Positions 1 to 52,280 of a DNA stretch of 52,280 nucleotides are shown piece by piece. The notes beneath the pieces were generated by a model. That model did not search any database and had not been told where the DNA came from. It saw nothing but the letters and a program-made list of their open reading frames with translations. Both the position numbers and the translations under genes were made by a program. The stretch is from Nitrospira sp. bin75 (GTDB taxonomy: Bacteria > Nitrospirota > Nitrospiria > Nitrospirales > UBA8639): contig MPMZ01000005.1 of assembly GCA_002238765.1 (NCBI GenBank), positions 32,001 to 84,280 of the forward strand, written 5' to 3'. Position 1 is the first letter of the stretch. Every line of letters starts with the position of its first letter.

Positions 1-131
1 TGTTCGCTTCGTCGGGATTCGCGATCAGTTGGATGCTCGGCCTCCTGGTGGCGCTCACGATCGGCTTCGCGCTGATCCTCGATTTCCTGCTCCTCCCGCC
101 CTTGCTGATAGCCATCGACCGGAAGACATGA
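1..131 (+). CDS. C-terminal end of an RND/MMPL-type membrane exporter (partial)
   Basis: An open frame enters at the left edge and stops with TGA at 129-131, giving about 42 residues. They form one long hydrophobic segment ending in a short motif (DFLLLPPLL) followed by a few charged residues. That pattern, a last membrane helix with aspartate, prolines and a basic tail, is typical of the C-terminus of MMPL/RND-superfamily transporters. The rest of the gene lies outside the window, so substrate and subfamily cannot be given. It is followed by about 90 bp and then a flavoprotein gene on the same strand. Confidence 0.6.
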   Translation, partial: FASSGFAISWMLGLLVALTIGFALILDFLLLPPLLIAIDRKT

Positions 132-224
132 CTCAGTGTTTTTCCAATACGGAAATGAGCCTAAGACTTCAGGCCGATCCTTCGTTGGACAACTCCGCTT
201 GTTGACCAGCCGGTGAGACAAGAA

Positions 225-1583
225 ATGTCCCGACGAATTGCCATTATAGGTGGAGGTGTTTCAGGGCTGGGCGCCGCATGGGCACTCCAACGACACCCGG
301 ACCGCTTTGATTTTCGGCTGTTCGAGGCTCAGGAGCAGATCGGCGGCAATGCGGTTACCGCCGATATGCCGCAGGATGACGGCAGTTCCATTCCCTTCGA
401 CATCTCCGTCACTGCGTGTATCCCATCCGTGTATCACCACATCCTGTTGCTGATGGAACGATTCGGCATCGAACTGATCGATACCAGGTTCAGCTATAGC
501 GTGAAATACGGCGGCCAGATCTATGCCCACGATTTCGATTCCGATATCAGGGAACAGTTGCAGCACGAGATTGCGAAGTTCCAACGGCTCTTGAGGCGTC
601 TGCGTCGGGTTGGCTGGCTGACCCGTGCCCAATCGAAGTTGCTGAACGCCCTCAACCCGTTCAATTACATCAGCATAGGAACGGTCCTGAATCTGGGAGG
701 CTTCTCGGGGGACTTCAGGTACAAGATCCTGAAGCCCATGTTCGTCAATTTCCTGATGGCAACAAACGTGTTCGACATGCCCGCGGCCCTCTTCGCGAGG
801 TACCTTGAGTTCTTCGATATCGAAACCGCCACGACGATGCAGACGTGGGACCAGGGGACCCGGCGCATCTACGAGAACCTGTCAGCCGATTTTCGGGACA
901 GGATCTACCTCAACCGGCCAGTCCGAAAAGTGTATCGGCAGGCGTCCGGCGTCGTGGTTGAGGACCAGGATGGTATACAAGAGGCGTTCGACGACGTGGT
1001 CTTCGCATGCAATGCGAACCAGACGTTGATGATTCTCGATAAGCCCACGATGCTCGAACGCTTTATCCTCTCGTCGATACGGTACGAGAGCGAACTTCAC
1101 AACCACACGGTTGTCCACTCCGACTCCTCAGTCCTTCCCGACAATGAAGTGAAGGCCCTGGCCACGCGGAGCAATCATATCGAACAGTACGGTGCGAGAC
1201 CGGACAATTACGAGATCACGTACATCATGCACAACCAGCAACCGTGGGCCAACCTGTCTGACAAGCCCTGTCTGGTCACCTACAACCCGATCAGCCCGAT
1301 CGATGAACGAAAGATCGTCAAGAAGTGGTGGTTTCAGCACATCGTCCACGACGTGCGTCACGTTGTCCTGCTCGTCAACCTGTTCCGCTGCATCCAGGGC
1401 AAGAGACGCACGTGGCACTGTGGGGCTCATACCCTGGTCAACAGCCAGGAGACCTGTCTGGTGACCGGGCTCGCCGCCGCAAGGCAGCTCGGCGCGGATT
1501 ACCCCTTCGACGATCCTGCGGCAAAGCGGTCGTTCAACTATTACGGGGGCATCCTGCACGGATGGCGTTTCAGAAGGGCATAG
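225..1583 (+). CDS. FAD-dependent amine-oxidase-like oxidoreductase
   Basis: A protein of about 452 residues. The N-terminus has a Rossmann dinucleotide motif (GGGVSG, residues 9-14) and an acidic residue ending the second strand (LFEAQEQIGGNA), the layout of FAD-binding amine oxidase and phytoene-desaturase-like proteins. A C-terminal FAD contact region is suggested by CLVTGLAAARQLG near residue 420. Substrate unknown. I chose the ATG at 225 because the Rossmann motif follows directly; a GTG at 213 in the same frame would add four residues, and neither has a clear ribosome site. Such flavoproteins often sit beside lipid-modifying genes, but only a TPR protein follows here, 38 bp downstream. 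Confidence 0.75.
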   Translation: MSRRIAIIGGGVSGLGAAWALQRHPDRFDFRLFEAQEQIGGNAVTADMPQDDGSSIPFDISVTACIPSVYHHILLLMERFGIELIDTRFSYSVKYGGQIYAHDFDSDIREQLQHEIAKFQRLLRRLRRVGWLTRAQSKLLNALNPFNYISIGTVLNLGGFSGDFRYKILKPMFVNFLMATNVFDMPAALFARYLEFFDIETATTMQTWDQGTRRIYENLSADFRDRIYLNRPVRKVYRQASGVVVEDQDGIQEAFDDVVFACNANQTLMILDKPTMLERFILSSIRYESELHNHTVVHSDSSVLPDNEVKALATRSNHIEQYGARPDNYEITYIMHNQQPWANLSDKPCLVTYNPISPIDERKIVKKWWFQHIVHDVRHVVLLVNLFRCIQGKRRTWHCGAHTLVNSQETCLVTGLAAARQLGADYPFDDPAAKRSFNYYGGILHGWRFRRA

Positions 1584-1621
1584 CGCTGGACGTCACGGAC
1601 CACCTCCGCAGGACGCATGTC

Positions 1622-2362
1622 ATGAACAAGTCCCTATTCCGCACCTTCCTGACCGTCATGTGCATGTTCGTGCCGGCGGGGACCGCCGGCGCACAGTCGA
1701 TCGAAGAGGCACGCGCCGTCTATGCCGAGGGCCGCTTCACGGAGGCTGCCGATCTTGCCCGGGCGCTCGACACCTCCGAAGGCTATGCTTTGGCGGCCAA
1801 TTCCCTGGCGATTTGCGGCTATTACATTGCCCCGGATAGCGAAAAGGAGGGCTTGTTCAGGCTGGCCGTGGAAGCCGCGCGAATGGCGATCCGGCTCGAC
1901 GCGGCCAACCCGGAGGCCCATCTCCAATTGGCCCATGCAATGGGACGCCGCGCACAGGTGACCGGTATATTGAAGGCGTTGAAAAAGGGTTACGCCAGTC
2001 AAATACGCGATGCCGTTCGAGAGGCGCTTCGGCTGGACCCGGACTTGGCAGCCGCCCATTTGAGCTTGGCCGCCTGGCACGCAGGAGCCGTCAGCAACGG
2101 CGGATTCTTTGCCAGCCTGCTCTATGGGGCGAACGAAGAGGATGCTCTCGCGCATTTCAAGAGGGCACTCGCATTGGCGCCTCAAGAGAAGGTGGTGCTT
2201 CTCGAGTACGCACTTGCTCTTCTGAACATGGATACGATTGGCAACCACGCGGAGGCGCGCGACCTGCTCGAGCGCGCGATACGACTACCTCAGAAAGACG
2301 CCCACGACCGGATCATTCACCGTAAGGCGGTCGAGCAACTGGCGGCTCTCGACGGCGAATGA
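1622..2362 (+). CDS. Exported TPR-repeat protein
   Basis: About 246 residues. The first 24 form a typical Sec signal peptide (positive start, hydrophobic core, small residues ending GAQS), so the protein is probably periplasmic. The rest is helical with tetratricopeptide-like pairs: ARAVYAEGRFTEAADLARAL near residue 30, ANPEAHLQLAHAMG near 95, and AHFKRALALAPQEKVVLLEYA near 180. TPR proteins hold partners together and have no enzymatic role by themselves. The open frame extends further upstream, but the signal peptide fixes the start at 1622. It follows the flavoprotein on the same strand and may be cotranscribed with it. No specific function can be assigned. Confidence 0.7.
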   Translation: MNKSLFRTFLTVMCMFVPAGTAGAQSIEEARAVYAEGRFTEAADLARALDTSEGYALAANSLAICGYYIAPDSEKEGLFRLAVEAARMAIRLDAANPEAHLQLAHAMGRRAQVTGILKALKKGYASQIRDAVREALRLDPDLAAAHLSLAAWHAGAVSNGGFFASLLYGANEEDALAHFKRALALAPQEKVVLLEYALALLNMDTIGNHAEARDLLERAIRLPQKDAHDRIIHRKAVEQLAALDGE

Positions 2363-2629
2363 CCGGCTGAAGGCGCCCCCTCCCGCCCTCTTTCTCAAGG
2401 AGAGGGTGTGATCAGGATACCGGACGATTGCATGTTCATGGTGAGTTTCAGGGATTCTACGTGTCAGACCTGCCTACCTGGCCCATTTCGTTCTGGTCCT
2501 TTCGCTGGATAGGACTGGGGCTTTCGGTTGATTGCGTCCATTGCCGGTTCTCTCTAAAATTCATGGTTTCGTATCTGGGATCGAATTCCAGGTACCTTTT
2601 TTACTAAACCTTGAATGGAGGAAGACCTC
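2363..2629. other. Intergenic stretch upstream of isocitrate dehydrogenase
   Basis: 267 bp without a credible gene. It should hold the promoter of isocitrate dehydrogenase. A strong ribosome site (GGAGG at 2618-2622) stands eight bases before the ATG at 2630, which is why the earlier in-frame ATG at 2615 was not chosen as the start. No terminator hairpin with a T-run was recognised. Confidence 0.5.
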
Positions 2630-4864
2630 ATGTCCGCAGAACCGGATATTATTTACACAAAAGTCGACGAAGCGCCGGAACTGGCGAGCGGATCGTTTCT
2701 CCCGGTCATCCAGGCCTTTGCCAATACCGCCGGGGTCAACGTCGGCAGGAAGGATATTTCGCTGGCCGGCCGGATCATTGCGCAATTTCCGGACTCCCTG
2801 AAGCCGGACCAACGGCAGCCCGACGATCTTGCCCTCCTGGGCGAAATGGTGGAAACGCCGGACGCCAACGTCATCAAACTTCCGAATATCAGCGCATCGA
2901 TTCCTCAAATCAAAGGCGCCGTCGCCGAATTGCAATCCCAGGGATATGCCATTCCCGACTACCCGGAAGACCCCAAGACCGATGAAGAAAAGAACATCAA
3001 AGCGAAATTCGACAAAGTGAAGGGCAGCGCGGTCAACCCGGTGTTGCGACAAGGCAATTCCGATCGTCGCGCGTCGACCTCCGTGAAACAATATGCCCAA
3101 AACAATCCCCACAAAATGGGGGCCTGGGGCAAAGACTCCAGAACGCACGTGGCCCATATGTCGGGTGGGGATTTTTTTGCCAATGAAAAATCGACGACGA
3201 TTACCGAGAACACGGCCGGAAAGGGTCGCATCGAGTTCGTCGGCGCGGACGGCAGCACAACCGTGTTGAAAGACAGCGTGACTTTGGACAAAGGCGACGT
3301 GGTCGACGCCACGAAGATGAGCGCCGGCACGTTACGTCAATTCTTCAAGGAACAGATCGAAGACGCCAAGCAGAGCGGCATTCTCTTATCACTGCACATG
3401 AAGGCCACCATGATGAAGGTCTCGGACCCCATTATATTCGGTCATTGCGTGTCCGTGTATTTCGAAGACGTCTTCAAAAAACATGAAAAGGTGTTTGCCG
3501 AACTCGGCGTCAATCCTAACAACGGGGTGGGGGACGTGTATGCCAAGATCGGTACTTTGCCTGCCTCGCAGCAAGAGGAAATCAAAGCCGACCTGCAAAC
3601 AGCCATGCAACAGGGCCCGGACCTCGCCATGGTGGACTCCGACCGGGGTATCACCAACCTGCACGTACCCAGCGACATCATCATCGATGCGTCGATGGCC
3701 GCCGCGCTCCGCGTCGGCGGGAAAATGTGGGGTCCGGATGGCAAGGAATACGACATGAAGGCCATGATCCCGGACCGCAGTTACGCGGGCATTTATCAAG
3801 CGGTCGTCGACTTCTGCCGTGACAACGGGGCATTCAATCCGGCCACCATGGGCAGCGTGCCCAACGTGGGCCTCATGGCTCAAAAAGCCGAAGAATACGG
3901 ATCGCACGACAAGACCTTCGAAGCTCCCGGGAAAGGCACCATCCGTATGATTGATGGAGCCGGGAACGTCCTGCTCGAACAGGCCGTGGAACAAGATGAT
4001 ATCTTCCGCGCGTGCACGGTCAAGGATATTCCGATTCAGGACTGGGTGAAGTTGGCCGTGAATCGGGCCAAGGCGTCATCCACGCCCGTGGTGTTCTGGT
4101 TGAACAAGAACAGGTCTCACGATGCGCAACTCATCGAAAAACTGAACCGCTATTTGAAAGACCATGATACGACGGGTCTGGACATTCAAATCATGGCGCC
4201 GGTGGATGCCATGAAGCATTCGCTCAAACGGGCCAAAGACGGGCAGGACACCATTGCCGCAACCGGCAACGTGCTGCGGGATTATCTTACCGACCTGTTC
4301 CCGATCCTGGAACTGGGCACGAGCGCCAAGATGCTCTCCATCGTTCCCCTCATCAACGGCGGTGGCTTGTTTGAAACGGGCGCCGGCGGATCGGCTCCGA
4401 AACACGTGCAGCAGTTTGTGAAAGAAGGGCACTTGCGATGGGATTCTCTCGGCGAATTTCTCGCCTTGGCGGAATCCTTCGCTCACCTCAGCCGGACCCG
4501 TGACAACAAAAAGGCGCAGGTCCTTGCGAATACCCTGGACCGGGCCACGGGCAAACTCATGGAAAACCGCAAGGCACCCGGCCGGGTGCTGGGCGAGTTG
4601 GACAACATCGGCACCCACGTGTATGAAGCCCTGTATTGGGCACAGGAACTCGCCGCGCAAACCGACGACCCGGGGTTACGCGAGAAATTTGCGCCGGTGG
4701 CGAAAGAGCTCGAGGCCAACGTGGAGAAAATCCTCGACGAGTTGAAGGCCGCGAAAGGCAAGGCCATGGACATCGGAGGCTATTACCACCCCGACCCGTC
4801 CAAGGTCGAAGCGGCCATGCGCCCGAGCGCCACGTTCAACAACATCCTGGCCACCCTGGGGTGA
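2630..4864 (+). CDS. icd: Monomeric NADP-dependent isocitrate dehydrogenase
   Basis: A 744-residue protein, the usual length for the monomeric (IDH-II) class, which is unrelated in size to the 400-residue dimeric enzymes. It converts isocitrate and NADP to 2-oxoglutarate, CO2 and NADPH in the cytoplasm; in autotrophs using the reductive TCA cycle it can run as a reductive carboxylase. Recognisable family stretches include [13 protein letters not shown] near the N-terminus, [12 protein letters not shown] near residue 130, [15 protein letters not shown] near 260 and [16 protein letters not shown] near 560. It stands alone, flanked by spacers. Direction of the reaction in the cell is inference; the por operon at 17.4-21.6 kb supports a reductive cycle. 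Confidence 0.93.
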
Positions 4865-4878
4865 CCCAATCCGACAAC

Positions 4879-4908
4879 TGTAGGGCACAACGATCGTTGT
4901 GCCCTACA
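4879..4908. repeat. Perfect 30-nt palindrome after icd
   Basis: The 15 bases at 4879-4893 are the exact reverse complement of 4894-4908, with no central spacer. It starts 14 bases after the icd stop. A hairpin could act as a terminator or transcript stabiliser, but there is no T-run. It may also be one of the dispersed palindromic repeats seen elsewhere in the window. Confidence 0.7.
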
Positions 4909-4930
4909 AGGGACAAGGCTGGCTCCGAAT

Positions 4931-4968
4931 CCTGTCCTCGGCGCTTGTCCCCGACTTGACCGGGGATC
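4931..4968. repeat. Dispersed intergenic repeat, family B (partial copy)
   Basis: This stretch matches, in opposite orientation and with few changes, the segment at about 48350-48390. Common features are GTCCTCG followed by CGCTTGTCCCCGACTTGA and CGGGGATC. A related copy is at 28276-28316. It lies outside any credible gene. Confidence 0.6.
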
Positions 4969-5032
4969 TAATCGGGGATCAATCCGCTGACTGTGGTGAG
5001 GGGCAACCGGTACAGACCCCCATCATCCTGCG

Positions 5033-6201
5033 TCAAGACGCTGAGGTAAAGCTCCCCTTCGAAGCCATCTCGATAGCCTTTTCATACGGGAGCACGGTGA
5101 CGGCCCCGACCTTCAGAACCCGTTCGCCCCGATATACCCCAAAGGCCTGCCGAATATCGCCTGATCGCAGCAGGACGTTCAGTCCTCTATTGAATCGTTC
5201 TTTCCACGTGCCGGAAGATTTTATTTCAAAACCGACCACCTGCCTGCCCCTCTTCCAAATCAGGTCTACTTCATTGCCGGATTCCGTGCGCCAGTAGAAA
5301 AACTGCGCCCCGTGAGACTGCCACGAGTTGAGCGCCCTGAACTCATTGAGGATAAAGGTTTCAAACAGGACGCCCGTTTCGGTTGCCGAGGGCTTGTCCC
5401 GGTGCAGACCCGCCAAGGCACGCTGCACCCCGCAATCGAAAAGGTAGAACTTGGCGTGGCGACCTCTTTGACCTTGGCTTTGTTGCGATAGGCGGGCAAG
5501 TACCAGCCCAGTAACGTGTCTTCCAGGATACTGAAATACCCTTGGATCGTAGACCGGGCGACGCCCACGTCCCTGGCGACGTTGGTGATGTTCAATATCT
5601 GCCCGTTCATCAGGGCGGTGACGGACAAAAATCTGTAGAAACTGTCAAGGTTTCTGACGAGGGCTTCCTGTTGAATTTCCTCTTTCAGGTAGGTCTCGAC
5701 GTAAGCATCCAGAAATTCGATTTTCTCCATGCTGGCGGTCGACGTCACGCTCAAGGGCAATTGCCCGTAGCGCAAGACGTCCTGCAACCTGAAGTCCTCG
5801 CCAATCTCAAGCATGCTCAGCGGAAACATCTTTTTTGACAAGGCCCGGCCTGCCAGCATATTGGCATGGGACCTCTTGAGTTTCCGGGCGCTCGAACCGG
5901 ACAGGGCAAACCGGTAGTCGTGCCGGCTCTCGAACAACAAGGCATGCACCTCATCCAGCAATTCCGGGAGTTTCTGTACTTCGTCGATAATGATCCAGGC
6001 CTTTCTGTTTCTCAGTGCCGCCACTTCCTTGGCGAGCAGGGACGGGTCCCGTTTATATCGAAGGTATTCACCGGACTTCAGCAGGTTGAGACGCAAGGCC
6101 GCATGGCCGAGACGTTGCTCCAGCCACACGGATTTCCCCGTGCCCCGCGGGCCGAACAGGAAAAAACTTTTTTCCGGCAGCGTGAGTGTTCGAGCGTACA
6201 T
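5033..6201 (-). pseudogene. AAA ATPase with DUF4143 domain, broken by one frameshift
   Basis: The N-terminal part (from 6201) has a P-loop GPRGTGKS at residues 17-24 and a Walker B strand WIIIDEVQ, as in the AAA_14 family. The C-terminal part (5033-5428 frame) has the DUF4143 restriction-like features EVDLIWKRGRQVVGFEIKSS. The reading frame changes at about 5449-5453: adding one base after GCCACGCCAA restores a continuous protein of about 388 residues through KFYLFDCGVQRALAG. This family occurs as lone accessory genes, often beside toxin-antitoxin loci, with no settled function. Either a fresh pseudogene or a base missing from the assembly. A decayed relative is at about 42105-42300. Confidence 0.85.
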
Positions 6202-6209
6202 GTCGTTGA

Positions 6210-6240
6210 TTCCGTTAAATTTACCGTAAAAATAACGGAA
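6210..6240. promoter_or_regulatory. Inverted repeat just upstream of the AAA ATPase
   Basis: Eight bases TTCCGTTA at 6210-6217 are mirrored by TAACGGAA at 6233-6240, with a 15-base AT-rich spacer. It lies 9 bases upstream of the ATPase start codon, a position suited to an operator overlapping the promoter. No protein partner can be named. Confidence 0.4.
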
Positions 6241-6350
6241 TGAACGATGGCTGTCAATCTCACAAACCGTGACTTTCCGACTTTCTCATACGTGAATGCT
6301 GCTCCTGAAGAGGTTTCTCGCCACCCGATTTCAGAGGTGGCTCGGGAAAT

Positions 6351-7075
6351 CTGAACAAGGGGGATAAGTGACATTGCTGCTCACGAGCGGCATCATGGCC
6401 GTCAATGAGGAGGACCCATGACGAGACGACTCCGCCGAAACCATAGCCCGGCTTTGAAGGCCAAGGTGGCGCTGGCGGCCATCCGCGGGGACCAGACGCT
6501 GGCGGAACTCGCCCAGCAGTTCGACGTGCATCCCAACCAGATCAAGCAGTGGAAGGAACAACTCCTGGCCGGCGTGCCCGAGGTCTTCGACAGTGAGGGG
6601 AAGCAGGCGGCCGCCTCCGAGAGCGATGTCACCGCGTTGCATGCGAAGATCGGACAACTGACCCTGGAGAATGATTGTTTAGAGGGTGCGCTCAGCAAGG
6701 CCGGTCTGTTGCCGAGCGCAAGACGATGATCGACCACGAGCACCAATTGAGCATCAGCCGTCAGGCCAAGCTGCTTGGGCTCAGTCGGGGCAGCGTCTAC
6801 TACCAGCGCCGGCCCTCTTCCCCGGCCGATCTGGCGTTGCTGCGCCGGCTTGATGCGTTGCACGTGGACTATCCCTTTGCTGGCAGCCGGATGCTGCGGG
6901 GCTTGCTGCGGCAAGAAGGCGCTATCGTGGGCCGCCAGCATGTCGCCACGCTGATGAAGCGGATGGAGATCGCGGCGCTCTATCGGCGCCCCGCCACGTC
7001 ACACCCGACGCCGGGCCACCAGATCTACTCCTATCTGTTAAGGAAGCTGGCCGTCACCCGCCCGAACCACGTCTA
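6351..7075 (+). mobile_element. Truncated IS3-family insertion sequence
   Basis: The segment carries an intact orfA and the 5' part of orfB of an IS3-family element. The left edge is placed tentatively at about 6351, upstream of orfA; terminal repeats were not identified with confidence. The right side ends inside orfB near 7068-7090, where the sequence changes to an unrelated FRG-domain gene fragment. It lacks the catalytic DDE domain, so it cannot move by itself. Confidence 0.75.
6418..6729 (+). CDS. IS3-family transposase OrfA
   Basis: 103 residues. The N-terminal half is a helix-turn-helix with the familiar start of this group (FSPALKAKVALAA type, here HSPALKAKVALAAIRGDQT), followed by LAELAQQFDVHPNQIKQWK. 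The C-terminal half is a leucine-rich coiled coil (LTLENDCLEGALSKAGLL). In intact IS3 elements OrfA binds the terminal repeats and, fused to OrfB by frameshifting, forms the transposase. The ATG at 6418 has GAGGAGG just upstream. Its stop overlaps the start of orfB (ATGA at 6726-6729). It appears intact but is part of a truncated element. Confidence 0.92.
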   Translation: MTRRLRRNHSPALKAKVALAAIRGDQTLAELAQQFDVHPNQIKQWKEQLLAGVPEVFDSEGKQAAASESDVTALHAKIGQLTLENDCLEGALSKAGLLPSARR

Positions 7076-7160
7076 TAAATCTCCGCACTCAAAAGCCCAA
7101 ACTCCAGAAGACGTATTACTGTCCGCGGCAAAAAAAATCCCCCTTGCGTCTTTCCCGTAA
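6726..7160 (+). pseudogene. IS3-family transposase OrfB, 3' truncated
   Basis: Starting at the ATG overlapping the orfA stop, the first 110 or so residues are a standard OrfB N-terminus (LSISRQAKLLGLSRGSVYYQ, then the segment MRRLDALHVDYPFAGSR-like and RRPATSHPTPGHQIYSYLLR). The family continues with a tryptophan-aspartate motif and an integrase core, but here the match ends after TRPNHV near 7068. The remaining 28 residues to the stop at 7160 are not transposase. The catalytic domain is therefore missing. Confidence 0.85.
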
Positions 7161-7435
7161 ATGCGATGAGGCTTAATGAACGATCGACGATACAACAGGG
7201 AGGCTTTCTCTGCCCAGGCAATGTCACAGAGCCCTTTGAAGCGAATCTGCGAACGCTGAAAGACTTTGACAAACGAAAAAATCTTGTCAAACTAAAACTT
7301 GCACTCTCACACAAACGCCGGGTAGAGGCTCTCGAAAGACTGCATGCGATGGGCATCAACCGAGCAGCCCTCTTCCCAGGCCTTGGAGGTTTTGCCGAAT
7401 CATTAGGAATATATCATCCATTAATGTTTGCTTAA
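7090..7435 (+). pseudogene. C-terminal fragment of an FRG-domain protein
   Basis: The frame ending at 7435 encodes VFPVNAMRLNERSTIQQG followed by GFLCPGNV and, at its end, GINRAALFPGLGGFAESLG. This matches the end of FRG-domain proteins as I know them: a conserved RLNER.xxQQG.FL block, and a final block of the form RxxLFPGLDGFA. The frame is open back to about 7090, with no start codon before 7166. The N-terminal half is absent and the IS3 orfB remnant lies directly upstream, so the gene was probably cut by the insertion or by a later deletion. FRG proteins are often linked with defence loci, but this copy should be inactive. Confidence 0.65.
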
Positions 7436-7463
7436 CCCGCCCAAGACAAAATTCGCAGTTTCT

Positions 7464-7835
7464 CTAGCCTTCACTTGTCGATTCTTCCGTCAACTCCAGC
7501 TTTTCCACGTAAAAACTCAGGCAATCTTTGATCTGCGCCACGGCGTCGATGGGGGTTTCATAGGCCCAGACGGCGTTCTCGGCTGTTTGGTCTCCGACGC
7601 TGACGGAGAAATATGACGCATTGCCTTTGAATGGGCAGTGGGTGGAATGGTCCGTCCGCTGGAGATAGGACATCTGCACGTCTTCACGAGGAATATACGT
7701 GGCCGGTGGAAGCGGTCCTTCCTGCAGTACCAAGGCCCGGGTGGTCTCGGCAATGACGGTTCCGTTAAACGAGACCTTGATGCGATTGGGGTTGCGCTTG
7801 ATGGTGATCGCATGGGGGTGACCTGGACTACTCAT
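7464..7835 (-). CDS. DUF427 domain protein
   Basis: 123 residues from the ATG at 7835, which has AGGAG seven bases upstream; the longer open frame above it lacks such a site. The sequence shows the DUF427 pattern: KVSFNGTVIAETTRALVLQE, then PREDVQMSYLQRTDHSTHCPFKG and a tryptophan-containing AVWAYETP near the end. The motif around TxHxTHCPFKGxAxY is the family signature. The fold is a small beta barrel; the biochemical role is not established. It is divergent from the MFS exporter gene, with a 162-bp spacer between them that must contain both promoters. Confidence 0.88.
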   Translation of the reverse strand: MSSPGHPHAITIKRNPNRIKVSFNGTVIAETTRALVLQEGPLPPATYIPREDVQMSYLQRTDHSTHCPFKGNASYFSVSVGDQTAENAVWAYETPIDAVAQIKDCLSFYVEKLELTEESTSEG

Positions 7836-7997
7836 ACGGTTTCTCCTTTCTTTATTGCATGAACGGACACATAATCGGCACAGTTCTGACGTTGCTGTGC
7901 GTCGCTTCATCTATTTTATGTGACGTAATCGCACCTCGGCAATTGTAGGCATTCGCGGGCCATGAATCTTGCTCGGAAACGAACGCTCAGGCAGTAG

Positions 7998-9636
7998 ATG
8001 CACATGAACGTCGGCCCCAAGTCCGAAACCACTGCCGATCAATCGGCACCAGGCGATTTCGTCCCTCTTCCAAGAAGACAGCTCCTCCTGGCGCTGACCG
8101 GGGTGATGCTGGCGATGCTCCTGGCCGCGCTCAGCCAGACCATCGTCGCCACCGCGATGCCCCGCATCATCACCGACCTGGGCGGGTTCGACCGTTACAC
8201 GTGGGCTTCGACCGCCTACCTGGTGGGGTCTGCGGTCGCGATCCCGATCGTGGGCAGACTCTCCGACCTCTACGGGCGCCGGATTTTCTTCCTGCTGGGC
8301 ATCGCCGCTTTCATGATGGGCTCGATTCCAACCGGCCTGAGCCACACTGAACCAACTCATCACGTTCCGCGCCATCCAGGGCATCGGAGGCGGGATCATC
8401 ATGACCACCAGCCTCGTGGCCATCGCCGACCTGTTCCCACCCCAAGACCGCGGCAAGTTTCAAGGACTGATCGGCCTCGTGTACGGCATGGCTTCGGTGA
8501 TCGGGCCCACCTTGGGCGGCTTCATCATCGACAACTTGTCATGGAACTGGATATTCCTGTTCAACGTGCCGGCCGGGATTCCCGTGCTGCTGCTGCTCGC
8601 ACGGACTTTCCCACGAACCAGGCCCGAGGTCGAGAAACGCAGCTTGGACTATCCCGGAATGGCAACCCTGACACTCGCCATCGTGCCCATCCTGCTCGCA
8701 CTGTCATGGGGCGGCATCCAGTACGAGTGGGGTTCGCCGCAGACCGCCGGGTTGCTCGCATTCGGGCTGGCCATGGCCGCGGCCTTCGTGGTCATCGAAT
8801 CGCGGGCTGATTCTCCCATCGTGCCCTTGGACGTCTACCGAAACCGGACGGTGGCTGTTTCGGTGGTCGTGATGTTCTTGAGCGGACTCGCTCTGTACGG
8901 CAGCATCATGTTCGTCCCTCTGTTCTTTCAGGGCGTGCTGGGTGCTTCCGCGACCACCAGCGATAGTTTCCTGACGCCCATGATGCTCGCGGTCGTGGTC
9001 GGAGCTGTTCTGTCAGGGATCCTGCTCCGCAGGACCGGCGGACGTTACCGGATACAGGCCCTCTTCAGCACGGGACTTATGACGATGGGGATGTGGCTCA
9101 TCTCCACCATGGACGAACGGACGAGCTTCGCCGGTGCCGTGGGATGCATCATGGTCATGGGGCTTGGCTTGGGTGGGACGCTGACCGTATTCACCGTGGC
9201 CGTACAGAACTCGGTCCCGTTCAGGTTCAGGGGACTGGCGACTTCCATAATCCTGTTCTACCGGGTGGCGGGCGGGATGCTGGGTCTCGCCGTGCTGGGC
9301 GTGGTGTTGACGAAAAGGTTTTCCTGGAGGTTGGAAGGGGCGCTCTCCGGTCCCGTGAGAGCCGCGCTCTCCCCCGACCGGCTCGACGCCATCAAGAACA
9401 ACCCGCAAGTGCTGTTCGATCCGTCCACCACCGACACGCTCAAAGCCGAATTCGCGGAGGCGGGAGTTGACGGGGCGCGCATGATGGATATGCTGCTCGA
9501 CGCGCTCAACGCCGCGTTGGCCGGAGCGGTAGGCGACACGCTCTCGGTCGGCGCGGTCGCGATATCGCTGTCCATCGTTGCCGTGCTGTTCCTGGGCAAG
9601 CCGGGCGCGCCGGCTCATGCGCCGGAGCGTGGATGA
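7998..9636 (+). pseudogene. DHA2-type MFS drug exporter, broken by one frameshift
   Basis: The first part (from 7998) holds helices 1-3 with SQTIVATAMPRIITDLGG and the MFS loop motif GRLSDLYGRR. The second part (frame of 8401-9636) holds GIGGGIIMTTSLVAIADLF and the remaining helices to KPGAPAHAPERG. The frame changes at about 8340-8352, where SHT should continue as LNQLITFRAIQGIGGG; one missing base explains it. The joined protein would be about 545 residues with 14 membrane segments, normal for DHA2 proton-driven exporters. Both halves are well conserved, so a sequencing indel is as likely as a true pseudogene. It converges on the next gene with one base between the stops. Confidence 0.88.
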
Positions 9637-9637
9637 C

Positions 9638-10780
9638 TTACGGCGTCCCGACCAGGCGAAACCCGACGTCGTCTCGCAGGAAGGCGGACAGATTCCAGTA
9701 GCGATTCGAGGACCGCAGGTACCTCGGGTAGCTGGTCCAGGCACCGCCACGCAACATGTGCCGTGAACAATTTCTGCTCTTCCACGCGCTCCCATCAGCC
9801 GGAGGCCCCGGGTACGTCTTGTTCCAACAATCCTCAATCCACTCCCAGACGTTCCCGCTCATGTCGTACAATCCCAACCCATTGGGTTGCTTTTGCCCGA
9901 CCTGGTGGACCCTGTTCCCGCTGTTTTTGTCATACCAAGCGACCGAATCCAGGTCATCGCTTCCGACGTAGAGGGACGCCTGACTCTTTTGCCCACCCCT
10001 GGCGGCATACTCCCATTCCACATCAGTCGGCAGCCGATAGTGTTCTCCCGTCAACTCGTTCAATTTCTTGAGAAACATTTTGGTGTCGTCCCAACCCACG
10101 TTCTCCACGGGACACCGGGGGCAGTTCCGGAACCTGCTCGGATTCCTACCCATCACCGCCTCCCACAGATCCTGGGTCACCTGATATTTGCTGATCCTGA
10201 AACTGTTGACCTGTACCTGACGGACCGGCGTTTCATCGTCATCGCAACTGCTCTGCTCCTCCGTACAGCCCATGGTGAACGTGCCGCCCTGAACGGTGAC
10301 CATCTGCTGCTTGAGGTTTTCCAATAACGACGGCAACAGGTCCTTGAGCGTGGAGGCCCGTTCCTGCGCCGCCACCTGTCGTTTTGCTTCTTCCGTCTGC
10401 CGCCGCTCGGTTTTTTCGATCTTCCTCCCTGCCGCGGAAAGCAGTTCCAGGGTCGGCCTGTAATATTCGGAACTTTTTTCGATATTCACGACAAATTGTT
10501 TGAGCGAAGCTTGACCCTGACGGGCGTCATCCACTTTCGTGCCGTGTTCAACCAGAAGTTTGCCGAAAAAAAAGAAGAACTCCAACGGGGGTTCGGTATC
10601 CAGGGCTTCGATTTTCTCAAATGCCCGTCTCGCGGTTTGCGGCTCGCCGTTTTCAAGTGCCTTCTTCGCTTCCAACAGGTATTGATCCGCCAGAATATCA
10701 TCGGGCAGATCTTGGGACACCGCCGTCCCGCAATAGCAAAGACTCAGGATGAAGCAAGCCAGGGTCAACATTGTTCTCAT
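9638..10780 (-). CDS. Exported formylglycine-generating-enzyme-like (SUMF1 domain) protein
   Basis: 380 residues from the ATG at 10780, preceded by GGAGGAG. A signal peptide (first 22 residues) is followed by a helical region with TPR-like and coiled-coil character to about residue 185. Then comes an FGE-sulfatase domain: VQGGTFTMGC, ISKYQVTQDLWEAVMG, RLPTDVEWEYAARGG, LYDMSGNVWEW, LRGGAW and DDVGFRLV at the end. True formylglycine-generating enzymes carry a C-terminal cysteine pair near the GGSW/FR motifs; here that stretch has no cysteines, so sulfatase activation is unlikely. Proteins of this group often act as regulatory or scaffold domains. The pilin genes upstream are on the same strand, 129 bp away. 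Confidence 0.85.
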   Translation of the reverse strand: MRTMLTLACFILSLCYCGTAVSQDLPDDILADQYLLEAKKALENGEPQTARRAFEKIEALDTEPPLEFFFFFGKLLVEHGTKVDDARQGQASLKQFVVNIEKSSEYYRPTLELLSAAGRKIEKTERRQTEEAKRQVAAQERASTLKDLLPSLLENLKQQMVTVQGGTFTMGCTEEQSSCDDDETPVRQVQVNSFRISKYQVTQDLWEAVMGRNPSRFRNCPRCPVENVGWDDTKMFLKKLNELTGEHYRLPTDVEWEYAARGGQKSQASLYVGSDDLDSVAWYDKNSGNRVHQVGQKQPNGLGLYDMSGNVWEWIEDCWNKTYPGPPADGSAWKSRNCSRHMLRGGAWTSYPRYLRSSNRYWNLSAFLRDDVGFRLVGTP

Positions 10781-10909
10781 CTTCGCTCTCCTCCTACCGT
10801 CGGCGAAACGTGAATATAAAAAAATGGCAGGCCGATTCACATTGGCGCGGATATTAGTCGAGCGCCACCAAAGCGTCAAGGAAGCGGAAACGCGCGGCGC
10901 CCAAACCGA

Positions 10910-11518
10910 CTACTGCAGGTTTCTCGGGACAATGCGGGATCGAATGGTCCACGTCCGATACCCCCCGTTCTCGGGATAGTGGCTGTCGGCGTGGGCGGAC
11001 CGGGCCGTCACCTCCACGTCAACCGCCCGAATACTCGGCGCGTGCGTCGTGGAACGCCCCAGGGCGTCACGATACGAAAAGGTCAAGTCCTCGATATGCT
11101 CCGCCACGGGTTGTCGTCCACCCCTTCCCACCTTGCGTCGCAACGTGGAGGTCGAGTCATCGTACAGGTAGACAATGGATTCCTTTGAATCAGTGGTCAC
11201 ACCGTTGCCGTTCAAATCGGCTCGAACGTGCAATTCCGTGGGATGGTAGTCAAGCCCATAAAAATCATTCGAGGAATCGGCATCCCGATTGACTCCCATG
11301 GGATCGTAGCCTGCCATGCGAATCTCCCTGGCCATCATGTCCAGGCTGGCGCGAGCAGTTTGTTGCATGGCCAACACGTCCTCTTGAACGATCTGGCGCT
11401 TCACCTGACTCAGGTGCACACTATACACCGCACCAATGGTCAACAGGCCCAAAGCCAAGGCGATCATCAGCTCCGTTAAGGTGACTCCTTTTTGGTTGGT
11501 CAAGAATTGGGAATTCAT
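10910..11518 (-). CDS. PilW-like minor pilin
   Basis: 202 residues. A type III (prepilin) signal is present: the processing site follows G11, then VTLTELMIALALGLLTIG, with the conserved glutamate at +5. The body has the PilW-type stretch ARASLDMMAREIRMAGYDPMG. Minor pilins of this kind prime assembly of type IV pili or pseudopili and are processed by prepilin peptidase, whose gene is at 12519-13295. Start at 11518; only 6 bases separate it from the upstream pilV-like gene, so the group is an operon. Confidence 0.85.
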   Translation of the reverse strand: MNSQFLTNQKGVTLTELMIALALGLLTIGAVYSVHLSQVKRQIVQEDVLAMQQTARASLDMMAREIRMAGYDPMGVNRDADSSNDFYGLDYHPTELHVRADLNGNGVTTDSKESIVYLYDDSTSTLRRKVGRGGRQPVAEHIEDLTFSYRDALGRSTTHAPSIRAVDVEVTARSAHADSHYPENGGYRTWTIRSRIVPRNLQ

Positions 11519-11524
11519 CGTTTT

Positions 11525-11893
11525 CTAAGGGGCAAGAATCGTGGATACGGTCACGGAGTGCCGGTCGTCCGCCCACGATACCGTCACAGTCACTGTTTGT
11601 AGACTTGGAACGGGAAGGCCGGTCTCTATCCTGACGACGCGCTGGTACAAGGAAAAGTCCGGAATGTCGCCATAGGCTTCCACGGTTTCAAGGGGAGCCC
11701 GCGCGTCGTAGCCGGTGTTTTTCATTTGTTCCAGTTTATCCTGAGCCAGGGTCGAGGCCGTGGTCAGATGCTTGCTTGCCGCCGCGCCTTTACTCGCCGT
11801 GATCGCCGCGCCTGCAAAAGCCAATACGGCGACAAAAAAGAGCGCCATCGCAATGACGGCCTCCAGGAGGGTCAAGCCTTTGTGGTTAGTCAT
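11525..11893 (-). CDS. PilV/GspI-like minor pilin
   Basis: 122 residues. Prepilin signal with processing after G6, then LTLLEAVIAMALFFVAVLAF with glutamate at +5. The rest is short, with a helix (TTASTLAQDKLEQMKNTGYDA) followed by a beta-rich end, as in PilV and GspI proteins. It overlaps the upstream gspH-like gene by 8 bases (11886-11893) and is followed by the pilW-like gene after 6 bases. Probably a pseudopilus tip or priming subunit at the inner membrane. Confidence 0.82.
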   Translation of the reverse strand: MTNHKGLTLLEAVIAMALFFVAVLAFAGAAITASKGAAASKHLTTASTLAQDKLEQMKNTGYDARAPLETVEAYGDIPDFSLYQRVVRIETGLPVPSLQTVTVTVSWADDRHSVTVSTILAP

Positions 11894-12386
11894 CAGGGGA
11901 TTTCACTTGCACGCGACCCGTAATCGCAATCGTGATCTTTTTTTCTCCCGAAGCGTTGGAGACCCTTATCGTCGCAAGACTGGAGGCTGTGCCTCTCGGA
12001 TAGAAGATCGGATTATTGTTGGACTGAATCGCGACTCCCGCAAACTCCTCTTGGATCGAGCGGGCTTCGACAGCCTCACCGGGATCGGCTCTTCCATTAT
12101 TGTTATCGTCGTCCAAAATATCATAATGCTGCGGGTCCGCAAAAAAAATACGGACTTCATTTCTCTGTCTGACGGCTTGGGCCCTGGCTCCCAAGAGGTC
12201 CGCGCGGATTTGTCGGACCGCCCCATTCAAGCGGTACTGCGGCAGTTGCGAGGAAAGCCAGATGCCGCCCAACCCCAACACCACCGCCAAGATGCCGAGG
12301 ACAATCATCAATTCCGTCAACGTATATCCCGATGACCCATCAGCGGGACGTACAAGATATGGGCTACAGGGTTTCACTTCGTGCAA
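11886..12386 (-). CDS. GspH/FimT-like minor pilin
   Basis: 166 residues. The prepilin processing site lies after G20, followed by YTLTELMIVLGILAVVLGLG with glutamate at +5. The segment after the helix (LNGAVRQIRADLLGARAQAVRQRNEVRIFF) is the standard GspH/FimT core, leading into a beta domain. The leader of 20 residues is longer than usual; a GTG at codon 4 is an alternative start. First of the three pilin-like genes in transcription order, downstream of the prepilin peptidase gene with a 132-bp gap that contains a dispersed repeat. Confidence 0.85.
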   Translation of the reverse strand: MHEVKPCSPYLVRPADGSSGYTLTELMIVLGILAVVLGLGGIWLSSQLPQYRLNGAVRQIRADLLGARAQAVRQRNEVRIFFADPQHYDILDDDNNNGRADPGEAVEARSIQEEFAGVAIQSNNNPIFYPRGTASSLATIRVSNASGEKKITIAITGRVQVKSPDD

Positions 12387-12444
12387 CTCTACCTCCTCTC
12401 ACTCCTCCTTACCTTCCTCTCCCTTGATGGGAGAGGGAGCAAAT

Positions 12445-12514
12445 TGTCGGATTCCGCCGCGCCTGTCCTGAGCATAGTCGAAGGAAGCGTAGTCGAAGGG
12501 CTAATCCAACCTAC
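12445..12514. repeat. Dispersed palindromic repeat, family A
   Basis: The segment reads, on the minus strand, as GGATTAGCCCTTCGACTACG with a near-duplicated inner part, then CTCAGGACAGGCG and AATCCGACA. The same elements in the same order form the repeat at 45907-45961, and a related one is at 28226-28270. It lies between pilD and the gspH-like gene. Confidence 0.75.
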
Positions 12515-12518
12515 AAAT

Positions 12519-13295
12519 CTACAAGAACATGGATTCATAGATATCGAACAGTTCCTGATAAAAAAACAGTGCCGTCATTGCTCCCAACGCCAGGAACGGA
12601 CCAAAGGGGATGTATTGCCCGCGCTCCATGCCGCGAAAGGCCATGAGGCCGATGCCGACCATGGCCCCCGCACATGACGCGAGAAATAAGGTCATGCACA
12701 CGTGCTGCCAGCCGAGGAACGCGCCGATCATCGCCAGGAGTTTAATGTCTCCCCCGCCCATTCCTTCCTTTCCGAACAGGTACGGACTGACGGCCGCAAG
12801 CATCCAAAGGATCCCTCCTCCCAACGCGATGCCCAGCAATGAACCGGCCCAACCCAAGGGAAGAATGAATGCCGACGCGAAAAAGCCGATGACCAGGCCC
12901 GGGAGAGAGATGCCGTCCGGGATCAAGAAATGATCGACGTCGATCATCGTCACCACCAACAGCATCGACAGAAAAAGCGCATACACGAGGGCGCTATGGC
13001 TCCAGCCAAACGTGGACACGATCCCGAGATAGCCTGCTCCATTCAGACATTCCACCAGGGGATAGCGCCATGAAATCTTTTCTCCGCACCATCGACAGCG
13101 TGCTCGCAACCAGAAAAAACTCAGGAGAGGAATGTTATCGAACCAACGAATGGACGCCTTGCATTGCGGGCAATGGGACCCGGGTCGAATGACGGATTGA
13201 CCGCCGGGGATCCTCAGAATGCAGACGTTCAGAAAACTCCCCATGACCAATCCTGCCACAAACAACAAAATATAGAAGGCTGGTTCCTCTATCAT
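12519..13295 (-). CDS. pilD: Prepilin peptidase / N-methyltransferase
   Basis: 258 residues, inner membrane, about eight hydrophobic segments. The N-terminal domain starts GSFLNVCILRIPGGQSV and has two CxxC pairs (CPQC and CRWC) that bind zinc in the methylating form. The catalytic aspartates of this family are seen in MIDVDHFLIPDG and in GMGGGDIKLLAMIGAFLGW. It cleaves prepilin leaders and methylates the new N-terminus. The three prepilin-like proteins encoded just downstream are probable substrates. Start at the ATG at 13295, divergent from the HTH regulator gene. Confidence 0.95.
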   Translation of the reverse strand: MIEEPAFYILLFVAGLVMGSFLNVCILRIPGGQSVIRPGSHCPQCKASIRWFDNIPLLSFFWLRARCRWCGEKISWRYPLVECLNGAGYLGIVSTFGWSHSALVYALFLSMLLVVTMIDVDHFLIPDGISLPGLVIGFFASAFILPLGWAGSLLGIALGGGILWMLAAVSPYLFGKEGMGGGDIKLLAMIGAFLGWQHVCMTLFLASCAGAMVGIGLMAFRGMERGQYIPFGPFLALGAMTALFFYQELFDIYESMFL

Positions 13296-13423
13296 GCTAT
13301 ATGTCGTGACTTCACAAAAACTCCCGTTTTTTGCTCCTGGAACGTTTGTTCCACTTTACTTTTCCAGAGATACCCTGCTAGTATTACCTACATAATTCAT
13401 CTTGAGAACAATTTCGGTGCCCT

Positions 13424-13687
13424 ATGGCCGTTCAAACAAAAGTGAGCAAAAAGAGAGACCTGCTTCCCATTAGGCGGAAACGCCCGGAAGCACTCACCGA
13501 ACGGGAACAGGAAATTCTTCAACTGATCTGGTCCGGTCTCAAGAACAAGGAAATCGCCGAACGTCTCGCGATCAGCGTCAAAACCGTCGAAGCCCATCGC
13601 GCCAATATGATGAAAAAGGTACGCGTCTCGAATGCCGCCCAACTGTTAAACGCGGCCATCCAAGAAGGTCTGATCCAAATTCAGTAA
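13424..13687 (+). CDS. LuxR-family (GerE-type) HTH protein without a receiver domain
   Basis: 87 residues. Nearly the whole protein is a LuxR/GerE DNA-binding domain: LTEREQEILQLIWSGLKNKE, then IAERLAISVKTVEAHRANMMKKV and a C-terminal helix. There is a basic N-terminal arm of about 20 residues and no sensor or receiver domain, so it may act like GerE, without phosphorylation. It is divergent from pilD across 128 bp, so it could control the pilin genes; that is inference from position only. The stop is 3 bases from the convergent rlmB stop. Confidence 0.85.
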   Translation: MAVQTKVSKKRDLLPIRRKRPEALTEREQEILQLIWSGLKNKEIAERLAISVKTVEAHRANMMKKVRVSNAAQLLNAAIQEGLIQIQ

Positions 13688-13690
13688 CGC

Positions 13691-14572
13691 TTATACTCCC
13701 CGTTGTCGAACAACTTCATACGCGACCACCGCAACGCTTGCCGAGACGTTGAGCGAGTTCACCTGCCCGCGCATGGGAATGCGGGCTTGAGCATCACACT
13801 GGTCGACAATCCTGGACCTGAGTCCCCTCCCCTCTCCCCCAAACACCAATAGGGTCGGTCCCTTGAAATCCAGCTCGGTATAGAGTCGGGGAGAGCGAGG
13901 ATCCAACGCCACGGTCTTCATCCCACGATCCTGCAAGCGTTTGATCAATGTGCCGATATTGGGGCACCGGGCCACCCGAACGTGCTCGACGGCGCCCGCG
14001 GACGATTTTGCCACACTGGCCGTCAAGCCTACGGATCGGCGGTCAGGAATAAACACCCCATGAATACCAGCCGTCGCAGCCGTTCTGAGAACCGCCCCGA
14101 AATTTTGCGGATCCTCCACACCGTCGAGCGCAAGGAAAAACCCCGGCTCATCTTGTTGTCCGGCATGCCCGAGGATCTCGTCTTCCGAGGCATAGGATTT
14201 GGCCGCCACCAACGCCACCACGCCCTGGTGATGTGCAGAGGAGACCAGTCGATCGAGTCGTTCACGCGGTTGAACCTGCAAGGGAACGCCTTGGACCTTG
14301 GCGAAACGAATGATCGGGGAAAATTGACGATGGCGGTGCGACAGGAGGATTTTTATAAACGTACGCGATCCGGACCGTAGCGCTTCCGTGACCGCCCGAA
14401 TCCCAAACAGGAAGTCGCCGGCCTCACCGCTTCCACCGGGTGCTCCCGTCCGGCCGGTCTTCGAGGAGAATCCCTTTGGCCGCCAAGGCTTCTCGTACGT
14501 GGTCGGCGGCGGCGAAGTCTTTTCGCGCCCGCGCTTCGGTCCTTTGTCGAATCTGTTCTTGAATCCACTCAT
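13691..14572 (-). CDS. rlmB: 23S rRNA 2'-O-methyltransferase RlmB (SpoU family)
   Basis: 293 residues from the ATG at 14572. An N-terminal basic arm of about 45 residues is followed by the substrate-binding domain (GIRAVTEALRSG) and the SpoU knot with its three motifs: LDGVEDPQNFGAVLRTA, LLVFGGEGRGLRSRI and MRGQVNSLNVSASVAVVAYE. It methylates the ribose of G2251 in 23S rRNA. The start lies inside cysS; AGGAG stands seven to eight bases upstream of it, and no ATG, GTG or TTG occurs in this frame between it and the catalytic region. The two genes thus overlap by 149 bases in different frames. Confidence 0.9.
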   Translation of the reverse strand: MSGFKNRFDKGPKRGREKTSPPPTTYEKPWRPKGFSSKTGRTGAPGGSGEAGDFLFGIRAVTEALRSGSRTFIKILLSHRHRQFSPIIRFAKVQGVPLQVQPRERLDRLVSSAHHQGVVALVAAKSYASEDEILGHAGQQDEPGFFLALDGVEDPQNFGAVLRTAATAGIHGVFIPDRRSVGLTASVAKSSAGAVEHVRVARCPNIGTLIKRLQDRGMKTVALDPRSPRLYTELDFKGPTLLVFGGEGRGLRSRIVDQCDAQARIPMRGQVNSLNVSASVAVVAYEVVRQRGV

Positions 14573-15884
14573 CGGTGCACTCCTGCTCAGCGCGCATCCG
14601 GCTTTGCTCCAAGCCGAAATCCAACTCGCGAAAAACCCATTCGTTTTCGTTGAGTTGAAACAAGCCCAACGGCGCGCCACATTGCCGAAAGATTTCACGA
14701 ATCTCCTGCCGGCCCTTCCCGGACAATCCTCCTTGAAGGGCTTGATTGGCCGCGGCCCGAAGTTGCTGAAACGCCGCCAAGGCCGCGGGGGTATTCAGAT
14801 CATCGTCCATGGCCTCTTCAAACGACTCCTGAAAATGAGTCAAGGCTTGACCCAAAGAAATCCTGGAATCCGTATCGGTCCCGGGCTTCTCGGAGAGACG
14901 GCTGAAGAGGTCATACACGTTATCCAGCGCGGACTTGGCTTCCGCCACGGCCGTATTGGAAAAATTCACGTCTCCACGATAGTGGGTCGAGAGCAGAAAA
15001 TACCGTATCGCCTCGGCCGTGACGGGTTCCGGACAATTCGACTGATCGAAAATATCCCGTACGGTAAAAAAATTCCCCAACGACTTGGACATCTTTTCCT
15101 CATCAATGGTGACGAAGCCGTTATGTACCCAATAGCGGGCGAACGCCTGTCCCGTTGCGGCGCGGGACTGCGCAATTTCATTTTCATGGTGAGGAAAGGT
15201 CAAATCCTTACCGCCTCCATGAATGTCGAAGGTTTCGCCCAAATGGCGCACGGACATGGCCGAACATTCGATGTGCCAGCCCGGCCGTCCCGGCCCCCAA
15301 GGACTCTCCCAGGCCGGCTCCCCGGGTTTGGCCGCTTTCCATAGGGCAAAGTCCATGGGGTCCTGTTTTCGTTCATCCACTTCGACTCTCGCACCGGCCT
15401 GCATGTCATCGAGGTGACGTTGACTCAACCGCCCATACTCCGGAAAAGCCGACACCCGATAATAGACGTCGCCATCGACCTGGTAGGCAAAGCTTTTTTC
15501 CTGGAGCGTGCCGATCATCTGCAGAATCTCCGGCATATGTTCCGTGGCCCGCGGTTCCACGTCCGGAGTACCGACACCCAACCGTTTCATGTCACGGACA
15601 TACGCCTGCATGTATTTCTCGACGACTCCGTCCCAGGGGATGCCTTCCTCCGCCGCCCGGTTGATGATCTTGTCGTCCACGTCGGTGAAGTTTTTGACGT
15701 AGGTCACATCGTAGCCTTGATAGCCGAGATACCGCCGGAGCACGTCAAAGACGATCGCACTGCGAGCATGACCCACATGACATTCATCATACACGGTGAC
15801 GCCGCAGACGTAGATTCCCACGCGTGGAGGCGTGATGGGAACGAACGGTTCTTCTTGATTCGTCAGGGTGTTAAAAATCTTCAC
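14424..15884 (-). CDS. cysS: Cysteinyl-tRNA synthetase
   Basis: 486 residues, normal for bacterial CysRS. The class I signature is ECHVGHARS at about residues 34-42, with the zinc ligand C27 in YVCGVTVYD before it, and the second signature is EEKMSKSLGN near residue 265. FHIECSAMSVRHLGETFDIHGGG-like residues (here WHIECSAMSVRHLGET) form the zinc and cysteine pocket. It attaches cysteine to tRNA-Cys. The gene is followed at its 3' end by rlmB, whose start lies inside it, and is preceded after 7 bases by the DedA-like gene, so the block is transcribed together. Confidence 0.97.
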   Translation of the reverse strand: MKIFNTLTNQEEPFVPITPPRVGIYVCGVTVYDECHVGHARSAIVFDVLRRYLGYQGYDVTYVKNFTDVDDKIINRAAEEGIPWDGVVEKYMQAYVRDMKRLGVGTPDVEPRATEHMPEILQMIGTLQEKSFAYQVDGDVYYRVSAFPEYGRLSQRHLDDMQAGARVEVDERKQDPMDFALWKAAKPGEPAWESPWGPGRPGWHIECSAMSVRHLGETFDIHGGGKDLTFPHHENEIAQSRAATGQAFARYWVHNGFVTIDEEKMSKSLGNFFTVRDIFDQSNCPEPVTAEAIRYFLLSTHYRGDVNFSNTAVAEAKSALDNVYDLFSRLSEKPGTDTDSRISLGQALTHFQESFEEAMDDDLNTPAALAAFQQLRAAANQALQGGLSGKGRQEIREIFRQCGAPLGLFQLNENEWVFRELDFGLEQSRMRAEQECTDEWIQEQIRQRTEARARKDFAAADHVREALAAKGILLEDRPDGSTRWKR

Positions 15885-15891
15885 GGAACGT

Positions 15892-16503
15892 TCATTCAGA
15901 GGTCGGCGAAGCGGAAGAAGGGCCCAGGGCCTTTTTCATTTGCCGTTTGATGATCCAATATCCCAGAACGATGCACGTCACCAGGACGACGGTGAACAGA
16001 TTGAAGTATTGTTCCAGGACCTCTTTGACCCACGGACCCAGCAGTTGCACGGTACCGGCGACCAGAAAAAACCGGGCGCCCCGGCTGAGCAGCGACGCCA
16101 CGACGAATACGCGAAAATTAACATAAAACGCGCCGGCCCCGATTGTAAACACTTTATAGGGGACGGGCGTCAGGCCCGCAATCAGGATCGCCCAGCCCTC
16201 ATACCGTTGAAACGTGTCATGGATTCTGGAGACGCGGTCCTGCCCCATCAGCCGAAGCAGGAGCGGCTTCCCTCCCCACCACCCGATGAGGTAGCCGAAC
16301 ATACCACCCAGGACGGAGCCGATAGTGGAAATCGCCGCGTAATACAGGCCCCACGATGGATTCCCCAGGGTCAACGCCAGCAGTAAGACGTCAGGGGGAA
16401 TCGGAAAGACAGAGGACTCTGCAAACGCCAGCAGAAACAACGCGGGTTCGGCGTACGGAGATTCCGACCAGGAGACCACCCACTGATACAGTGCCTGGAG
16501 CAT
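15892..16503 (-). CDS. DedA/YqaA-family membrane protein
   Basis: 203 residues with the SNARE-associated (DedA/VTT) pattern: a re-entrant region with FAESSVFPIPPDVLLLAL, a glycine-rich STIGSVLGGMFGYLIGWWGG, and the second re-entrant loop AGLTPVPYKVFTIGAGAF, then a C-terminal membrane helix. Proteins of this family are linked to lipid flipping and membrane homeostasis. The YqaA-like subgroup fits by length. It sits between surE (19 bp upstream) and cysS (7 bp downstream). Confidence 0.88.
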   Translation of the reverse strand: MLQALYQWVVSWSESPYAEPALFLLAFAESSVFPIPPDVLLLALTLGNPSWGLYYAAISTIGSVLGGMFGYLIGWWGGKPLLLRLMGQDRVSRIHDTFQRYEGWAILIAGLTPVPYKVFTIGAGAFYVNFRVFVVASLLSRGARFFLVAGTVQLLGPWVKEVLEQYFNLFTVVLVTCIVLGYWIIKRQMKKALGPSSASPTSE

Positions 16504-16522
16504 GGTGTCTCGTCGCCACCCC

Positions 16523-17293
16523 TCAGGATGACCTCGTTCGCTTTGACAACGCGGATGCCCATGCCGTCAACTTTTTCATGGCGCGGTACTGCGTCATATC
16601 GAAATGCAGCGGCGTCAGGGAAACCCTGTTGCCGGCAATGGCATCCACGTCGGAATTCTTTCTTCGGTTCCAGGACACCTGTTCTCCGGCGATCCAATAA
16701 TACGCGTTCCCACGGGGGTCGACGTTTTCAATGACGGAATTGTCATATCGTCGCCGGCTTAACGACGTGACCTGCATCCCTGTCACGGATTCAGCCGGAA
16801 CGTCGGGCACGTTGACGTTCAATAACGTATCGGTCGGCAACCCCTCCTGCAAGACCAGGGTGGCCACCTCGACTGCGACCCCGGCCGCCACCGGGAATCG
16901 AAATCGTTTCAGCCCATCCAGTGAGACGGCCATCGAAGGAATGCCGCGAATCGCGCCTTCGAGAGCTGCGGCCACGGTTCCGGAATTGGTCACGTCGTCA
17001 CCAAGATTCAGCCCTTTGTTGATCCCCGACACCAGCAAATGGATCGGACGGTCACGGAGTACCCGGCCCACGGCCACAATGACGCAATCCGACGGCGTGC
17101 CGTTCACCGAGAAAACCTGCCGGCCGATTTGCTTCAATCGAAGGGGCTTGTGGAGGGTAATGGCTCGCCCCATGGCGTTCTGTGGCCGTTCTGGCGCGAC
17201 CACCCAGACGTTGCCGAGTTTCTTCAGGTGTTTCGCCAGGGTGCGGATACCGGAAGATTCGACGCCGTCGTCATTGGTGATTAAAATGTTCAT
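16523..17293 (-). CDS. surE: 5'/3'-nucleotidase SurE
   Basis: 256 residues. The N-terminus ILITNDDGVESSGI carries the paired metal-binding aspartates at residues 8-9. Further family blocks are VNGTPSDCVIVA and LVSGINKGLNLGDDVTNSGT, with the metal-binding asparagine. The loop that normally supplies a serine ligand (PxRxxS) reads PERPQNAMG here, so that position is asparagine. SurE removes phosphate from nucleoside monophosphates and is linked to stationary-phase survival. First gene of the surE-dedA-cysS-rlmB run. Confidence 0.94.
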   Translation of the reverse strand: MNILITNDDGVESSGIRTLAKHLKKLGNVWVVAPERPQNAMGRAITLHKPLRLKQIGRQVFSVNGTPSDCVIVAVGRVLRDRPIHLLVSGINKGLNLGDDVTNSGTVAAALEGAIRGIPSMAVSLDGLKRFRFPVAAGVAVEVATLVLQEGLPTDTLLNVNVPDVPAESVTGMQVTSLSRRRYDNSVIENVDPRGNAYYWIAGEQVSWNRRKNSDVDAIAGNRVSLTPLHFDMTQYRAMKKLTAWASALSKRTRSS

Positions 17294-17319
17294 CCCGGAC
17301 AGTGAGACGCACGTACAAT

Positions 17320-17358
17320 AAAAAAGCCTACCTCAATTCCGTTGAGGTAGGCTTTTTT
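17320..17358. terminator. Bidirectional-looking rho-independent terminator after porA
   Basis: AAGCCTACCTCAA is followed by a five-base loop and then the reverse complement, with A-runs on the left and T-runs on the right. The stem is about 13-15 bp, and the flanking runs make it work in either direction. It closes the por operon (minus strand) before surE. Confidence 0.92.
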
Positions 17359-17391
17359 CGAAACTCGCAACAGACAGTATGACAAACGTCT

Positions 17392-18738
17392 TTAAATATT
17401 TTGCATAAAGTGAGTAACGGCTTCCTGGTCAACGGCGCCCATGATGGCGGAAGAAGGAACCGTCGCCGACTTTTTCCCCGTGAGCCCGCATTCGATCTCG
17501 TCAAAAATCATTTCCACCGGCATGGACATCCCGCCATACACGTGAGGTCCTGCCACGATTTTGGCTTTCGAGTACCCATAAATGGCCGTCGCCACGTCTT
17601 TGGCCAACCACCCGACGTAATTGAATTCCGGGACCACAATCAGTTTGGCCTTCGAGCACAGTTTCCGCAATTCCCTGGTGGGGAACGGGCGAAGCGACTT
17701 CACTTTAATCAATCCCGCCTGAATGCCTTTGTCCTGGCACATCCGGATGGCTTCGCGTGACTGAGCAGCGGCGCTTCCCGACGCAATCAGCAGCACATCG
17801 GCACCCTCAACGTCTTTCGTCTCAATCAAGCCGTCCATGTAGAGATCGATATATTTTCTGGACCGTTCCACTGCCGCCCAAACCTCTTGTTGCCACACGG
17901 CGTGGATATTGTACGCCATGAAATTCGATTTTTGGACGGGCGCGTCCCGCGACAACCTGGCCGGAGGATTTTCCGCATCCAAGACCGGAACCGCTCCTCT
18001 CCAGGAATCTCGAGGCGGCAATTTGAGGCTTCGATCCTGCATGGAACAGTAGCCACGGGCATGGGTGACGAAAAAGCCATCGCAGCACACCCCGACCGGA
18101 AGGGTGACGTCATTCCGTTCACTGATAATGAACCCCTTCATGATGTAGTCAAACAAGTCTTGCTGATTCTCGGCGTGAAAGACGATCATACCGCAATTCA
18201 ACAAGTACGACACTTCAATGTTGTCGGGCTGAATGGCCAACGGCGCGTTGACGACCCGGCAGGTAAACATGGCCACGGCGGGGAGGCGGTGGCCCGGCCA
18301 CGAGGCAATCGGTTCAAGCCCCCGTAACGTGCCAGGGCCGGCCGTCGCGGTAAAACACCGCACACCGGCACGGGACCCGCCGGCAATGGCCGACATGACG
18401 CCATATTCCTCCTCACCCCGATAATATTCCTTGACGTACCCTTCTCCATACAACACCCCGATCAACTGCATGGTTTCACTTTGGGGTGTAATCGGATAGG
18501 CGATCGAAAGATCAACGTTGGACCGGCGAACGGCCTCTTTGGCGGCTTCACTGCCCGTAATGAATTCCCGTTCACGCGGCGCTTCGAAAAACATATGCTC
18601 AGGGGAAACCGCCTGTTGCCGTTTGGCCTCCGCATGAGGATCCTGTTTCTTGCCCGGACTGGAAGGTGCCGGAGCCGTACTGGTAATCGGGTCGCCTTGC
18701 GGATTGGTTTTGACTTCCGTTTCTAATGCGTCACTCAT
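17392..18738 (-). CDS. porA: 2-oxoacid:ferredoxin oxidoreductase, alpha subunit
   Basis: 448 residues. After a proline-rich, low-complexity arm of about 55 residues comes the thiamine-pyrophosphate pyrimidine domain (ITGSEAAKEAVRRSNVDL, then AYPITPQSETMQLIG) and a transketolase-like C-terminal domain (LLIASGSAAAQSREAIRMC, then KSLRPFPTRELRKL). The complex carboxylates acetyl-CoA to pyruvate, or succinyl-CoA to 2-oxoglutarate, with reduced ferredoxin. The sequence does not let me tell which, so the por names are provisional. Last gene of the operon, 69 bp after the epsilon gene, closed by the terminator at 17320-17358. Confidence 0.88.
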   Translation of the reverse strand: MSDALETEVKTNPQGDPITSTAPAPSSPGKKQDPHAEAKRQQAVSPEHMFFEAPREREFITGSEAAKEAVRRSNVDLSIAYPITPQSETMQLIGVLYGEGYVKEYYRGEEEYGVMSAIAGGSRAGVRCFTATAGPGTLRGLEPIASWPGHRLPAVAMFTCRVVNAPLAIQPDNIEVSYLLNCGMIVFHAENQQDLFDYIMKGFIISERNDVTLPVGVCCDGFFVTHARGYCSMQDRSLKLPPRDSWRGAVPVLDAENPPARLSRDAPVQKSNFMAYNIHAVWQQEVWAAVERSRKYIDLYMDGLIETKDVEGADVLLIASGSAAAQSREAIRMCQDKGIQAGLIKVKSLRPFPTRELRKLCSKAKLIVVPEFNYVGWLAKDVATAIYGYSKAKIVAGPHVYGGMSMPVEMIFDEIECGLTGKKSATVPSSAIMGAVDQEAVTHFMQNI

Positions 18739-18807
18739 GGCTTACCCTCCAGGGTGGCGACAATCCCAGATCAACCTTCTGGGGTTGCGTGATCGAAAAT
18801 AAGAGTC

Positions 18808-19563
18808 CTAGCCTTCACGCTGCATATCTTCGGCTTTATGCCCGAAGGCCTCGGCACTTGCCGTCCCTTCTTCTCCCAGCGGAATGTCCAACGGATTCGT
18901 ATGCGTTTTGCCGTCATGCACGTGGGATTGCAACCCCGTGAAACGGACACTCTCGCCGCTCTCCGGCAAGGCAATCCCCATTTCCTCACGAACGCGTTTG
19001 AACACCTGTGCGGTCTTTCGAATCTTGGCTGCATCGGAATCGCGAACCGTAAACATGGCATCTTCATGACCCTGTTCCGCGCAAATCGCCGACGTCCAGC
19101 AATTCGTCCCGGCTCGAATCATTTTCAGCGTCAGATTGGCGTAATGGCAATGCACGCCGATGAAAATGCATGCTTCAATTTTATTGCCCCAAATCGTGAG
19201 ATTGGGATGATTGGGGTTGATGACTTCCTCGGGCTCGATCTTCGGGTACTTGGGGCGGTAATCGGGCATCGGGATAATGAGCACTTCCGGGATTTGGGCT
19301 GCGAGTTCCAAGACGGCTCTGGCCTTCTCGGCCGCGTGGTCATTCCAATTCCATAACACCAGGGGACCGGGAAAAATCGTCGCATTTTTTCTCGTGAACA
19401 TGGCCCTGGCCATTTCTTCCATCGCCTTCTCTTCGGGAACTTCATGCCCGAACGTCAGTCCATGCTCCGGTAGCGGAGGGAGGACACCCAATTCGGCCGC
19501 GGACGGAGGATGAAACCCTGCCGGACCCGGTTCAACGATTCTTTCCAACTCAGTTGCTCCCAC
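18808..19563 (-). CDS. porE: 2-oxoacid:ferredoxin oxidoreductase, epsilon-type subunit
   Basis: 251 residues. This is the extra subunit found in five-subunit enzymes of reductive-TCA bacteria and often annotated as a CO dehydrogenase beta-subunit-like protein. Characteristic stretches are IFPGPLVLWNWNDHAAEKA, PMPDYRPKYPKIEPEEVINP, HPNLTIWGNKIEACIFIGVH and AICAEQGHEDAMFTVRD. No cofactor motif is evident. A shorter paralogue, with the same blocks, is encoded at 29353-29979. It lies between the ferredoxin-like and alpha genes. Confidence 0.82.
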   Translation of the reverse strand: MGATELERIVEPGPAGFHPPSAAELGVLPPLPEHGLTFGHEVPEEKAMEEMARAMFTRKNATIFPGPLVLWNWNDHAAEKARAVLELAAQIPEVLIIPMPDYRPKYPKIEPEEVINPNHPNLTIWGNKIEACIFIGVHCHYANLTLKMIRAGTNCWTSAICAEQGHEDAMFTVRDSDAAKIRKTAQVFKRVREEMGIALPESGESVRFTGLQSHVHDGKTHTNPLDIPLGEEGTASAEAFGHKAEDMQREG

Positions 19564-19628
19564 TTTTATCCTCCACTCATTGTTTCCGTGTTGAGACGAA
19601 TGCCATCCTGCTGATCTAACGCAATCCC

Positions 19629-19958
19629 TTACATTTGCCCGCGAACGGGATTGGCCAAGACCGCACTGCTGGTTTTTTCGCCATAGGTCACGTTTTCAGT
19701 CAGGGCCGTCTCGCCGATTTGATCAATCATTTCCATTTTGATGGCATTGTGCTTGGCCATGTTGTCGCACACCCAGACACACTGCGCACAGCCCTTACAG
19801 CGATCCACTGCCACGTAGGCGGCTCCATATTTGAACCCTTTATCCTCACCGGCCGCATTGTCATACAGGATGGTATTGGCCTCCGGACAATATTGCGTGC
19901 ACAATTTGCAACTCGTGGCTGCACAAATCTCGGTTTCGATATTCGCAACTAAATACAT
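19629..19958 (-). CDS. porD: 2-oxoacid:ferredoxin oxidoreductase, delta (2x[4Fe-4S]) subunit
   Basis: 109 residues. Two iron-sulfur cluster motifs are visible: C12, C17, C20, C24-Pro and C54, C57, C60, C64. The first has an X4 spacing between its first two cysteines instead of the usual X2. The protein relays electrons between the catalytic site and soluble ferredoxin. It starts at 19958, 27 bases after the gamma gene. Confidence 0.92.
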   Translation of the reverse strand: MYLVANIETEICAATSCKLCTQYCPEANTILYDNAAGEDKGFKYGAAYVAVDRCKGCAQCVWVCDNMAKHNAIKMEMIDQIGETALTENVTYGEKTSSAVLANPVRGQM

Positions 19959-19985
19959 ACAGGCCCCTCTCGGTCAGTTAAAGAA

Positions 19986-20690
19986 CTACGCCATGGCTGG
20001 CGTGGTGGCTGTCCGTTTCGCTTGCACCCAATCATGTTCGACGGCAAACTCCCAGGCCGCCTGGACCACCGCCAGATTTTTCTCGATCAATTCCTGTTTT
20101 TTCTTGAACTTTCTCTCGACCACGCTATCCAGGGCGGCCGTTCCTCCGGACACCACAAAGCCTTTTCCCAGAAACCGGTCTTTCACCGCTTGGGCCAGGG
20201 CCTCCATATCCGTCAGACTCGTAATGGCACCCATGGCGCCCACCATGGCCATATTCGTGGCCAAGTCGATTCCGGCCACGTCAAGCGAAAGTTTCGTGGC
20301 GGGCAGATAGAACAGTTTGGCATTCAATTCGGCGAGTTCACGTTCCTGATCAGGCTCGAGTCTCATGGGCCCATCGTGGTTGATCAGGGCAATCCCGTCC
20401 TTTTTCAATCCAAAATAAAACGGATTCGTGTAGCTTTTCCCATGGGTAATCACCTGCGGGTGAAAGATCATGATAATATGGGGGAACGTGATTTCGCCGA
20501 TTTCATAAATCGGTTCGTCAGAGACCCTCACGTAACTTTCCACCGGCGCCATTCGCTTTTCGGAACCATAGAACGGCACGATGGTGCTTTCTCCACCGGC
20601 GTTGATCACCCCTGTACTGAAGATATGGGAGCCCGTGACGACCCCTTGACCTCCGACTCCTGCCATACGAATGTTATAACGAATCGCCAT
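19986..20690 (-). CDS. porG: 2-oxoacid:ferredoxin oxidoreductase, gamma subunit
   Basis: 234 residues. The family start MAIRYNIRMAGVGGQGVVTG is followed by SHIFSTGVINAGGESTIVPF-like residues and YGSEKRMAPVESYVRVSDEP, as in all gamma domains. The C-terminal helical region carries FLGKGFVVSGGTAALDSVVE. This domain shields the thiamine site and contacts coenzyme A in related enzymes. Second gene of the operon, 61 bases after the beta gene. Confidence 0.92.
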   Translation of the reverse strand: MAIRYNIRMAGVGGQGVVTGSHIFSTGVINAGGESTIVPFYGSEKRMAPVESYVRVSDEPIYEIGEITFPHIIMIFHPQVITHGKSYTNPFYFGLKKDGIALINHDGPMRLEPDQERELAELNAKLFYLPATKLSLDVAGIDLATNMAMVGAMGAITSLTDMEALAQAVKDRFLGKGFVVSGGTAALDSVVERKFKKKQELIEKNLAVVQAAWEFAVEHDWVQAKRTATTPAMA

Positions 20691-20751
20691 TGTCTTCCCC
20701 CTCCTCTCTCGTCACGTATGCACCAATCCTTCCTCTCTCAGTCGACCAGTC

Positions 20752-21642
20752 TTACCGCTTTTCGACGGCGGCGGCGGGTTTCGGGAGATATTCTTTGTAC
20801 CCGTACAACTGGGACAAATACTCCTTGGCTTCATCCGTAATGTATTCCGAGAATTTGTAGCGGTCGGTCTCCACGGTTTTGGCGTCTTCCATCACCTTAT
20901 CCGTCGGGATCGCGTATTCGATGTTACAGGACGTGTAGGCCTGGATGTAGCTGGGGCCGATTTCTCGCGCAACCAGCACGGCCTTTTTGATCACACTTTC
21001 AACTCGCCGCGGGTTATTGGGAACCACCGTCGCCACGTACGCGCAACCGGAAACTTTGGCCATACCCAACATATCCATTTTCTCGAACTTCTTCCCGAGC
21101 GGCGCCATTTTCAACACCTGATTCTTATTCGTCATCCCACTTTCCTGACCACCGGTGTTCCCATAGACCTCATTATCCAACATAATGGTCGTAAACTTTT
21201 CTTTTCTGAACCACGAATGCAGGGTTTGGGCGAACCCGATATCCGCCATGCCGCCGTCCCCGGCCATCACGACGACGTCTTTGGGTTTATCGCCAAACCG
21301 AAGGCGAAGGCCTCGGGTCAATCCGCTGGCCACTCCGTTCTGGTCTCCATAATTGCCATACACGAATGGGATGGCGGCTTGTGAGATCGCCAACCGGCCA
21401 CAACCTGCCGTCCCGACCGTGATGGTATCTTCCGGATTGGGAAACGCCACTATGGCCAGCCGGATAAAGAGCGTCATGGCGCATCCCGCACACATAGGGT
21501 GTTCTTCCAAAATTTCCTTGAAGGTTCCCACCTGGGAGACCGAGACTTTTTTCCCAAACGGGCCATGCTCCACCATGTCCCGGTATTCTTTCGGCATGAA
21601 CTTTCCAAACCCTGGTGTAAATTTGACATAATCGAGGCTCAT
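20752..21642 (-). CDS. porB: 2-oxoacid:ferredoxin oxidoreductase, beta (TPP-binding) subunit
   Basis: 296 residues. The thiamine-pyrophosphate motif is AGDGGMADIGF (residues 127-137) with N157 and then EVYGNTGGQ. Four cysteines, C51, C54, C81 and C239, match the ligands of the proximal [4Fe-4S] cluster. First gene of the operon; a strong ribosome site (AAGGAGG) lies about seven bases before the ATG at 21642. Transcription order is beta, gamma, delta, epsilon, alpha. Confidence 0.94.
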   Translation of the reverse strand: MSLDYVKFTPGFGKFMPKEYRDMVEHGPFGKKVSVSQVGTFKEILEEHPMCAGCAMTLFIRLAIVAFPNPEDTITVGTAGCGRLAISQAAIPFVYGNYGDQNGVASGLTRGLRLRFGDKPKDVVVMAGDGGMADIGFAQTLHSWFRKEKFTTIMLDNEVYGNTGGQESGMTNKNQVLKMAPLGKKFEKMDMLGMAKVSGCAYVATVVPNNPRRVESVIKKAVLVAREIGPSYIQAYTSCNIEYAIPTDKVMEDAKTVETDRYKFSEYITDEAKEYLSQLYGYKEYLPKPAAAVEKR

Positions 21643-22124
21643 CGTGGATCCTCCTTCTTGTATATGTTCGTATTATTCCGTCAGCAACTCAGTCCACCGA
21701 CAGTATGTCCGGCATCACGCATTCAGGCTGTAATGCGTTCTTTCCCCTTCTTCTCCTACGCTCCGTTTCTCGGCGCATTTCCGGGACGTTTCAGCAACAT
21801 AACGTAGATGAGGCCCTCTAGTAAAGACCTCTTACCAGCCAACCCGTCGCTTCCCCTCCTGATGCTCCGTGGAGGCGCACCATCATTGGTTGCTCGCCAA
21901 CTGACTCCACGAGCCACCTTGAACCAGAGACTAGACGTTTATCCTAAAACCGAACCATGGAAGAAGGCAACAAAAAAGAAGACCCACCACTCTAAAAAGA
22001 AGCCCTATACAGGGATTTTGAGGCTAGGCCTTTGGCCCCATGTTCCTGCTTCAACGAAATACGAGGCGGGGGCAATCCGCGTCCGGTTGCAACCGTTGGA
22101 AGGAGACTCAAGCGCGTAGACGGG
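21643..22124. other. 482-bp intergenic region upstream of the por operon
   Basis: No credible gene. A plus-strand open frame at 21808-22119 (103 codons) has a low-complexity, lysine-rich translation and no family resemblance. The stretch should hold the promoter of the por operon on the minus strand. The end near 22125 is the stop of the convergentless M23 peptidase gene, also on the minus strand, so any terminator for por's upstream neighbour would lie here, but none was recognised. Confidence 0.45.
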
Positions 22125-23183
22125 CTAATCCAAAATATACTGGAGAGGATCAACGACTTTATCGTTTACGGCAATCTGATAGTGAAGATGCGGTCCGGTC
22201 GAAAAGCGCCCCGTGCTACCGACCAACCCGAGGACGTCGCCCCGTTTCACCTCTTGACCGTACCGGACGAGAATCTTGGAAAGATGGCCATAGGTCGTCT
22301 CGACGCCATACCGATGATTGATCCGAATAAAATTACCCATCCTCGAATCATACGCTGCGACGACCACTTTGCCTTTGGCCGGAGCCCGCACGGTTTCTCC
22401 ACGGGGGACACTGATATCCACGCCCGCATGGAAGGCCTTTTTTCCGGTAAATGGTGAAATACGTGGTCCGAACTTTGAACTCACGGGGCCTTTGACGGGC
22501 CAAATGGACGGTGTCGCGGCCCAAAGACCAACGCGTTCTCCCGCTGTTTTTTCCAATTTGGCCAGAATGCGGAGTTGTCGCACGGTCTGTCGATCGAGCC
22601 AAGACAACCCTGTTTTGATGTCAGCCGCCATCATCGCGCCGGAGTTGCCGGGATACTGGTCCGGTCCATTCACCGCGAAGGCATCGACATCCCGGATGCC
22701 TGATGCCCCATCAATGGAGGCCTCATACGGAACCTCTTCGCCGCCTTGTCCCTTGACTGCCTCGTCTTCCGCTTGTTCGGGCTCGAGCCCGAACATCACT
22801 TGCAACTTTTCGTTCAATGATTGGATGGTCAGGACACGCTGCCGCATTTCATCAACGGCTTCGGAAAACTCGACCACCTGTTCCTTGGACTGGTCGAGTT
22901 CTTCATGCAACCCTTCGAGTTCGGCTACCTGATCCGTCACCTGGTTCGTCTGTATCACGTAATGCACCAGGACACCCACTTGCACGACGGATAAAACCAA
23001 GGCAGCCAGTAGGACTCGTTTGACGGTACTCTTGCGCACACTGATCCTGAAAGGATTCCCTGTCAATCCCCGAAAAAGCACAAACATCCATCTGTCATCA
23101 GAGAGATTCACGGAATCGAGTCGGGGTCGCGGGTAGCGATGGCCCTTGGGTGGCATGCACTTGTGTACTGGGGTACGGCGCAT
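22125..23183 (-). CDS. Membrane-anchored M23 murein peptidase
   Basis: 352 residues. A basic cytoplasmic arm is followed by one membrane helix (KRVLLAALVLSVVQVGVLVHYV), a coiled coil (VAELEGLHEELDQSKEQVVE), a linker and a LytM domain. Zinc ligands are in AFHAGVDISVPRG (HxxxD) and GPHLHYQIAVN (HxH). It would cut peptide cross-links in the periplasm, as MepM-type enzymes do. The start is uncertain: no ribosome site is visible at 23183, and internal ATG codons at residues 10 and 33 are possible. Confidence 0.9.
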   Translation of the reverse strand: MRRTPVHKCMPPKGHRYPRPRLDSVNLSDDRWMFVLFRGLTGNPFRISVRKSTVKRVLLAALVLSVVQVGVLVHYVIQTNQVTDQVAELEGLHEELDQSKEQVVEFSEAVDEMRQRVLTIQSLNEKLQVMFGLEPEQAEDEAVKGQGGEEVPYEASIDGASGIRDVDAFAVNGPDQYPGNSGAMMAADIKTGLSWLDRQTVRQLRILAKLEKTAGERVGLWAATPSIWPVKGPVSSKFGPRISPFTGKKAFHAGVDISVPRGETVRAPAKGKVVVAAYDSRMGNFIRINHRYGVETTYGHLSKILVRYGQEVKRGDVLGLVGSTGRFSTGPHLHYQIAVNDKVVDPLQYILD

Positions 23184-23288
23184 ACTTTACTGAACACAAT
23201 CCTCAAGGGTCAATCAGGTGGAATACTGCTTTTGATAAAGGGACCGCCGCCCACTACCGGGGAGAAATGAGTTAGAGCGGCAGGCAGG

Positions 23289-23612
23289 TTAACGGGGCAC
23301 GTGGGTCATGGCCTTGACCCACGCCAGATATTCGCTTGAGCCCTTCACCACCGACAAGGCGAGAATTTCGGGAACCTCATAGCTGTGGAGGGTTGTCACT
23401 TCGGCTTCCAGAGCTCCGTAGGCGTCGGCAGTCGATTTCATGACCAGCAGCCATTCATCTTCCTCGCAGACTTTGCCTTCCCATTCAAAAACGGAAATAA
23501 CGTTGGGCACGACCGTGACGCAAGCCGCCAGTTTTTTCCCCACCACGCCCCGACCGATCCGAAGCGCTTCTTCCCGGCTCGAAGCCGTTACCAGAACGAC
23601 AAGGGTGTCCAC
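23289..23612 (-). CDS. cutA: CutA1 divalent-cation tolerance protein
   Basis: 107 residues, the standard CutA1 length. Family blocks are VTASSREEALRIGRGVVGKK, LAACVTVVPNVISVFEWEGK, EDEWLLVMKS and TLHSYEVPEILALSVVKGS. CutA1 forms trimers with a ferredoxin-like fold and is linked to copper and other divalent cations, although its exact role is unsettled. It lies 105 bp downstream of nothing on its strand except the lipoprotein gene at 23661-24404 (48 bp upstream). Confidence 0.95.
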   Translation of the reverse strand: MDTLVVLVTASSREEALRIGRGVVGKKLAACVTVVPNVISVFEWEGKVCEEDEWLLVMKSTADAYGALEAEVTTLHSYEVPEILALSVVKGSSEYLAWVKAMTHVPR

Positions 23613-23660
23613 GATCGACCCTCACCTTGCAAGACCATGTCCCCTGGACCTCCTGCCGTC

Positions 23661-24404
23661 TCAACGCTTGAGGCGTTCGGGAGCTTTTTCCACCAAATCC
23701 TTCGTGGCAAGCCGCAGTGCATCCTGAAGGCCTTTCGGGTAATTCATGACGGAATCCTCCAACCCGCGATAGAGGCTTTCCGTTTCCCGCGCCTCAAATT
23801 CCATGGCAAAACCCCACAGTGCAGTGTCCGGCTCGCCCGCCGGGGTTAACTGCACGAACATTTCCACTTCAGTCCGGGTCGATCCCATCGGCAATCCGGC
23901 CACCCACAACAGCGTGCCGGCGGGACCCAACCCGTACGTGGAAATATGCCGCTCCCACCGCGTCGAATACAGTTGTCCCCGCAAGACATAATCACTGGGA
24001 GGCAGTGGTTGATCCTGGTCGACAAACGTCACGGAAGAAAACACGTTCGTCTTGCGAATTTCATCCGCCAGGGCACGCGCAAAATCGCGTGTCGGGGAAA
24101 AGGTCAATTTGTCGACGGGTGCGGGGCTCTCAATCGTCTCGGGCCGATCATAGGTCGAACTGGCATGAGGCACGAAAGGAATCGCGGCTGCCCAATATTG
24201 TTCACGCACCTCCGTACCCCGCTTATCTTCAAGAGGCACGACCACCAGACTGCCGGCTACCTGCTGGTCAGACGTCGCGTCCAAGTACGTCTTGTCCGGG
24301 GGAGGCGGATACTGCCAATCCCGTGAGCCCAAGCAGCCCGTTATCGTCAATGACACGATCATAAGAATACCGCACGCCTTATGTACGACAGACAGGCGAC
24401 TCAT
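23661..24404 (-). CDS. Outer-membrane-type lipoprotein of unknown function
   Basis: 247 residues from the ATG at 24404, which follows AGGAGG at a good distance; the upstream extension lacks such a site. The signal peptide ends in a lipobox (LTITGC) with the lipid-bearing cysteine near residue 23. The mature part includes SLVVVPLEDKRGTEVREQYW and FARALADEIRKTNVFSSVTF, the pattern of lipoproteins with a GNA1162/LPP20-like fold that build small complexes in the outer membrane. I cannot name a partner. Confidence 0.75.
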   Translation of the reverse strand: MSRLSVVHKACGILMIVSLTITGCLGSRDWQYPPPPDKTYLDATSDQQVAGSLVVVPLEDKRGTEVREQYWAAAIPFVPHASSTYDRPETIESPAPVDKLTFSPTRDFARALADEIRKTNVFSSVTFVDQDQPLPPSDYVLRGQLYSTRWERHISTYGLGPAGTLLWVAGLPMGSTRTEVEMFVQLTPAGEPDTALWGFAMEFEARETESLYRGLEDSVMNYPKGLQDALRLATKDLVEKAPERLKR

Positions 24405-24522
24405 ATGTTGCCTCCTTTGGCAAGCAACAGTTTCCAACCGTTGCAATGATGGGTAATGCATGTACGACCACGACTTGGCATATTGCCGCACCTGTCACGT
24501 CGAACGGGATAACGATGCGACT

Positions 24523-25143
24523 TCAGTGCCTGAACCCTCCGGCACCCGCGAACTGTTCCATCAGCTCTGAATACGTTCGGGTAACCGGAAATTGAGGATA
24601 TTCGGAACAAATCGTATCCGGGGGACGAAAGAAAAACCCGGCATCGGCCTCCTGCAGCATCGACACGTCATTATAAGAATCTCCCGCAGCCAACACGTGA
24701 AAATTCAGACTCTTGACGGCTGCGACCGCGTGGCGTTTCTGGTCCTTTTGCCGGAGCGAATAATTCCGGATGTAGCCTTCGCCGTCAATCTCCAGGGTGT
24801 GACAGAATAGGGAAGGATAGTGCAGTTGTTTCATCAGGGGACCGACCAGGTCATAATAGCTGTCCGACAAAATAATGACCTGACACCGCTCCCGCAGCCA
24901 CGTCAAAAATTCCACGGCGCCGTCCAGGGGTTTCAGACCCGCGACCACCTCCGTGATATCCGACAGCTTGAGATGAAATTTCGCCAGAATGTCCAGGCGA
25001 AGCTTCATGAGTTCGTCATAGTCGGGGATGTCCCGGGTCGTGACCTGCAAGTCGGCAATCCCCGTTTTCTCGGACACTGCCAGCCAAATTTCCGGAGTCA
25101 GCACGCCCTCCATATCCAAACAGGTCACCACGGGTGATTTCAT
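24523..25143 (-). CDS. thrH: ThrH-like phosphoserine phosphatase / homoserine phosphotransferase
   Basis: 206 residues, matching ThrH of Pseudomonas (205). It is a HAD-superfamily enzyme: motif I CLDMEGVLTPEIW (D10, E12), motif II ILSDSYYDL, and motif III/IV KSLNFHVLAAGDSYNDVSML. The DxE in place of DxD is typical of ThrH. It dephosphorylates phosphoserine and can pass the phosphate to homoserine, linking serine and threonine synthesis. Start at 25143 is supported by GAGGGG just upstream; seven further residues would be added by the ATG at 25164. Confidence 0.9.
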   Translation of the reverse strand: MKSPVVTCLDMEGVLTPEIWLAVSEKTGIADLQVTTRDIPDYDELMKLRLDILAKFHLKLSDITEVVAGLKPLDGAVEFLTWLRERCQVIILSDSYYDLVGPLMKQLHYPSLFCHTLEIDGEGYIRNYSLRQKDQKRHAVAAVKSLNFHVLAAGDSYNDVSMLQEADAGFFFRPPDTICSEYPQFPVTRTYSELMEQFAGAGGFRH

Positions 25144-25298
25144 ACGCCCCTCAAAACCGCTCACGTTTCGGATGAAAAATAAAAGGACAACACGGAAAGA
25201 ATTCCAGAAAGGAGACTATTGTATAAAAACCGAAGAGAGACTACAAATTTTTTCATCCCGAAGGCGGCTCCAAAATCCCGGCGCTTCCATCCGGTCAC

Positions 25299-26303
25299 TT
25301 ACCCAAAGGCAATGAGCAGGCCGAACGCGAGGTAGCACAGGCCATTGAAAATCAGATGATAGGGCTTCAAGACATGGGACCGTAAATGAAATTTGAGATA
25401 GACCGCGGCCAGGATCGTCAACCCTATCCCCCACAGAGCTTCCTTGCGCGGAACCCATGGCGTCAACAACACCCCCAAGGCAGGAAGCAGGCTGCCTTGA
25501 AACACCATCGCCCCGGTGATGTTGCCGAAGGCCAGGGTATCCCGGCCACGCCGCACCCAAATAATACTATTCACTTTTTCCGGCAATTCGGTGGCCACCG
25601 GCACAATCAACAACGACAACGCCAAGGTGGAAAGCCCGAGCCAGGCGGCCAAATGCTCCACCCCGTAGACGAAACCCTTGGCCCCGGCGATGATGAACCC
25701 GAATCCGATGACCAGTTGCAGGAGGACCGTGGGGAGGTTCTCGGGAATGCGGAACCGGCTCAAAAACAGGGGGTGATCCGCCTCGGTTCCGTGACCCTGC
25801 TCAACCAGACCCTGTGAGGCGCGAATCGTCAACAGCAAATAGATGAAATAGCTCAAGATCAAGACCAACGCCAACGACACCCGTGCTCCTTGCCACTCCG
25901 GAGGCACGAAAATCGCGAGAGTCGCCAACGCAAAGGCAAAGAGAAACCAATTCAGGTCCCGGTGCACGCCGGTGGGTTCGGGACGAAAGGCCTGAGCCCA
26001 CCCGCGACGCCGCGCGGCGAACGTCCCCATCAAGAAAAACGTGACGGTCGAAAGCATGAGCGGCGCACCTAAAATAGCCCCCACTCCGACGTCGTGCCGG
26101 ACCGACAGATCCCCGCTGGCGGCCAACACGGCCACGACCGGGACCATCGCCTCGGGCAAGGCCGTGCCCACGGCCGCAAACACCGATCCCGTGACCCCTT
26201 CCGAAATGTTGAGCCGTTGGCCGAAATGTTCGAGCGCGTTGGTAAACGCTTCCGCGCCGACCAGGATCACAATCAACGAAATAAGTAAAATCCACAATTC
26301 CAT
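25299..26303 (-). CDS. Sodium/calcium-exchanger family membrane protein
   Basis: 334 residues, about ten hydrophobic segments, in two repeats. Each repeat carries an alpha motif: SEGVTGSVFAAVGTALPEAM near residue 35 and LLIVPVATELPEKVNSIIW near 240, the places where CaCA exchangers bind the cation. The second copy has GNITGAMVFQGSLLPALGVL, as in YrbG-like proteins. It probably moves calcium or another cation against sodium or protons. Ion preference cannot be read from the sequence. Confidence 0.85.
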   Translation of the reverse strand: MELWILLISLIVILVGAEAFTNALEHFGQRLNISEGVTGSVFAAVGTALPEAMVPVVAVLAASGDLSVRHDVGVGAILGAPLMLSTVTFFLMGTFAARRRGWAQAFRPEPTGVHRDLNWFLFAFALATLAIFVPPEWQGARVSLALVLILSYFIYLLLTIRASQGLVEQGHGTEADHPLFLSRFRIPENLPTVLLQLVIGFGFIIAGAKGFVYGVEHLAAWLGLSTLALSLLIVPVATELPEKVNSIIWVRRGRDTLAFGNITGAMVFQGSLLPALGVLLTPWVPRKEALWGIGLTILAAVYLKFHLRSHVLKPYHLIFNGLCYLAFGLLIAFG

Positions 26304-26389
26304 AGGGTGAGGCTTCCTCGACGAGCCACCGTCGGTGGCATGGCACCGTGGACCTTGCTCACGACATGACGTTGCACTAGACTATCGTC

Positions 26390-26542
26390 ATGAGCGATGA
26401 AATGGGAATCATCGTGGGCTGTCTGGCCGGGTTGCTCGCCTGTCGATTCGGAATCCGGTGGTGGCGCAACCGAAAGGCGGCCAAACAAGCCGATGAGCTT
26501 CTCTCCAACGTGGTGAAAGGCAAAGATGCCTTTCGCCGGTAA
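26390..26542 (+). CDS. Possible small membrane protein
   Basis: A 50-residue frame: a hydrophobic segment (IIVGCLAGLLACRFGIRWW) followed by a basic, helical tail ending KGKDAFRR. The layout is plausible for a single-pass small protein with its tail in the cytoplasm. No ribosome site is visible and no family is recognised. It lies between the exchanger gene and the TPR gene, in a 380-bp gap. Confidence 0.35.
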   Translation: MSDEMGIIVGCLAGLLACRFGIRWWRNRKAAKQADELLSNVVKGKDAFRR

Positions 26543-26683
26543 TGCGATATCCCCGCTCGGGGACAGGAAGGGCTCAAGCGCGTAGGTATCAAACCGCAGC
26601 TTGGTTTGGCAACACCAGGCGCCTGACGTTTCTTTTTCTCGTGAGGGAGCCCCCTCATCCGTGTTCTCGACACCTGCCATTTC

Positions 26684-27514
26684 ATGAGTGACGCCTCACA
26701 ACGCGCCCGAATTCATCTCCACCGCGGCAATCTCTCGGAAGCACGCCATTGGTACGCAGAAGCCGTGAAAGAGGCACGGAATGGCGAAAAGGATCAGGCC
26801 CTGACCGCCGCGTTGGGCAACCTCGGCAACGTGTACGCGCAACTGGGAGAATACACCGAAGCAGAAGCCTGTTATCACGAAGTGCTCACGCTTCAACGCC
26901 GTGAACACCATCCGTCAACAGTGGGAGAAACGTTGGTCAACCTCGGCAACCTCAAAGCGGAGTCGGGCAACTTCGAAACGGCCAGGGCGTATTATTTAGA
27001 GGCCATTGACGTCCTTCACCCCATTGAACACCATCGCGCCCTGGGCATCCTGTACAACAACCTGGCGTTAATGGAACTCGCCACCGGGCAACCCGGCACA
27101 GCCGTCGTTCATTTTCAACGGGCACTCGAGTGCCACCGCACGGTCGGTGACGAATTGGGATTGGCCAACACCTTCAGTCAATTCGGCAAGGCGTTGCTCG
27201 CTCAAGGAGACCTGCAACAAGCGGAACGGTGTCTCAATAACGCGAGTGAACATTTTATCAAGCTCGGGCAGGAACCCAGCGAAGCCGCGGTGCTCCGCCT
27301 CCTGGCCGATATCTACGAAACCAGGGGCGACCACGTGTCCGCGTGGCGTTGCATGGAACGAGCCGTTCACGTGGACAGGCGGTATCACCTCCCGGAAATC
27401 GAGAACGATCAAGAACGCCTCGCCCTCTTCCACGCACGGGGAAAAGAGGCTCGAACCTCATCCGCGCCGCCGGCGTCCCCTGCAACGTTCAAAAATCAAA
27501 GGCCAGTTGAATAG
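26684..27514 (+). CDS. TPR-repeat protein
   Basis: 276 residues with about six tetratricopeptide units, for example ALTAALGNLGNVYAQLGEYT, GETLVNLGNLKAESGNFETA, GILYNNLALMELATGQPGTA and LANTFSQFGKALLAQGDLQQ. There is no signal peptide, so it is probably cytoplasmic, a protein-interaction scaffold. The last 30 residues are low complexity. Its 3' end overlaps by 26 bases the end of the convergent SprT-like gene. Confidence 0.8.
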   Translation: MSDASQRARIHLHRGNLSEARHWYAEAVKEARNGEKDQALTAALGNLGNVYAQLGEYTEAEACYHEVLTLQRREHHPSTVGETLVNLGNLKAESGNFETARAYYLEAIDVLHPIEHHRALGILYNNLALMELATGQPGTAVVHFQRALECHRTVGDELGLANTFSQFGKALLAQGDLQQAERCLNNASEHFIKLGQEPSEAAVLRLLADIYETRGDHVSAWRCMERAVHVDRRYHLPEIENDQERLALFHARGKEARTSSAPPASPATFKNQRPVE

Positions 27515-28160
27515 GTCCGTCGAGCTTGTGACTCGCGCTCGGAGAGAGCTTGCCCCGGACGCGATCCGGGGGCTGGGGTGAGGACTCCCCACCCGTATTG
27601 CGGACGCCAATTTCCTGCAGAGGCCCGCGGCACAACCCGCATCGATGCCGTTTCGTGGAGAGGGTGTTGCGTTGGCGATGAAACGCGTGCCCGCACCGCA
27701 CACAGCGCCACGTGAACTTCGCGGAGTCTTGGGCTTCTCCGCCAAGCGTATGATAAATCGTGATCCCCAAGCCATTGGCATTCATCAAGGCCATGATCCG
27801 TCGAAATTCCCGTCCATGCGAAGGACACCATTTCTTGACGTCGAACTGCCATTGATGAATCATCTCATGGGCCAGGGTCCCCCGTATTTCTTCAAACGAT
27901 TGCCCGGAAAGGAGCGGAACCGACAGACGAATGATGCGCCCTTTACCATGTCGTTCCTCAGGGGCCACCCAAGAAATACGCGGGCCCGTTCGGCTCCGAA
28001 ACAGGCCGGCCGACGCCGTCAGGCGGGTGCTCCATTGAATCTCAATGGCCGGCAACCGGTTCCCGAAATACGATTCGTTCAACTCTTGCCAGATCGACTG
28101 AAGATGCTCGACGGAAAGGGGAACGGTGATTGGAGTACGAAGCGCCATGTCCCTCCACAC
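27489..28160 (-). CDS. SprT-like zinc metallopeptidase
   Basis: 223 residues from a GTG at 28160 (AGGAG just upstream); an ATG four codons later is an alternative. The SprT domain holds the zinc motif LAHEMIHQWQFD (HExxH) with a later histidine in HGREFRRIM. A zinc ribbon follows with CVRCGHAF and CGLC. The family is related to Spartan proteases that digest protein-DNA crosslinks. The last 35 residues are encoded by sequence resembling an intergenic repeat (about 27535-27580), so the tail may be a late addition. Confidence 0.85.
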   Translation of the reverse strand: MWRDMALRTPITVPLSVEHLQSIWQELNESYFGNRLPAIEIQWSTRLTASAGLFRSRTGPRISWVAPEERHGKGRIIRLSVPLLSGQSFEEIRGTLAHEMIHQWQFDVKKWCPSHGREFRRIMALMNANGLGITIYHTLGGEAQDSAKFTWRCVRCGHAFHRQRNTLSTKRHRCGLCRGPLQEIGVRNTGGESSPQPPDRVRGKLSPSASHKLDGPIQLAFDF

Positions 28161-28225
28161 TGCTCCTCATGGAGTATGAGGCCACGCTATGGTACCATGA
28201 TTGCTTGGTAAACCAAAGGGTTGGA

Positions 28226-28270
28226 GGTCGGGTTACGCCCTTCGACAAGCTCAGGGCTAACCCGACCTAC
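28226..28270. repeat. Dispersed palindromic repeat, family A
   Basis: GGTCGGGTTA and GGGCTAACCCGACC enclose an inner palindrome (CCCTTCGACAAGCTCAGGG). The whole is a near-perfect inverted repeat that could fold as a long hairpin. Outer arms and CCCTTCGAC match the copies at 12445-12514 and 45907-45961. It lies between the SprT-like gene and tadA. Confidence 0.75.
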
Positions 28271-28275
28271 GGAAG

Positions 28276-28316
28276 CTGTCATCCTCGACATTTTTAATCG
28301 AGGATCCAGTGTCTTT
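28276..28316. repeat. Dispersed intergenic repeat, family B
   Basis: CTGTCATCCTCGACA is followed by an AT-rich centre and TCGAGGATCCAGTGTCTTT. The reverse complement of both outer blocks is found at 48323-48390 and part at 4931-4968. It sits next to the family A copy, upstream of tadA. Confidence 0.65.
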
Positions 28317-28372
28317 TCTTCTTCCTCCGTTTGCACGGATAACGACACTGGATTCGTGAGTACACTAGAACC

Positions 28373-28876
28373 ATGATCCCCGAAGCGAACATGATGCACC
28401 ATCTACCGTCCGATCAAGCCTTCATGCACGAAGCGTTGCGGGAAGCGGAACAAGCCGCTTCCGACGGCGAAGTGCCCGTGGGAGCGATCCTCGTGCATGA
28501 GAACACCATCGTGGCCAGGGGACGAAACACCAGAGAACGCCAACAGGACCCCACAGCCCACGCGGAACTCATGGCGATCCGGAATGCGGCCGTAAAGTTG
28601 CAATCCTGGCGATTAACTGGCACAACCCTATACGTGACGCTGGAACCTTGCCTTATGTGTGCCGGCGCCATGCTGCAAGCGCGGATTCCTCGCTTGGTCT
28701 TCAGCACCTGGGACCCCAAAGCCGGGGCATGCGGGTCTCTGTTCGCGGTCCATGAGGATACCCGCTTGAATCACCAAATTGCCGTCACGTACGGGGTATT
28801 GGAAGACGAGAGTCGTGACCTGCTGCAACGGTTCTTTCAACGGCTCAGGCAGAACCAGCCCCTGACCATGACCTGA
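28373..28876 (+). CDS. tadA: tRNA(adenosine-34) deaminase
   Basis: 167 residues. The cytidine-deaminase-type zinc site is seen in HAE (H63, E65 in DPTAHAELMAI) and PCLMC (C93, C96 in LEPCLMCAGAM). RIPRLVFSTWDPKAGACGS is typical of TadA rather than of cytosine or guanine deaminases. It converts the wobble adenosine of tRNA-Arg(ACG) to inosine. The N-terminus is slightly long; an ATG at codon 7 or 8 would also fit. It lies just before a tRNA-Ser gene on the same strand. Confidence 0.95.
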   Translation: MIPEANMMHHLPSDQAFMHEALREAEQAASDGEVPVGAILVHENTIVARGRNTRERQQDPTAHAELMAIRNAAVKLQSWRLTGTTLYVTLEPCLMCAGAMLQARIPRLVFSTWDPKAGACGSLFAVHEDTRLNHQIAVTYGVLEDESRDLLQRFFQRLRQNQPLTMT

Positions 28877-28894
28877 CAGAGCTTACCGATATAC

Positions 28895-28982
28895 GGAGAG
28901 GTGCGAGAGTGGCCGAATCGGGCGGTCTCGAAAACCGTTGACCGGCAACGGTCCGTGGGTTCGAATCCCACCCTCTCCGCCA
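28895..28982 (+). tRNA. tRNA-Ser (anticodon CGA)
   Basis: The acceptor strands GGAGAGG (28895-28901) and CCTCTCC (28972-28978) pair fully, followed by discriminator G and an encoded CCA (28980-28982). The D arm (GAGTGGCCGAATCGGG), the anticodon loop CTCGAAA with CGA in the centre, a variable arm (class II, as expected for serine) and the T arm GGGTTCGAATCCC are all readable. It would read UCG codons. Confidence 0.96.
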
Positions 28983-29116
28983 TACCATCAACAGCAAGGC
29001 GACGCAGAGTGGAGCCACAGCTTCAACCAATAGCTGGACAAGACTACTCGTCTTCCTTCCCGGCCTAGATACTCTTGCTTCCCGCCCCCATGGACTCTCA
29101 CCAAACCACTCACGGT

Positions 29117-29356
29117 TTAGTCCGTCCTTTGGCAAAGCAGTAACCGTTCCTCGGCTTTCTTCGGCCCGAAAGCCACCCATTTCCCATCTTTGACCGAATA
29201 ACAGAACGCGCAGGTTCGATCCTCAAACGGAGAGAGCCCCATCAACCAATCAGAGGAAAATCCGGATTGATATTCCAAAGGCAAAAAGGCGGCAAAGGAT
29301 GAAACCACTCCCGCCGGGCGTGCCGAGGGTTTGTCTTCCGGGAGTTGTTCGGTCAT
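29117..29356 (-). CDS. Small unknown protein, last gene of the 29-33 kb operon
   Basis: 79 residues, no family recognised. It has a proline-rich N-terminus, an aromatic middle (AFLPLEYQSGFSSDWLMG), a CxxC pair in RTCAFCYSVKDGKWVAFG and a third cysteine near the end (LLLCQRTD). The start ATG at 29356 overlaps the stop of the epsilon-like gene by four bases (ATGA), so it is translationally coupled to it. The CxxC could bind metal or an iron-sulfur centre; nothing in the sequence decides this. Confidence 0.6.
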   Translation of the reverse strand: MTEQLPEDKPSARPAGVVSSFAAFLPLEYQSGFSSDWLMGLSPFEDRTCAFCYSVKDGKWVAFGPKKAEERLLLCQRTD

Positions 29357-29979
29357 CCGACCCCACCTCCCGTTTCTGCGACCCCCGCTCGATGCAGGTC
29401 CCGCACCGTCTCGGCCAACCGGTCAATGGTGTGCGCCGTAATATCCCGGAACGACAACATGGCATCCTCATGGCCGGCCTGAGCACATAGAGCCATCGTA
29501 TAGCAAGAGGTCCCGCCTCGGACGATTTTCAGTGTGAGATTGGCTTGGTGACAATGAACTCCGACAAATAACCCAACATCGATCCGATTATGCCAGATGG
29601 TTAAGTTGGGATGATTGGGGTTAATCTCCACCTCCGGATTAATCTTGGGGTATTTGGGCCGGTAATCAGGCATAGGGATCAACATCGCCCGTTGGTGGGG
29701 CATCACGCAGGACTTAATCGTCTCATAGAGATGGCGTACCGCCACGGCTTTTTGAGCGGCAGCCTCATTCCATGCCCAGAGCACCAAGGGGCCTGGAAAG
29801 ATCGTCGGCACCTTGGCCAACAAAAACTGTCGCGCGGCCTCTTCAAAGGCCGCCTCCTCGGATACCCGATGCCCATAAAGAATGGCTTGCCCGGGGTCCG
29901 GAAGCCGTACTCCCATATTCGCGGCAGCCGGAGGAAGGAAATGCTCGGGGCCTGGACGTACTTCATAGGATGCTTTCAT
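29353..29979 (-). CDS. Orphan paralogue of the por epsilon subunit
   Basis: 208 residues. It shares the blocks of the epsilon subunit at 18808-19563: IFPGPLVLWAWNEAAAQKA, PMPDYRPKYPKINPEVEINP, HPNLTIWHNRIDVGLFVGVH and ALCAQAGHEDAMLSFRDI. The C-terminal extension of about 45 residues is missing. No alpha, beta, gamma or delta genes stand nearby; instead it directly follows a CobW-type gene (TGA then ATG with no gap) and overlaps the next small gene. It could be an alternative subunit or have a different role in this operon. Confidence 0.8.
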   Translation of the reverse strand: MKASYEVRPGPEHFLPPAAANMGVRLPDPGQAILYGHRVSEEAAFEEAARQFLLAKVPTIFPGPLVLWAWNEAAAQKAVAVRHLYETIKSCVMPHQRAMLIPMPDYRPKYPKINPEVEINPNHPNLTIWHNRIDVGLFVGVHCHQANLTLKIVRGGTSCYTMALCAQAGHEDAMLSFRDITAHTIDRLAETVRDLHRAGVAETGGGVG

Positions 29980-30350
29980 TCATTCACTCCGCTCTTGGTC
30001 ATTCATACGATTGCATGGCTCGGTGATGACATCAATGACATCTCCCACCTGGGCCATACCGGAACATTCCAGCACGACAACTTTAACTTGGCAGTTGACG
30101 ACTAACTCCTTGAGCCCCCAAGCAATCTCATCCCGCGCATCACAACAGACGCATCCGCCACTGATTTCCCGGATCTCCTCAACCAGGTTCGCCGCCAGAG
30201 GTCCGTCGACACTGACGGCACCCGCTTCGTTCATCAGGACGCCGGCTCGCACCCCACGCTGCTGCCAGTGCCTCAACAATTGAAGGAGCAACGTGTTTTG
30301 CCCGCACCCCGGAACCCGGACAGGAAGGTGACGGAGAGTTTTCGTATCAT
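29980..30350 (-). pseudogene. Short CobW/COG0523-type GTPase, one frameshift, lacks the C-terminal half
   Basis: From the ATG at 30350 the protein begins KLSVTFLSGFRGAGKT, a G3E GTPase P-loop. The frame breaks at about 30291-30300 (GGCAAAACACG); adding one C gives GKTTLLLQLLRHWQQRG and a 123-residue protein. It retains the metal-binding GGCVCC motif (residues 65-70) and the switch strand VVVLECSG, but not NKxD or the CobW C-terminal domain. Its start overlaps the upstream stop by four bases and its stop abuts the next ATG. The shortness is independent of the frameshift, since the next gene starts immediately. Confidence 0.75.
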
Positions 30351-30577
30351 TTTCGATCCTTAGTCATTTCGTCAGCCGCACGACGGAACCAGGCAATCGT
30401 TCGCTCTAGATGATCGATTCCATAGAGCCTTGCAAAGTCTCTGGTCTTCGCATGCTTGTCATCTTGCAATTCAGCCAAGCGTTCTCGAATATACGTCGAC
30501 GTCAACCGGATATGGCAACGGACCTCGATGCAGTTTCGCCATTGCACGTACGAACGAGGAATCACGTTATCGCTCAC
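30347..30577 (-). CDS. Small helical protein of unknown function
   Basis: 76 residues from a GTG at 30577 that overlaps the stop of the upstream gene (GTGA). Longer in-frame starts lie inside the upstream gene. The sequence is charged and helical: RNCEV-like core (WRNCIEVRCHIRLTSTYIRE), then LAELQDDKHAKTRDFARLYG and DHLERTIAWFRRAADEMTK. No family is recognised. The tight coupling on both sides argues for a real gene working with its neighbours. Confidence 0.6.
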   Translation of the reverse strand: MSDNVIPRSYVQWRNCIEVRCHIRLTSTYIRERLAELQDDKHAKTRDFARLYGIDHLERTIAWFRRAADEMTKDRK

Positions 30578-31188
30578 GTTTGACTCGGCCCCAGGAACGC
30601 ATTGAAATTGGATGCCACTCGAAACGATAACTCGCGCCAGGCCGACGCAAAATTCTCGGCCGGCACGACTGGGCGCGTGCCGTTGTCCCACTCAAGCAGG
30701 GTTGATCGTCGGTACTCGATCCCCAATTGCTCGACGATGTTTACCTCGTAACGCCGCATCCAATCGATCAAATCCAAGGTCAACGTTGCGCACGCATTTC
30801 GCTGGGATGTAGTCGGCGCGTTCAACTTCGGAAGATCTGCATCGGACCAGGGCGGGCAATCCAGCGTCGCATGTGTTGTATATCGAGGTTGAAACTCGTA
30901 GCGGGGCAGGAAGACGCCACCCCACTGACCATCTCCGTAGAACACACCAAAACCACGCAGCACGACACATCGGCCCCGCGGCATCGCCAAGGCATACACG
31001 CTAGCACAGTCTTTGCGATCGGCGGGCGGCGCGATGCGATCAAAGCCGATATCGAGCAGCCAATTGCCTTCGGGCCGCAGAATATCGCAACCCCAGCACC
31101 ACATCTGTTGGCTTAGCAGGGCCACCGCTTGTGCAAGGAGTTCACCTTCAGCGCGTTCGTGATCATTCACTTGAAAGGCTGTTGACAT
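30574..31188 (-). CDS. Unknown 204-residue protein of the operon
   Basis: From the ATG at 31188, one base after the upstream stop. The N-terminal half is rich in aromatic and cysteine residues (LLSQQMWCWGCDILRPEGNW, then CVVLRGFGVFYGDGQWGGVF). The C-terminal half is helical (LTLDLIDWMRRYEVNIVEQL and WRELSFRVASNFNAFLG). There is no signal peptide and I recognise no family. Its GC-rich codon use differs little from the flavoprotein gene upstream, with which it seems to have been acquired. Confidence 0.62.
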   Translation of the reverse strand: MSTAFQVNDHERAEGELLAQAVALLSQQMWCWGCDILRPEGNWLLDIGFDRIAPPADRKDCASVYALAMPRGRCVVLRGFGVFYGDGQWGGVFLPRYEFQPRYTTHATLDCPPWSDADLPKLNAPTTSQRNACATLTLDLIDWMRRYEVNIVEQLGIEYRRSTLLEWDNGTRPVVPAENFASAWRELSFRVASNFNAFLGPSQT

Positions 31189-31189
31189 C

Positions 31190-31483
31190 TCAGTCAGCCT
31201 CGGCAGTCGCAATCGATGCGATGTTGGCCAACAGCCATGCGGAGGCAGCAAACAACTGCAACCAATCCCCACTGGAGCTGATCCCGTAAGTCAGCATGCT
31301 GGCAATCCAGCAAACGCTGGCAGCCGTTTGTCCGAGCCATTCGACGCGCAGGGCCCGTGCCAGTCGGTTTCGCCCCACAACAGACGCGATCCCCCTCCTC
31401 GCGGCCTCGCTCATCGCGGTCGGTCCACTCGAAGGCGCGGCGAGTACCCACCCGGCTGCCCCTTCGTCGTTCCCCGTCAACAT
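31190..31483 (-). CDS. Small two-helix membrane protein
   Basis: 97 residues from the ATG at 31483, with AGGAG five bases upstream. It overlaps the end of the flavoprotein gene by seven bases. Two hydrophobic segments are seen near the C-terminus (TAASVCWIASMLTYGIS and LQLFAASAWLLANIASIA), after a polar, basic N-terminal half. No family recognised. The next gene starts one base after its stop. Confidence 0.6.
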   Translation of the reverse strand: MLTGNDEGAAGWVLAAPSSGPTAMSEAARRGIASVVGRNRLARALRVEWLGQTAASVCWIASMLTYGISSSGDWLQLFAASAWLLANIASIATAEAD

Positions 31484-32604
31484 ACGCACTCCTGCCCACA
31501 ACAGGAGAGATCACTGAGATACATGCCCCAGTTGCGGTACGTTTCCAATCCTTCCGCCGGCAGCCCTAACGAGGTCGCTATGGCTTTGGCGACGACGGCG
31601 AAACGTTGTCGATACTTGAAGATAAAGCAAAAGACGTGATTGTCATGACGAACAGCGGGGCCGCAGAGAAATACTCCCGGCACAATGGTCGACTCATCGT
31701 GCTCGCTCAGCAACGGATAGCCATCGACGCGTCGCCCGAACAATTCTGCGACCAGCTTGTGACTGCCTTCAAATCCACCTGCCAAGAGTGGCGGCACACG
31801 AGTTTGAAACCGACGTCCGTCCCGCGCTGTGACTTCATACGTGGCGTCCACGCGGGTGACAGAGGCGATTGGCGTTTCCGGAAACAACTCCACTTGTTCC
31901 TCGAACCAATCTTCTCGCATCCGTTCCAGCGAATACGTTGAGAGGGCGATACTGGGATCGTAACTCTCGTCTTGCCACGGACAACTTTTGTCGAACAATC
32001 GTACCCGTTTGTCGCGATACGCCAAGTGGTAGGCCGCGTCGACACCACTCTCGTAGCCACCGACAATGATGAAGTCGTCTCCGCCAAGTTCTTCATAGCT
32101 GGCAATTGTCGCAGTGTGTCGACAGAGTTTGCTGCCAACAAACCCACTCAAACGTGGGTATTGGAACTCGCCAGCGGCCCAAATGACATGCTTGGCTCGA
32201 AAAATGTCATCGGCCGTATCGATGCGAAAATCGTCGCTAACTTTTGTTATCCGCGTCACGCTGGTCTTCTCGCGTATCGGCAACTCGAAAAACTTCGCGA
32301 CTCCCCGCAAGTGCAACGCATATTCCCTGCCCGTCGGATGCTCAACCTCTAAGCTGAACGCGGGCGAAACACCAATCGCGATCGAGTTCAAATCGAGCAT
32401 ACCCATCGAATTGGTCGGAAATGAGGGGGTGATGAATCGAGTCTCGGCCGGCCATGAGGCAAACGACGATCCGACCGTGTGTCGCTCAAGCACGATAAAG
32501 CTCTCAATACCGGCATGCTTTAGGGCTATCGCAACCCCCACACCCGCGGCACCACCACCGACGACGACGACATCGTAAGTATTAACGTTCGTTGCAGTCG
32601 TCAT
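31477..32604 (-). CDS. FAD/NAD(P)-dependent oxidoreductase with a cysteine-rich tail
   Basis: 375 residues from the ATG at 32604. Two Rossmann motifs are visible: VVVVGGGAAGVGVA (residues 13-26) for FAD and FIIVGGYESGVDAA near 190 for the nicotinamide cofactor. WAAGEFQYPRLSG resembles flavin monooxygenase and thioredoxin-reductase-like proteins, and GVFLCGPAVRHDNHVFCFI near 335 closes the FAD site. The last eight residues, CCGQECVC, hold four cysteines, possibly a metal or redox site. It is the first large gene of the 29-33 kb operon, preceded by a short peptide frame and the element at 32788-32847. Substrate unknown. Confidence 0.82.
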   Translation of the reverse strand: MTTATNVNTYDVVVVGGGAAGVGVAIALKHAGIESFIVLERHTVGSSFASWPAETRFITPSFPTNSMGMLDLNSIAIGVSPAFSLEVEHPTGREYALHLRGVAKFFELPIREKTSVTRITKVSDDFRIDTADDIFRAKHVIWAAGEFQYPRLSGFVGSKLCRHTATIASYEELGGDDFIIVGGYESGVDAAYHLAYRDKRVRLFDKSCPWQDESYDPSIALSTYSLERMREDWFEEQVELFPETPIASVTRVDATYEVTARDGRRFQTRVPPLLAGGFEGSHKLVAELFGRRVDGYPLLSEHDESTIVPGVFLCGPAVRHDNHVFCFIFKYRQRFAVVAKAIATSLGLPAEGLETYRNWGMYLSDLSCCGQECVC

Positions 32605-32620
32605 CGAGCGTTCCTCTCGG

Positions 32621-32698
32621 TCACTGCACCGCTGCAACAACCACACAGACAATCGCAACGGCGGTGACGCACATCACTCGAATCAACCGGGCCTGCAT
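32621..32698 (-). CDS. Possible 25-residue hydrophobic leader peptide
   Basis: An ATG at 32698 directly after AGGAGGG opens a 25-residue frame: a basic start (MQARLIRV) and then an almost wholly hydrophobic run with two cysteines, ending VVVAAVQ. It stops 16 bases before the flavoprotein start. It could be a small membrane peptide or an attenuator leader. The ribosome site is closer to the ATG than usual, so the call is tentative. Confidence 0.4.
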   Translation of the reverse strand: MQARLIRVMCVTAVAIVCVVVAAVQ

Positions 32699-32728
32699 CC
32701 CTCCTACCACCCCGCCACACTCATCCGT

Positions 32729-32753
32729 AGCGCGCTTCACATTTGAGCGCGCT
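32729..32753. promoter_or_regulatory. Paired AGCGCGCT palindromes
   Basis: The self-complementary octamer AGCGCGCT occurs at 32729-32736 and again at 32746-32753, nine bases apart. As DNA it could be a pair of operator half-sites; as RNA it would fold into an 8-bp hairpin with a nine-base loop. It lies between the 60-nt element and the flavoprotein operon. Confidence 0.4.
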
Positions 32754-32787
32754 CTCGTCGAACCCTTGTGAGCCTAATCCAATCCAC

Positions 32788-32847
32788 TCGAATATTTTCC
32801 CAGTGCGACCGATCCGGCTTATCCCCGCCTCCGGAATGGGCGGTCCG
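32788..32847 (-). promoter_or_regulatory. 60-nt conserved upstream element, copy 1
   Basis: 54 of 60 bases are identical to 41697-41756, with no gaps and the same orientation relative to the genes. On the minus strand it contains GACCG and CGGTC arms flanking a conserved core (CATTCCGGAGGCGGGGATAA), so a stem-loop is possible. It precedes the flavoprotein/CobW operon (start codons at 32698 or 32604). Copy 2 precedes the COG0523 GTPase operon. It may be an operator, promoter or structured RNA leader. Confidence 0.65.
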
Positions 32848-32877
32848 ACGTCCCAGCCGCCATTCATGGCCAGCCCT

Positions 32878-33183
32878 CTACCAACTCGACTTTTTCACGC
32901 CGGGAATATCCCCCCGTAAGGCCAACAAACGAAAATCGATGCGGGACATGCCGAATCGTCTCAGGAATCCACGGGTCCGGCCTGAAATAAGACATCGGTT
33001 TCTCACTCGGCTTGGGCTGGCATTGCGGGGCAGCGCCTGCAGCCGCCGTTGCGCCTCCATCCGGTCTTCCAAAGAAGACCCGGGATTTCGGATAACTTCC
33101 TTTAAATTGGCTCGTTGGTGGGCGTGCCGCTTCACCACCTCTTGTCGTTTTTCATTCTTAATGATGCAACTTTTTTTGGCCAT
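32878..33183 (-). CDS. rpsN: 30S ribosomal protein S14, zinc-free form
   Basis: 101 residues, the length of the E. coli type. It starts [20 protein letters not shown] and ends with the conserved [20 protein letters not shown]. In the zinc-binding form the region before this has two CxxC pairs; here it reads [10 protein letters not shown] and MSRIDF, so the ligands are gone. Many bacteria keep such a form outside the ribosomal operons to replace the zinc form under zinc shortage. It stands alone here between the two metal-linked clusters. Confidence 0.93.
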
Positions 33184-33821
33184 AGGACCTTCCTTTCCTC
33201 AAGGTGTGATTTTTTCCCAATGTCACCCTTTTGGATTAACCATTGTCTTGGTTCATTCATCCACCAATTTCGACCAACCAATCGTTCTCTGAATACGCTA
33301 GCTGATTGGCAATCAAATACAGCTGGGCAGTGAGAGGAACGAGCTTATGAGTTGAAAATGATTTGAAACGCCAACTGATGGCTAGCATGCCAGCAATTGC
33401 TTCTGCTGCCTCGGCTTATACCAAGACACTTCGCTTTCATGAATAACTTTTCAGTGAACGTCAGAAATTATTAAATGAAACGTCTTTTTTCTGGAGATGA
33501 GTGTATGACGAAGAGGAAAGGCCGAACAAAGAAATGTGGGAGTGTGGGCGCTACCAAGGAAGCAGGTGATGACGGAGCGCGCGGGGTTGGCTCTTTGTTC
33601 GGTTACCGCTTACTCAAAAAGGCCTTACATAATCCCTATCCCAGGCTCAGGCCTACAGTATGACGTTATAATACCATGTCAGAAAGCCGGCTAGAGGATT
33701 CTCCTCTCAGATCAATCGAACCGCTGGAACCACTCGACGATTCGCGGCCGTTGTGGCTCGCCGCGTATAGGGGCACTCCCCTCTTCCCGTGCTCGCAGCA
33801 AGCGGTAGCGGGTGAAAAAAC
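33184..33821. other. 638-bp region between rpsN and merR
   Basis: No credible gene. Plus-strand frames such as 33475-33663 translate to basic, low-complexity peptides without a family match. The left part should carry the rpsN promoter (minus strand). The right end, up to the merR promoter at 33822, is unlike the coding sequence around it in composition. Confidence 0.45.
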
Positions 33822-33853
33822 TTGACTCTGTACTGAGGTACGGAGTGTATACT
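33822..33853 (+). promoter_or_regulatory. MerR-type promoter and operator
   Basis: TTGACT (33822-33827) and TATACT (33848-33853) are separated by 20 bases, longer than normal, as in MerR-activated promoters. The spacer contains a dyad at 33825-33846: ACTCTGTAC and GTACGGAGT around four bases, matching in eight of nine positions. This is the classic layout in which MerR untwists the spacer on metal binding. Confidence 0.88.
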
Positions 33854-33859
33854 TCAGAC

Positions 33860-34294
33860 ATGAAAAAGACCGATAAAGAACTGATGACGATTGGAACCTT
33901 AGCCAAGGCAGCCGGGGTTGGGGTAGAGACAGTCCGCTTTTATCACAGGAGGGGTCTTCTGGAAAAGCCATCTCGAACGTCAGGTTTTCGAAAGTACTCG
34001 GAATCTGATGTACGGACAATCAAGTTTGTGAAGAGAGTTCAGGGGCTTGGATTCTCTCTCAAAGACGTTCAAGATCTCCTAGGCCTTGCTCTTTGTTCCC
34101 GGGAAACACGACCCTTTATTGCAAAGACTTGTAACGAGAAGATCGATCAAATTGAACAGAAGATAGCCGACTTGAGTAGGATGGTGGGAATGCTCCACGA
34201 GTTTTCCCTAATCTGTGGAAGTGAAGCGTCGAATGATTCTGAATGCAGGCTCCTGGATTGCTTTGAAAACAATTGGGAGTGCTGCAAAAAATGA
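33860..34294 (+). CDS. MerR-family metal-sensing regulator
   Basis: 144 residues from the ATG at 33860. The DNA-binding part is LMTIGTLAKAAGVGVETVRF followed by YHRRGLLEKPSRTSGFRKY, very close to mercury- and lead-type MerR proteins. The dimer helix is KIDQIEQKIADLSRMVGML. Cysteines lie at KTCNEK, FSLICGS, SECRLLDC and ECCKK, covering the three positions used for Hg(II) in MerR plus four more. The ATG lies about seven bases after the -10 box, so the message may be leaderless; an ATG eight codons later is an alternative. The promoter inside the longer open frame rules out its start at 33812. It is followed by the metallothionein-like gene after 13 bases. Confidence 0.9.
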   Translation: MKKTDKELMTIGTLAKAAGVGVETVRFYHRRGLLEKPSRTSGFRKYSESDVRTIKFVKRVQGLGFSLKDVQDLLGLALCSRETRPFIAKTCNEKIDQIEQKIADLSRMVGMLHEFSLICGSEASNDSECRLLDCFENNWECCKK

Positions 34295-34307
34295 GGAGGA
34301 GAACGCC

Positions 34308-34463
34308 ATGAAAGATTCTTGTGGATGCTGCAAAAATGGCAAGTGTGCATGCAAGACAACGACGTGTGGCTGCTGTTGTGGAACTGAAGTTTGTCGCTGT
34401 GGTGCGTCATGCGTCTGTGGTGATTGCTGTAGCGGGTGCTGCAAGGCCTCGAGCCGTATGTAA
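34308..34463 (+). CDS. Small cysteine-rich metallothionein-like protein
   Basis: 51 residues with 17 cysteines and no aromatic residues. Cysteines stand in CC, CxC and CCC groups (for example SCGCCKNGKCACK and CGCCCGTEVCRCG), with lysine, glycine and threonine between them, as in metal-thiolate proteins. It does not look like the known bacterial SmtA type, which has histidines and a zinc finger. A good ribosome site (GAGGAGGAG) precedes the ATG. It is in one operon with the merR gene, so the predicted role is to bind the sensed metal in the cytoplasm. Confidence 0.8.
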   Translation: MKDSCGCCKNGKCACKTTTCGCCCGTEVCRCGASCVCGDCCSGCCKASSRM

Positions 34464-34496
34464 CTGCAATTGAGTCTCAATCTGACGTGGAGGCCA

Positions 34497-35330
34497 TTAA
34501 TTTGCGGACATGGGACTGACTAAGAGCTGGGGATCTATTCGCTGGGTAAAGAGGTTCATTCGCCAATCCAAATGGGGACCCGTCGCACGGCCCGATTTAC
34601 CCAATTCAGCAATGAAGTCTCCTTGCGCAATACGATCGCCCTTTTTTACCAAAATTTTGTTCAGGTGGAGAAACGTGGAGGAAAGACCATGGCCATGATC
34701 AAGAATCAAGGTAGCCCCCGAAAAAAACATATTAGGGTGGGCCAGGGTGATCACTCCACCCGCGGGGGCTTTGACTGGAGTTCCAATGGCCTCCGCAATG
34801 TCTACACCAAAATGTGGCCGGCGGGGCTCACCATTCAGGATGCGTTGGCTGCCATAGACTCCTGTTATTTTTCCCATGACAGGCCAGATGAAACCATCCT
34901 CAAAATCCGTACGAGGCGCATCCAGCATTCTGGCAGCTTTAGCTAACCGGGCGTCTTCTTGAATTCTAGCAAGATCCCGTTTATGAGGATTGACCTTTCG
35001 AGGGGGTAACCCGTTAATGCGCTGAATCTTATATTTCCTTTTCTTAATAGACAGAACACGATGTTCTTTCTTCCCGTTGGGGTAGGTAATTGCCAGCTTC
35101 ACCCTCTGGGATGCATCTCTTCCAAAACCCACCAAAAACATTCCTTGGGGAGATACGCGGACTTTCCGTCCATCTACCCATACTTTGGCCCCCGGAACAG
35201 TCGTGCCTTGAACCAGACCGCCCTGAACCATCGGGCCCTCCAAAGAAAGACTCTCTTGCCCTGCCCCTGCTGCCTGAACATAAACCGCCCCCATCCACCC
35301 CAAAACCAATAAAGACAGAACCCTCACCAT
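34497..35330 (-). CDS. Exported M23-family (LytM) protein
   Basis: 277 residues from the ATG at 35330, the codon that gives a signal peptide (MVRVLSLLVLGWMGAVYVQA). A beta-rich N-terminal domain follows (QGGLVQGTTVPGAKVWVDGR), then a LytM domain with RPHFGVDIAEAIGTPVKAPA (HxxxD) and GPHLDWRMN. The usual HxH zinc motif reads HLD here, a variant seen in part of the family. It probably trims or binds peptidoglycan. The ribosome site is weak. Confidence 0.86.
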   Translation of the reverse strand: MVRVLSLLVLGWMGAVYVQAAGAGQESLSLEGPMVQGGLVQGTTVPGAKVWVDGRKVRVSPQGMFLVGFGRDASQRVKLAITYPNGKKEHRVLSIKKRKYKIQRINGLPPRKVNPHKRDLARIQEDARLAKAARMLDAPRTDFEDGFIWPVMGKITGVYGSQRILNGEPRRPHFGVDIAEAIGTPVKAPAGGVITLAHPNMFFSGATLILDHGHGLSSTFLHLNKILVKKGDRIAQGDFIAELGKSGRATGPHLDWRMNLFTQRIDPQLLVSPMSAN

Positions 35331-35510
35331 ATTTTTCAATGACCTTATTAAGGTTGCTTTTTCTTCTTCCAGTCGATTGGGCTTCGAGCCAATATTTAAA
35401 TGGATTGCAGGGGGAGATGTGGCATGGGAAGCCTTGAAGTGGCCCCATACCCTGCTTTGGCAATTGAATGGAATATGACGTGTCACGTATTCACCCGCAC
35501 ATCGGAAACC

Positions 35511-35825
35511 TCAGTGCTTGCGAGGTACATGCCCTCCATGCGACCGGCAATCATGTCCACAGCCCTGTATGCCCAACCCGCCCCCATAAATGTTCTTGAG
35601 CGTGGGAGGAGGAGCGGTCGAGCCTGGTGGAGGATCCGATGACGCCCGGCTTTTGGCCATAACATCAGCCCCTGCCGAAAATACCGACGGGGTCTTCTCC
35701 AACGGTGCCCCGCATTCGCGACAGGCCGTCACCGGCGCATCATGCATGTTCTGCCAAAAGGAAAACCGCTTGGGACAAAACAATGACTTCAAACAATATT
35801 CGGCTTGATATTCATAGATGGGCAT
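35511..35825 (-). CDS. FmdB-like zinc-ribbon protein
   Basis: 104 residues from the ATG at 35825. It starts MPIYEYQAEYC, as FmdB regulators do, and has the second knuckle ACRECGAPLEKTPSVFSAGA. The first knuckle, normally CxxCG, is replaced by YCLKSLFCPKRF. The C-terminal half is proline- and glycine-rich with CGHDCRSHGGH at the end, a possible second metal site. Such small proteins are widespread and of unclear function. Confidence 0.75.
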   Translation of the reverse strand: MPIYEYQAEYCLKSLFCPKRFSFWQNMHDAPVTACRECGAPLEKTPSVFSAGADVMAKSRASSDPPPGSTAPPPTLKNIYGGGLGIQGCGHDCRSHGGHVPRKH

Positions 35826-35904
35826 ACACTTCCCTTTCTCCTTGCCCATTCAGCGTCAAGGCATAATCCGGTTCTTCACGGAGTTGACTGCAGCATTGCC
35901 TGCC

Positions 35905-37205
35905 TTATTCGTCTTTCGTTCTTTGAAACACCGTCACCCCGCCGACCAAGGTCCGGACAACCGCACCACGAAGTCGCCACCCAGCGAACGGGCTGTTCCG
36001 CCCCTTCGACCGAAACCGCTCCGGATCAACCGTCCATTCCATCCTTGGATCGATCAACACCACATCAGCCTGCGCACCGGCGGCCAACGTCCCGCACGAT
36101 AGGCCAAGCAAACGGGCCGGGGCTGACGTCAGTTTTTCTATCATGGATTCCAGGGACAACAGGCCCCTTTCTACCAGCCGAAGAGAAAGCCCTAAGGCCG
36201 TTTCAAGCCCGACTATTCCAAATGGAGCCTTGGACAACCCCCACTGCTTCTCATAGGCAGCATGCGGGGCATGATCGGTGGCTATGGCATCAATGGTGCC
36301 ATCCTGCAACCCGTCGCGGACCGCCTGGACATCCGCATTTCGACGGAGGGGAGGATTCATTTTCGCCAATGCGCCCTGCTCCCGCACAGTCTCTTCGGTC
36401 AACATGAAATGATGGGGGCAAGCTTCCGCGGTCACCCGAACTCCGGCGGCTTTGGCCGTCCTGACGGCCTCCACGGCATTCGCCGTACTGATATGCGCGA
36501 TATGTAGATGACATTCCGTTGCCTTGGACAACGCGATATCCCGTTCCACCATCCTGGATTCCGCTTCAGAAGGGATGCCTCGGACTCCCAAGAGACGGGA
36601 AAGGGCCCCTCGGCCATACATCCGCACCCGGCCAATGACAGATCTTCGCAATGATCGATCACCGGCAGATCCAAGGCCCGAGCCTCTAACATCGCCTGTC
36701 GCATGACGGCATGCTCCATCACGGGACGGCCATCATCCGAGACAGCCACACATCCGGCCCCACGCAAGCCCCGAAGGTCTGCCGGCTCTTTCCCTTGTAA
36801 TCCCTTGGTGATGGCCCCGATTGGATGTACGCGAACCAGCCCGGTAGCATGCACCCGGTCATGAATGGTCTCGGTCACAGCAGGGGAATCATTGACGGGA
36901 TTGGTATTGGGCATGCAACAGACGGTCGTCAACCCTCCGGCAGCGGCTGCAGCAGTTCCAGTCTCGATGGTTTCTTTGTACTCATAACCCGGTTCCCGTA
37001 GATGGACGTGCAGATCGACCAATCCCGGTGCCACGATCAACCCGTCCGCCTTGATAAGGTCGGCATGTGAGGGAAGAGCCGTCTGTGGAGGCGTCACCTC
37101 GGCGATACGCCCTTGGCTGATCCAGACATCCCCCACACCATGCCACCGTCCAGGGTCGATGACCCAACCGCCTGAGATGATGCATAAGTCGGCAGGATAG
37201 TTCAG
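35905..37205 (-). pseudogene. pyrC: Dihydroorotase (class I type), one frameshift
   Basis: The N-terminal half carries the metal motif [20 protein letters not shown], the substrate loop [13 protein letters not shown] and HCEDLSLAG. The C-terminal half (frame of 35905-36651) has [27 protein letters not shown] and the catalytic ATDHAPH. The frame changes at about 36603-36610 within a GGGGCCC run; one extra G restores [19 protein letters not shown]. The repaired enzyme would be complete, about 433 residues, converting carbamoyl-aspartate to dihydroorotate. The start is uncertain; a CTG at 37205 with AGGGGAA before it fits best. It follows the ZIP gene after 8 bases. Confidence 0.85.
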
Positions 37206-37213
37206 GGATTCCC

Positions 37214-38008
37214 CTAGTGCGGGAGCATGGTCAGCATGCCGATGGTCACCATTCCGGTCAGCATCATGGCAAACGGCCAAGCCCCACTGGCCGCCCCGTG
37301 CCGGCCATGTAAGTCGGGAACCAGATCGGCAAGACCGATATACAAAAAACTGGCGGCGGCCAACATCAAGGCATAGGGCACGATCGGCTCCGCATAGGCC
37401 AAGCCCCCAAACGCCAACACCACCCCTGCGAGGATCGCCATACCTGACAGGGTATTGGCCCAAAACGCCTCCCACTGGGAAAATCCGCTCGACAGCAGAA
37501 TGGTGAAGTCACTCAACTCCTGCGGAATTTCATGACCCAGAACCGCCAACGTCGTGACCAGACCCAGAGCAGGGGACGCGACACAGGCCACGCCGATGGC
37601 AATACCGTCGGCAAAGTTATGAACGGCATCGCCGATCAGGATCAATGCCCCGGCTTCTCGGCGAACGGTCGAGCCCTTCGCATGCCCGCGAGGCTTGAGT
37701 TCAGCAGCCTCCCCGTGCGCATGGCGCCAGATCACCATCCATTCCAGAATAAAGAACAGGACCAACCCCGCCAACAAAGCGATGCCCGCCTCATTAATCG
37801 AAATGGCTTCGAGTGCCTCGGGAAGCAGCCCGATGGTCGCAGTCGCCAGCATCGTGCCGGTCGCAAACCCCAGCAGATTCGGCATCATCCATTGCCGCCA
37901 CCCATCCGGTATAAACAGCACCAGACCTGCAGGTAATAAGGCACCCAGGCTGCCCAGCAACCCCATCAAGATGACAAACATCCATGTGGATTCTTGGGGC
38001 AGGCTCAC
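37214..38008 (-). CDS. ZIP-family divalent metal transporter
   Basis: 264 residues, eight predicted membrane segments. The metal path is in [18 protein letters not shown] (helix 4) and [20 protein letters not shown] (helix 5), the ZIP signatures. A His-containing cytoplasmic loop ([20 protein letters not shown]) lies between helices 3 and 4. It imports zinc or related metals. It sits within the operon that begins with the COG0523 GTPase and is followed directly by pyrC. Confidence 0.92.
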
Positions 38009-38071
38009 GCGTTTGGGCCGATCTGGTCAGGGCCACAAACCTGACCATGATACATCGAAACCCGCCCGGTG

Positions 38072-38650
38072 TTAGCCATGTCCATGGACCGGTGGCAGTT
38101 CATGTTTGACTCGTGGCAATAATTCGGTGAGGTTGCAAGGGCGATGATCTATGTCGAGCTGGGGAAGGATGATCTGTTCCATGCCCAAGCGGCAGGCTCC
38201 GGTCGACCCCGGCAGCAGAAACACAATGGTGTCGCCGCACACCCCGGCATCCGCCCGGGATTGAATGGTAGAGGTCCGGATTTCACGGTAACTCAGCCAG
38301 CGAAATAATTCGCCGAAGCCCGGAATCGGCTTGGAAAACAGCGAACGGACGGCCTCCGGCGTCACATCCCGTTGGGTCACGCCGGTCCCGCCCGTCACGA
38401 TCACGTATTCCACCGCCGGGTCCGCCACCCAGGCGGCGATCGTTTCCCGAATGGTCTCATATTCATCCGGACACAGTTTGCGGTCGGCCACGCGATGCCC
38501 AGCCCGCATCAATCGATCAACAATGGCGGAGCCACTCGTATCCGTTTCGATCGTTCTGGAATCCGAGACCGTCAAGACCGCCACCGCCACGCTGAGGCCG
38601 GCTCTTTTAAGGTCTGCTGTTTCCGTGGTTGCACCCTCTGCCTGACTCAT
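38072..38650 (-). CDS. moaB: MoaB/Mog-like molybdopterin biosynthesis protein
   Basis: 192 residues. The family blocks are [38 protein letters not shown], a serine- and glutamate-bearing loop and [20 protein letters not shown]. The MoaB/Mog fold adenylates molybdopterin before metal insertion. The start overlaps the DUF3386 stop by four bases (ATGA), so it is coupled to the operon; why this gene stands with metal-supply genes is not clear, but a link to molybdenum or tungsten use is possible. Confidence 0.88.
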
Positions 38651-39342
38651 TCCATCACCTCATGGTTCGATAATATAATCATCCGTGTGCTGACTCCGCC
38701 GCTCTCTCCGAATGACACACGCCGGACGGACGGAAGCCAGATGCCAGCCACCTCCACAAATTCGTTGACATAACTTTCCATCCCGATCACCGCCTGAGCA
38801 TCCAGCGAAAAGTAGGTCATCACATAATGACTGGACGCTTGCCGGCCATCCGGGGCGGTGTCGTACCGTTCTATGGTATTCACCCGGCGTTCGGTCATGG
38901 GGGTGATGCGCCCGATTTGCGTATATTGTCGGTTCTTGAGGCGGTACCAGGACTCGAGTCGTCCTCCGGTCAACAGCACACGGCGCCCCCGGGGATGAGC
39001 ACAACCGGCATCCTCTTCGGAATCGAAGGATAAGATGTAGCGGCCGTCACCATCCTCAAACGGCGAATAGGCCAAATGCATGCCCTGCGTCCACAGCCGT
39101 TCGCGCACCCATTCCTGTAACGCCGGATCGGCACAGGGCAAGTCCACGGTGGTTTCTTGTCGAGGCACCAACTGAACCGTTCCGAGGACAATCGTTCCGT
39201 TGTCGTTGAGGGTGACGTCGGCTCGATATCCGCCAAACTCTTTGGGCCACTTGTACATCCGGGCATGGGCCTCTCTGACCAGACGTCGCGCCTCGGGGTC
39301 GTCGGTCAGCTTCAGGCCGTGTGCTATTGTTGCGTCAGTCAC
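38647..39342 (-). CDS. DUF3386-like protein
   Basis: 231 residues, no signal peptide. It begins [20 protein letters not shown] and has [20 protein letters not shown], then [10 protein letters not shown]-like and [20 protein letters not shown] near the end, which I recall as the pattern of DUF3386, a family known mainly from cyanobacteria. Function unknown. Coupled by four-base overlaps to the small gene upstream (39339) and to moaB downstream (38650). Confidence 0.65.
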
Positions 39343-39656
39343 GCCGTTTCCCGCTTCTCCAATACATCGTGGCTTCCATCATCATGATGATGTTCCCCAT
39401 CCAGCGCCATGGCTTGCACATCCTGTTGCGTCACCTCATCCGTCGTTTTATGAATCTTGAACTGGGTCGTCTTTCCCGGTCCTTCCAAAAACGCGATGAC
39501 CGTTTCAATGGGCGGACAACCGGGCTCCCGGCACTCCAATTCGGTCACCATGACCGTGGTCTCTTCCGGCAAAGACCAGGCCGAACGAGCCCAGGATTTG
39601 ATGCGATCCGCCTGATCCGGATCAATGCGGCGGCGGCCTCCAAATAAATTCATCAT
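39339..39656 (-). CDS. Small conserved-looking protein with a His-rich tail
   Basis: 105 residues. The core is WSLPEETTVMVTELECREPG followed by CPPIETVIAFLEG and a lysine-rich IHKTTDEVTQQDV, and the tail has GEHHHDDGSHD. I recall similar proteins beside CobW-type genes in other bacteria, but cannot name a family. The two cysteines and the His/Asp tail could bind metal. Start at 39656 overlaps the stop of the WD40 gene; a second ATG follows at once. Confidence 0.6.
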   Translation of the reverse strand: MMNLFGGRRRIDPDQADRIKSWARSAWSLPEETTVMVTELECREPGCPPIETVIAFLEGPGKTTQFKIHKTTDEVTQQDVQAMALDGEHHHDDGSHDVLEKRETA

Positions 39657-40720
39657 TTCTCCCCCACGCCTTCCACGGCAAAGAGCGCCACCGTTCCGTC
39701 ATCGGCTCCCGCCGCCAGACAGACATCGGTCGGACTCCAGGCCACACAGGACAGGCCTCCCGACACAGGCAGCTCCTGATTCACCCTCGGCTTCGCCTTC
39801 CCGGGCTTCCACAAGCAGAGCAACCCGTCTTCTCCTACCGTCGCCACCACCCGCTGACGGGGGTGACAGGCAATTGCCTGAATCCATCCCAGATGGCTGT
39901 TCAAAAGCCGACCACTGGATCCTTCGAATTTTTGGGCCGACCACGCCACCAAATCAGGGCCGGCTGCTGTCCATAAAGATTCTCCATAGGGATCGAAGAC
40001 CACATGCCCGACCTTGCAGGGATAACCGGCCATATGCCAGTTCTGGTCGGTCGAGAGACTCCATAAATGGACCGACCCATCCAAATTTCCCGCGGCCAGA
40101 TACTGCCCGTTCGAACTGATTGATAACGACAGGAGTGCCCCCTCATAGGGAAACGTCTTCACAGGAGAGTCCATCCCAACCTGCCACAGCGTCGCTCCTC
40201 CGTAACAGGAGGAAAAAATTTGGCCCGGATACCCCTTTCGCCAACAAAGGTCGGACACGGAACTCTTATGATCCGAGGTCTCCCATTCCACAGAACACCC
40301 GCCCGACTCCGACCACTTCAGGATCTGCAGGGTTTTTCCCGAGGTCATCGCCAGCCGTTCGCCGCCGGATTCCCACGCCAAATGTTCCACCCAGCCCTTT
40401 CCATCTCCCACCGGGACCACGGCACGCTCTTCTCCGGAATCGACGTCCCACACACGTCCCACTCCGTCTTCCCCGGCGGTTGCGAGAATTTGTCCTCCGG
40501 GATGCCATCCCTCCGCCAGTATCGCGCCTTGATGTTTCGGGTTACGGAAGACACACCGCTGGGATCCCACATGCCACACCGCGACTTGGCCGCTTGCATC
40601 CGCAGCCGCCAATCGGCTGCCGTCCGGTGAAAACATGACGGCATGGATGTATTCATCCAATGGAAACGTCCAGATCGACTGCAATTGGATTTTGGCCCGA
40701 GACCGCACTAAACGAGGCAT
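39653..40720 (-). CDS. WD40-repeat beta-propeller protein
   Basis: 355 residues from the ATG at 40720, which overlaps the GTPase gene by 13 bases. At least six WD-type repeats can be seen, for example [20 protein letters not shown] then [45 protein letters not shown] and [16 protein letters not shown]. It would form one propeller and act as a binding platform. No signal peptide. WD40 genes next to COG0523 GTPases occur in several phyla, which suggests the two act together. Confidence 0.88.
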
Positions 40721-41679
40721 AATCGAAACCCTTCGACCAGCCGGTCGCGATCGAGGTTGCGGCCGATGAACACCAATTGGTTCCCCCTCGGCTCCGTGGC
40801 CCGCCATGGCCTGTCAGGACGACCGTCGAACAACATATGCACGCCTTGAAAGACAAAACGTTCATCCCGTCCCTTCACATCCAGGATACCCTTCATGCGA
40901 AAAATGTCGGCACCCATGCCCGACAGCACGTCCCGAAGCCAATCATTCATCCGAGCCTCATCCACCTGCCCTGGTTCGGCAATCGACACGGAGTAGACCG
41001 ACGGATCATGCTCGTGGGCTTCCTCGCCTAAAAAGTTCGGGTCGATTTCCAGTTTCCGGCCCAGATCAAACGCCCCCACATTCAACAGGCGTTCGATTTC
41101 CAACCGGGCATCCCGGGTCCGGTAGATTTTGGTCATGGGATTGATGGCCCGCACGCGGGCCTCCAGCCGCTCCACCTCCCCGTCGTCCACCAGATCGATT
41201 TTATTCAGGAGAATCACGTCCGCAAATGCGATCTGCTCCTTGGCTTCGGGACTGGTGTCGAGATGCTCCCAGATATGCTTGGCATCCACCACCGTCACAA
41301 TGGCATCCAGCATCAACCGGCGCTTCATGTCATCGTCCACAAAAAAGGTTTGTGCGACGGGTGCCGGATCGGCCAGCCCCGTGGTCTCGATGACCATATA
41401 GTCGAACCGCTCTTTCCGTTTGAGCAAATTGGAAATTATCCGGATCAGGTCTCCGCGAACGGTGCAACAGATGCACCCATTGTTCATTTCAAAGATCTCT
41501 TCGTCCGCCCCTACCACCAGCTGATTATCAATTCCGACCTCACCGAATTCATTCACAATCACCGCCACCCGTTTCCCATGCTCGGTGGTCAGAATACGAT
41601 TCAACAGGGTTGTTTTGCCCGCACCGAGATATCCCGTCAACACAGTGACCGGGACTAGAGCTTGCTCTTCGACTTTCAT
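40708..41679 (-). CDS. COG0523 (CobW/G3E) GTPase, putative metal chaperone
   Basis: 323 residues. P-loop GYLGAGKTT at residues 16-24; the metal motif CICC at 69-72 in [13 protein letters not shown]; the switch strand [22 protein letters not shown] near 160. The CobW C-terminal domain starts near 230 ([15 protein letters not shown]) and ends with [13 protein letters not shown]. Members deliver zinc, cobalt or iron to client proteins using GTP; a zinc role is common when they sit with pyrC copies, ZIP or similar genes, as here. First gene of the operon, with copy 2 of the 60-nt element just upstream. Confidence 0.92.
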
Positions 41680-41696
41680 AATTGACCCCTTTCTGT

Positions 41697-41756
41697 TCGA
41701 ACATCTTCCCAGCGCGACCGAGCCCGCTTATCCCCGCCTCCGGAATGGTCGGTCCG
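41697..41756 (-). promoter_or_regulatory. 60-nt conserved upstream element, copy 2
   Basis: 54 of 60 bases match 32788-32847. The six differences fall outside the CATTCCGGAGGCGGGGATAA core and outside the GACCG/CGGTC arms. It ends 18 bases before the GTPase start codon, so in RNA it would lie in the leader; in DNA it would overlap the promoter. Confidence 0.65.
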
Positions 41757-42552
41757 TGCGATTCCTGAAACTTTTACCCCGGGACTTCAACGGGTAATGG
41801 TGAGTCTTACCCGGACGGCGAAGCGAATATGAATCGCTTCGAAACTGAAGCAACCTGGTGGGTTAAACTTAGCCGAATACACGAAAACGGCAACGAGATT
41901 TTCATGAATGGTCCAATTCTTCCCTCGATCCTCCCCAATACGGTTATGAAGCAGTCTATTCTGTTTTTTCTTCTCCCGGCTGCAAACAGGGAAACCTGTG
42001 CGCCCAAGAGAATGAGTGAGACCGGAGAAGAGATCTATTGCAGGTATGCCAGCGATCCTTGGCGGGCACGAACTTGGTAAACGAGGACGTCTTGATGCCC
42101 ATTTGTTCGGGTGGGAGTATTTCTGGTTACTGATGAGCACTCGTACGCTTCCCCGTCACGGAGACAGTTCTCAAGTCGAGTGTCTGGTCGAGCAGGTTCT
42201 AAGTGCGGACATCCGCGAGTTGCTGGCGGATCAAGGGGGATTTGCCCGTCCGTCGAGGGCCGAACAGGAAACAGGACTTTTGTTCTACAAGGACAAGGAT
42301 TGTCCGCCACTGGCGAGAATGGCGCTGGCCAACGAAATCCGCTTTGTATGCCTTGCCCTCATACTCGCGTATGTGATCATCTTTTCCATTCCGGCAGGCT
42401 GACACAGACTGCATGGATTTGATCCGTGTATTCCTTTCACCTGCGATAATCCGAGATCGAGTCGCCGTTGTGGCATCATGCTTGCGGAATCCGTTTTTCA
42501 TTGTTATATTTTATGCAATGGATCTATAAAACCAATGGAAGGAGGTTGGGCC
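41757..42552. other. Region between the GTPase operon and vapBC
   Basis: About 800 bp without an intact gene. Its middle holds the decayed ATPase listed at 42105-42300. The remainder has open frames on both strands, but their translations do not resemble known proteins. The right end contains the promoter and ribosome site of vapB. Confidence 0.5.
42105..42300 (-). pseudogene. Remnant of an AAA/DUF4143 ATPase
   Basis: The minus strand reads LVEQKSCFLFGPRRTGKSPL followed by IRQQLADVRT, then a TAG where a tyrosine is usual, then NLLDQTLDL. This is the N-terminal P-loop region of the same ATPase family as the gene at 5033-6201. Everything after it is gone. It is inactive and marks an old insertion or deletion site. 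Confidence 0.7.
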
Positions 42553-42795
42553 GTGATCAAGTCAACGTTAACCGATAAATGGCAAACCACCATCCCGGCT
42601 GAAGTCCGCAAGGCGCTCCACCTCAAGCCTCGGCAGCAGCTCATCTATGAGGTGGTTGACGGCGCCGTTGTGGTGAAGCCCCAACCCGAAACGCTCAAGG
42701 ATCTGTATGGCTACCTGGCAAGTGACCGGCCGCCTGCCTCCAAATCCGAAGAGCGAGCGGCAGCACGTAAAACAAGGGTTTCGAGATATACATGA
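42553..42795 (+). CDS. vapB: AbrB/SpoVT-type antitoxin
   Basis: 80 residues from the GTG at 42553, seven bases after GGAGG. The swapped-hairpin domain is KSTLTDKWQTTIPAEVRKAL followed by LKPRQQLIYEVVDGAVVVKP. The tail (SKSEERAAARKTRVSRYT) should bind and block the toxin. The stop overlaps the start of the toxin gene by four bases (ATGA). The antitoxin presumably represses the pair by binding its own promoter. Confidence 0.92.
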   Translation: MIKSTLTDKWQTTIPAEVRKALHLKPRQQLIYEVVDGAVVVKPQPETLKDLYGYLASDRPPASKSEERAAARKTRVSRYT

Positions 42796-43202
42796 CCAAG
42801 TATCTTCTGGACACCAACGTCCTGATCCGCTTCATCCTCGGCGATCATGACACACACTCCCCGGCAGCCCGGAAGCTGTTTGGCGAGGCTTGTGATGGAA
42901 AATGCACGTTGATCCTGACCGAAGTGGCTGTGGTCGAGGCGGTGTGGGTACTGCATTCTTTCTACAACATCAAGCGGAACCCGATTACAGAAGGGCTGAG
43001 CAAGGTCATCCTGAGTGCCGGCGTCCGCTGCATGAAGCGTGACGAAATGCTTGATGCCTTGAATCGCTTTGCCTCAACAAATTGCGACTTTCTGGATTGC
43101 TATCTGGCTGCCCTGGCTGCGGCCTCCAGCGACCACGTGGCGACTTTTGACAAAGACTTCGATCAATTTGGCGACGTGAGGCGATGGGAGCCGGAAGCGT
43201 GA
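42792..43202 (+). CDS. vapC: PIN-domain toxin, VapC type
   Basis: 136 residues. The acidic residues of the PIN nuclease are in KYLLDTNVLIRFILGD (D near residue 7), TEVAVVEAVWVLHS (E near 47), NCDFLDCYLAALA (D near 103) and ATFDKDFDQF near 120. Such enzymes cut tRNA or other RNA with magnesium. Translationally coupled to vapB. Confidence 0.93.
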   Translation: MTKYLLDTNVLIRFILGDHDTHSPAARKLFGEACDGKCTLILTEVAVVEAVWVLHSFYNIKRNPITEGLSKVILSAGVRCMKRDEMLDALNRFASTNCDFLDCYLAALAAASSDHVATFDKDFDQFGDVRRWEPEA

Positions 43203-43217
43203 GTCTGCGCATTATTG

Positions 43218-43514
43218 TCAGCTCTTGGCACGTTTGTAGAACGTCACGAAGAACTTGGCGTCCTCTGACAGACGCACATAGTGAACTTCTTCCGGCAGGA
43301 TCACGAAAGGCCTTTCCGGTGAAATGACCGCAAGCGGCGCATCGTCTCCTTGCAGAAAAAAGCTCACTGTCCCCGCCTCGACCGTGAGAAGCCCCCACGT
43401 TCCAGCCTGCAACTCATGATGATTTAGAATCTTGTCGGGCACGGTTTCGTTCGTGAATAGAGAGGTCTTGCCAGAGGCCTCTACGTCGTCCGGTAAGTCA
43501 CGCGGTTCGGTCAT
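43218..43514 (-). CDS. DUF1971 (TehB-like) domain protein
   Basis: 98 residues from the ATG at 43514, seven bases after GGAGG; the ATG just before it is also possible. The cupin-like pattern is TSLFTNETVPDKILNHHELQ, then AGTWGLLTVEAG and SPERPFVILPEEVHYVRLSE. This domain is found alone or fused to TehB tellurite methyltransferase. Its function is unknown. It converges on vapC with 15 bases between the stops. Confidence 0.85.
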   Translation of the reverse strand: MTEPRDLPDDVEASGKTSLFTNETVPDKILNHHELQAGTWGLLTVEAGTVSFFLQGDDAPLAVISPERPFVILPEEVHYVRLSEDAKFFVTFYKRAKS

Positions 43515-43828
43515 CATGCTGCCTCCATTTCTCAAGAAACTTTTAATCCGTCACTCTATCGGTTCCGCTGTCCTGCTTGTTACCAAGATGGATAGCGCGA
43601 GATCCTCGACAGAGGCGATAGCCATGATTTCCAGCCTACGCCGGCAACTCTGGATTTCGTCTGCCATACGTTCAAACACGCAGGCGCGAACCCTGGACGA
43701 AGGTCGATAGCGGCAGGCGACGTGTTTGTTTGACAACGAACGGCTAATGGCCTATAGTTTACCCTCCGGATTGGGGGTTGTTCCCGGTCGGCGACTGGCT
43801 CTGGGGGGGTCCCGGGGCCTTTCGTTTT
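43515..43828. other. Gap between the DUF1971 and DUF3800 genes
   Basis: 314 bp. A minus-strand frame at 43551-43736 (61 codons) has a helical translation with no known relative and was not called. The stretch probably includes the promoter of the DUF1971 gene. A run of seven G at about 43803-43809 is notable. Confidence 0.4.
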
Positions 43829-44566
43829 TTAGGGAAAGATTTTAAGACCCCAGCCGTCAACCTTCCCGGCGCGATTCCGGTATAGTTTCCGCTCAATGAT
43901 GTCCCACGCCCGATTGGTTTGCGCGGGATCCATTACATGCCGGCCTATTGGACGCGCGGTCAAATCCGTCAATTGCAGGCCAGCAGAGTTGACCTTCTTG
44001 TTAGCGAAAATGATCTCGAAGCCCAGCCTCTCACGCTGATAGTTCCCTCCGTCGCGAATTCGGCGGAAGGCAAGCTCAAGCTCATCGTCTTCCCGCCTAC
44101 CTCTCCGTTCGACCACCACATGAGTGATGCGTTTATGCTGATCCTGCTCTTGAAGGAAGGAATAGGCTCGCTCCATGCAAAACTGAAGCGCCAATTCGTA
44201 TGGATTGTCAGGATGAACATACGTTCCAGCGTGTCGCTGCTTGTGGATCACGGTGGCGACTATGGTGAAATCGGCTTCGTCAATGAGCCGATTCAATTCA
44301 TCCATGAAGGCGTCGCGTTTTTCCCGATTGTTCAGGAACACGAAGGGCGGCTTCTGCTGACGGATATCGCGCTCGTGCAGAACAACGATGTCGTGGCCGA
44401 AATGAGTGAACTTGAATTCCTGCACTCTGGGCACGACGTCATTCGCATAGTGATCCTTGCGAAAGATACAGAAATCGAGGGCAAAGACGGGATATTCCCG
44501 GTCAATGGACTCAAGACCGTGATCTCCACTCTCATCGACAAAGATTACATAGTCGCTATACGTCAT
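43829..44566 (-). CDS. DUF3800 protein
   Basis: 245 residues. The family starts with an acidic motif, here YVIFVDESGDHGLE (DESGD), and ends with a second acidic part, NSAGLQLTDLTARPIGRHVM. The fold is thought to be RNase H-like, and the aspartates would bind metal. DUF3800 genes are frequent in accessory islands and near defence loci. A short frame (44583-44759) ends 16 bases upstream on the same strand. Confidence 0.9.
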   Translation of the reverse strand: MTYSDYVIFVDESGDHGLESIDREYPVFALDFCIFRKDHYANDVVPRVQEFKFTHFGHDIVVLHERDIRQQKPPFVFLNNREKRDAFMDELNRLIDEADFTIVATVIHKQRHAGTYVHPDNPYELALQFCMERAYSFLQEQDQHKRITHVVVERRGRREDDELELAFRRIRDGGNYQRERLGFEIIFANKKVNSAGLQLTDLTARPIGRHVMDPAQTNRAWDIIERKLYRNRAGKVDGWGLKIFP

Positions 44567-44582
44567 TTGATCACGCGATTTT

Positions 44583-44759
44583 TTATGCGACCTTGATCTT
44601 CTTCAACAATTGCCTTTTAATCTGCTTCCCTTTGACTGTCTTGCCTGCAACGATACATATCCCTTTATCGGCCGCTTGAATGCCTTTCCAGTCTGTAATT
44701 GCTAATGCTGCTCCATGTGGTAGCGGATCGCAGTAATCGGGTCTGGCAAATCCTGACAC
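44583..44759 (-). CDS. Possible 58-residue basic protein upstream of DUF3800
   Basis: A frame opened by GTG at 44759 encodes SGFARPDYCDPLPHGAALAI followed by TDWKGIQAADKGICIVAGKT and a lysine-rich end. It would be cotranscribed with the DUF3800 gene. No family match; the ribosome site is weak. It is included because its composition is protein-like and the spacing to the next gene is short. Confidence 0.35.
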   Translation of the reverse strand: MSGFARPDYCDPLPHGAALAITDWKGIQAADKGICIVAGKTVKGKQIKRQLLKKIKVA

Positions 44760-44808
44760 TGCGTATCGTTCACTTCGTGCCCTTCGACTTGGCTTCCTTC
44801 GGCTTGGC

Positions 44809-45126
44809 TCAGGGCAGGCATTGAAACCGGATGCCCCACCAGTTTTCAGTTACGACTTCCGAGCCCCCTACGCCCTCGATGACGCGTTGCCGGCTTTTGG
44901 TTTGTCCTTCCTTGAGCACCTCGTGGGGGCCGCCGCAAAACTCGCGGATTTGGTCAAGCGCTTCCGTACGCTTGGAGGTATACAGGTGTCCGTCGTTCCC
45001 TTTGTACAGATACCGGACGACGCCGGAATCCGGGCTCTCCCGAATGACCTCGACACCGCCGCCACACCCCCCCGTCACGACCCCCAGCGCCACAATGAGC
45101 GCCCCCCCTGCTTTATATACGTTCAG
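44809..45126 (-). CDS. Small lipoprotein
   Basis: About 105 residues. The signal segment AGGALIVALGVVTGGC ends in a lipobox-like VTGGC. The mature part reads SGVVRYLYKGNDGHLYTSKR, TEALDQIREFCGGPHEVLKE and ends WWGIRFQCLP, a pattern seen in small exported proteins of Gram-negative bacteria. The start is uncertain: no ATG, GTG or TTG lies before the signal segment within 30 codons, and a CTG at 45126 is the closest candidate. The region upstream contains repeats. Confidence 0.6.
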   Translation of the reverse strand: MNVYKAGGALIVALGVVTGGCGGGVEVIRESPDSGVVRYLYKGNDGHLYTSKRTEALDQIREFCGGPHEVLKEGQTKSRQRVIEGVGGSEVVTENWWGIRFQCLP

Positions 45127-45368
45127 AAACCTTTCGCGTGCTCGTCTGATTCCCCTCCTTTGTAAGGACGGGGACTTTTTCCGAAGAGGGAAAAGTCGGG
45201 AGGTAGAGTCTGTGTACAGGACGCCCCCCCCCAGTGCTCCCCGGTCGGTCGGCTCTACCTCACCTATCCTCCTCTTACAAAGGGGAGGGAAAGCCTCATA
45301 CATCAACTCGCGTGCCAACGCCTGTCCCCGGCCGTTGAAATCGGAGAGTAGTGCACCCACGTCGGCTC
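45127..45368. repeat. Repeat-bearing spacer between lipoprotein and rhodanese genes
   Basis: Near 45155-45215 the plus strand has CTCCTTTGTAAGGACGGGGA, TTTCCGAAGAGGGAAAAGTC and GGGAGGTAGAG; near 45255-45295 a similar block stands in the opposite direction (CTACCTC and CTTACAAAGGGGAGGGAAAG). Together they make a long imperfect inverted repeat. TTTCCGAAGAGGGAA occurs again near 52240. No gene is seen here. Confidence 0.55.
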
Positions 45369-45398
45369 TTGACCACGTTTGGAAAGTGGGCATAGGAT
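45369..45398 (+). promoter_or_regulatory. Candidate sigma-70 promoter of the rhodanese gene
   Basis: TTGACC (45369-45374) and TAGGAT (45393-45398) are separated by 18 bases. The expected start of transcription would leave a leader of about 55 bases before the ATG at 45461. Confidence 0.45.
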
Positions 45399-45460
45399 AT
45401 TTCAGAGGCAGGCATTGGTTCCTGATGTTCCTCCACACATTTTCGAGAGGGAGGTTTGGT

Positions 45461-45889
45461 ATGAAGATTCGGACAATTCTCAGTGGCCTCATAGGTCTCT
45501 CACTTGCGTTGATAGTACTGGGTGGTTCCGTCTCGGCTGAACAAACGTACGTGCTGACCGTCCAGGAGTTGAACCGGGGACTGCAAAAAGCTCCGAGCCT
45601 CCAGCAGAAAGGGTTCATTCTGATTGACGTCCGCACCGGCGATGAACACATGACGGGTTTCATTCCCGGCACCGATTACAATATCGATTTTCGGGAGATG
45701 GGCCGCCGTCACACGGAACTCGGTGCCAAACTCGACGATCATATTGTCGTATACTGTCAATCCGGTCACCGGAGCAACATCGCCGCGGAAACGCTGGCCG
45801 GACTCGGCTACCAACACGTGTATAACGTCGCGGGCAGCATGAACGCCTGGGCCGAAGCCGGGTATCCGGTCGATTTCCCGCAACGTTGA
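45461..45889 (+). CDS. Periplasmic rhodanese-domain protein
   Basis: 142 residues from the ATG at 45461, preceded by GAGGGAGG. A signal peptide (ILSGLIGLSLALIVLGGSVSA) leads to a single rhodanese domain: FILIDVRTGDEHMTGFIPG and the active loop VYCQSGHRSNIAAETLAGLG with the catalytic cysteine near residue 109, then HVYNVAGSMNAWAEAGYPV. It would transfer sulfur or handle persulfides in the periplasm. It stands alone. Confidence 0.92.
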   Translation: MKIRTILSGLIGLSLALIVLGGSVSAEQTYVLTVQELNRGLQKAPSLQQKGFILIDVRTGDEHMTGFIPGTDYNIDFREMGRRHTELGAKLDDHIVVYCQSGHRSNIAAETLAGLGYQHVYNVAGSMNAWAEAGYPVDFPQR

Positions 45890-45906
45890 GCGTCCGCGAG
45901 CGTTTT

Positions 45907-45961
45907 GTAGGTCGGATTAGCCCTTCGACTACGCTCAGGACAGGCGTCGCGTAATCCGACA
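45907..45961. repeat. Dispersed palindromic repeat, family A
   Basis: GTAGGTCGGATTAGCCCTTC, then GACTACGCTCAGGACAGGCG and GTAATCCGACA. Outer arms are complementary. It is the cleanest copy of the family also seen at 12445-12514 and 28226-28270, and lies 17 bases after the rhodanese stop. Confidence 0.78.
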
Positions 45962-46025
45962 GCTTTGCTCTCTACCTCCCCCTCACCCTGCTCTCTCCCA
46001 CCAGGGGCGAGGGTCCAAGACAGGG

Positions 46026-46865
46026 CTACGGCGTCGATTCTTCCTCCCTGATTTCTGAAAAAGTCCGATCGAACTCCAGGTGCTTCTCCCGAAAGACTTC
46101 CAGGAGCGTCGGATCGAAATGTCCGGGTTGGGTCCGCGCGTTGCCATTCAGGATGATATCGCACGCCTTCTCATGGGAAAAGGCCGCTTTATACGCGCGC
46201 ACGCTCCGAAGCGCGTCATAGGTATCCCCCAACATGACCATCCGACCGCCCAGGGGAATGGCCTCGCCTTTCAACCCTTGCGGGTAGCCGCTCCCGTCCC
46301 ACCGTTCGTGATGCGTGAGGGCAATGTCCCGCGCGGTCTGCAATAACAACGACGGGGACCCGGCCAACAGATTGGCTCCCAGGATAGGGTGGCGTTTGAC
46401 GATTTCCCATTCCTGTTCATCCAACGGCCCCTGCTTGTGCATGATCCTGTCGGGGATCCCCACCTTCCCCACGTCATGCATGGGCGCCGCTTCGAAAATC
46501 AGTTGAGCGTCCTGTTCGTCGAGACCGACGACCCGCGCCAGAATTCGGCTGTAGTGACTCAGGCGCTGGATGTGCGCGCCGGTCTCTTCGTCCTTGTACC
46601 GCGAGGCCAAGGTCAGGCGGACCACGGTATCGGCATAGGCTTTTTCGAGTTCGCGCGTTTTGTGTTGTTGAGCCGCATAGGCCGCCTTCAGGTCCCGGGC
46701 ATAGGCCTGCAACTGCTGATTCGTCGTTTCCAGTTTGTGTGATTTTTTTCGTTCACGGGATAACAAGGCTTTCAGATCTTTGGCATACAGGGCCAGTTGC
46801 GACTTGGCCGAGCGCAGTTGTTTGTTGAGATCATCATCCGGGACGAATTCCTGAGAGAGTTTCAT
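46026..46865 (-). CDS. HD-GYP domain protein (putative c-di-GMP phosphodiesterase)
   Basis: 279 residues. The first 100 form a coiled coil (LYAKDLKALLSRERKKSHKL). The HD-GYP domain has TGAHIQRLSHYSRILARVVG, the metal pair APMHDVGKVGIPD, KRHPILGANLL and HHERWDGSGYPQGLKGEAIP with GYP intact. It should hydrolyse cyclic di-GMP. It has no receiver domain of its own; the upstream gene, 13 bases away, encodes one, so the two probably work as a pair. Confidence 0.92.
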   Translation of the reverse strand: MKLSQEFVPDDDLNKQLRSAKSQLALYAKDLKALLSRERKKSHKLETTNQQLQAYARDLKAAYAAQQHKTRELEKAYADTVVRLTLASRYKDEETGAHIQRLSHYSRILARVVGLDEQDAQLIFEAAPMHDVGKVGIPDRIMHKQGPLDEQEWEIVKRHPILGANLLAGSPSLLLQTARDIALTHHERWDGSGYPQGLKGEAIPLGGRMVMLGDTYDALRSVRAYKAAFSHEKACDIILNGNARTQPGHFDPTLLEVFREKHLEFDRTFSEIREEESTP

Positions 46866-46878
46866 CGGCAACCAGGGG

Positions 46879-47250
46879 CTAGGCTGCGCTTGTTTGGCCG
46901 AGTGCCTGCCGGACGGTCTCAAGCAGTTGCAAGGGGCTGAAGGGCTTGACCAGATAGGCAAAGACCTCCGGCGCACCGTCGCCGGCCGCCGGCTGTTCCA
47001 GGGCCGTCAGGAGGATTAGGGGGATAGGCCGGGTGGCCTGATCGGCCAGTACGGCTTGGGCCACCTGAAGGCCATCGAGTTTGGGCATCATCCGGTCCAG
47101 GATCACTACGTCCGGCCGTTCCAGCCGGACCAGGTGCAAGGCCGATTCCCCGTCCGAGGCTACAAGGATGCGATAGGCCGGATCTTCCAGGGTGGTTTGA
47201 AGCAACAACCTCAGATCGGGGTCATCGTCCGCAATGAGAAGTGTTTTCAT
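46879..47250 (-). CDS. Single-domain response regulator
   Basis: 123 residues, only a receiver domain: acidic pair in LLIADDDPDLRLLLQTTLED, phosphorylated aspartate in PDVVILDRMMPKLDGLQVAQ, threonine in LILLTALEQ and lysine in YLVKPFSPLQLLETVRQAL. It likely controls the HD-GYP protein encoded directly after it. The histidine kinase is not in the window. Confidence 0.94.
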   Translation of the reverse strand: MKTLLIADDDPDLRLLLQTTLEDPAYRILVASDGESALHLVRLERPDVVILDRMMPKLDGLQVAQAVLADQATRPIPLILLTALEQPAAGDGAPEVFAYLVKPFSPLQLLETVRQALGQTSAA

Positions 47251-47300
47251 CGCCTCATGCCTCCCCTGCCCCGGCGGATCCCCATAGGAGACAAACGGAT

Positions 47301-48167
47301 TCAGCCGCCATCACACACCGGATTTTCGGCTTCGGCTTCACCTTCATCACCAGGCACGGTCGCGGGGGCATCGCCCTTTTCCATACGCCGGGCGACGGTA
47401 AGGAATCCCGAATGGGCGATCATCCGCAAGTCCGGCCGGACGCTACGCCCGTCGATATTCCATGGGCGCACGAGGGTCTCGAAGGTTTCGATCAATCCGA
47501 AGGCCCTGGTCCGTTGCAGGGCCTCCACCGTCTGAACCACCTGGGGCACCGTCGGAACAAAGCTCAGATAAATGCCGCCGGCCCTGAGGGCAGCCGGCAC
47601 GTGAGGCACGACGTTCCAGGGTTCCGGCAAGTCCAGAATCACCCGGTCGAAGACGTGGGGAATGCCCTCCACGTCCCCGCCAATGCCTTCATAGGCATCG
47701 CGTTGCACCAAATGGAAGTTGGCCACGGGGCCCAGGAATCGCTCGATATTTTTCACCGCGGTTCGCGCGAAGTCTTCCCGTCGTTCATAGCTCACGACCC
47801 GCCCGCGGTCACCGACCGCGCGCAGCAACCCCAACGTCAGCGCTGCGGAACCGACCCCTACTTCGAACACGGAGGCGCCCGGGTACACGTCGGCCCACAT
47901 GAGGATCATGGCGATGTCCTTGGGGTACAGGACTTGCGCGCCCCGCGGCATCTTCAGCGTGTATTCCGCCAAGGTGGGCATCAAGGCCATCATGGTCTTG
48001 CCCCCTGAAAGACGAACCATGACCCCGTCGGGCTGTCCGATGAGGTCGTCATGCGGGATGGTCTCCCCGCTGTGTTGAAACCGGTCGCCGGCTTTGAGCG
48101 TGAGGGCATACTGCCGCCCCTTTTTGTCGACCAAATGAACGCGTTGGCCTGGTTGAAAGGTGGGCAT
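47301..48167 (-). CDS. trmI: tRNA (adenine-58-N1)-methyltransferase TrmI
   Basis: 288 residues from the ATG at 48167 (another ATG lies three codons earlier). The N-terminal beta domain is HLVDKKGRQYALTLKAGDRF; the Rossmann methyltransferase has ASVFEVGVGSAALTLGLLRA (SAM site), VVSYERREDFARTAVKNIE and DRVILDLPEPWNVV. It methylates A58 in the T loop of tRNA. The last 20 residues are an acidic tail. Common as a single-copy gene in Nitrospirota and actinobacteria. Confidence 0.9.
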   Translation of the reverse strand: MPTFQPGQRVHLVDKKGRQYALTLKAGDRFQHSGETIPHDDLIGQPDGVMVRLSGGKTMMALMPTLAEYTLKMPRGAQVLYPKDIAMILMWADVYPGASVFEVGVGSAALTLGLLRAVGDRGRVVSYERREDFARTAVKNIERFLGPVANFHLVQRDAYEGIGGDVEGIPHVFDRVILDLPEPWNVVPHVPAALRAGGIYLSFVPTVPQVVQTVEALQRTRAFGLIETFETLVRPWNIDGRSVRPDLRMIAHSGFLTVARRMEKGDAPATVPGDEGEAEAENPVCDGG

Positions 48168-48500
48168 CGCCCGCATTCTAGGAGCCTGCCCCCGGGGTTG
48201 CAACTTGGCATGTGCGCATCCCTTCCCCATTCCGTGAGGCACCATCCCAATTCCACGCCTCTTTTCACACCACAATCCGGCATCAGGCAGCATCCAACCC
48301 TCAGCGGGGCTGATGCGTCTCTAAAGACACTGGATCCTATAGATCGCCTGGATCCCCGATCAAGTCGGGGACAAGCGTCGAGGATGACAGAAGAAAGACA
48401 TAGTAAGCGCAACCACAGCATTCTGTTCCAGGGGGGCTTCAACGCCAACCTGGAGCAGGCACTCATTGTATTATGAGTATCATTTTTGGTACACTCGATC
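48168..48500. other. Divergent spacer between trmI and the HigBA-like pair
   Basis: 333 bp with no gene. It contains the family B repeat at 48323-48390. At the right end, TTGTAT and TACACT with a small palindrome (ATGAGTATCAT, 48473-48483) may form the promoter and operator of the toxin-antitoxin pair. Confidence 0.5.
48323..48390. repeat. Dispersed intergenic repeat, family B
   Basis: AAAGACACTGGATCCT at the left and GTCGAGGATGACAG at the right enclose GGATCCCCGATCAAGTCGGG and ACAAGC. The outer blocks match, in opposite direction, 28276-28316, and the inner part matches 4931-4968. Confidence 0.7.
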
Positions 48501-48851
48501 GTGACCCGGGAATGGAAACGTCTGCCCGCATACTTCTACCGTTCTGACAGCGGGCGGGAGCCGGTTCGGGAATGGCTGAGGAGCCTCACGCCAGTTGACC
48601 GCAAGATCATCGGTGAAGACATCAAGGACGTGGAATATTCCTGGCCACTTGGCATGCCGCTGGTGCGTTCCCTGAGCCATGGTCTATGGGAAGTGCGCAG
48701 TCATCTCAGCGGGAGCAGAATCGCGCGGGTCATATTCTGTGTGGATGAAGGAAGGCTGGTGTTGCTGCACGGTTTCGTTAAAAAGAGCCGGAAAACCCCG
48801 AAGCAAGATATTGAGTTGGCATTAAAACGCAACCAGGGAGAAACCCGATGA
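48501..48851 (+). CDS. HigB/Gp49-type toxin
   Basis: 116 residues from the GTG at 48501 (a TTG at 48486 would add five). RelE-superfamily pattern: FYRSDSGREPVREWLRSLTP, GMPLVRSLSHGLWEVRSHLS then RIARVIFCVDEGRLVLLHGF and VKKSRKTPKQDIELAL. The last block, F.KK...TP..ei..A, is the signature of phage-derived Gp49/HigB-2 proteins. It cuts mRNA at the ribosome in characterised relatives. It comes first in the operon, before the antitoxin, as usual for hig. Confidence 0.9.
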   Translation: MTREWKRLPAYFYRSDSGREPVREWLRSLTPVDRKIIGEDIKDVEYSWPLGMPLVRSLSHGLWEVRSHLSGSRIARVIFCVDEGRLVLLHGFVKKSRKTPKQDIELALKRNQGETR

Positions 48852-49129
48852 AGAGGAAGAACGTCGGAACTTCGTTCGATAGCTGGCTGGACGAAGAAGG
48901 TATCCGGCAGGAAGTCACTGCCGGCGCCATCAAACGGGTACTGGCGCGTCAGGTCGTAGCGGCGATGGCACAAGAGGGACTCACCAAGACGGAGATGGCG
49001 CGGCGAATGCGGACCAGCCGTAGCGCCTTGGACCGGTTGCTGGACGCCAAGAATGAATCGGTCACGCTGGCGACGTTGCAGAAGGCGGCCACGGCCATGG
49101 GGCGCGAGGTGCGCTTGGAATTGGTGTAA
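48848..49129 (+). CDS. HTH (XRE-type) antitoxin
   Basis: 93 residues. The start overlaps the toxin stop by four bases (ATGA). The XRE helix-turn-helix is LTKTEMARRMRTSRSALDRL followed by NESVTLATLQKAATAMGREV. It should neutralise the toxin and repress the promoter. The order toxin then antitoxin supports a HigBA-type pair. Confidence 0.9.
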   Translation: MKRKNVGTSFDSWLDEEGIRQEVTAGAIKRVLARQVVAAMAQEGLTKTEMARRMRTSRSALDRLLDAKNESVTLATLQKAATAMGREVRLELV

Positions 49130-49226
49130 GAACCCACACATGCTTCCCGTGTGCCCGCCGGGTGCGTTTTCTTGACACCCTTGGGAGAGGGTCGTAAGAT
49201 GGTTTCTGTAGGAGGTTTCCTCCGCA

Positions 49227-50594
49227 TTGACTATCTTTCGCACAACGCCCTCCCGGTTTTGGTCCGTTTCTGCTTCAGTGTGGCACAATCGAAAAGGACG
49301 CGCGGTCATCGCGCTGAGCGTTCTGTTTTTCGCCTGTCACATCGGCCTGTCCCGGGCCGAACCCTCCCTGGTCGTCACCGCGGCCTATGAAGGTGTGATC
49401 AATCCCGTCGCGGCCGAATATCTTCATGAAGCCATTGCCCATGCCGAGCAGGAACGCGCGCAGTTGCTCGTGTTTCAACTCGATACACCCGGGGGGCTGG
49501 ACACGTCGATGCGTGTGATGATCAAGGACATCACGGGCGCCCAACTGCCCATTATCGTTTACGTCGCCCCGACCGGCGGGCGCGCCGCGTCGGCCGGGGT
49601 TTTCCTGACCCTGGCGGCGCACGTGTCGGCCATGGCGCCGGGGACCAATATCGGTGCGGCCCACCCCGTGGCCATGGGCGGCGGGGAAATGGACGAGGTG
49701 ATGAAGGAAAAAGTGGAGAATGACGCGGTCGCCTACATCCGGTCCATTGCCGAACGGCGGGGCCGGAACGTCGAATGGGCGGAAAACGCCGTCAAGAAAA
49801 GCGTCTCGGCCACCGCCACGCAAGCCCAAGAGTTGGGCATCGTCGATCTAATTGCGTCGGACCTCGACGACCTGTTCCGGCAACTCGACGGATGGGACCT
49901 CGCCATCGGTGAACAGACCGTGACCCTTCAGACGCAGGACGTGCGCATCAAGGATTTTCCCATGAGTTGGCGACTCGAAACCATGAAAGCCATCAGCGAT
50001 CCGAATATCGCCTACGTGCTGATGACCATCGGCACCATCGGGTTGATCGCGGAACTCTACAGCCCGGGCGCGATTCTGCCCGGCGTGGTCGGCGCCATCA
50101 GCCTGATCCTCGCCTTTTATTCCCTCCAGTCCCTCCCCGTGAACTACGCGGGGGTGCTGTTGTTCATTCTGGGCATCGTCATGTTGATCCTGGAGGTCAC
50201 CGTCACCAGTTACGGAGTGTTGGCCATCGGCGGGGTCACCGCCATGGTGTTGGGGTCGCTGTTTCTCTTCAACGAGGATTTTCCCTATTATCAAGTCTCC
50301 TGGTCTGTTATGCTACCAGTCATCGCCTTGGCGGTCGGGTTTACGTTTCTTGTCGTCAATTTCGGCATCCGGGCCTTACGACGGCAAACGCCCACCGGCA
50401 GCGAAGGGATGATCGGCCGCATCGGATCGGCGAAAACGAACCTCACCCCGAAAGGCCAAATTTTCGTCCAGGGTGAAATCTGGGACGCCGTGAGTTCGGC
50501 GCCGGTGACCGAAGGACAAGCAATTCAGATCACGCAGATCGACGGCCTTACAGTCCACGTCAAACCCCTGGAACCTCAAAACGAGGGGCAATAA
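49227..50594 (+). CDS. NfeD-family membrane serine protease (ClpP-like)
   Basis: 455 residues. A signal segment near residue 30 is followed by a ClpP-class domain (LLVFQLDTPGGLDTSMRVMI, then APTGGRAASAGVFLTLAAHV with the likely catalytic serine) and a lysine in ENAVKKSVSATATQAQELG. Four membrane helices follow from residue 255, and an OB-fold (GMIGRIGSAKTNL to the end) closes it. The long NfeD forms cut stomatin-like partners, and a slipin gene follows after 3 bases. The TTG at 49227 is used as start; its ribosome site (GGAGG) is 12 bases away, so a later start is possible. Confidence 0.93.
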   Translation: MTIFRTTPSRFWSVSASVWHNRKGRAVIALSVLFFACHIGLSRAEPSLVVTAAYEGVINPVAAEYLHEAIAHAEQERAQLLVFQLDTPGGLDTSMRVMIKDITGAQLPIIVYVAPTGGRAASAGVFLTLAAHVSAMAPGTNIGAAHPVAMGGGEMDEVMKEKVENDAVAYIRSIAERRGRNVEWAENAVKKSVSATATQAQELGIVDLIASDLDDLFRQLDGWDLAIGEQTVTLQTQDVRIKDFPMSWRLETMKAISDPNIAYVLMTIGTIGLIAELYSPGAILPGVVGAISLILAFYSLQSLPVNYAGVLLFILGIVMLILEVTVTSYGVLAIGGVTAMVLGSLFLFNEDFPYYQVSWSVMLPVIALAVGFTFLVVNFGIRALRRQTPTGSEGMIGRIGSAKTNLTPKGQIFVQGEIWDAVSSAPVTEGQAIQITQIDGLTVHVKPLEPQNEGQ

Positions 50595-50597
50595 ACC

Positions 50598-51407
50598 ATG
50601 GACCCTTTCAGTCCTACCACGCTGTTCATTCTGTTTTTGGGGCTCATCATCCTGATCTCGAAAGGGTTGTACGTCCTGCGGGAATACGAGCGAGCCGTCA
50701 TTTTTCGATTCGGCCGTCTCGCCAAAGGCCTGGTCGGAGCGAATGGACCCGGCATTATCATCATTATCCCGTTGATCGACAAAATGGTGCGCGTGAGCCT
50801 CCGCACCGTGACCATGGACGTGCCCCATCAGGACGTCATCACGAAAGACAACGTGTCGGTCAAGGTCAACGCGGTGATCTATTTTCGGGTGGTGGAATCG
50901 GAAAAAGCCATCGTCGGAGTAGAGGACTATTACTATGCCACCTCCATGATCGCCCAGACGACGCTGCGGAGCGTCCTGGGCCAGAGCTACTTGGACGACC
51001 TGCTTTCGAAACGGGATGAAATCAACGCGGACTTGCAGCGGATTATCGACCAGGCCACCGAACCCTGGGGGATCAAAGTATCCGCCGTGGAAGTCAAGAA
51101 CGTGGACCTCCCGCAGGAAATGCAGCGGGCGATTGCGCGGCAGGCCGAAGCCGAACGGGAGCGACGGTCAAAAGTCATCCACGCCGAGGGAGAATTTCAG
51201 GCCTCCCAACGCCTCTCCGACGCCGCCAACATCCTGAGCCGGAATCCGGCCGCCTTGCAATTACGGTATCTCGAAACCATCATGAACGTGGCCGGGGACA
51301 AGAATTCCACGATCCTCTTTCCCGTGCCCATTGACTTGCTGAGCCCGTTTCTGAAAAAGACAGAATCATCGGATGCGCCGCCACCGGAAGCCCCCCCTAC
51401 GGAATAG
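50598..51407 (+). CDS. Slipin / stomatin-like SPFH protein
   Basis: 269 residues. One N-terminal membrane helix ([20 protein letters not shown]), then the SPFH domain: [40 protein letters not shown] and [21 protein letters not shown] coiled coil follows ([20 protein letters not shown]). It forms membrane-bound oligomers and is the usual partner and substrate of NfeD proteases. The C-terminal proline-rich tail is low complexity. Confidence 0.95.
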
Positions 51408-51453
51408 GACGGTTTTCACGCGGGCCCCGCCATCACATGAGTAGCCTCACGTC

Positions 51454-52143
51454 ATGAAGCGTCTGTTTGCGGTTATCGGCTTGGGCCGATTCGGATATAG
51501 CGTCGCGGAATCCTTGGTGCAAAAGGGCTGTGAAGTCCTCGCTATCGACAGCGAAGAAGCGAAAATCCAATCAATCAGTGACATTGCGACTTTTGCGGTC
51601 CAGTGCGACGCGACGGATGAACGCGCGCTGAAAGCCGTCAGTACCCAAAACGTCGACGTGGCGGTGGTGAGCATCGGCGAAAACATCGAAGCCAGCATCC
51701 TCATCGTCCAAACGCTGGCCGAAATGGGGATCGCGTCCATCATCGCCAAGGCCGTCACCAACGCTCACGGGAAAATCCTCAGCAATCTCGGGGTCACCGA
51801 AGTGATCTACCCCGAACGGGACGCCGCCATCCGGCTTGCGCACAGACTGGTTTCCCCCGAGGTGTTGGACTACCTCGAATTGGCACCCGGGTACAGTGTC
51901 GAAGAAGTCGCGGTGCCGGACCGGTTTTCCGGCATGAGCATTGAGGAAACCAAAATCCGTGAGCTTCACAATCTCAACATCATCGGCATCAAGAAACAAG
52001 TGAACCGCATGATCAAGGGAAAATTAAAGAAAGAGGATACCTTTAATTTCACTCCCTCCCCTGACGACATGATCGAAAAAGGCGACGTCCTAGTCATGAT
52101 CGGGAAAGAGCATGACCTGGACGGATTCAGTAATTCCGAATAA
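51454..52143 (+). CDS. TrkA/KtrA-like RCK-domain potassium regulator
   Basis: 229 residues. RCK_N: FAVIGLGRFGYSVAESLVQK with the GxGxxG motif for NAD or ATP, then EVLAIDSEEAKIQSISD. RCK_C starts near residue 140 (LELAPGYSVEEVAVPDRFSG) and ends GDVLVMIGKEHDLDGF. It is a cytosolic ring that gates a Trk/Ktr-type channel. No channel gene is in the window; it may lie beyond the right edge. 46 bp after the slipin gene. Confidence 0.92.
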   Translation: MKRLFAVIGLGRFGYSVAESLVQKGCEVLAIDSEEAKIQSISDIATFAVQCDATDERALKAVSTQNVDVAVVSIGENIEASILIVQTLAEMGIASIIAKAVTNAHGKILSNLGVTEVIYPERDAAIRLAHRLVSPEVLDYLELAPGYSVEEVAVPDRFSGMSIEETKIRELHNLNIIGIKKQVNRMIKGKLKKEDTFNFTPSPDDMIEKGDVLVMIGKEHDLDGFSNSE

Positions 52144-52280
52144 CGCATCGGGGCGGGAAGACGCGCTACCGTCCCTGGCACCTCAAGAAAGAGAACGAGA
52201 AGACCTCGGTTTTTTCCTCCCCTTTGCAAGTGGGCGCATTTCCGAAGAGGGAATGCGGGTGGGGTAGCGCCCAACTCCCG
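52144..52280. repeat. Right-edge spacer with a short repeat
   Basis: TCCCCTTTGCAAGTGGGCGC followed by ATTTCCGAAGAGGGAATGCG resembles the blocks in the spacer at 45127-45368 (TTTCCGAAGAGGGAA). No gene is seen before the window ends. Confidence 0.4.

Follow-up and report, generated by a model that had tools for sequence, protein, structure and literature searches.

At positions 29117-32698 of the window (the whole stretch analysed, 52,280 nucleotides of contig MPMZ01000005.1 of Nitrospira sp. bin75), a run of tightly packed minus-strand frames raises the question of whether genes so closely joined also work together. The original prediction saw here seven genes translated as a unit and linking a flavoprotein, a short CobW-type GTPase and an epsilon-type subunit of 2-oxoacid:ferredoxin oxidoreductase. 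The answer is that the flavoprotein (FAD), a two-helix protein (TM2) and a 204-residue protein (U204) make up a conserved module that has been little studied and is often encoded next to zinc-delivery GTPases. The short CobW frame is a product of decay and the link to por genes is fortuitous, and the reading built on them is corrected here as misleading.

Anatomy of the run

The frames are the following (U76 is a 76-residue protein):

32621..32698, minus: 25-residue hydrophobic frame, no family match over cut-off, probably no gene
31477..32604, minus: FAD flavoprotein (Pyr_redox_3), PF13738 309 bits, C-terminal SCCGQECVC
31190..31483, minus: TM2, small hydrophobic protein, two helices by eye, overlapping FAD by 7 bases
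30574..31188, minus: U204, 204 residues, no Pfam or NCBIfam match
30347..30577, minus: U76, 76 residues, GTG start, dN/dS 0.31-0.57
29980..30350, minus: COG0523 (CobW) gene remnant, reading frame interrupted at the P-loop, no C-terminal part
29353..29979, minus: por-epsilon (PF02552) gene, third genomic copy, outside the conserved module
29117..29356, minus: CxxC protein, 79 residues, outside the conserved module

The frames of FAD, the small hydrophobic protein, U204, U76, epsilon and the CxxC protein were all found on the minus strand where they had been predicted, and the junction values of -7, +1, -4, -4, 0 and -4 are numerically correct. Since their dN/dS ratios against close relatives are below 1 (0.15-0.57 in five, 0.34-0.83 in the CxxC gene), the six genes other than CobW look like real coding genes. 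The predicted two-helix membrane protein is borne out as a small hydrophobic ORF (31483-31190), its two helices being a reading by eye.

The short GTPase with a CVCC motif does not hold up. The ATG at 30350, behind a -4 junction, opens a frame that reads MIRKLSVTFLSGFRGAGKTRCSFNC and stops after 25 codons, and the CVCC frame (ending at 29980) is a different one that has no P-loop; for these reasons the fifth gene of the run is not intact. Read across the break, the CobW protein has 123 residues and matches positions 2-107 of 180 of PF02492, with no CobW_C domain, so that P-loop, CxCC, whole nucleotide-binding domain and CobW_C are nowhere united in one frame. Most likely the mini-CobW represents a fragment of a pseudogene. 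A programmed frameshift was set aside because no classical slippery heptamer is visible at the P-loop (by eye), because the relatives L010 and L012 carry only separate remnants, and because the CobW tail shows two single-base length differences in about 260 bases to that of the sister genome G010 (the epsilon and CxxC genes show none). The CobW-related selenoprotein model NF041053 was rejected too, the frame-joined protein scoring 46.1 bits against a cut-off of 180. The P-loop break may come from an assembly error, and even then the CobW gene is truncated.

The epsilon protein (PF02552, 127 bits) is intact here, with a dN/dS of about 0.2, and shares about 57% and 75% identity with the two copies held by most relatives. 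No further por subunit is encoded in the part read (29117-33183), and the window's por-type genes, labelled so by reading, lie at 17392-21642. The CxxC gene was found in nine of 59 genomes, eight of them of the genus plus a partial copy in G049. The sister genome G010 cleanly lacks window positions 30237-35502 and keeps only the CobW tail, epsilon and the CxxC gene, the latter two 100% identical and without FAD or U204. G023 and G025 carry U204 and U76 without FAD, and in L011 and L014 the epsilon copy is a remnant only. Thus, the members of the supposed unit occur apart in related genomes. The proposed co-occurrence of U204 and U76 with epsilon fares no better, as neither epsilon nor the CxxC gene was detected beside U204 in any of the 57 named loci outside Nitrospira-type records. 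Both are probably local passengers.

The conserved module and its neighbourhood

U204 and TM2 match no Pfam or NCBIfam model. U204 was found at 66 named loci across several phyla, and a search of the plasmid collection (E<=0.01) returned nothing for it. A COG0523 gene lies within 5 kb of it at 46 of these loci, FAD within 5 kb at 35 and TM2 within 1 kb at 32; at least one of COG0523, FAD, S14, L28, S18 or a Fur-family gene lies within 10 kb at 60. A COG0523 gene is missing from the 5 kb around U204 at 20 loci, and six lack every one of the above neighbours in the 10-kb range (some contigs are short). As background, eight genomes of 1.4-13.7 Mb hold 0-5 cobW genes each at E<=1e-20. None of the three archaeal loci (L049, L051 and L053) shows a COG0523 match, and the L049 genome has no cobW at E<=1e-20.

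In relatives, FAD-TM2-U204-U76 is part of a more extensive cluster, which also encodes paralogues of S14, S18 and L28 of the zinc-free type, a pair of full COG0523 GTPases, HemB and HisI. L010 and L012, for instance, have the same genes together with all the neighbours just listed, the two GTPases being full CobW proteins, and in their HemB ALDPYSSDGHDG replaces the cysteine zinc site. Fur-family genes and a ZIP gene also belong to this metal-related neighbourhood. In the window itself the following features lie upstream of the run:

32878..33183, minus: S14 ribosomal protein paralogue without zinc ribbon (C- form), NCBIfam NF006477 135 bits, cut-off 77
33812-34294, plus: MerR-family regulator, PF13411
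about 34308-34463, plus: cysteine-rich small protein, no Pfam match, metallothionein-like by reading
37214..38008, minus: ZIP-family metal transporter, PF02535 120 bits
40807-39653: WD40 gene overlapping the intact COG0523 GTPase
40708..41679, minus: intact COG0523 GTPase (cobW + CobW_C), 211.8 and 88.7 bits

The S14 gene directly upstream and the metal-related stretch up to 41679 did not figure in the original prediction. The other S14 of the genome (L095) retains CPLC/CRIC and the window S14 has no CxxC, and so the window does hold a zinc-free paralogue of a zinc protein. A full COG0523 GTPase within the operon, another mark sought of a zinc-scarcity cluster, is present in the clusters of relatives; in the window the run has only its remnant, the full copy being that at 41679-40708. 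A dihydroorotase-like gene is split, and at 36607 its length differs from that in G010 by one base.

The alignments used for conservation (A2 with 54 rows, A3 with 31) are made of chosen rows, not of all matches. For U204 the search patterns partly predetermine that QQxWCWG and RPEGNW appear invariant; Y65, G81, R96, Y147, E148, R160 and W184 lie outside these patterns. The predicted U204 structure (model pLDDT 94.1) has no clear solved relative (Foldseek best E 0.14; VIA best Z 5.0, with 4.2 Å over 110 residues), and matches to this model show neither a new nor an old fold.

FAD covers the whole PF13738 domain (309 bits, positions 1-305 of 305) and is matched by PDB 3d1c (246 bits, query 10-375). 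C326, C369 and C373 are invariant in 31 chosen homologues, and the cysteine tail, which is of low confidence in the predicted model, is kept from Nitrospira to archaea and 3d1c. The bacillithiol disulfide reductase family YpdA (TIGR04018) was rejected, FAD scoring 78.4 bits, far below the cut-off of 339.9. FAD and U204 are both full length, with dN/dS of 0.15-0.24 against relatives.

A plasmid search with FAD returned 536 records, 497 of them from Klebsiella; the seven contexts studied are a chosen minority that includes none of those 497, some of which may be virulence plasmids, and two come from one Acaryochloris strain. In all seven a GTPase-type gene lies within about 2 kb of FAD (cobW by Pfam in three, annotated zigA in two, annotated GTP-binding in two). 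S14 is present in four and Fur-type or 'transcriptional repressor' genes in three. In five, FAD is followed by a membrane protein annotated 'nucleoside recognition' or FeoB-type, two of these being FeoB_N + Gate. FAD adjoins an annotated zinc ABC transporter, aztABC, and cysS in L090; nikB/nikC lie close to it in L087, and L089 has a NikR-annotated gene. The L087 FAD frame has a stop within the matched range and is not annotated as a gene. Among cultured, non-pathogenic carriers, Haloferax gibbonsii (L089) has the set FAD-S14-FeoB_N/Gate, and Thalassoglobus neptunius KOR42 has CobW-FAD-TM2-U204 at its locus L052.

Zinc scarcity and alternative readings

A zinc-scarcity context for the run is highly likely. 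The metal would be zinc and the site not of Fe-S type, because zinc-free-type S14, S18 and L28, COG0523 GTPases, a HemB whose cysteine zinc site is missing, a ZIP gene and genes of the Fur family all occur in the neighbourhood; of the metal- or Fe-S-dependent redox site first proposed, metal handling is thus retained and Fe-S dropped. The run is probably the eroded end of a Zur/COG0523-type zinc-scarcity cluster, in which the cysteine-tailed flavoprotein and U204 help COG0523 GTPases to handle zinc. It is called a derivative and not a member of such a cluster because its operon holds only a COG0523 remnant. What was observed is the anatomy of the genes, their decay, their neighbourhood and their conservation, whereas the metal, the regulation and the mechanism are inferred.

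The functional core would be FAD-TM2-U204, with U76 in some cases, encoded in relatives with full COG0523 GTPases and zinc-free replacements. Under zinc shortage, the cysteine tail of the flavoprotein, with NAD(P)H electrons, could reduce membrane-proximal cysteine ligands or take zinc from them, TM2 serving as membrane anchor for this step. The flavoprotein and U204 might pass zinc to the GTPase CxCC site or keep this site reduced, and the GTPase would load essential zinc enzymes. Such a thiol/zinc-transfer role is suggested only tentatively. Since the operon's own GTPase has decayed here, the module may use the intact GTPase at 41679-40708 or may itself be declining. A broader proposal, which we consider rather doubtful, is that FAD-TM2-U204, or FAD with a FeoB_N/Gate-type membrane protein (haloarchaea, Paenibacillus and Acaryochloris), constitutes an undescribed redox machine, linked to the membrane and common to Bacteria and Archaea, which draws on NAD(P)H to strip off or hand on thiol-bound zinc and so supplies COG0523 GTPases, with U204 as a new dedicated family.

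The flavoprotein could also be a monooxygenase making or breaking a small zinc-binding, metallophore-like molecule, U204 and TM2 then taking part in making this molecule or taking it up. This is unlikely: 3d1c is titled a flavin-containing putative monooxygenase and membrane proteins follow FAD in five of the seven plasmid contexts, but no biosynthetic partner genes were noticed in the loci read, and thiol chemistry is a better match for the invariant cysteines of the tail. That the whole run is non-functional wreckage in this genome is quite unlikely, since FAD and U204 are full length with low dN/dS, although the CobW gene has decayed, the dihydroorotase-like gene is split and the region is lost in G010.

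Regulatory sequences bear on a third alternative. The palindrome TTGCAATTNAATTGCAA, of Fur-family type, occurs within 330 bases upstream with up to three mismatches in 17 of 24 planctomycete promoters, several of which have a divergent Fur-family gene; it is missing from seven, including that of cultured Thalassoglobus, and absent from the window. It also fits the published Nur box tTGCaa-N5-ttGCAA quoted in PMC3919588. A module that answers to nickel or cobalt, with a Fur-family regulator of Nur type and COG0523 GTPases that deliver this metal, would account for this operator candidate and for the nikB/nikC and NikR-annotated genes of L087 and L089. However, it can hardly explain the zinc-free-type S14/S18/L28 paralogues, HemB and HisI, nor does the aztABC transporter with cysS of L090 favour it, and we regard it as very unlikely. 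In Nitrospira, the block TTCAYTGAAAAGTTATTCATGAA is common, with small changes, to six S14 promoters and one FAD promoter. It was rejected as an operator: the genome of the window has it once at up to three mismatches, upstream of S14, and relatedness therefore suffices to explain the sharing. A Zur gene for the window was likewise sought, and neither of the two Fur-family genes of the genome could be tied to it; the one on contig C113 adjoins a receptor-like fragment (label by reading).

Finally, seven genes translated as a unit to assemble or protect a metal- or Fe-S-dependent redox site, with epsilon as the link to 2-oxoacid:ferredoxin oxidoreductase, would suit the tight junctions and the intact epsilon with its dN/dS of about 0.2, but this is extremely improbable, as CobW is broken, FAD and U204 occur elsewhere without an intact epsilon, epsilon was detected beside U204 at 0/57 loci outside Nitrospira-type records, and G010, with epsilon and CxxC but no FAD or U204, largely refutes it.

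Comparison with known systems

COG0523 GTPases are known to cluster with HemB, HisI, PyrC or ribosomal paralogues under Zur (Haas et al. 2009, PMC2770081; PMC6103462, both as partly available). The main text of Haas et al. 2009 mentions neither a flavoprotein nor S14, and an oxidoreductase in the background only. A further difference is that U204 and TM2 have no family model. Among known flavoproteins, 3d1c has a cysteine tail like that of FAD and a title giving a putative function only, and YpdA/Bdr is a distant homologue (7a7b, 44.6 bits, best stretch covering query 11-260 only). The por epsilon/CO_dh family (PF02552) is represented here by a third copy outside a por operon.

In the open-licence literature we found no paper joining zinc limitation and COG0523 to an FAD-dependent oxidoreductase, none linking a FeoB-like protein with Zur, COG0523 and zinc, and none linking Planctomycetes with Zur and COG0523. 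The accessible parts of the zinc papers on S. aureus and M. smegmatis (PMC5480029, PMC7174638) and of that on P. denitrificans (PMC5387054) tie no flavoprotein to the FAD family. The nearest precedent is C. glutamicum, in which Zur directly represses the COG0523 gene cg0794 and the divergent oxidoreductase gene cg0795, a joint zinc chaperone/insertase being suggested by the authors (PMC2823685, available part). The likeness of cg0795 to the flavoprotein is by description only, and no U204 or TM2 is reported at cg0794-cg0795 in that part of the paper.

Zur control of a COG0523 gene together with an oxidoreductase gene is thus already in print. The contribution of COG0523 to zinc homeostasis was called unclear in a 2018 review (PMC6103462, available part). 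FAD with its invariant tail cysteines adjoins COG0523 GTPases in haloarchaea, cyanobacteria, Paenibacillus, Paracoccus and planctomycetes, and the flavoprotein and its model-less partner family U204 would be candidates for missing COG0523 partners, testable in cultured hosts.

Coding status of the run

The minus-strand run at 29117-32698 had been described as seven genes: FAD (a flavoprotein with a C-terminal cysteine tail), TM2 (a small hydrophobic protein), U204 and U76 (proteins of 204 and 76 residues), a short CobW (COG0523) GTPase, an epsilon-type subunit of 2-oxoacid:ferredoxin oxidoreductase (por), and CxxC (a small CxxC protein). When all frames of the minus strand from 33183 to 29117 were re-read, six of them were present with the junctions originally given, but the fifth, CobW, does not fit its description as a gene. 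From the ATG overlapping the U76 gene the frame reads MIRKLSVTFLSGFRGAGKTRCSFNC and then stops; the SGGCVCCDA motif lies in a different frame, and the first start listed for that frame, TTG at 30291, is behind the P-loop. Read across the break, CobW has 123 residues, aligns with positions 2-107 of the 180-position PF02492 model and carries no C-terminal domain in Pfam. Against the sister genome G010, its tail shows two single-base length differences in about 260 bases, and epsilon plus CxxC show none in about 860. Two further relatives, G006 (locus L010) and G003 (locus L012), keep only start and tail pieces of this CobW, about 4.2 and 2.7 kb apart and with other genes between. We regard this CobW as a pseudogene.

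The remaining six appear to be genuine coding genes, with dN/dS against relatives of 0.15-0.83. With L010, L011, L012 or L015 as references (two loci for epsilon, three for the other genes), the values were 0.15-0.18 for FAD, 0.20-0.24 for both U204 and epsilon, 0.31-0.45 for TM2, 0.31-0.57 for U76 and 0.34-0.83 for CxxC.

U204 has no Pfam or NCBIfam match. Its predicted model is confident (pLDDT 94.1, pTM 0.90) but without a clear solved relative (best Foldseek E 0.14, best VIA Z 5.0). The FAD model is weaker (confidence 78.5), its last 12 residues falling below 50; this fits a mobile tail and is not evidence of one. The nearest solved structure, 3d1c, matches FAD residues 10-375 and ends SCCEVSCTC. 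C326, C369 and C373 are invariant in a chosen set of 31 homologues, and the nine planctomycete rows of a shorter look all run on to a last cysteine.

Relatives and gene neighbourhood

The seven genes do not form one unit: gene sets differ among the 59 genomes surveyed (own one included). For instance, the genome of G010, a single contig, carries epsilon and CxxC at 100%, with FAD and U204 both absent. U204 was found in nine genomes, FAD in seven and CxxC in nine (one, G049, by a partial match). The epsilon family is present in 58, mostly as two copies (about 57% and 75% identity) and in a few genomes as one, three or four; a copy at 95-100% occurs only in G000, G003, G006 and G010. All that is left of epsilon in loci L011 and L014 is a short fragment, either next to CxxC or fused with it. 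The supposed por link is not supported. In G023 and G025, from another genus, U204 and U76 adjoin a CobW protein of 553 or 536 residues, and the 59-genome search found no FAD there.

Over window 28963-30236 the G010 DNA is a 98.2% match; its very next base corresponds to 35503, and from there the match is 94.8% to 35890 and 97.1% for 35884-42284. Missing as a block is 30237-35502, with S14, MerR, cysteine-rich, M23, FAD, TM2, U204, U76 and the front of CobW. We attribute the gap to loss from G010, because the CobW tail remains there and other relatives do carry the genes of the block. The clean 5.3-kb absence (junction L091 9637/9638) takes S14 through U76 together.

Locus L012 runs S14, CobW (457 aa), CobW (433 aa), L28, FAD, TM2, U204, U76, CobW remnant, HemB, HisI, ParA-like, CobW remnant, epsilon and CxxC. 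In L010 and L061, S14 is followed by S18, and L010 adds two genes of unknown kind. These (6268-7725; 395 and 87 aa) are between U76 and HemB, have no Pfam match and occur as remnants in L021. Among the neighbours in L015 are a Fur-family gene (PF01475) and ZIP-like and dihydroorotase-like genes, the latter two labelled by reading. Zinc-type HemB has cysteines at a site where the cluster HemB carries ALDPYSSDGHDG. A HemB2 of this kind is described by Haas et al. (PMC2770081). The window S14 lacks both CxxC pairs; the genome's other S14, inside a ribosomal operon, reads CPLC and CRIC. Beyond the run, up to 41679, the window holds a full COG0523 gene, WD40, ZIP and MerR genes, and one gene whose zinc-ribbon match is sub-threshold.

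Three further features were noted. At 34305-34463, adjoining the MerR gene, is a 52-residue protein, about one third cysteines, also present in five of eight relatives' loci. The dihydroorotase-like gene at 35905-37475 is in two overlapping frames, and in G010 it is one 523-residue frame (1-base length difference at 36607); the split is either decay or an assembly error. On a small contig of the own genome (C113; L097 315-1204), a Fur-family gene adjoins a membrane protein and a receptor-like fragment; at a guess, this stretch is possibly foreign to the bin.

U204 and FAD beyond Nitrospira

An alignment search gave 66 U204 loci, near relatives included: Nitrospira-type, many Planctomycetota (largely Pirellulales-type names), Chloroflexi-type, three archaeal records (one Poseidoniales, two Euryarchaeota) and single records of Ignavibacterium, Actinobacteria and Bacteroidetes. 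A COG0523 homologue lies within 5 kb of U204 in 46 of the 66, FAD within 5 kb in 35 and TM2 within 1 kb in 32, counts that may be too low, having come from tblastn with single-sequence queries on many short contigs. At least one of COG0523, FAD, S14, L28, S18 or a Fur-family gene is within 10 kb in 60 loci; tblastn found none of them in L053, L068, L072, L077, L080 and L082. In eight of these genomes (1.4-13.7 Mb) the cobW count at E<=1e-20 is 0 to 5 each, so a randomly picked gene would seldom have one within 5 kb. The three archaeal loci all lack a COG0523 match; L049 and L051 have FAD and TM2, the FAD match in L051 being in two pieces.

In planctomycetes a common arrangement runs CobW, FAD, TM2, U204, often one more U204-like gene, then CobW; in several loci a divergent Fur-family gene precedes the operon. 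The second U204-like gene, 31-35% identical, follows U204 in 14 planctomycete loci (L025-L030, L034, L035, L040-L042, L045, L047, L050). The palindrome TTGCAATTNAATTGCAA, chosen after inspection of largely the same promoters, is upstream in 17 of 24 planctomycete promoters tested (<=3 mismatches) and absent at that threshold from seven; within the 17 loci, only two control pieces in all matched equally well. The palindrome also agrees with the Nur-box consensus given in PMC3919588, and zinc is therefore inferred from gene content, not from the operator.

FAD homologues occur in 536 plasmid records, 497 of them Klebsiella (35-37% identity among the matches listed). All seven plasmid contexts examined out of these 536 have a COG0523-type or GTP-binding gene nearby. 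In Acaryochloris, homologues on two replicons of one strain adjoin annotated zigA and Fur-family genes; in Paracoccus, FAD is preceded by aztABC, a gene for a transcriptional repressor and cobW; on a Paenibacillus plasmid, it stands between S14 and a FeoB_N/Gate membrane protein, with cobW upstream. In Haloarcula, Halocatena and Haloferax, FAD is followed by S14 and then by a 'nucleoside recognition' protein, and a GTP-binding gene lies divergently; in Haloarcula a stop interrupts the FAD frame, and the Haloferax cobW and FeoB_N/Gate identities are by Pfam. In five of the seven contexts the gene behind FAD, either directly or after an intervening S14, encodes a membrane protein annotated FeoB-type or 'nucleoside recognition':

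L085, 7098-8777: membrane protein after FAD
L086, 4190-5863: membrane protein after FAD, FeoB_N plus Gate confirmed
L087, 7231-8940: membrane protein after FAD
L088, 7243-8952: membrane protein after FAD
L089, 7243-8967: membrane protein after FAD, FeoB_N plus Gate confirmed

L086 and L089 were the two tested. This protein is a candidate zinc-shortage transporter.

A proposed module for zinc shortage

The genes for FAD, TM2 and U204 sit together in Nitrospira-type, planctomycete and archaeal records, near COG0523 GTPases in most bacterial cases and with zinc-free-type ribosomal paralogues in some. The run is an eroded descendant of a cluster type already known, and it holds an undescribed conserved module; neither the module nor U204 was met in the accessible text of the open-licence PMC literature searched. 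The original observation is partly confirmed. Its interpretation, a metal- or Fe-S-dependent redox site, is partly supported: the neighbourhood is metal-related in relatives and window alike, and gene content points to zinc rather than Fe-S. FAD, TM2 and U204 most likely act under zinc shortage, where the flavoprotein would draw on its tail and on electrons from NAD(P)H to free thiol-bound zinc, or keep it available, for the GTPase.

The relatives' cluster and the window's gene content resemble published zinc-scarcity regulons (PMC2770081, PMC6103462). For C. glutamicum it has already been published that Zur controls a COG0523 gene paired with an oxidoreductase gene, and the authors suggest that the two act jointly (PMC2823685).

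Follow-up and report, generated by a model that had tools for sequence, protein, structure and literature searches.

A 60-nt noncoding element present in two copies in the genome of Nitrospira sp. bin75 (G000) is probably a fragment of the cobW1 leader of which a single duplication placed a copy in the spacer behind rpsN2 during rearrangement of a zinc-limitation gene island, a reading to which we assign a probability of roughly 0.55. In the direction of copying that we infer, the source would be the leader of the zinc-type COG0523 GTPase gene cobW1, and the copying may have taken place at or near the base of the cobW1-bearing lineage. The stretch of DNA analysed here, 52,280 nt of contig MPMZ01000005.1, is referred to as the window.

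Two copies of the element in a zinc-limitation gene island

A preliminary description of the window had reported an ungapped, same-orientation pair of sequences without further repeats, and both points were confirmed: the two copies are identical at 54 of 60 positions (E = 4e-16, BLAST within the window), both are directed towards genes of the minus strand, and the similarity ends at both edges (Table 1). The search was extended to the whole 3.04-Mb genome and returned these two copies and no third, so the pair is not a chance match. The location claimed for the copies, upstream of both CobW operons, applies to copy 2, which directly precedes the intact cobW1, but not to copy 1 in this window. 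Copy 1 follows rpsN2 and is itself followed by a truncated small ORF and the flavoprotein gene, and the only CobW sequence behind it in this genome is a 103-codon fragment. In the related genome G005, copy 1 does precede an S18 paralog and two intact COG0523 genes, within an intact row of exp104, the S18 paralog, the two COG0523 genes and the flavoprotein gene.

Table 1. Coordinates of the element, its neighboring features and the leader RNA of sister family f3 (window positions unless a locus is named)
Feature	Position	Strand	Remark
Copy 1 of the 60-nt element	32788-32847	-	Begins 30 nt after the stop codon of rpsN2
Copy 2 of the 60-nt element	41697-41756	-	17 nt between its end and the ATG of cobW1
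cobW1, COG0523 GTPase, 323 aa	40708-41679	-	Behind copy 2; Pfam cobW and CobW_C
rpsN2, S14 paralog without CXXC pairs (zinc-ribbon-free)	32878-33183	-	In front of copy 1
Remnant (25 codons) of the small exported-protein gene exp104	32621-32698	-	102 aa in G005
Flavoprotein gene	31477-32604	-	Behind copy 1; Pfam Pyr_redox_3
COG0523 fragment	29980-30291	-	
ZIP transporter gene	37214-38008	-	Same island
Best-conserved block upstream of cobW1	41865-41912	-	Kept in 9/9 cobW1-bearing genomes
f3 leader RNA	L079:1320-1443	+	
f3 leader RNA	L088:1310-1432	+	16 further f3 loci

The surroundings of the copies combine COG0523 GTPases, zinc-free paralogs and a metal transporter, which is the gene content of a Zur-type zinc-limitation island. 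Their identification as a zinc-limitation gene island is well supported on this basis, and the metal context proposed in the preliminary description is borne out. It has been reported that Zur sites have COG0523 genes and zinc-independent paralogs, including PyrC paralogs, downstream (PMC2770081), and that the S14 variant RpsNB of Bacillus subtilis is derepressed late in zinc deprivation (PMC5007448). The island also holds genes for a WD40 protein, a DUF3386 protein, a MoCF_biosynth (MoaB-like) protein, a pyrC paralog, MerR and a metallothionein-like protein, the last named from its cysteine pattern, without a Pfam match.

Several other features of the window were recorded along the way. The pyrC paralog (pyrC2, 35905-37475, minus strand) is split by a frameshift here and is in one piece in G005, G002, G012 and G009. 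The region upstream of the MerR gene (33645-33844, plus strand; gene at 33845) ends in a genus-conserved dyad, CTTGACTCnGTACnnnGGTACGGA, which by eye resembles a MerR-type operator. A 237-nt stretch at 19039-19275 is 70% alike to 29443-29679, the second lying inside a CO_dh-family gene, and the two are probably paralogs.

Distribution of the element among relatives

Orthologs of cobW1 (94-100%) are present in 9 of the 14 genomes of the genus, and the comparison is limited to these nine, many of which are fragmented assemblies. Copy 2 was found in six of the nine cobW1 leaders and copy 1 at two rpsN2 loci (this genome and G005), giving eight full copies in the genus, together with one truncated copy-1 remnant in G004 that runs into the tail of exp104. 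Copy 2 occurs without copy 1 in G012, G002 and G009. In the remaining three leaders (G003, G008, and G011), the left part of the element and about 110 nt of the preceding leader are missing, and a diverged right half is kept. At the rpsN2 locus, G002 and G003 have rpsN2 almost directly before rpsR2, with neither element nor exp104; the same junction in G011 also lacks both and holds about 200 nt, which in part consist of a repeat common to G009 and G003. A repeat of about 90 bp, perhaps an insertion-sequence end, is found at points of rearrangement of the zinc island in G011 and G009 and at contig ends of G003 (L054:4778-4869, L060:8000-8091, L057:13538-13605, and L056:6734-6785).

Full-length matches are restricted to this genus in a search of 236 genomes of the order with a sequence model of the element (R1); outside the genus this search gave no full-length match, and weak partial scores (E = 0.01-0.1) were taken as chance. 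An exact scan of GTDB contigs for the core pattern returned four Nitrospira/Nitrospirales MAG records, apparently G012, G004, G002 and G005. Viral contigs, plasmids and phages gave no match to the element.

Conservation of the element relative to its leader

Conservation of the element does not exceed that of the surrounding leader. Among six cobW1 orthologs, mean pairwise identity is 89.8% in the element versus 90.3% in the leader between the element and the upstream block, compared with 95.4% in that block itself and 82.0% at fourfold-degenerate sites of cobW1. Variable columns amount to 15 of 60 in the element versus 6 of 48 in the upstream block, a difference that is not significant (p = 0.14). 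The block may be a promoter or an operator region. As a point against a mere leader fragment, copy 1 has changed slightly less than its flanks between this genome and G005 (58/60 versus 106/120 identical positions). The divergence between the two copies within this genome (10%) equals the leader divergence between the two cobW1 clades, and therefore an identity of 90% needs no selection beyond that on an ordinary leader.

The preliminary description had also stressed that the six changes between the copies avoid a 20-base core (CATTCCGGAGGCGGGGATAA) and two arms, GACCG and CGGTC. This is correct for the pair, but the core is not protected over the eight copies, in which 6 of its 20 columns are variable versus 10 of 40 elsewhere (Fisher p = 0.76); its apparent protection is small-sample luck. 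Antisense coding was considered because four of the six changes share a single codon position in a plus-strand frame; it was rejected because, by reading the alignment, the eight-copy set adds non-synonymous changes in that frame.

A probable copied leader fragment or a mobile unit

We take the 3' half of the element (positions 26-60) to be native to the cobW1 leader, since a recognisable form of it stands beside the ribosome-binding site in all cobW1 leaders of the genus; even the G003 leader, which lacks the left part of the element, still matches these positions. Copy 1 and exp104 together form an insert at the rpsN2 locus. G002, G003 and G011 do not have this insert between rpsN2 and rpsR2, and in G004 it is reduced to a deleted remnant. 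rpsN2 and rpsR2 are adjacent in sister family f3 too. Both copies are probably transcribed, copy 2 at the end of the cobW1 leader and copy 1 between genes of the rpsN2 operon; control of these operons more likely lies in promoters further upstream than in the element.

The two copies are direct repeats that bracket the cobW1...rpsN2 block of about 8.9 kb in both this genome and G005, which raises the question of whether they mark the ends of a mobilisable unit integrated via a circular or tandem intermediate. When the outer sides of both copies are joined (the flank towards rpsN2 from copy 1, that towards cobW1 from copy 2), the resulting rpsN2-cobW1 spacer is 107 nt long, and this virtual joint reproduces the gene order and spacer length of G046, in which rpsN2 really precedes cobW1 with a spacer that is also 107 nt and also begins with AGGGC. 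This agreement in length also speaks for the copied leader fragment. However, a shuffle test found no significant similarity between the G046 spacer and the element despite the equal length, no integrase is present among the identified genes of the block, an empty site, meaning a full element in a genome that lacks cobW1, occurs in none of the 14 genomes of the genus, and three genomes carry copy 2 only. We regard such a recombination site as improbable, and an origin of the element by the splitting of an ancestral spacer is a guess.

A small transposable repeat of the MITE type would account for an identity confined to exactly 60 nt with sharp edges. Against it, there are at most two copies per genome, which occupy the same two places across genomes, the ends of the element carry no terminal inverted repeats, and the search of plasmids, phages and viral contigs was negative; we consider this explanation extremely improbable. 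Scattered copies or transposon ends had been named in the preliminary description as what would contradict a regulatory reading. The direct repeats around the block go some way in that direction, yet neither a transposase nor terminal inverted repeats nor an empty site was found.

A covarying leader RNA in the sister family

Beyond the genus, cobW1 orthologs (74-87%) are present in G046, which belongs to the same family, and in sister family f3. The f3 operon runs in the order Fur-family gene, exp104-like gene, spacer, cobW1, WD40 gene and further genes (the Fur-family gene is at L119:8377-8799, minus strand, and at other f3 loci). In the spacer between the exp104-like gene and cobW1 we found a structure of about 124 nt with a long outer helix, inner hairpins and a conserved CTCAAGGGGTTGG segment. 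Changes on both sides were observed in 15 of its 45 pairs, and its covariation score was reached by none of 500 shuffles; 94.8% of cells are paired versus about 50% with partners slid, a comparison that favours the structure because it was derived from the same alignment. Rfam 15 contains no match. A covariance model placed the RNA once per genome in 22 genomes from five genera of f3, and two of these places match on the opposite strand too, as a dyad would; in 396 genomes drawn from the phylum, no match was detected outside f3. We regard this strongly covarying, previously undescribed structure as a candidate leader RNA in a COG0523 operon of the zinc type.

The existence of a covarying RNA at the homologous place, together with the location of the element in the probable 5' leader of cobW1, would suit the suggestion that the 60-nt element is itself a structured, riboswitch-like leader RNA sensing a metal or a cofactor. 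This part of the preliminary description was not sustained. On either strand, both copies fold less stably than the mean of their shuffles (z of the minimum free energy, +1.7 and +1.5), and compensatory changes occur in none of the 17 predicted pairs of a consensus fold of the eight copies, in which the arm helix is invariant and hence uninformative either way. Rfam searches of the whole window and of the copy-1 region gave no match at the element, and the covariance model of the f3 RNA (R2) has no match in the window and matches neither copy even when unfiltered, with best nearby scores of at most 5 bits. A role of the element as a structured leader RNA is very improbable, and the element is not homologous to the f3 leader RNA.

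The element as a possible shared operator

Another explanation is that the element is a lineage-specific operator or promoter part, in which the inverted arms GACCG-N29-CGGTC bind a regulator and the rpsN2/COG0523 and cobW1 operons answer zinc together. Both copies are located at zinc-limitation genes in the same orientation, and the genome carries two Fur-family genes (C44:22333-22689 and C113:387-761). None of the eight copies shows a change in the arms (hypergeometric p = 0.033, a value somewhat flattered by the fact that the arms were originally chosen from two of the same eight copies), and the three cobW1 leaders that lack the left arm have also dropped a G from the right one, as arms acting jointly would lead one to expect. 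Nevertheless, the flanks are conserved to the same degree as the element, three of the nine cobW1 leaders and three rpsN2-rpsR2 junctions do without it, and copy 1 is placed inside a gene row behind rpsN2. Consensus scans for promoters and terminators gave nothing exceeding shuffles, with no sigma-70-like promoter among the results.

Comparison with the Fur-family gene of f3 also argues against an operator. The promoter of that gene has a conserved palindrome, TAAATGCAAnTnAnTTGCAA, behind a TTGACA-like -35 sequence, and the element lacks this palindrome. Near either copy there is no site within two mismatches of the box before this gene (TGCAAnnnnnTTGCA); in the window, a single two-mismatch site lies upstream of rpsN2 (33353) and none is found at cobW1. 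Of the shared operator first proposed, what stands is the invariance of the arms; the lack of extra conservation, the dispensability of the element and the missing Fur-type box leave it a tentative and rather doubtful reading.

A more elaborate version would be that the genus swapped the structured cobW1 leader RNA of the sister family for a new dyad, GACCG-N29-CGGTC, and that a later copy of this dyad at a second zinc-starvation operon brought both under common regulation. We consider this scenario unlikely. If true, the replacement and copying of the dyad would be a fresh case of cis-regulatory turnover and capture, and if the dyad works at all, a young shared control site would have been caught early.

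Implications and comparison with known systems

Under the preferred reading of a copied cobW1 leader fragment, the element illustrates how leader DNA can be copied within a zinc-limitation island that rearranges fast, and it warns that two noncoding stretches may be 90% identical without selection being the reason. The leader RNA of f3 may matter more than the element, as RNA-level control of zinc-type COG0523 genes becomes directly testable. The two occupy homologous places before orthologous cobW1 genes but match in neither sequence nor structure.

A leader before a CobW-type GTPase gene recalls the B12 riboswitch upstream of true cobW genes (PMC2770081). In contrast to that system, cobW1 is found in a zinc-type context and not with cobalamin synthesis, and the element shows neither an Rfam match nor RNA structure. 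The closer likeness is to Zur-regulated zinc-limitation operons (PMC2770081, PMC5007448). The gene set is alike, comprising COG0523 genes, a zinc-ribbon-free S14 gene, a pyrC paralog and a metal importer, and in the sister family a Fur-family gene with a palindromic box at its promoter stands first in the operon. The 60-nt element has no such box.
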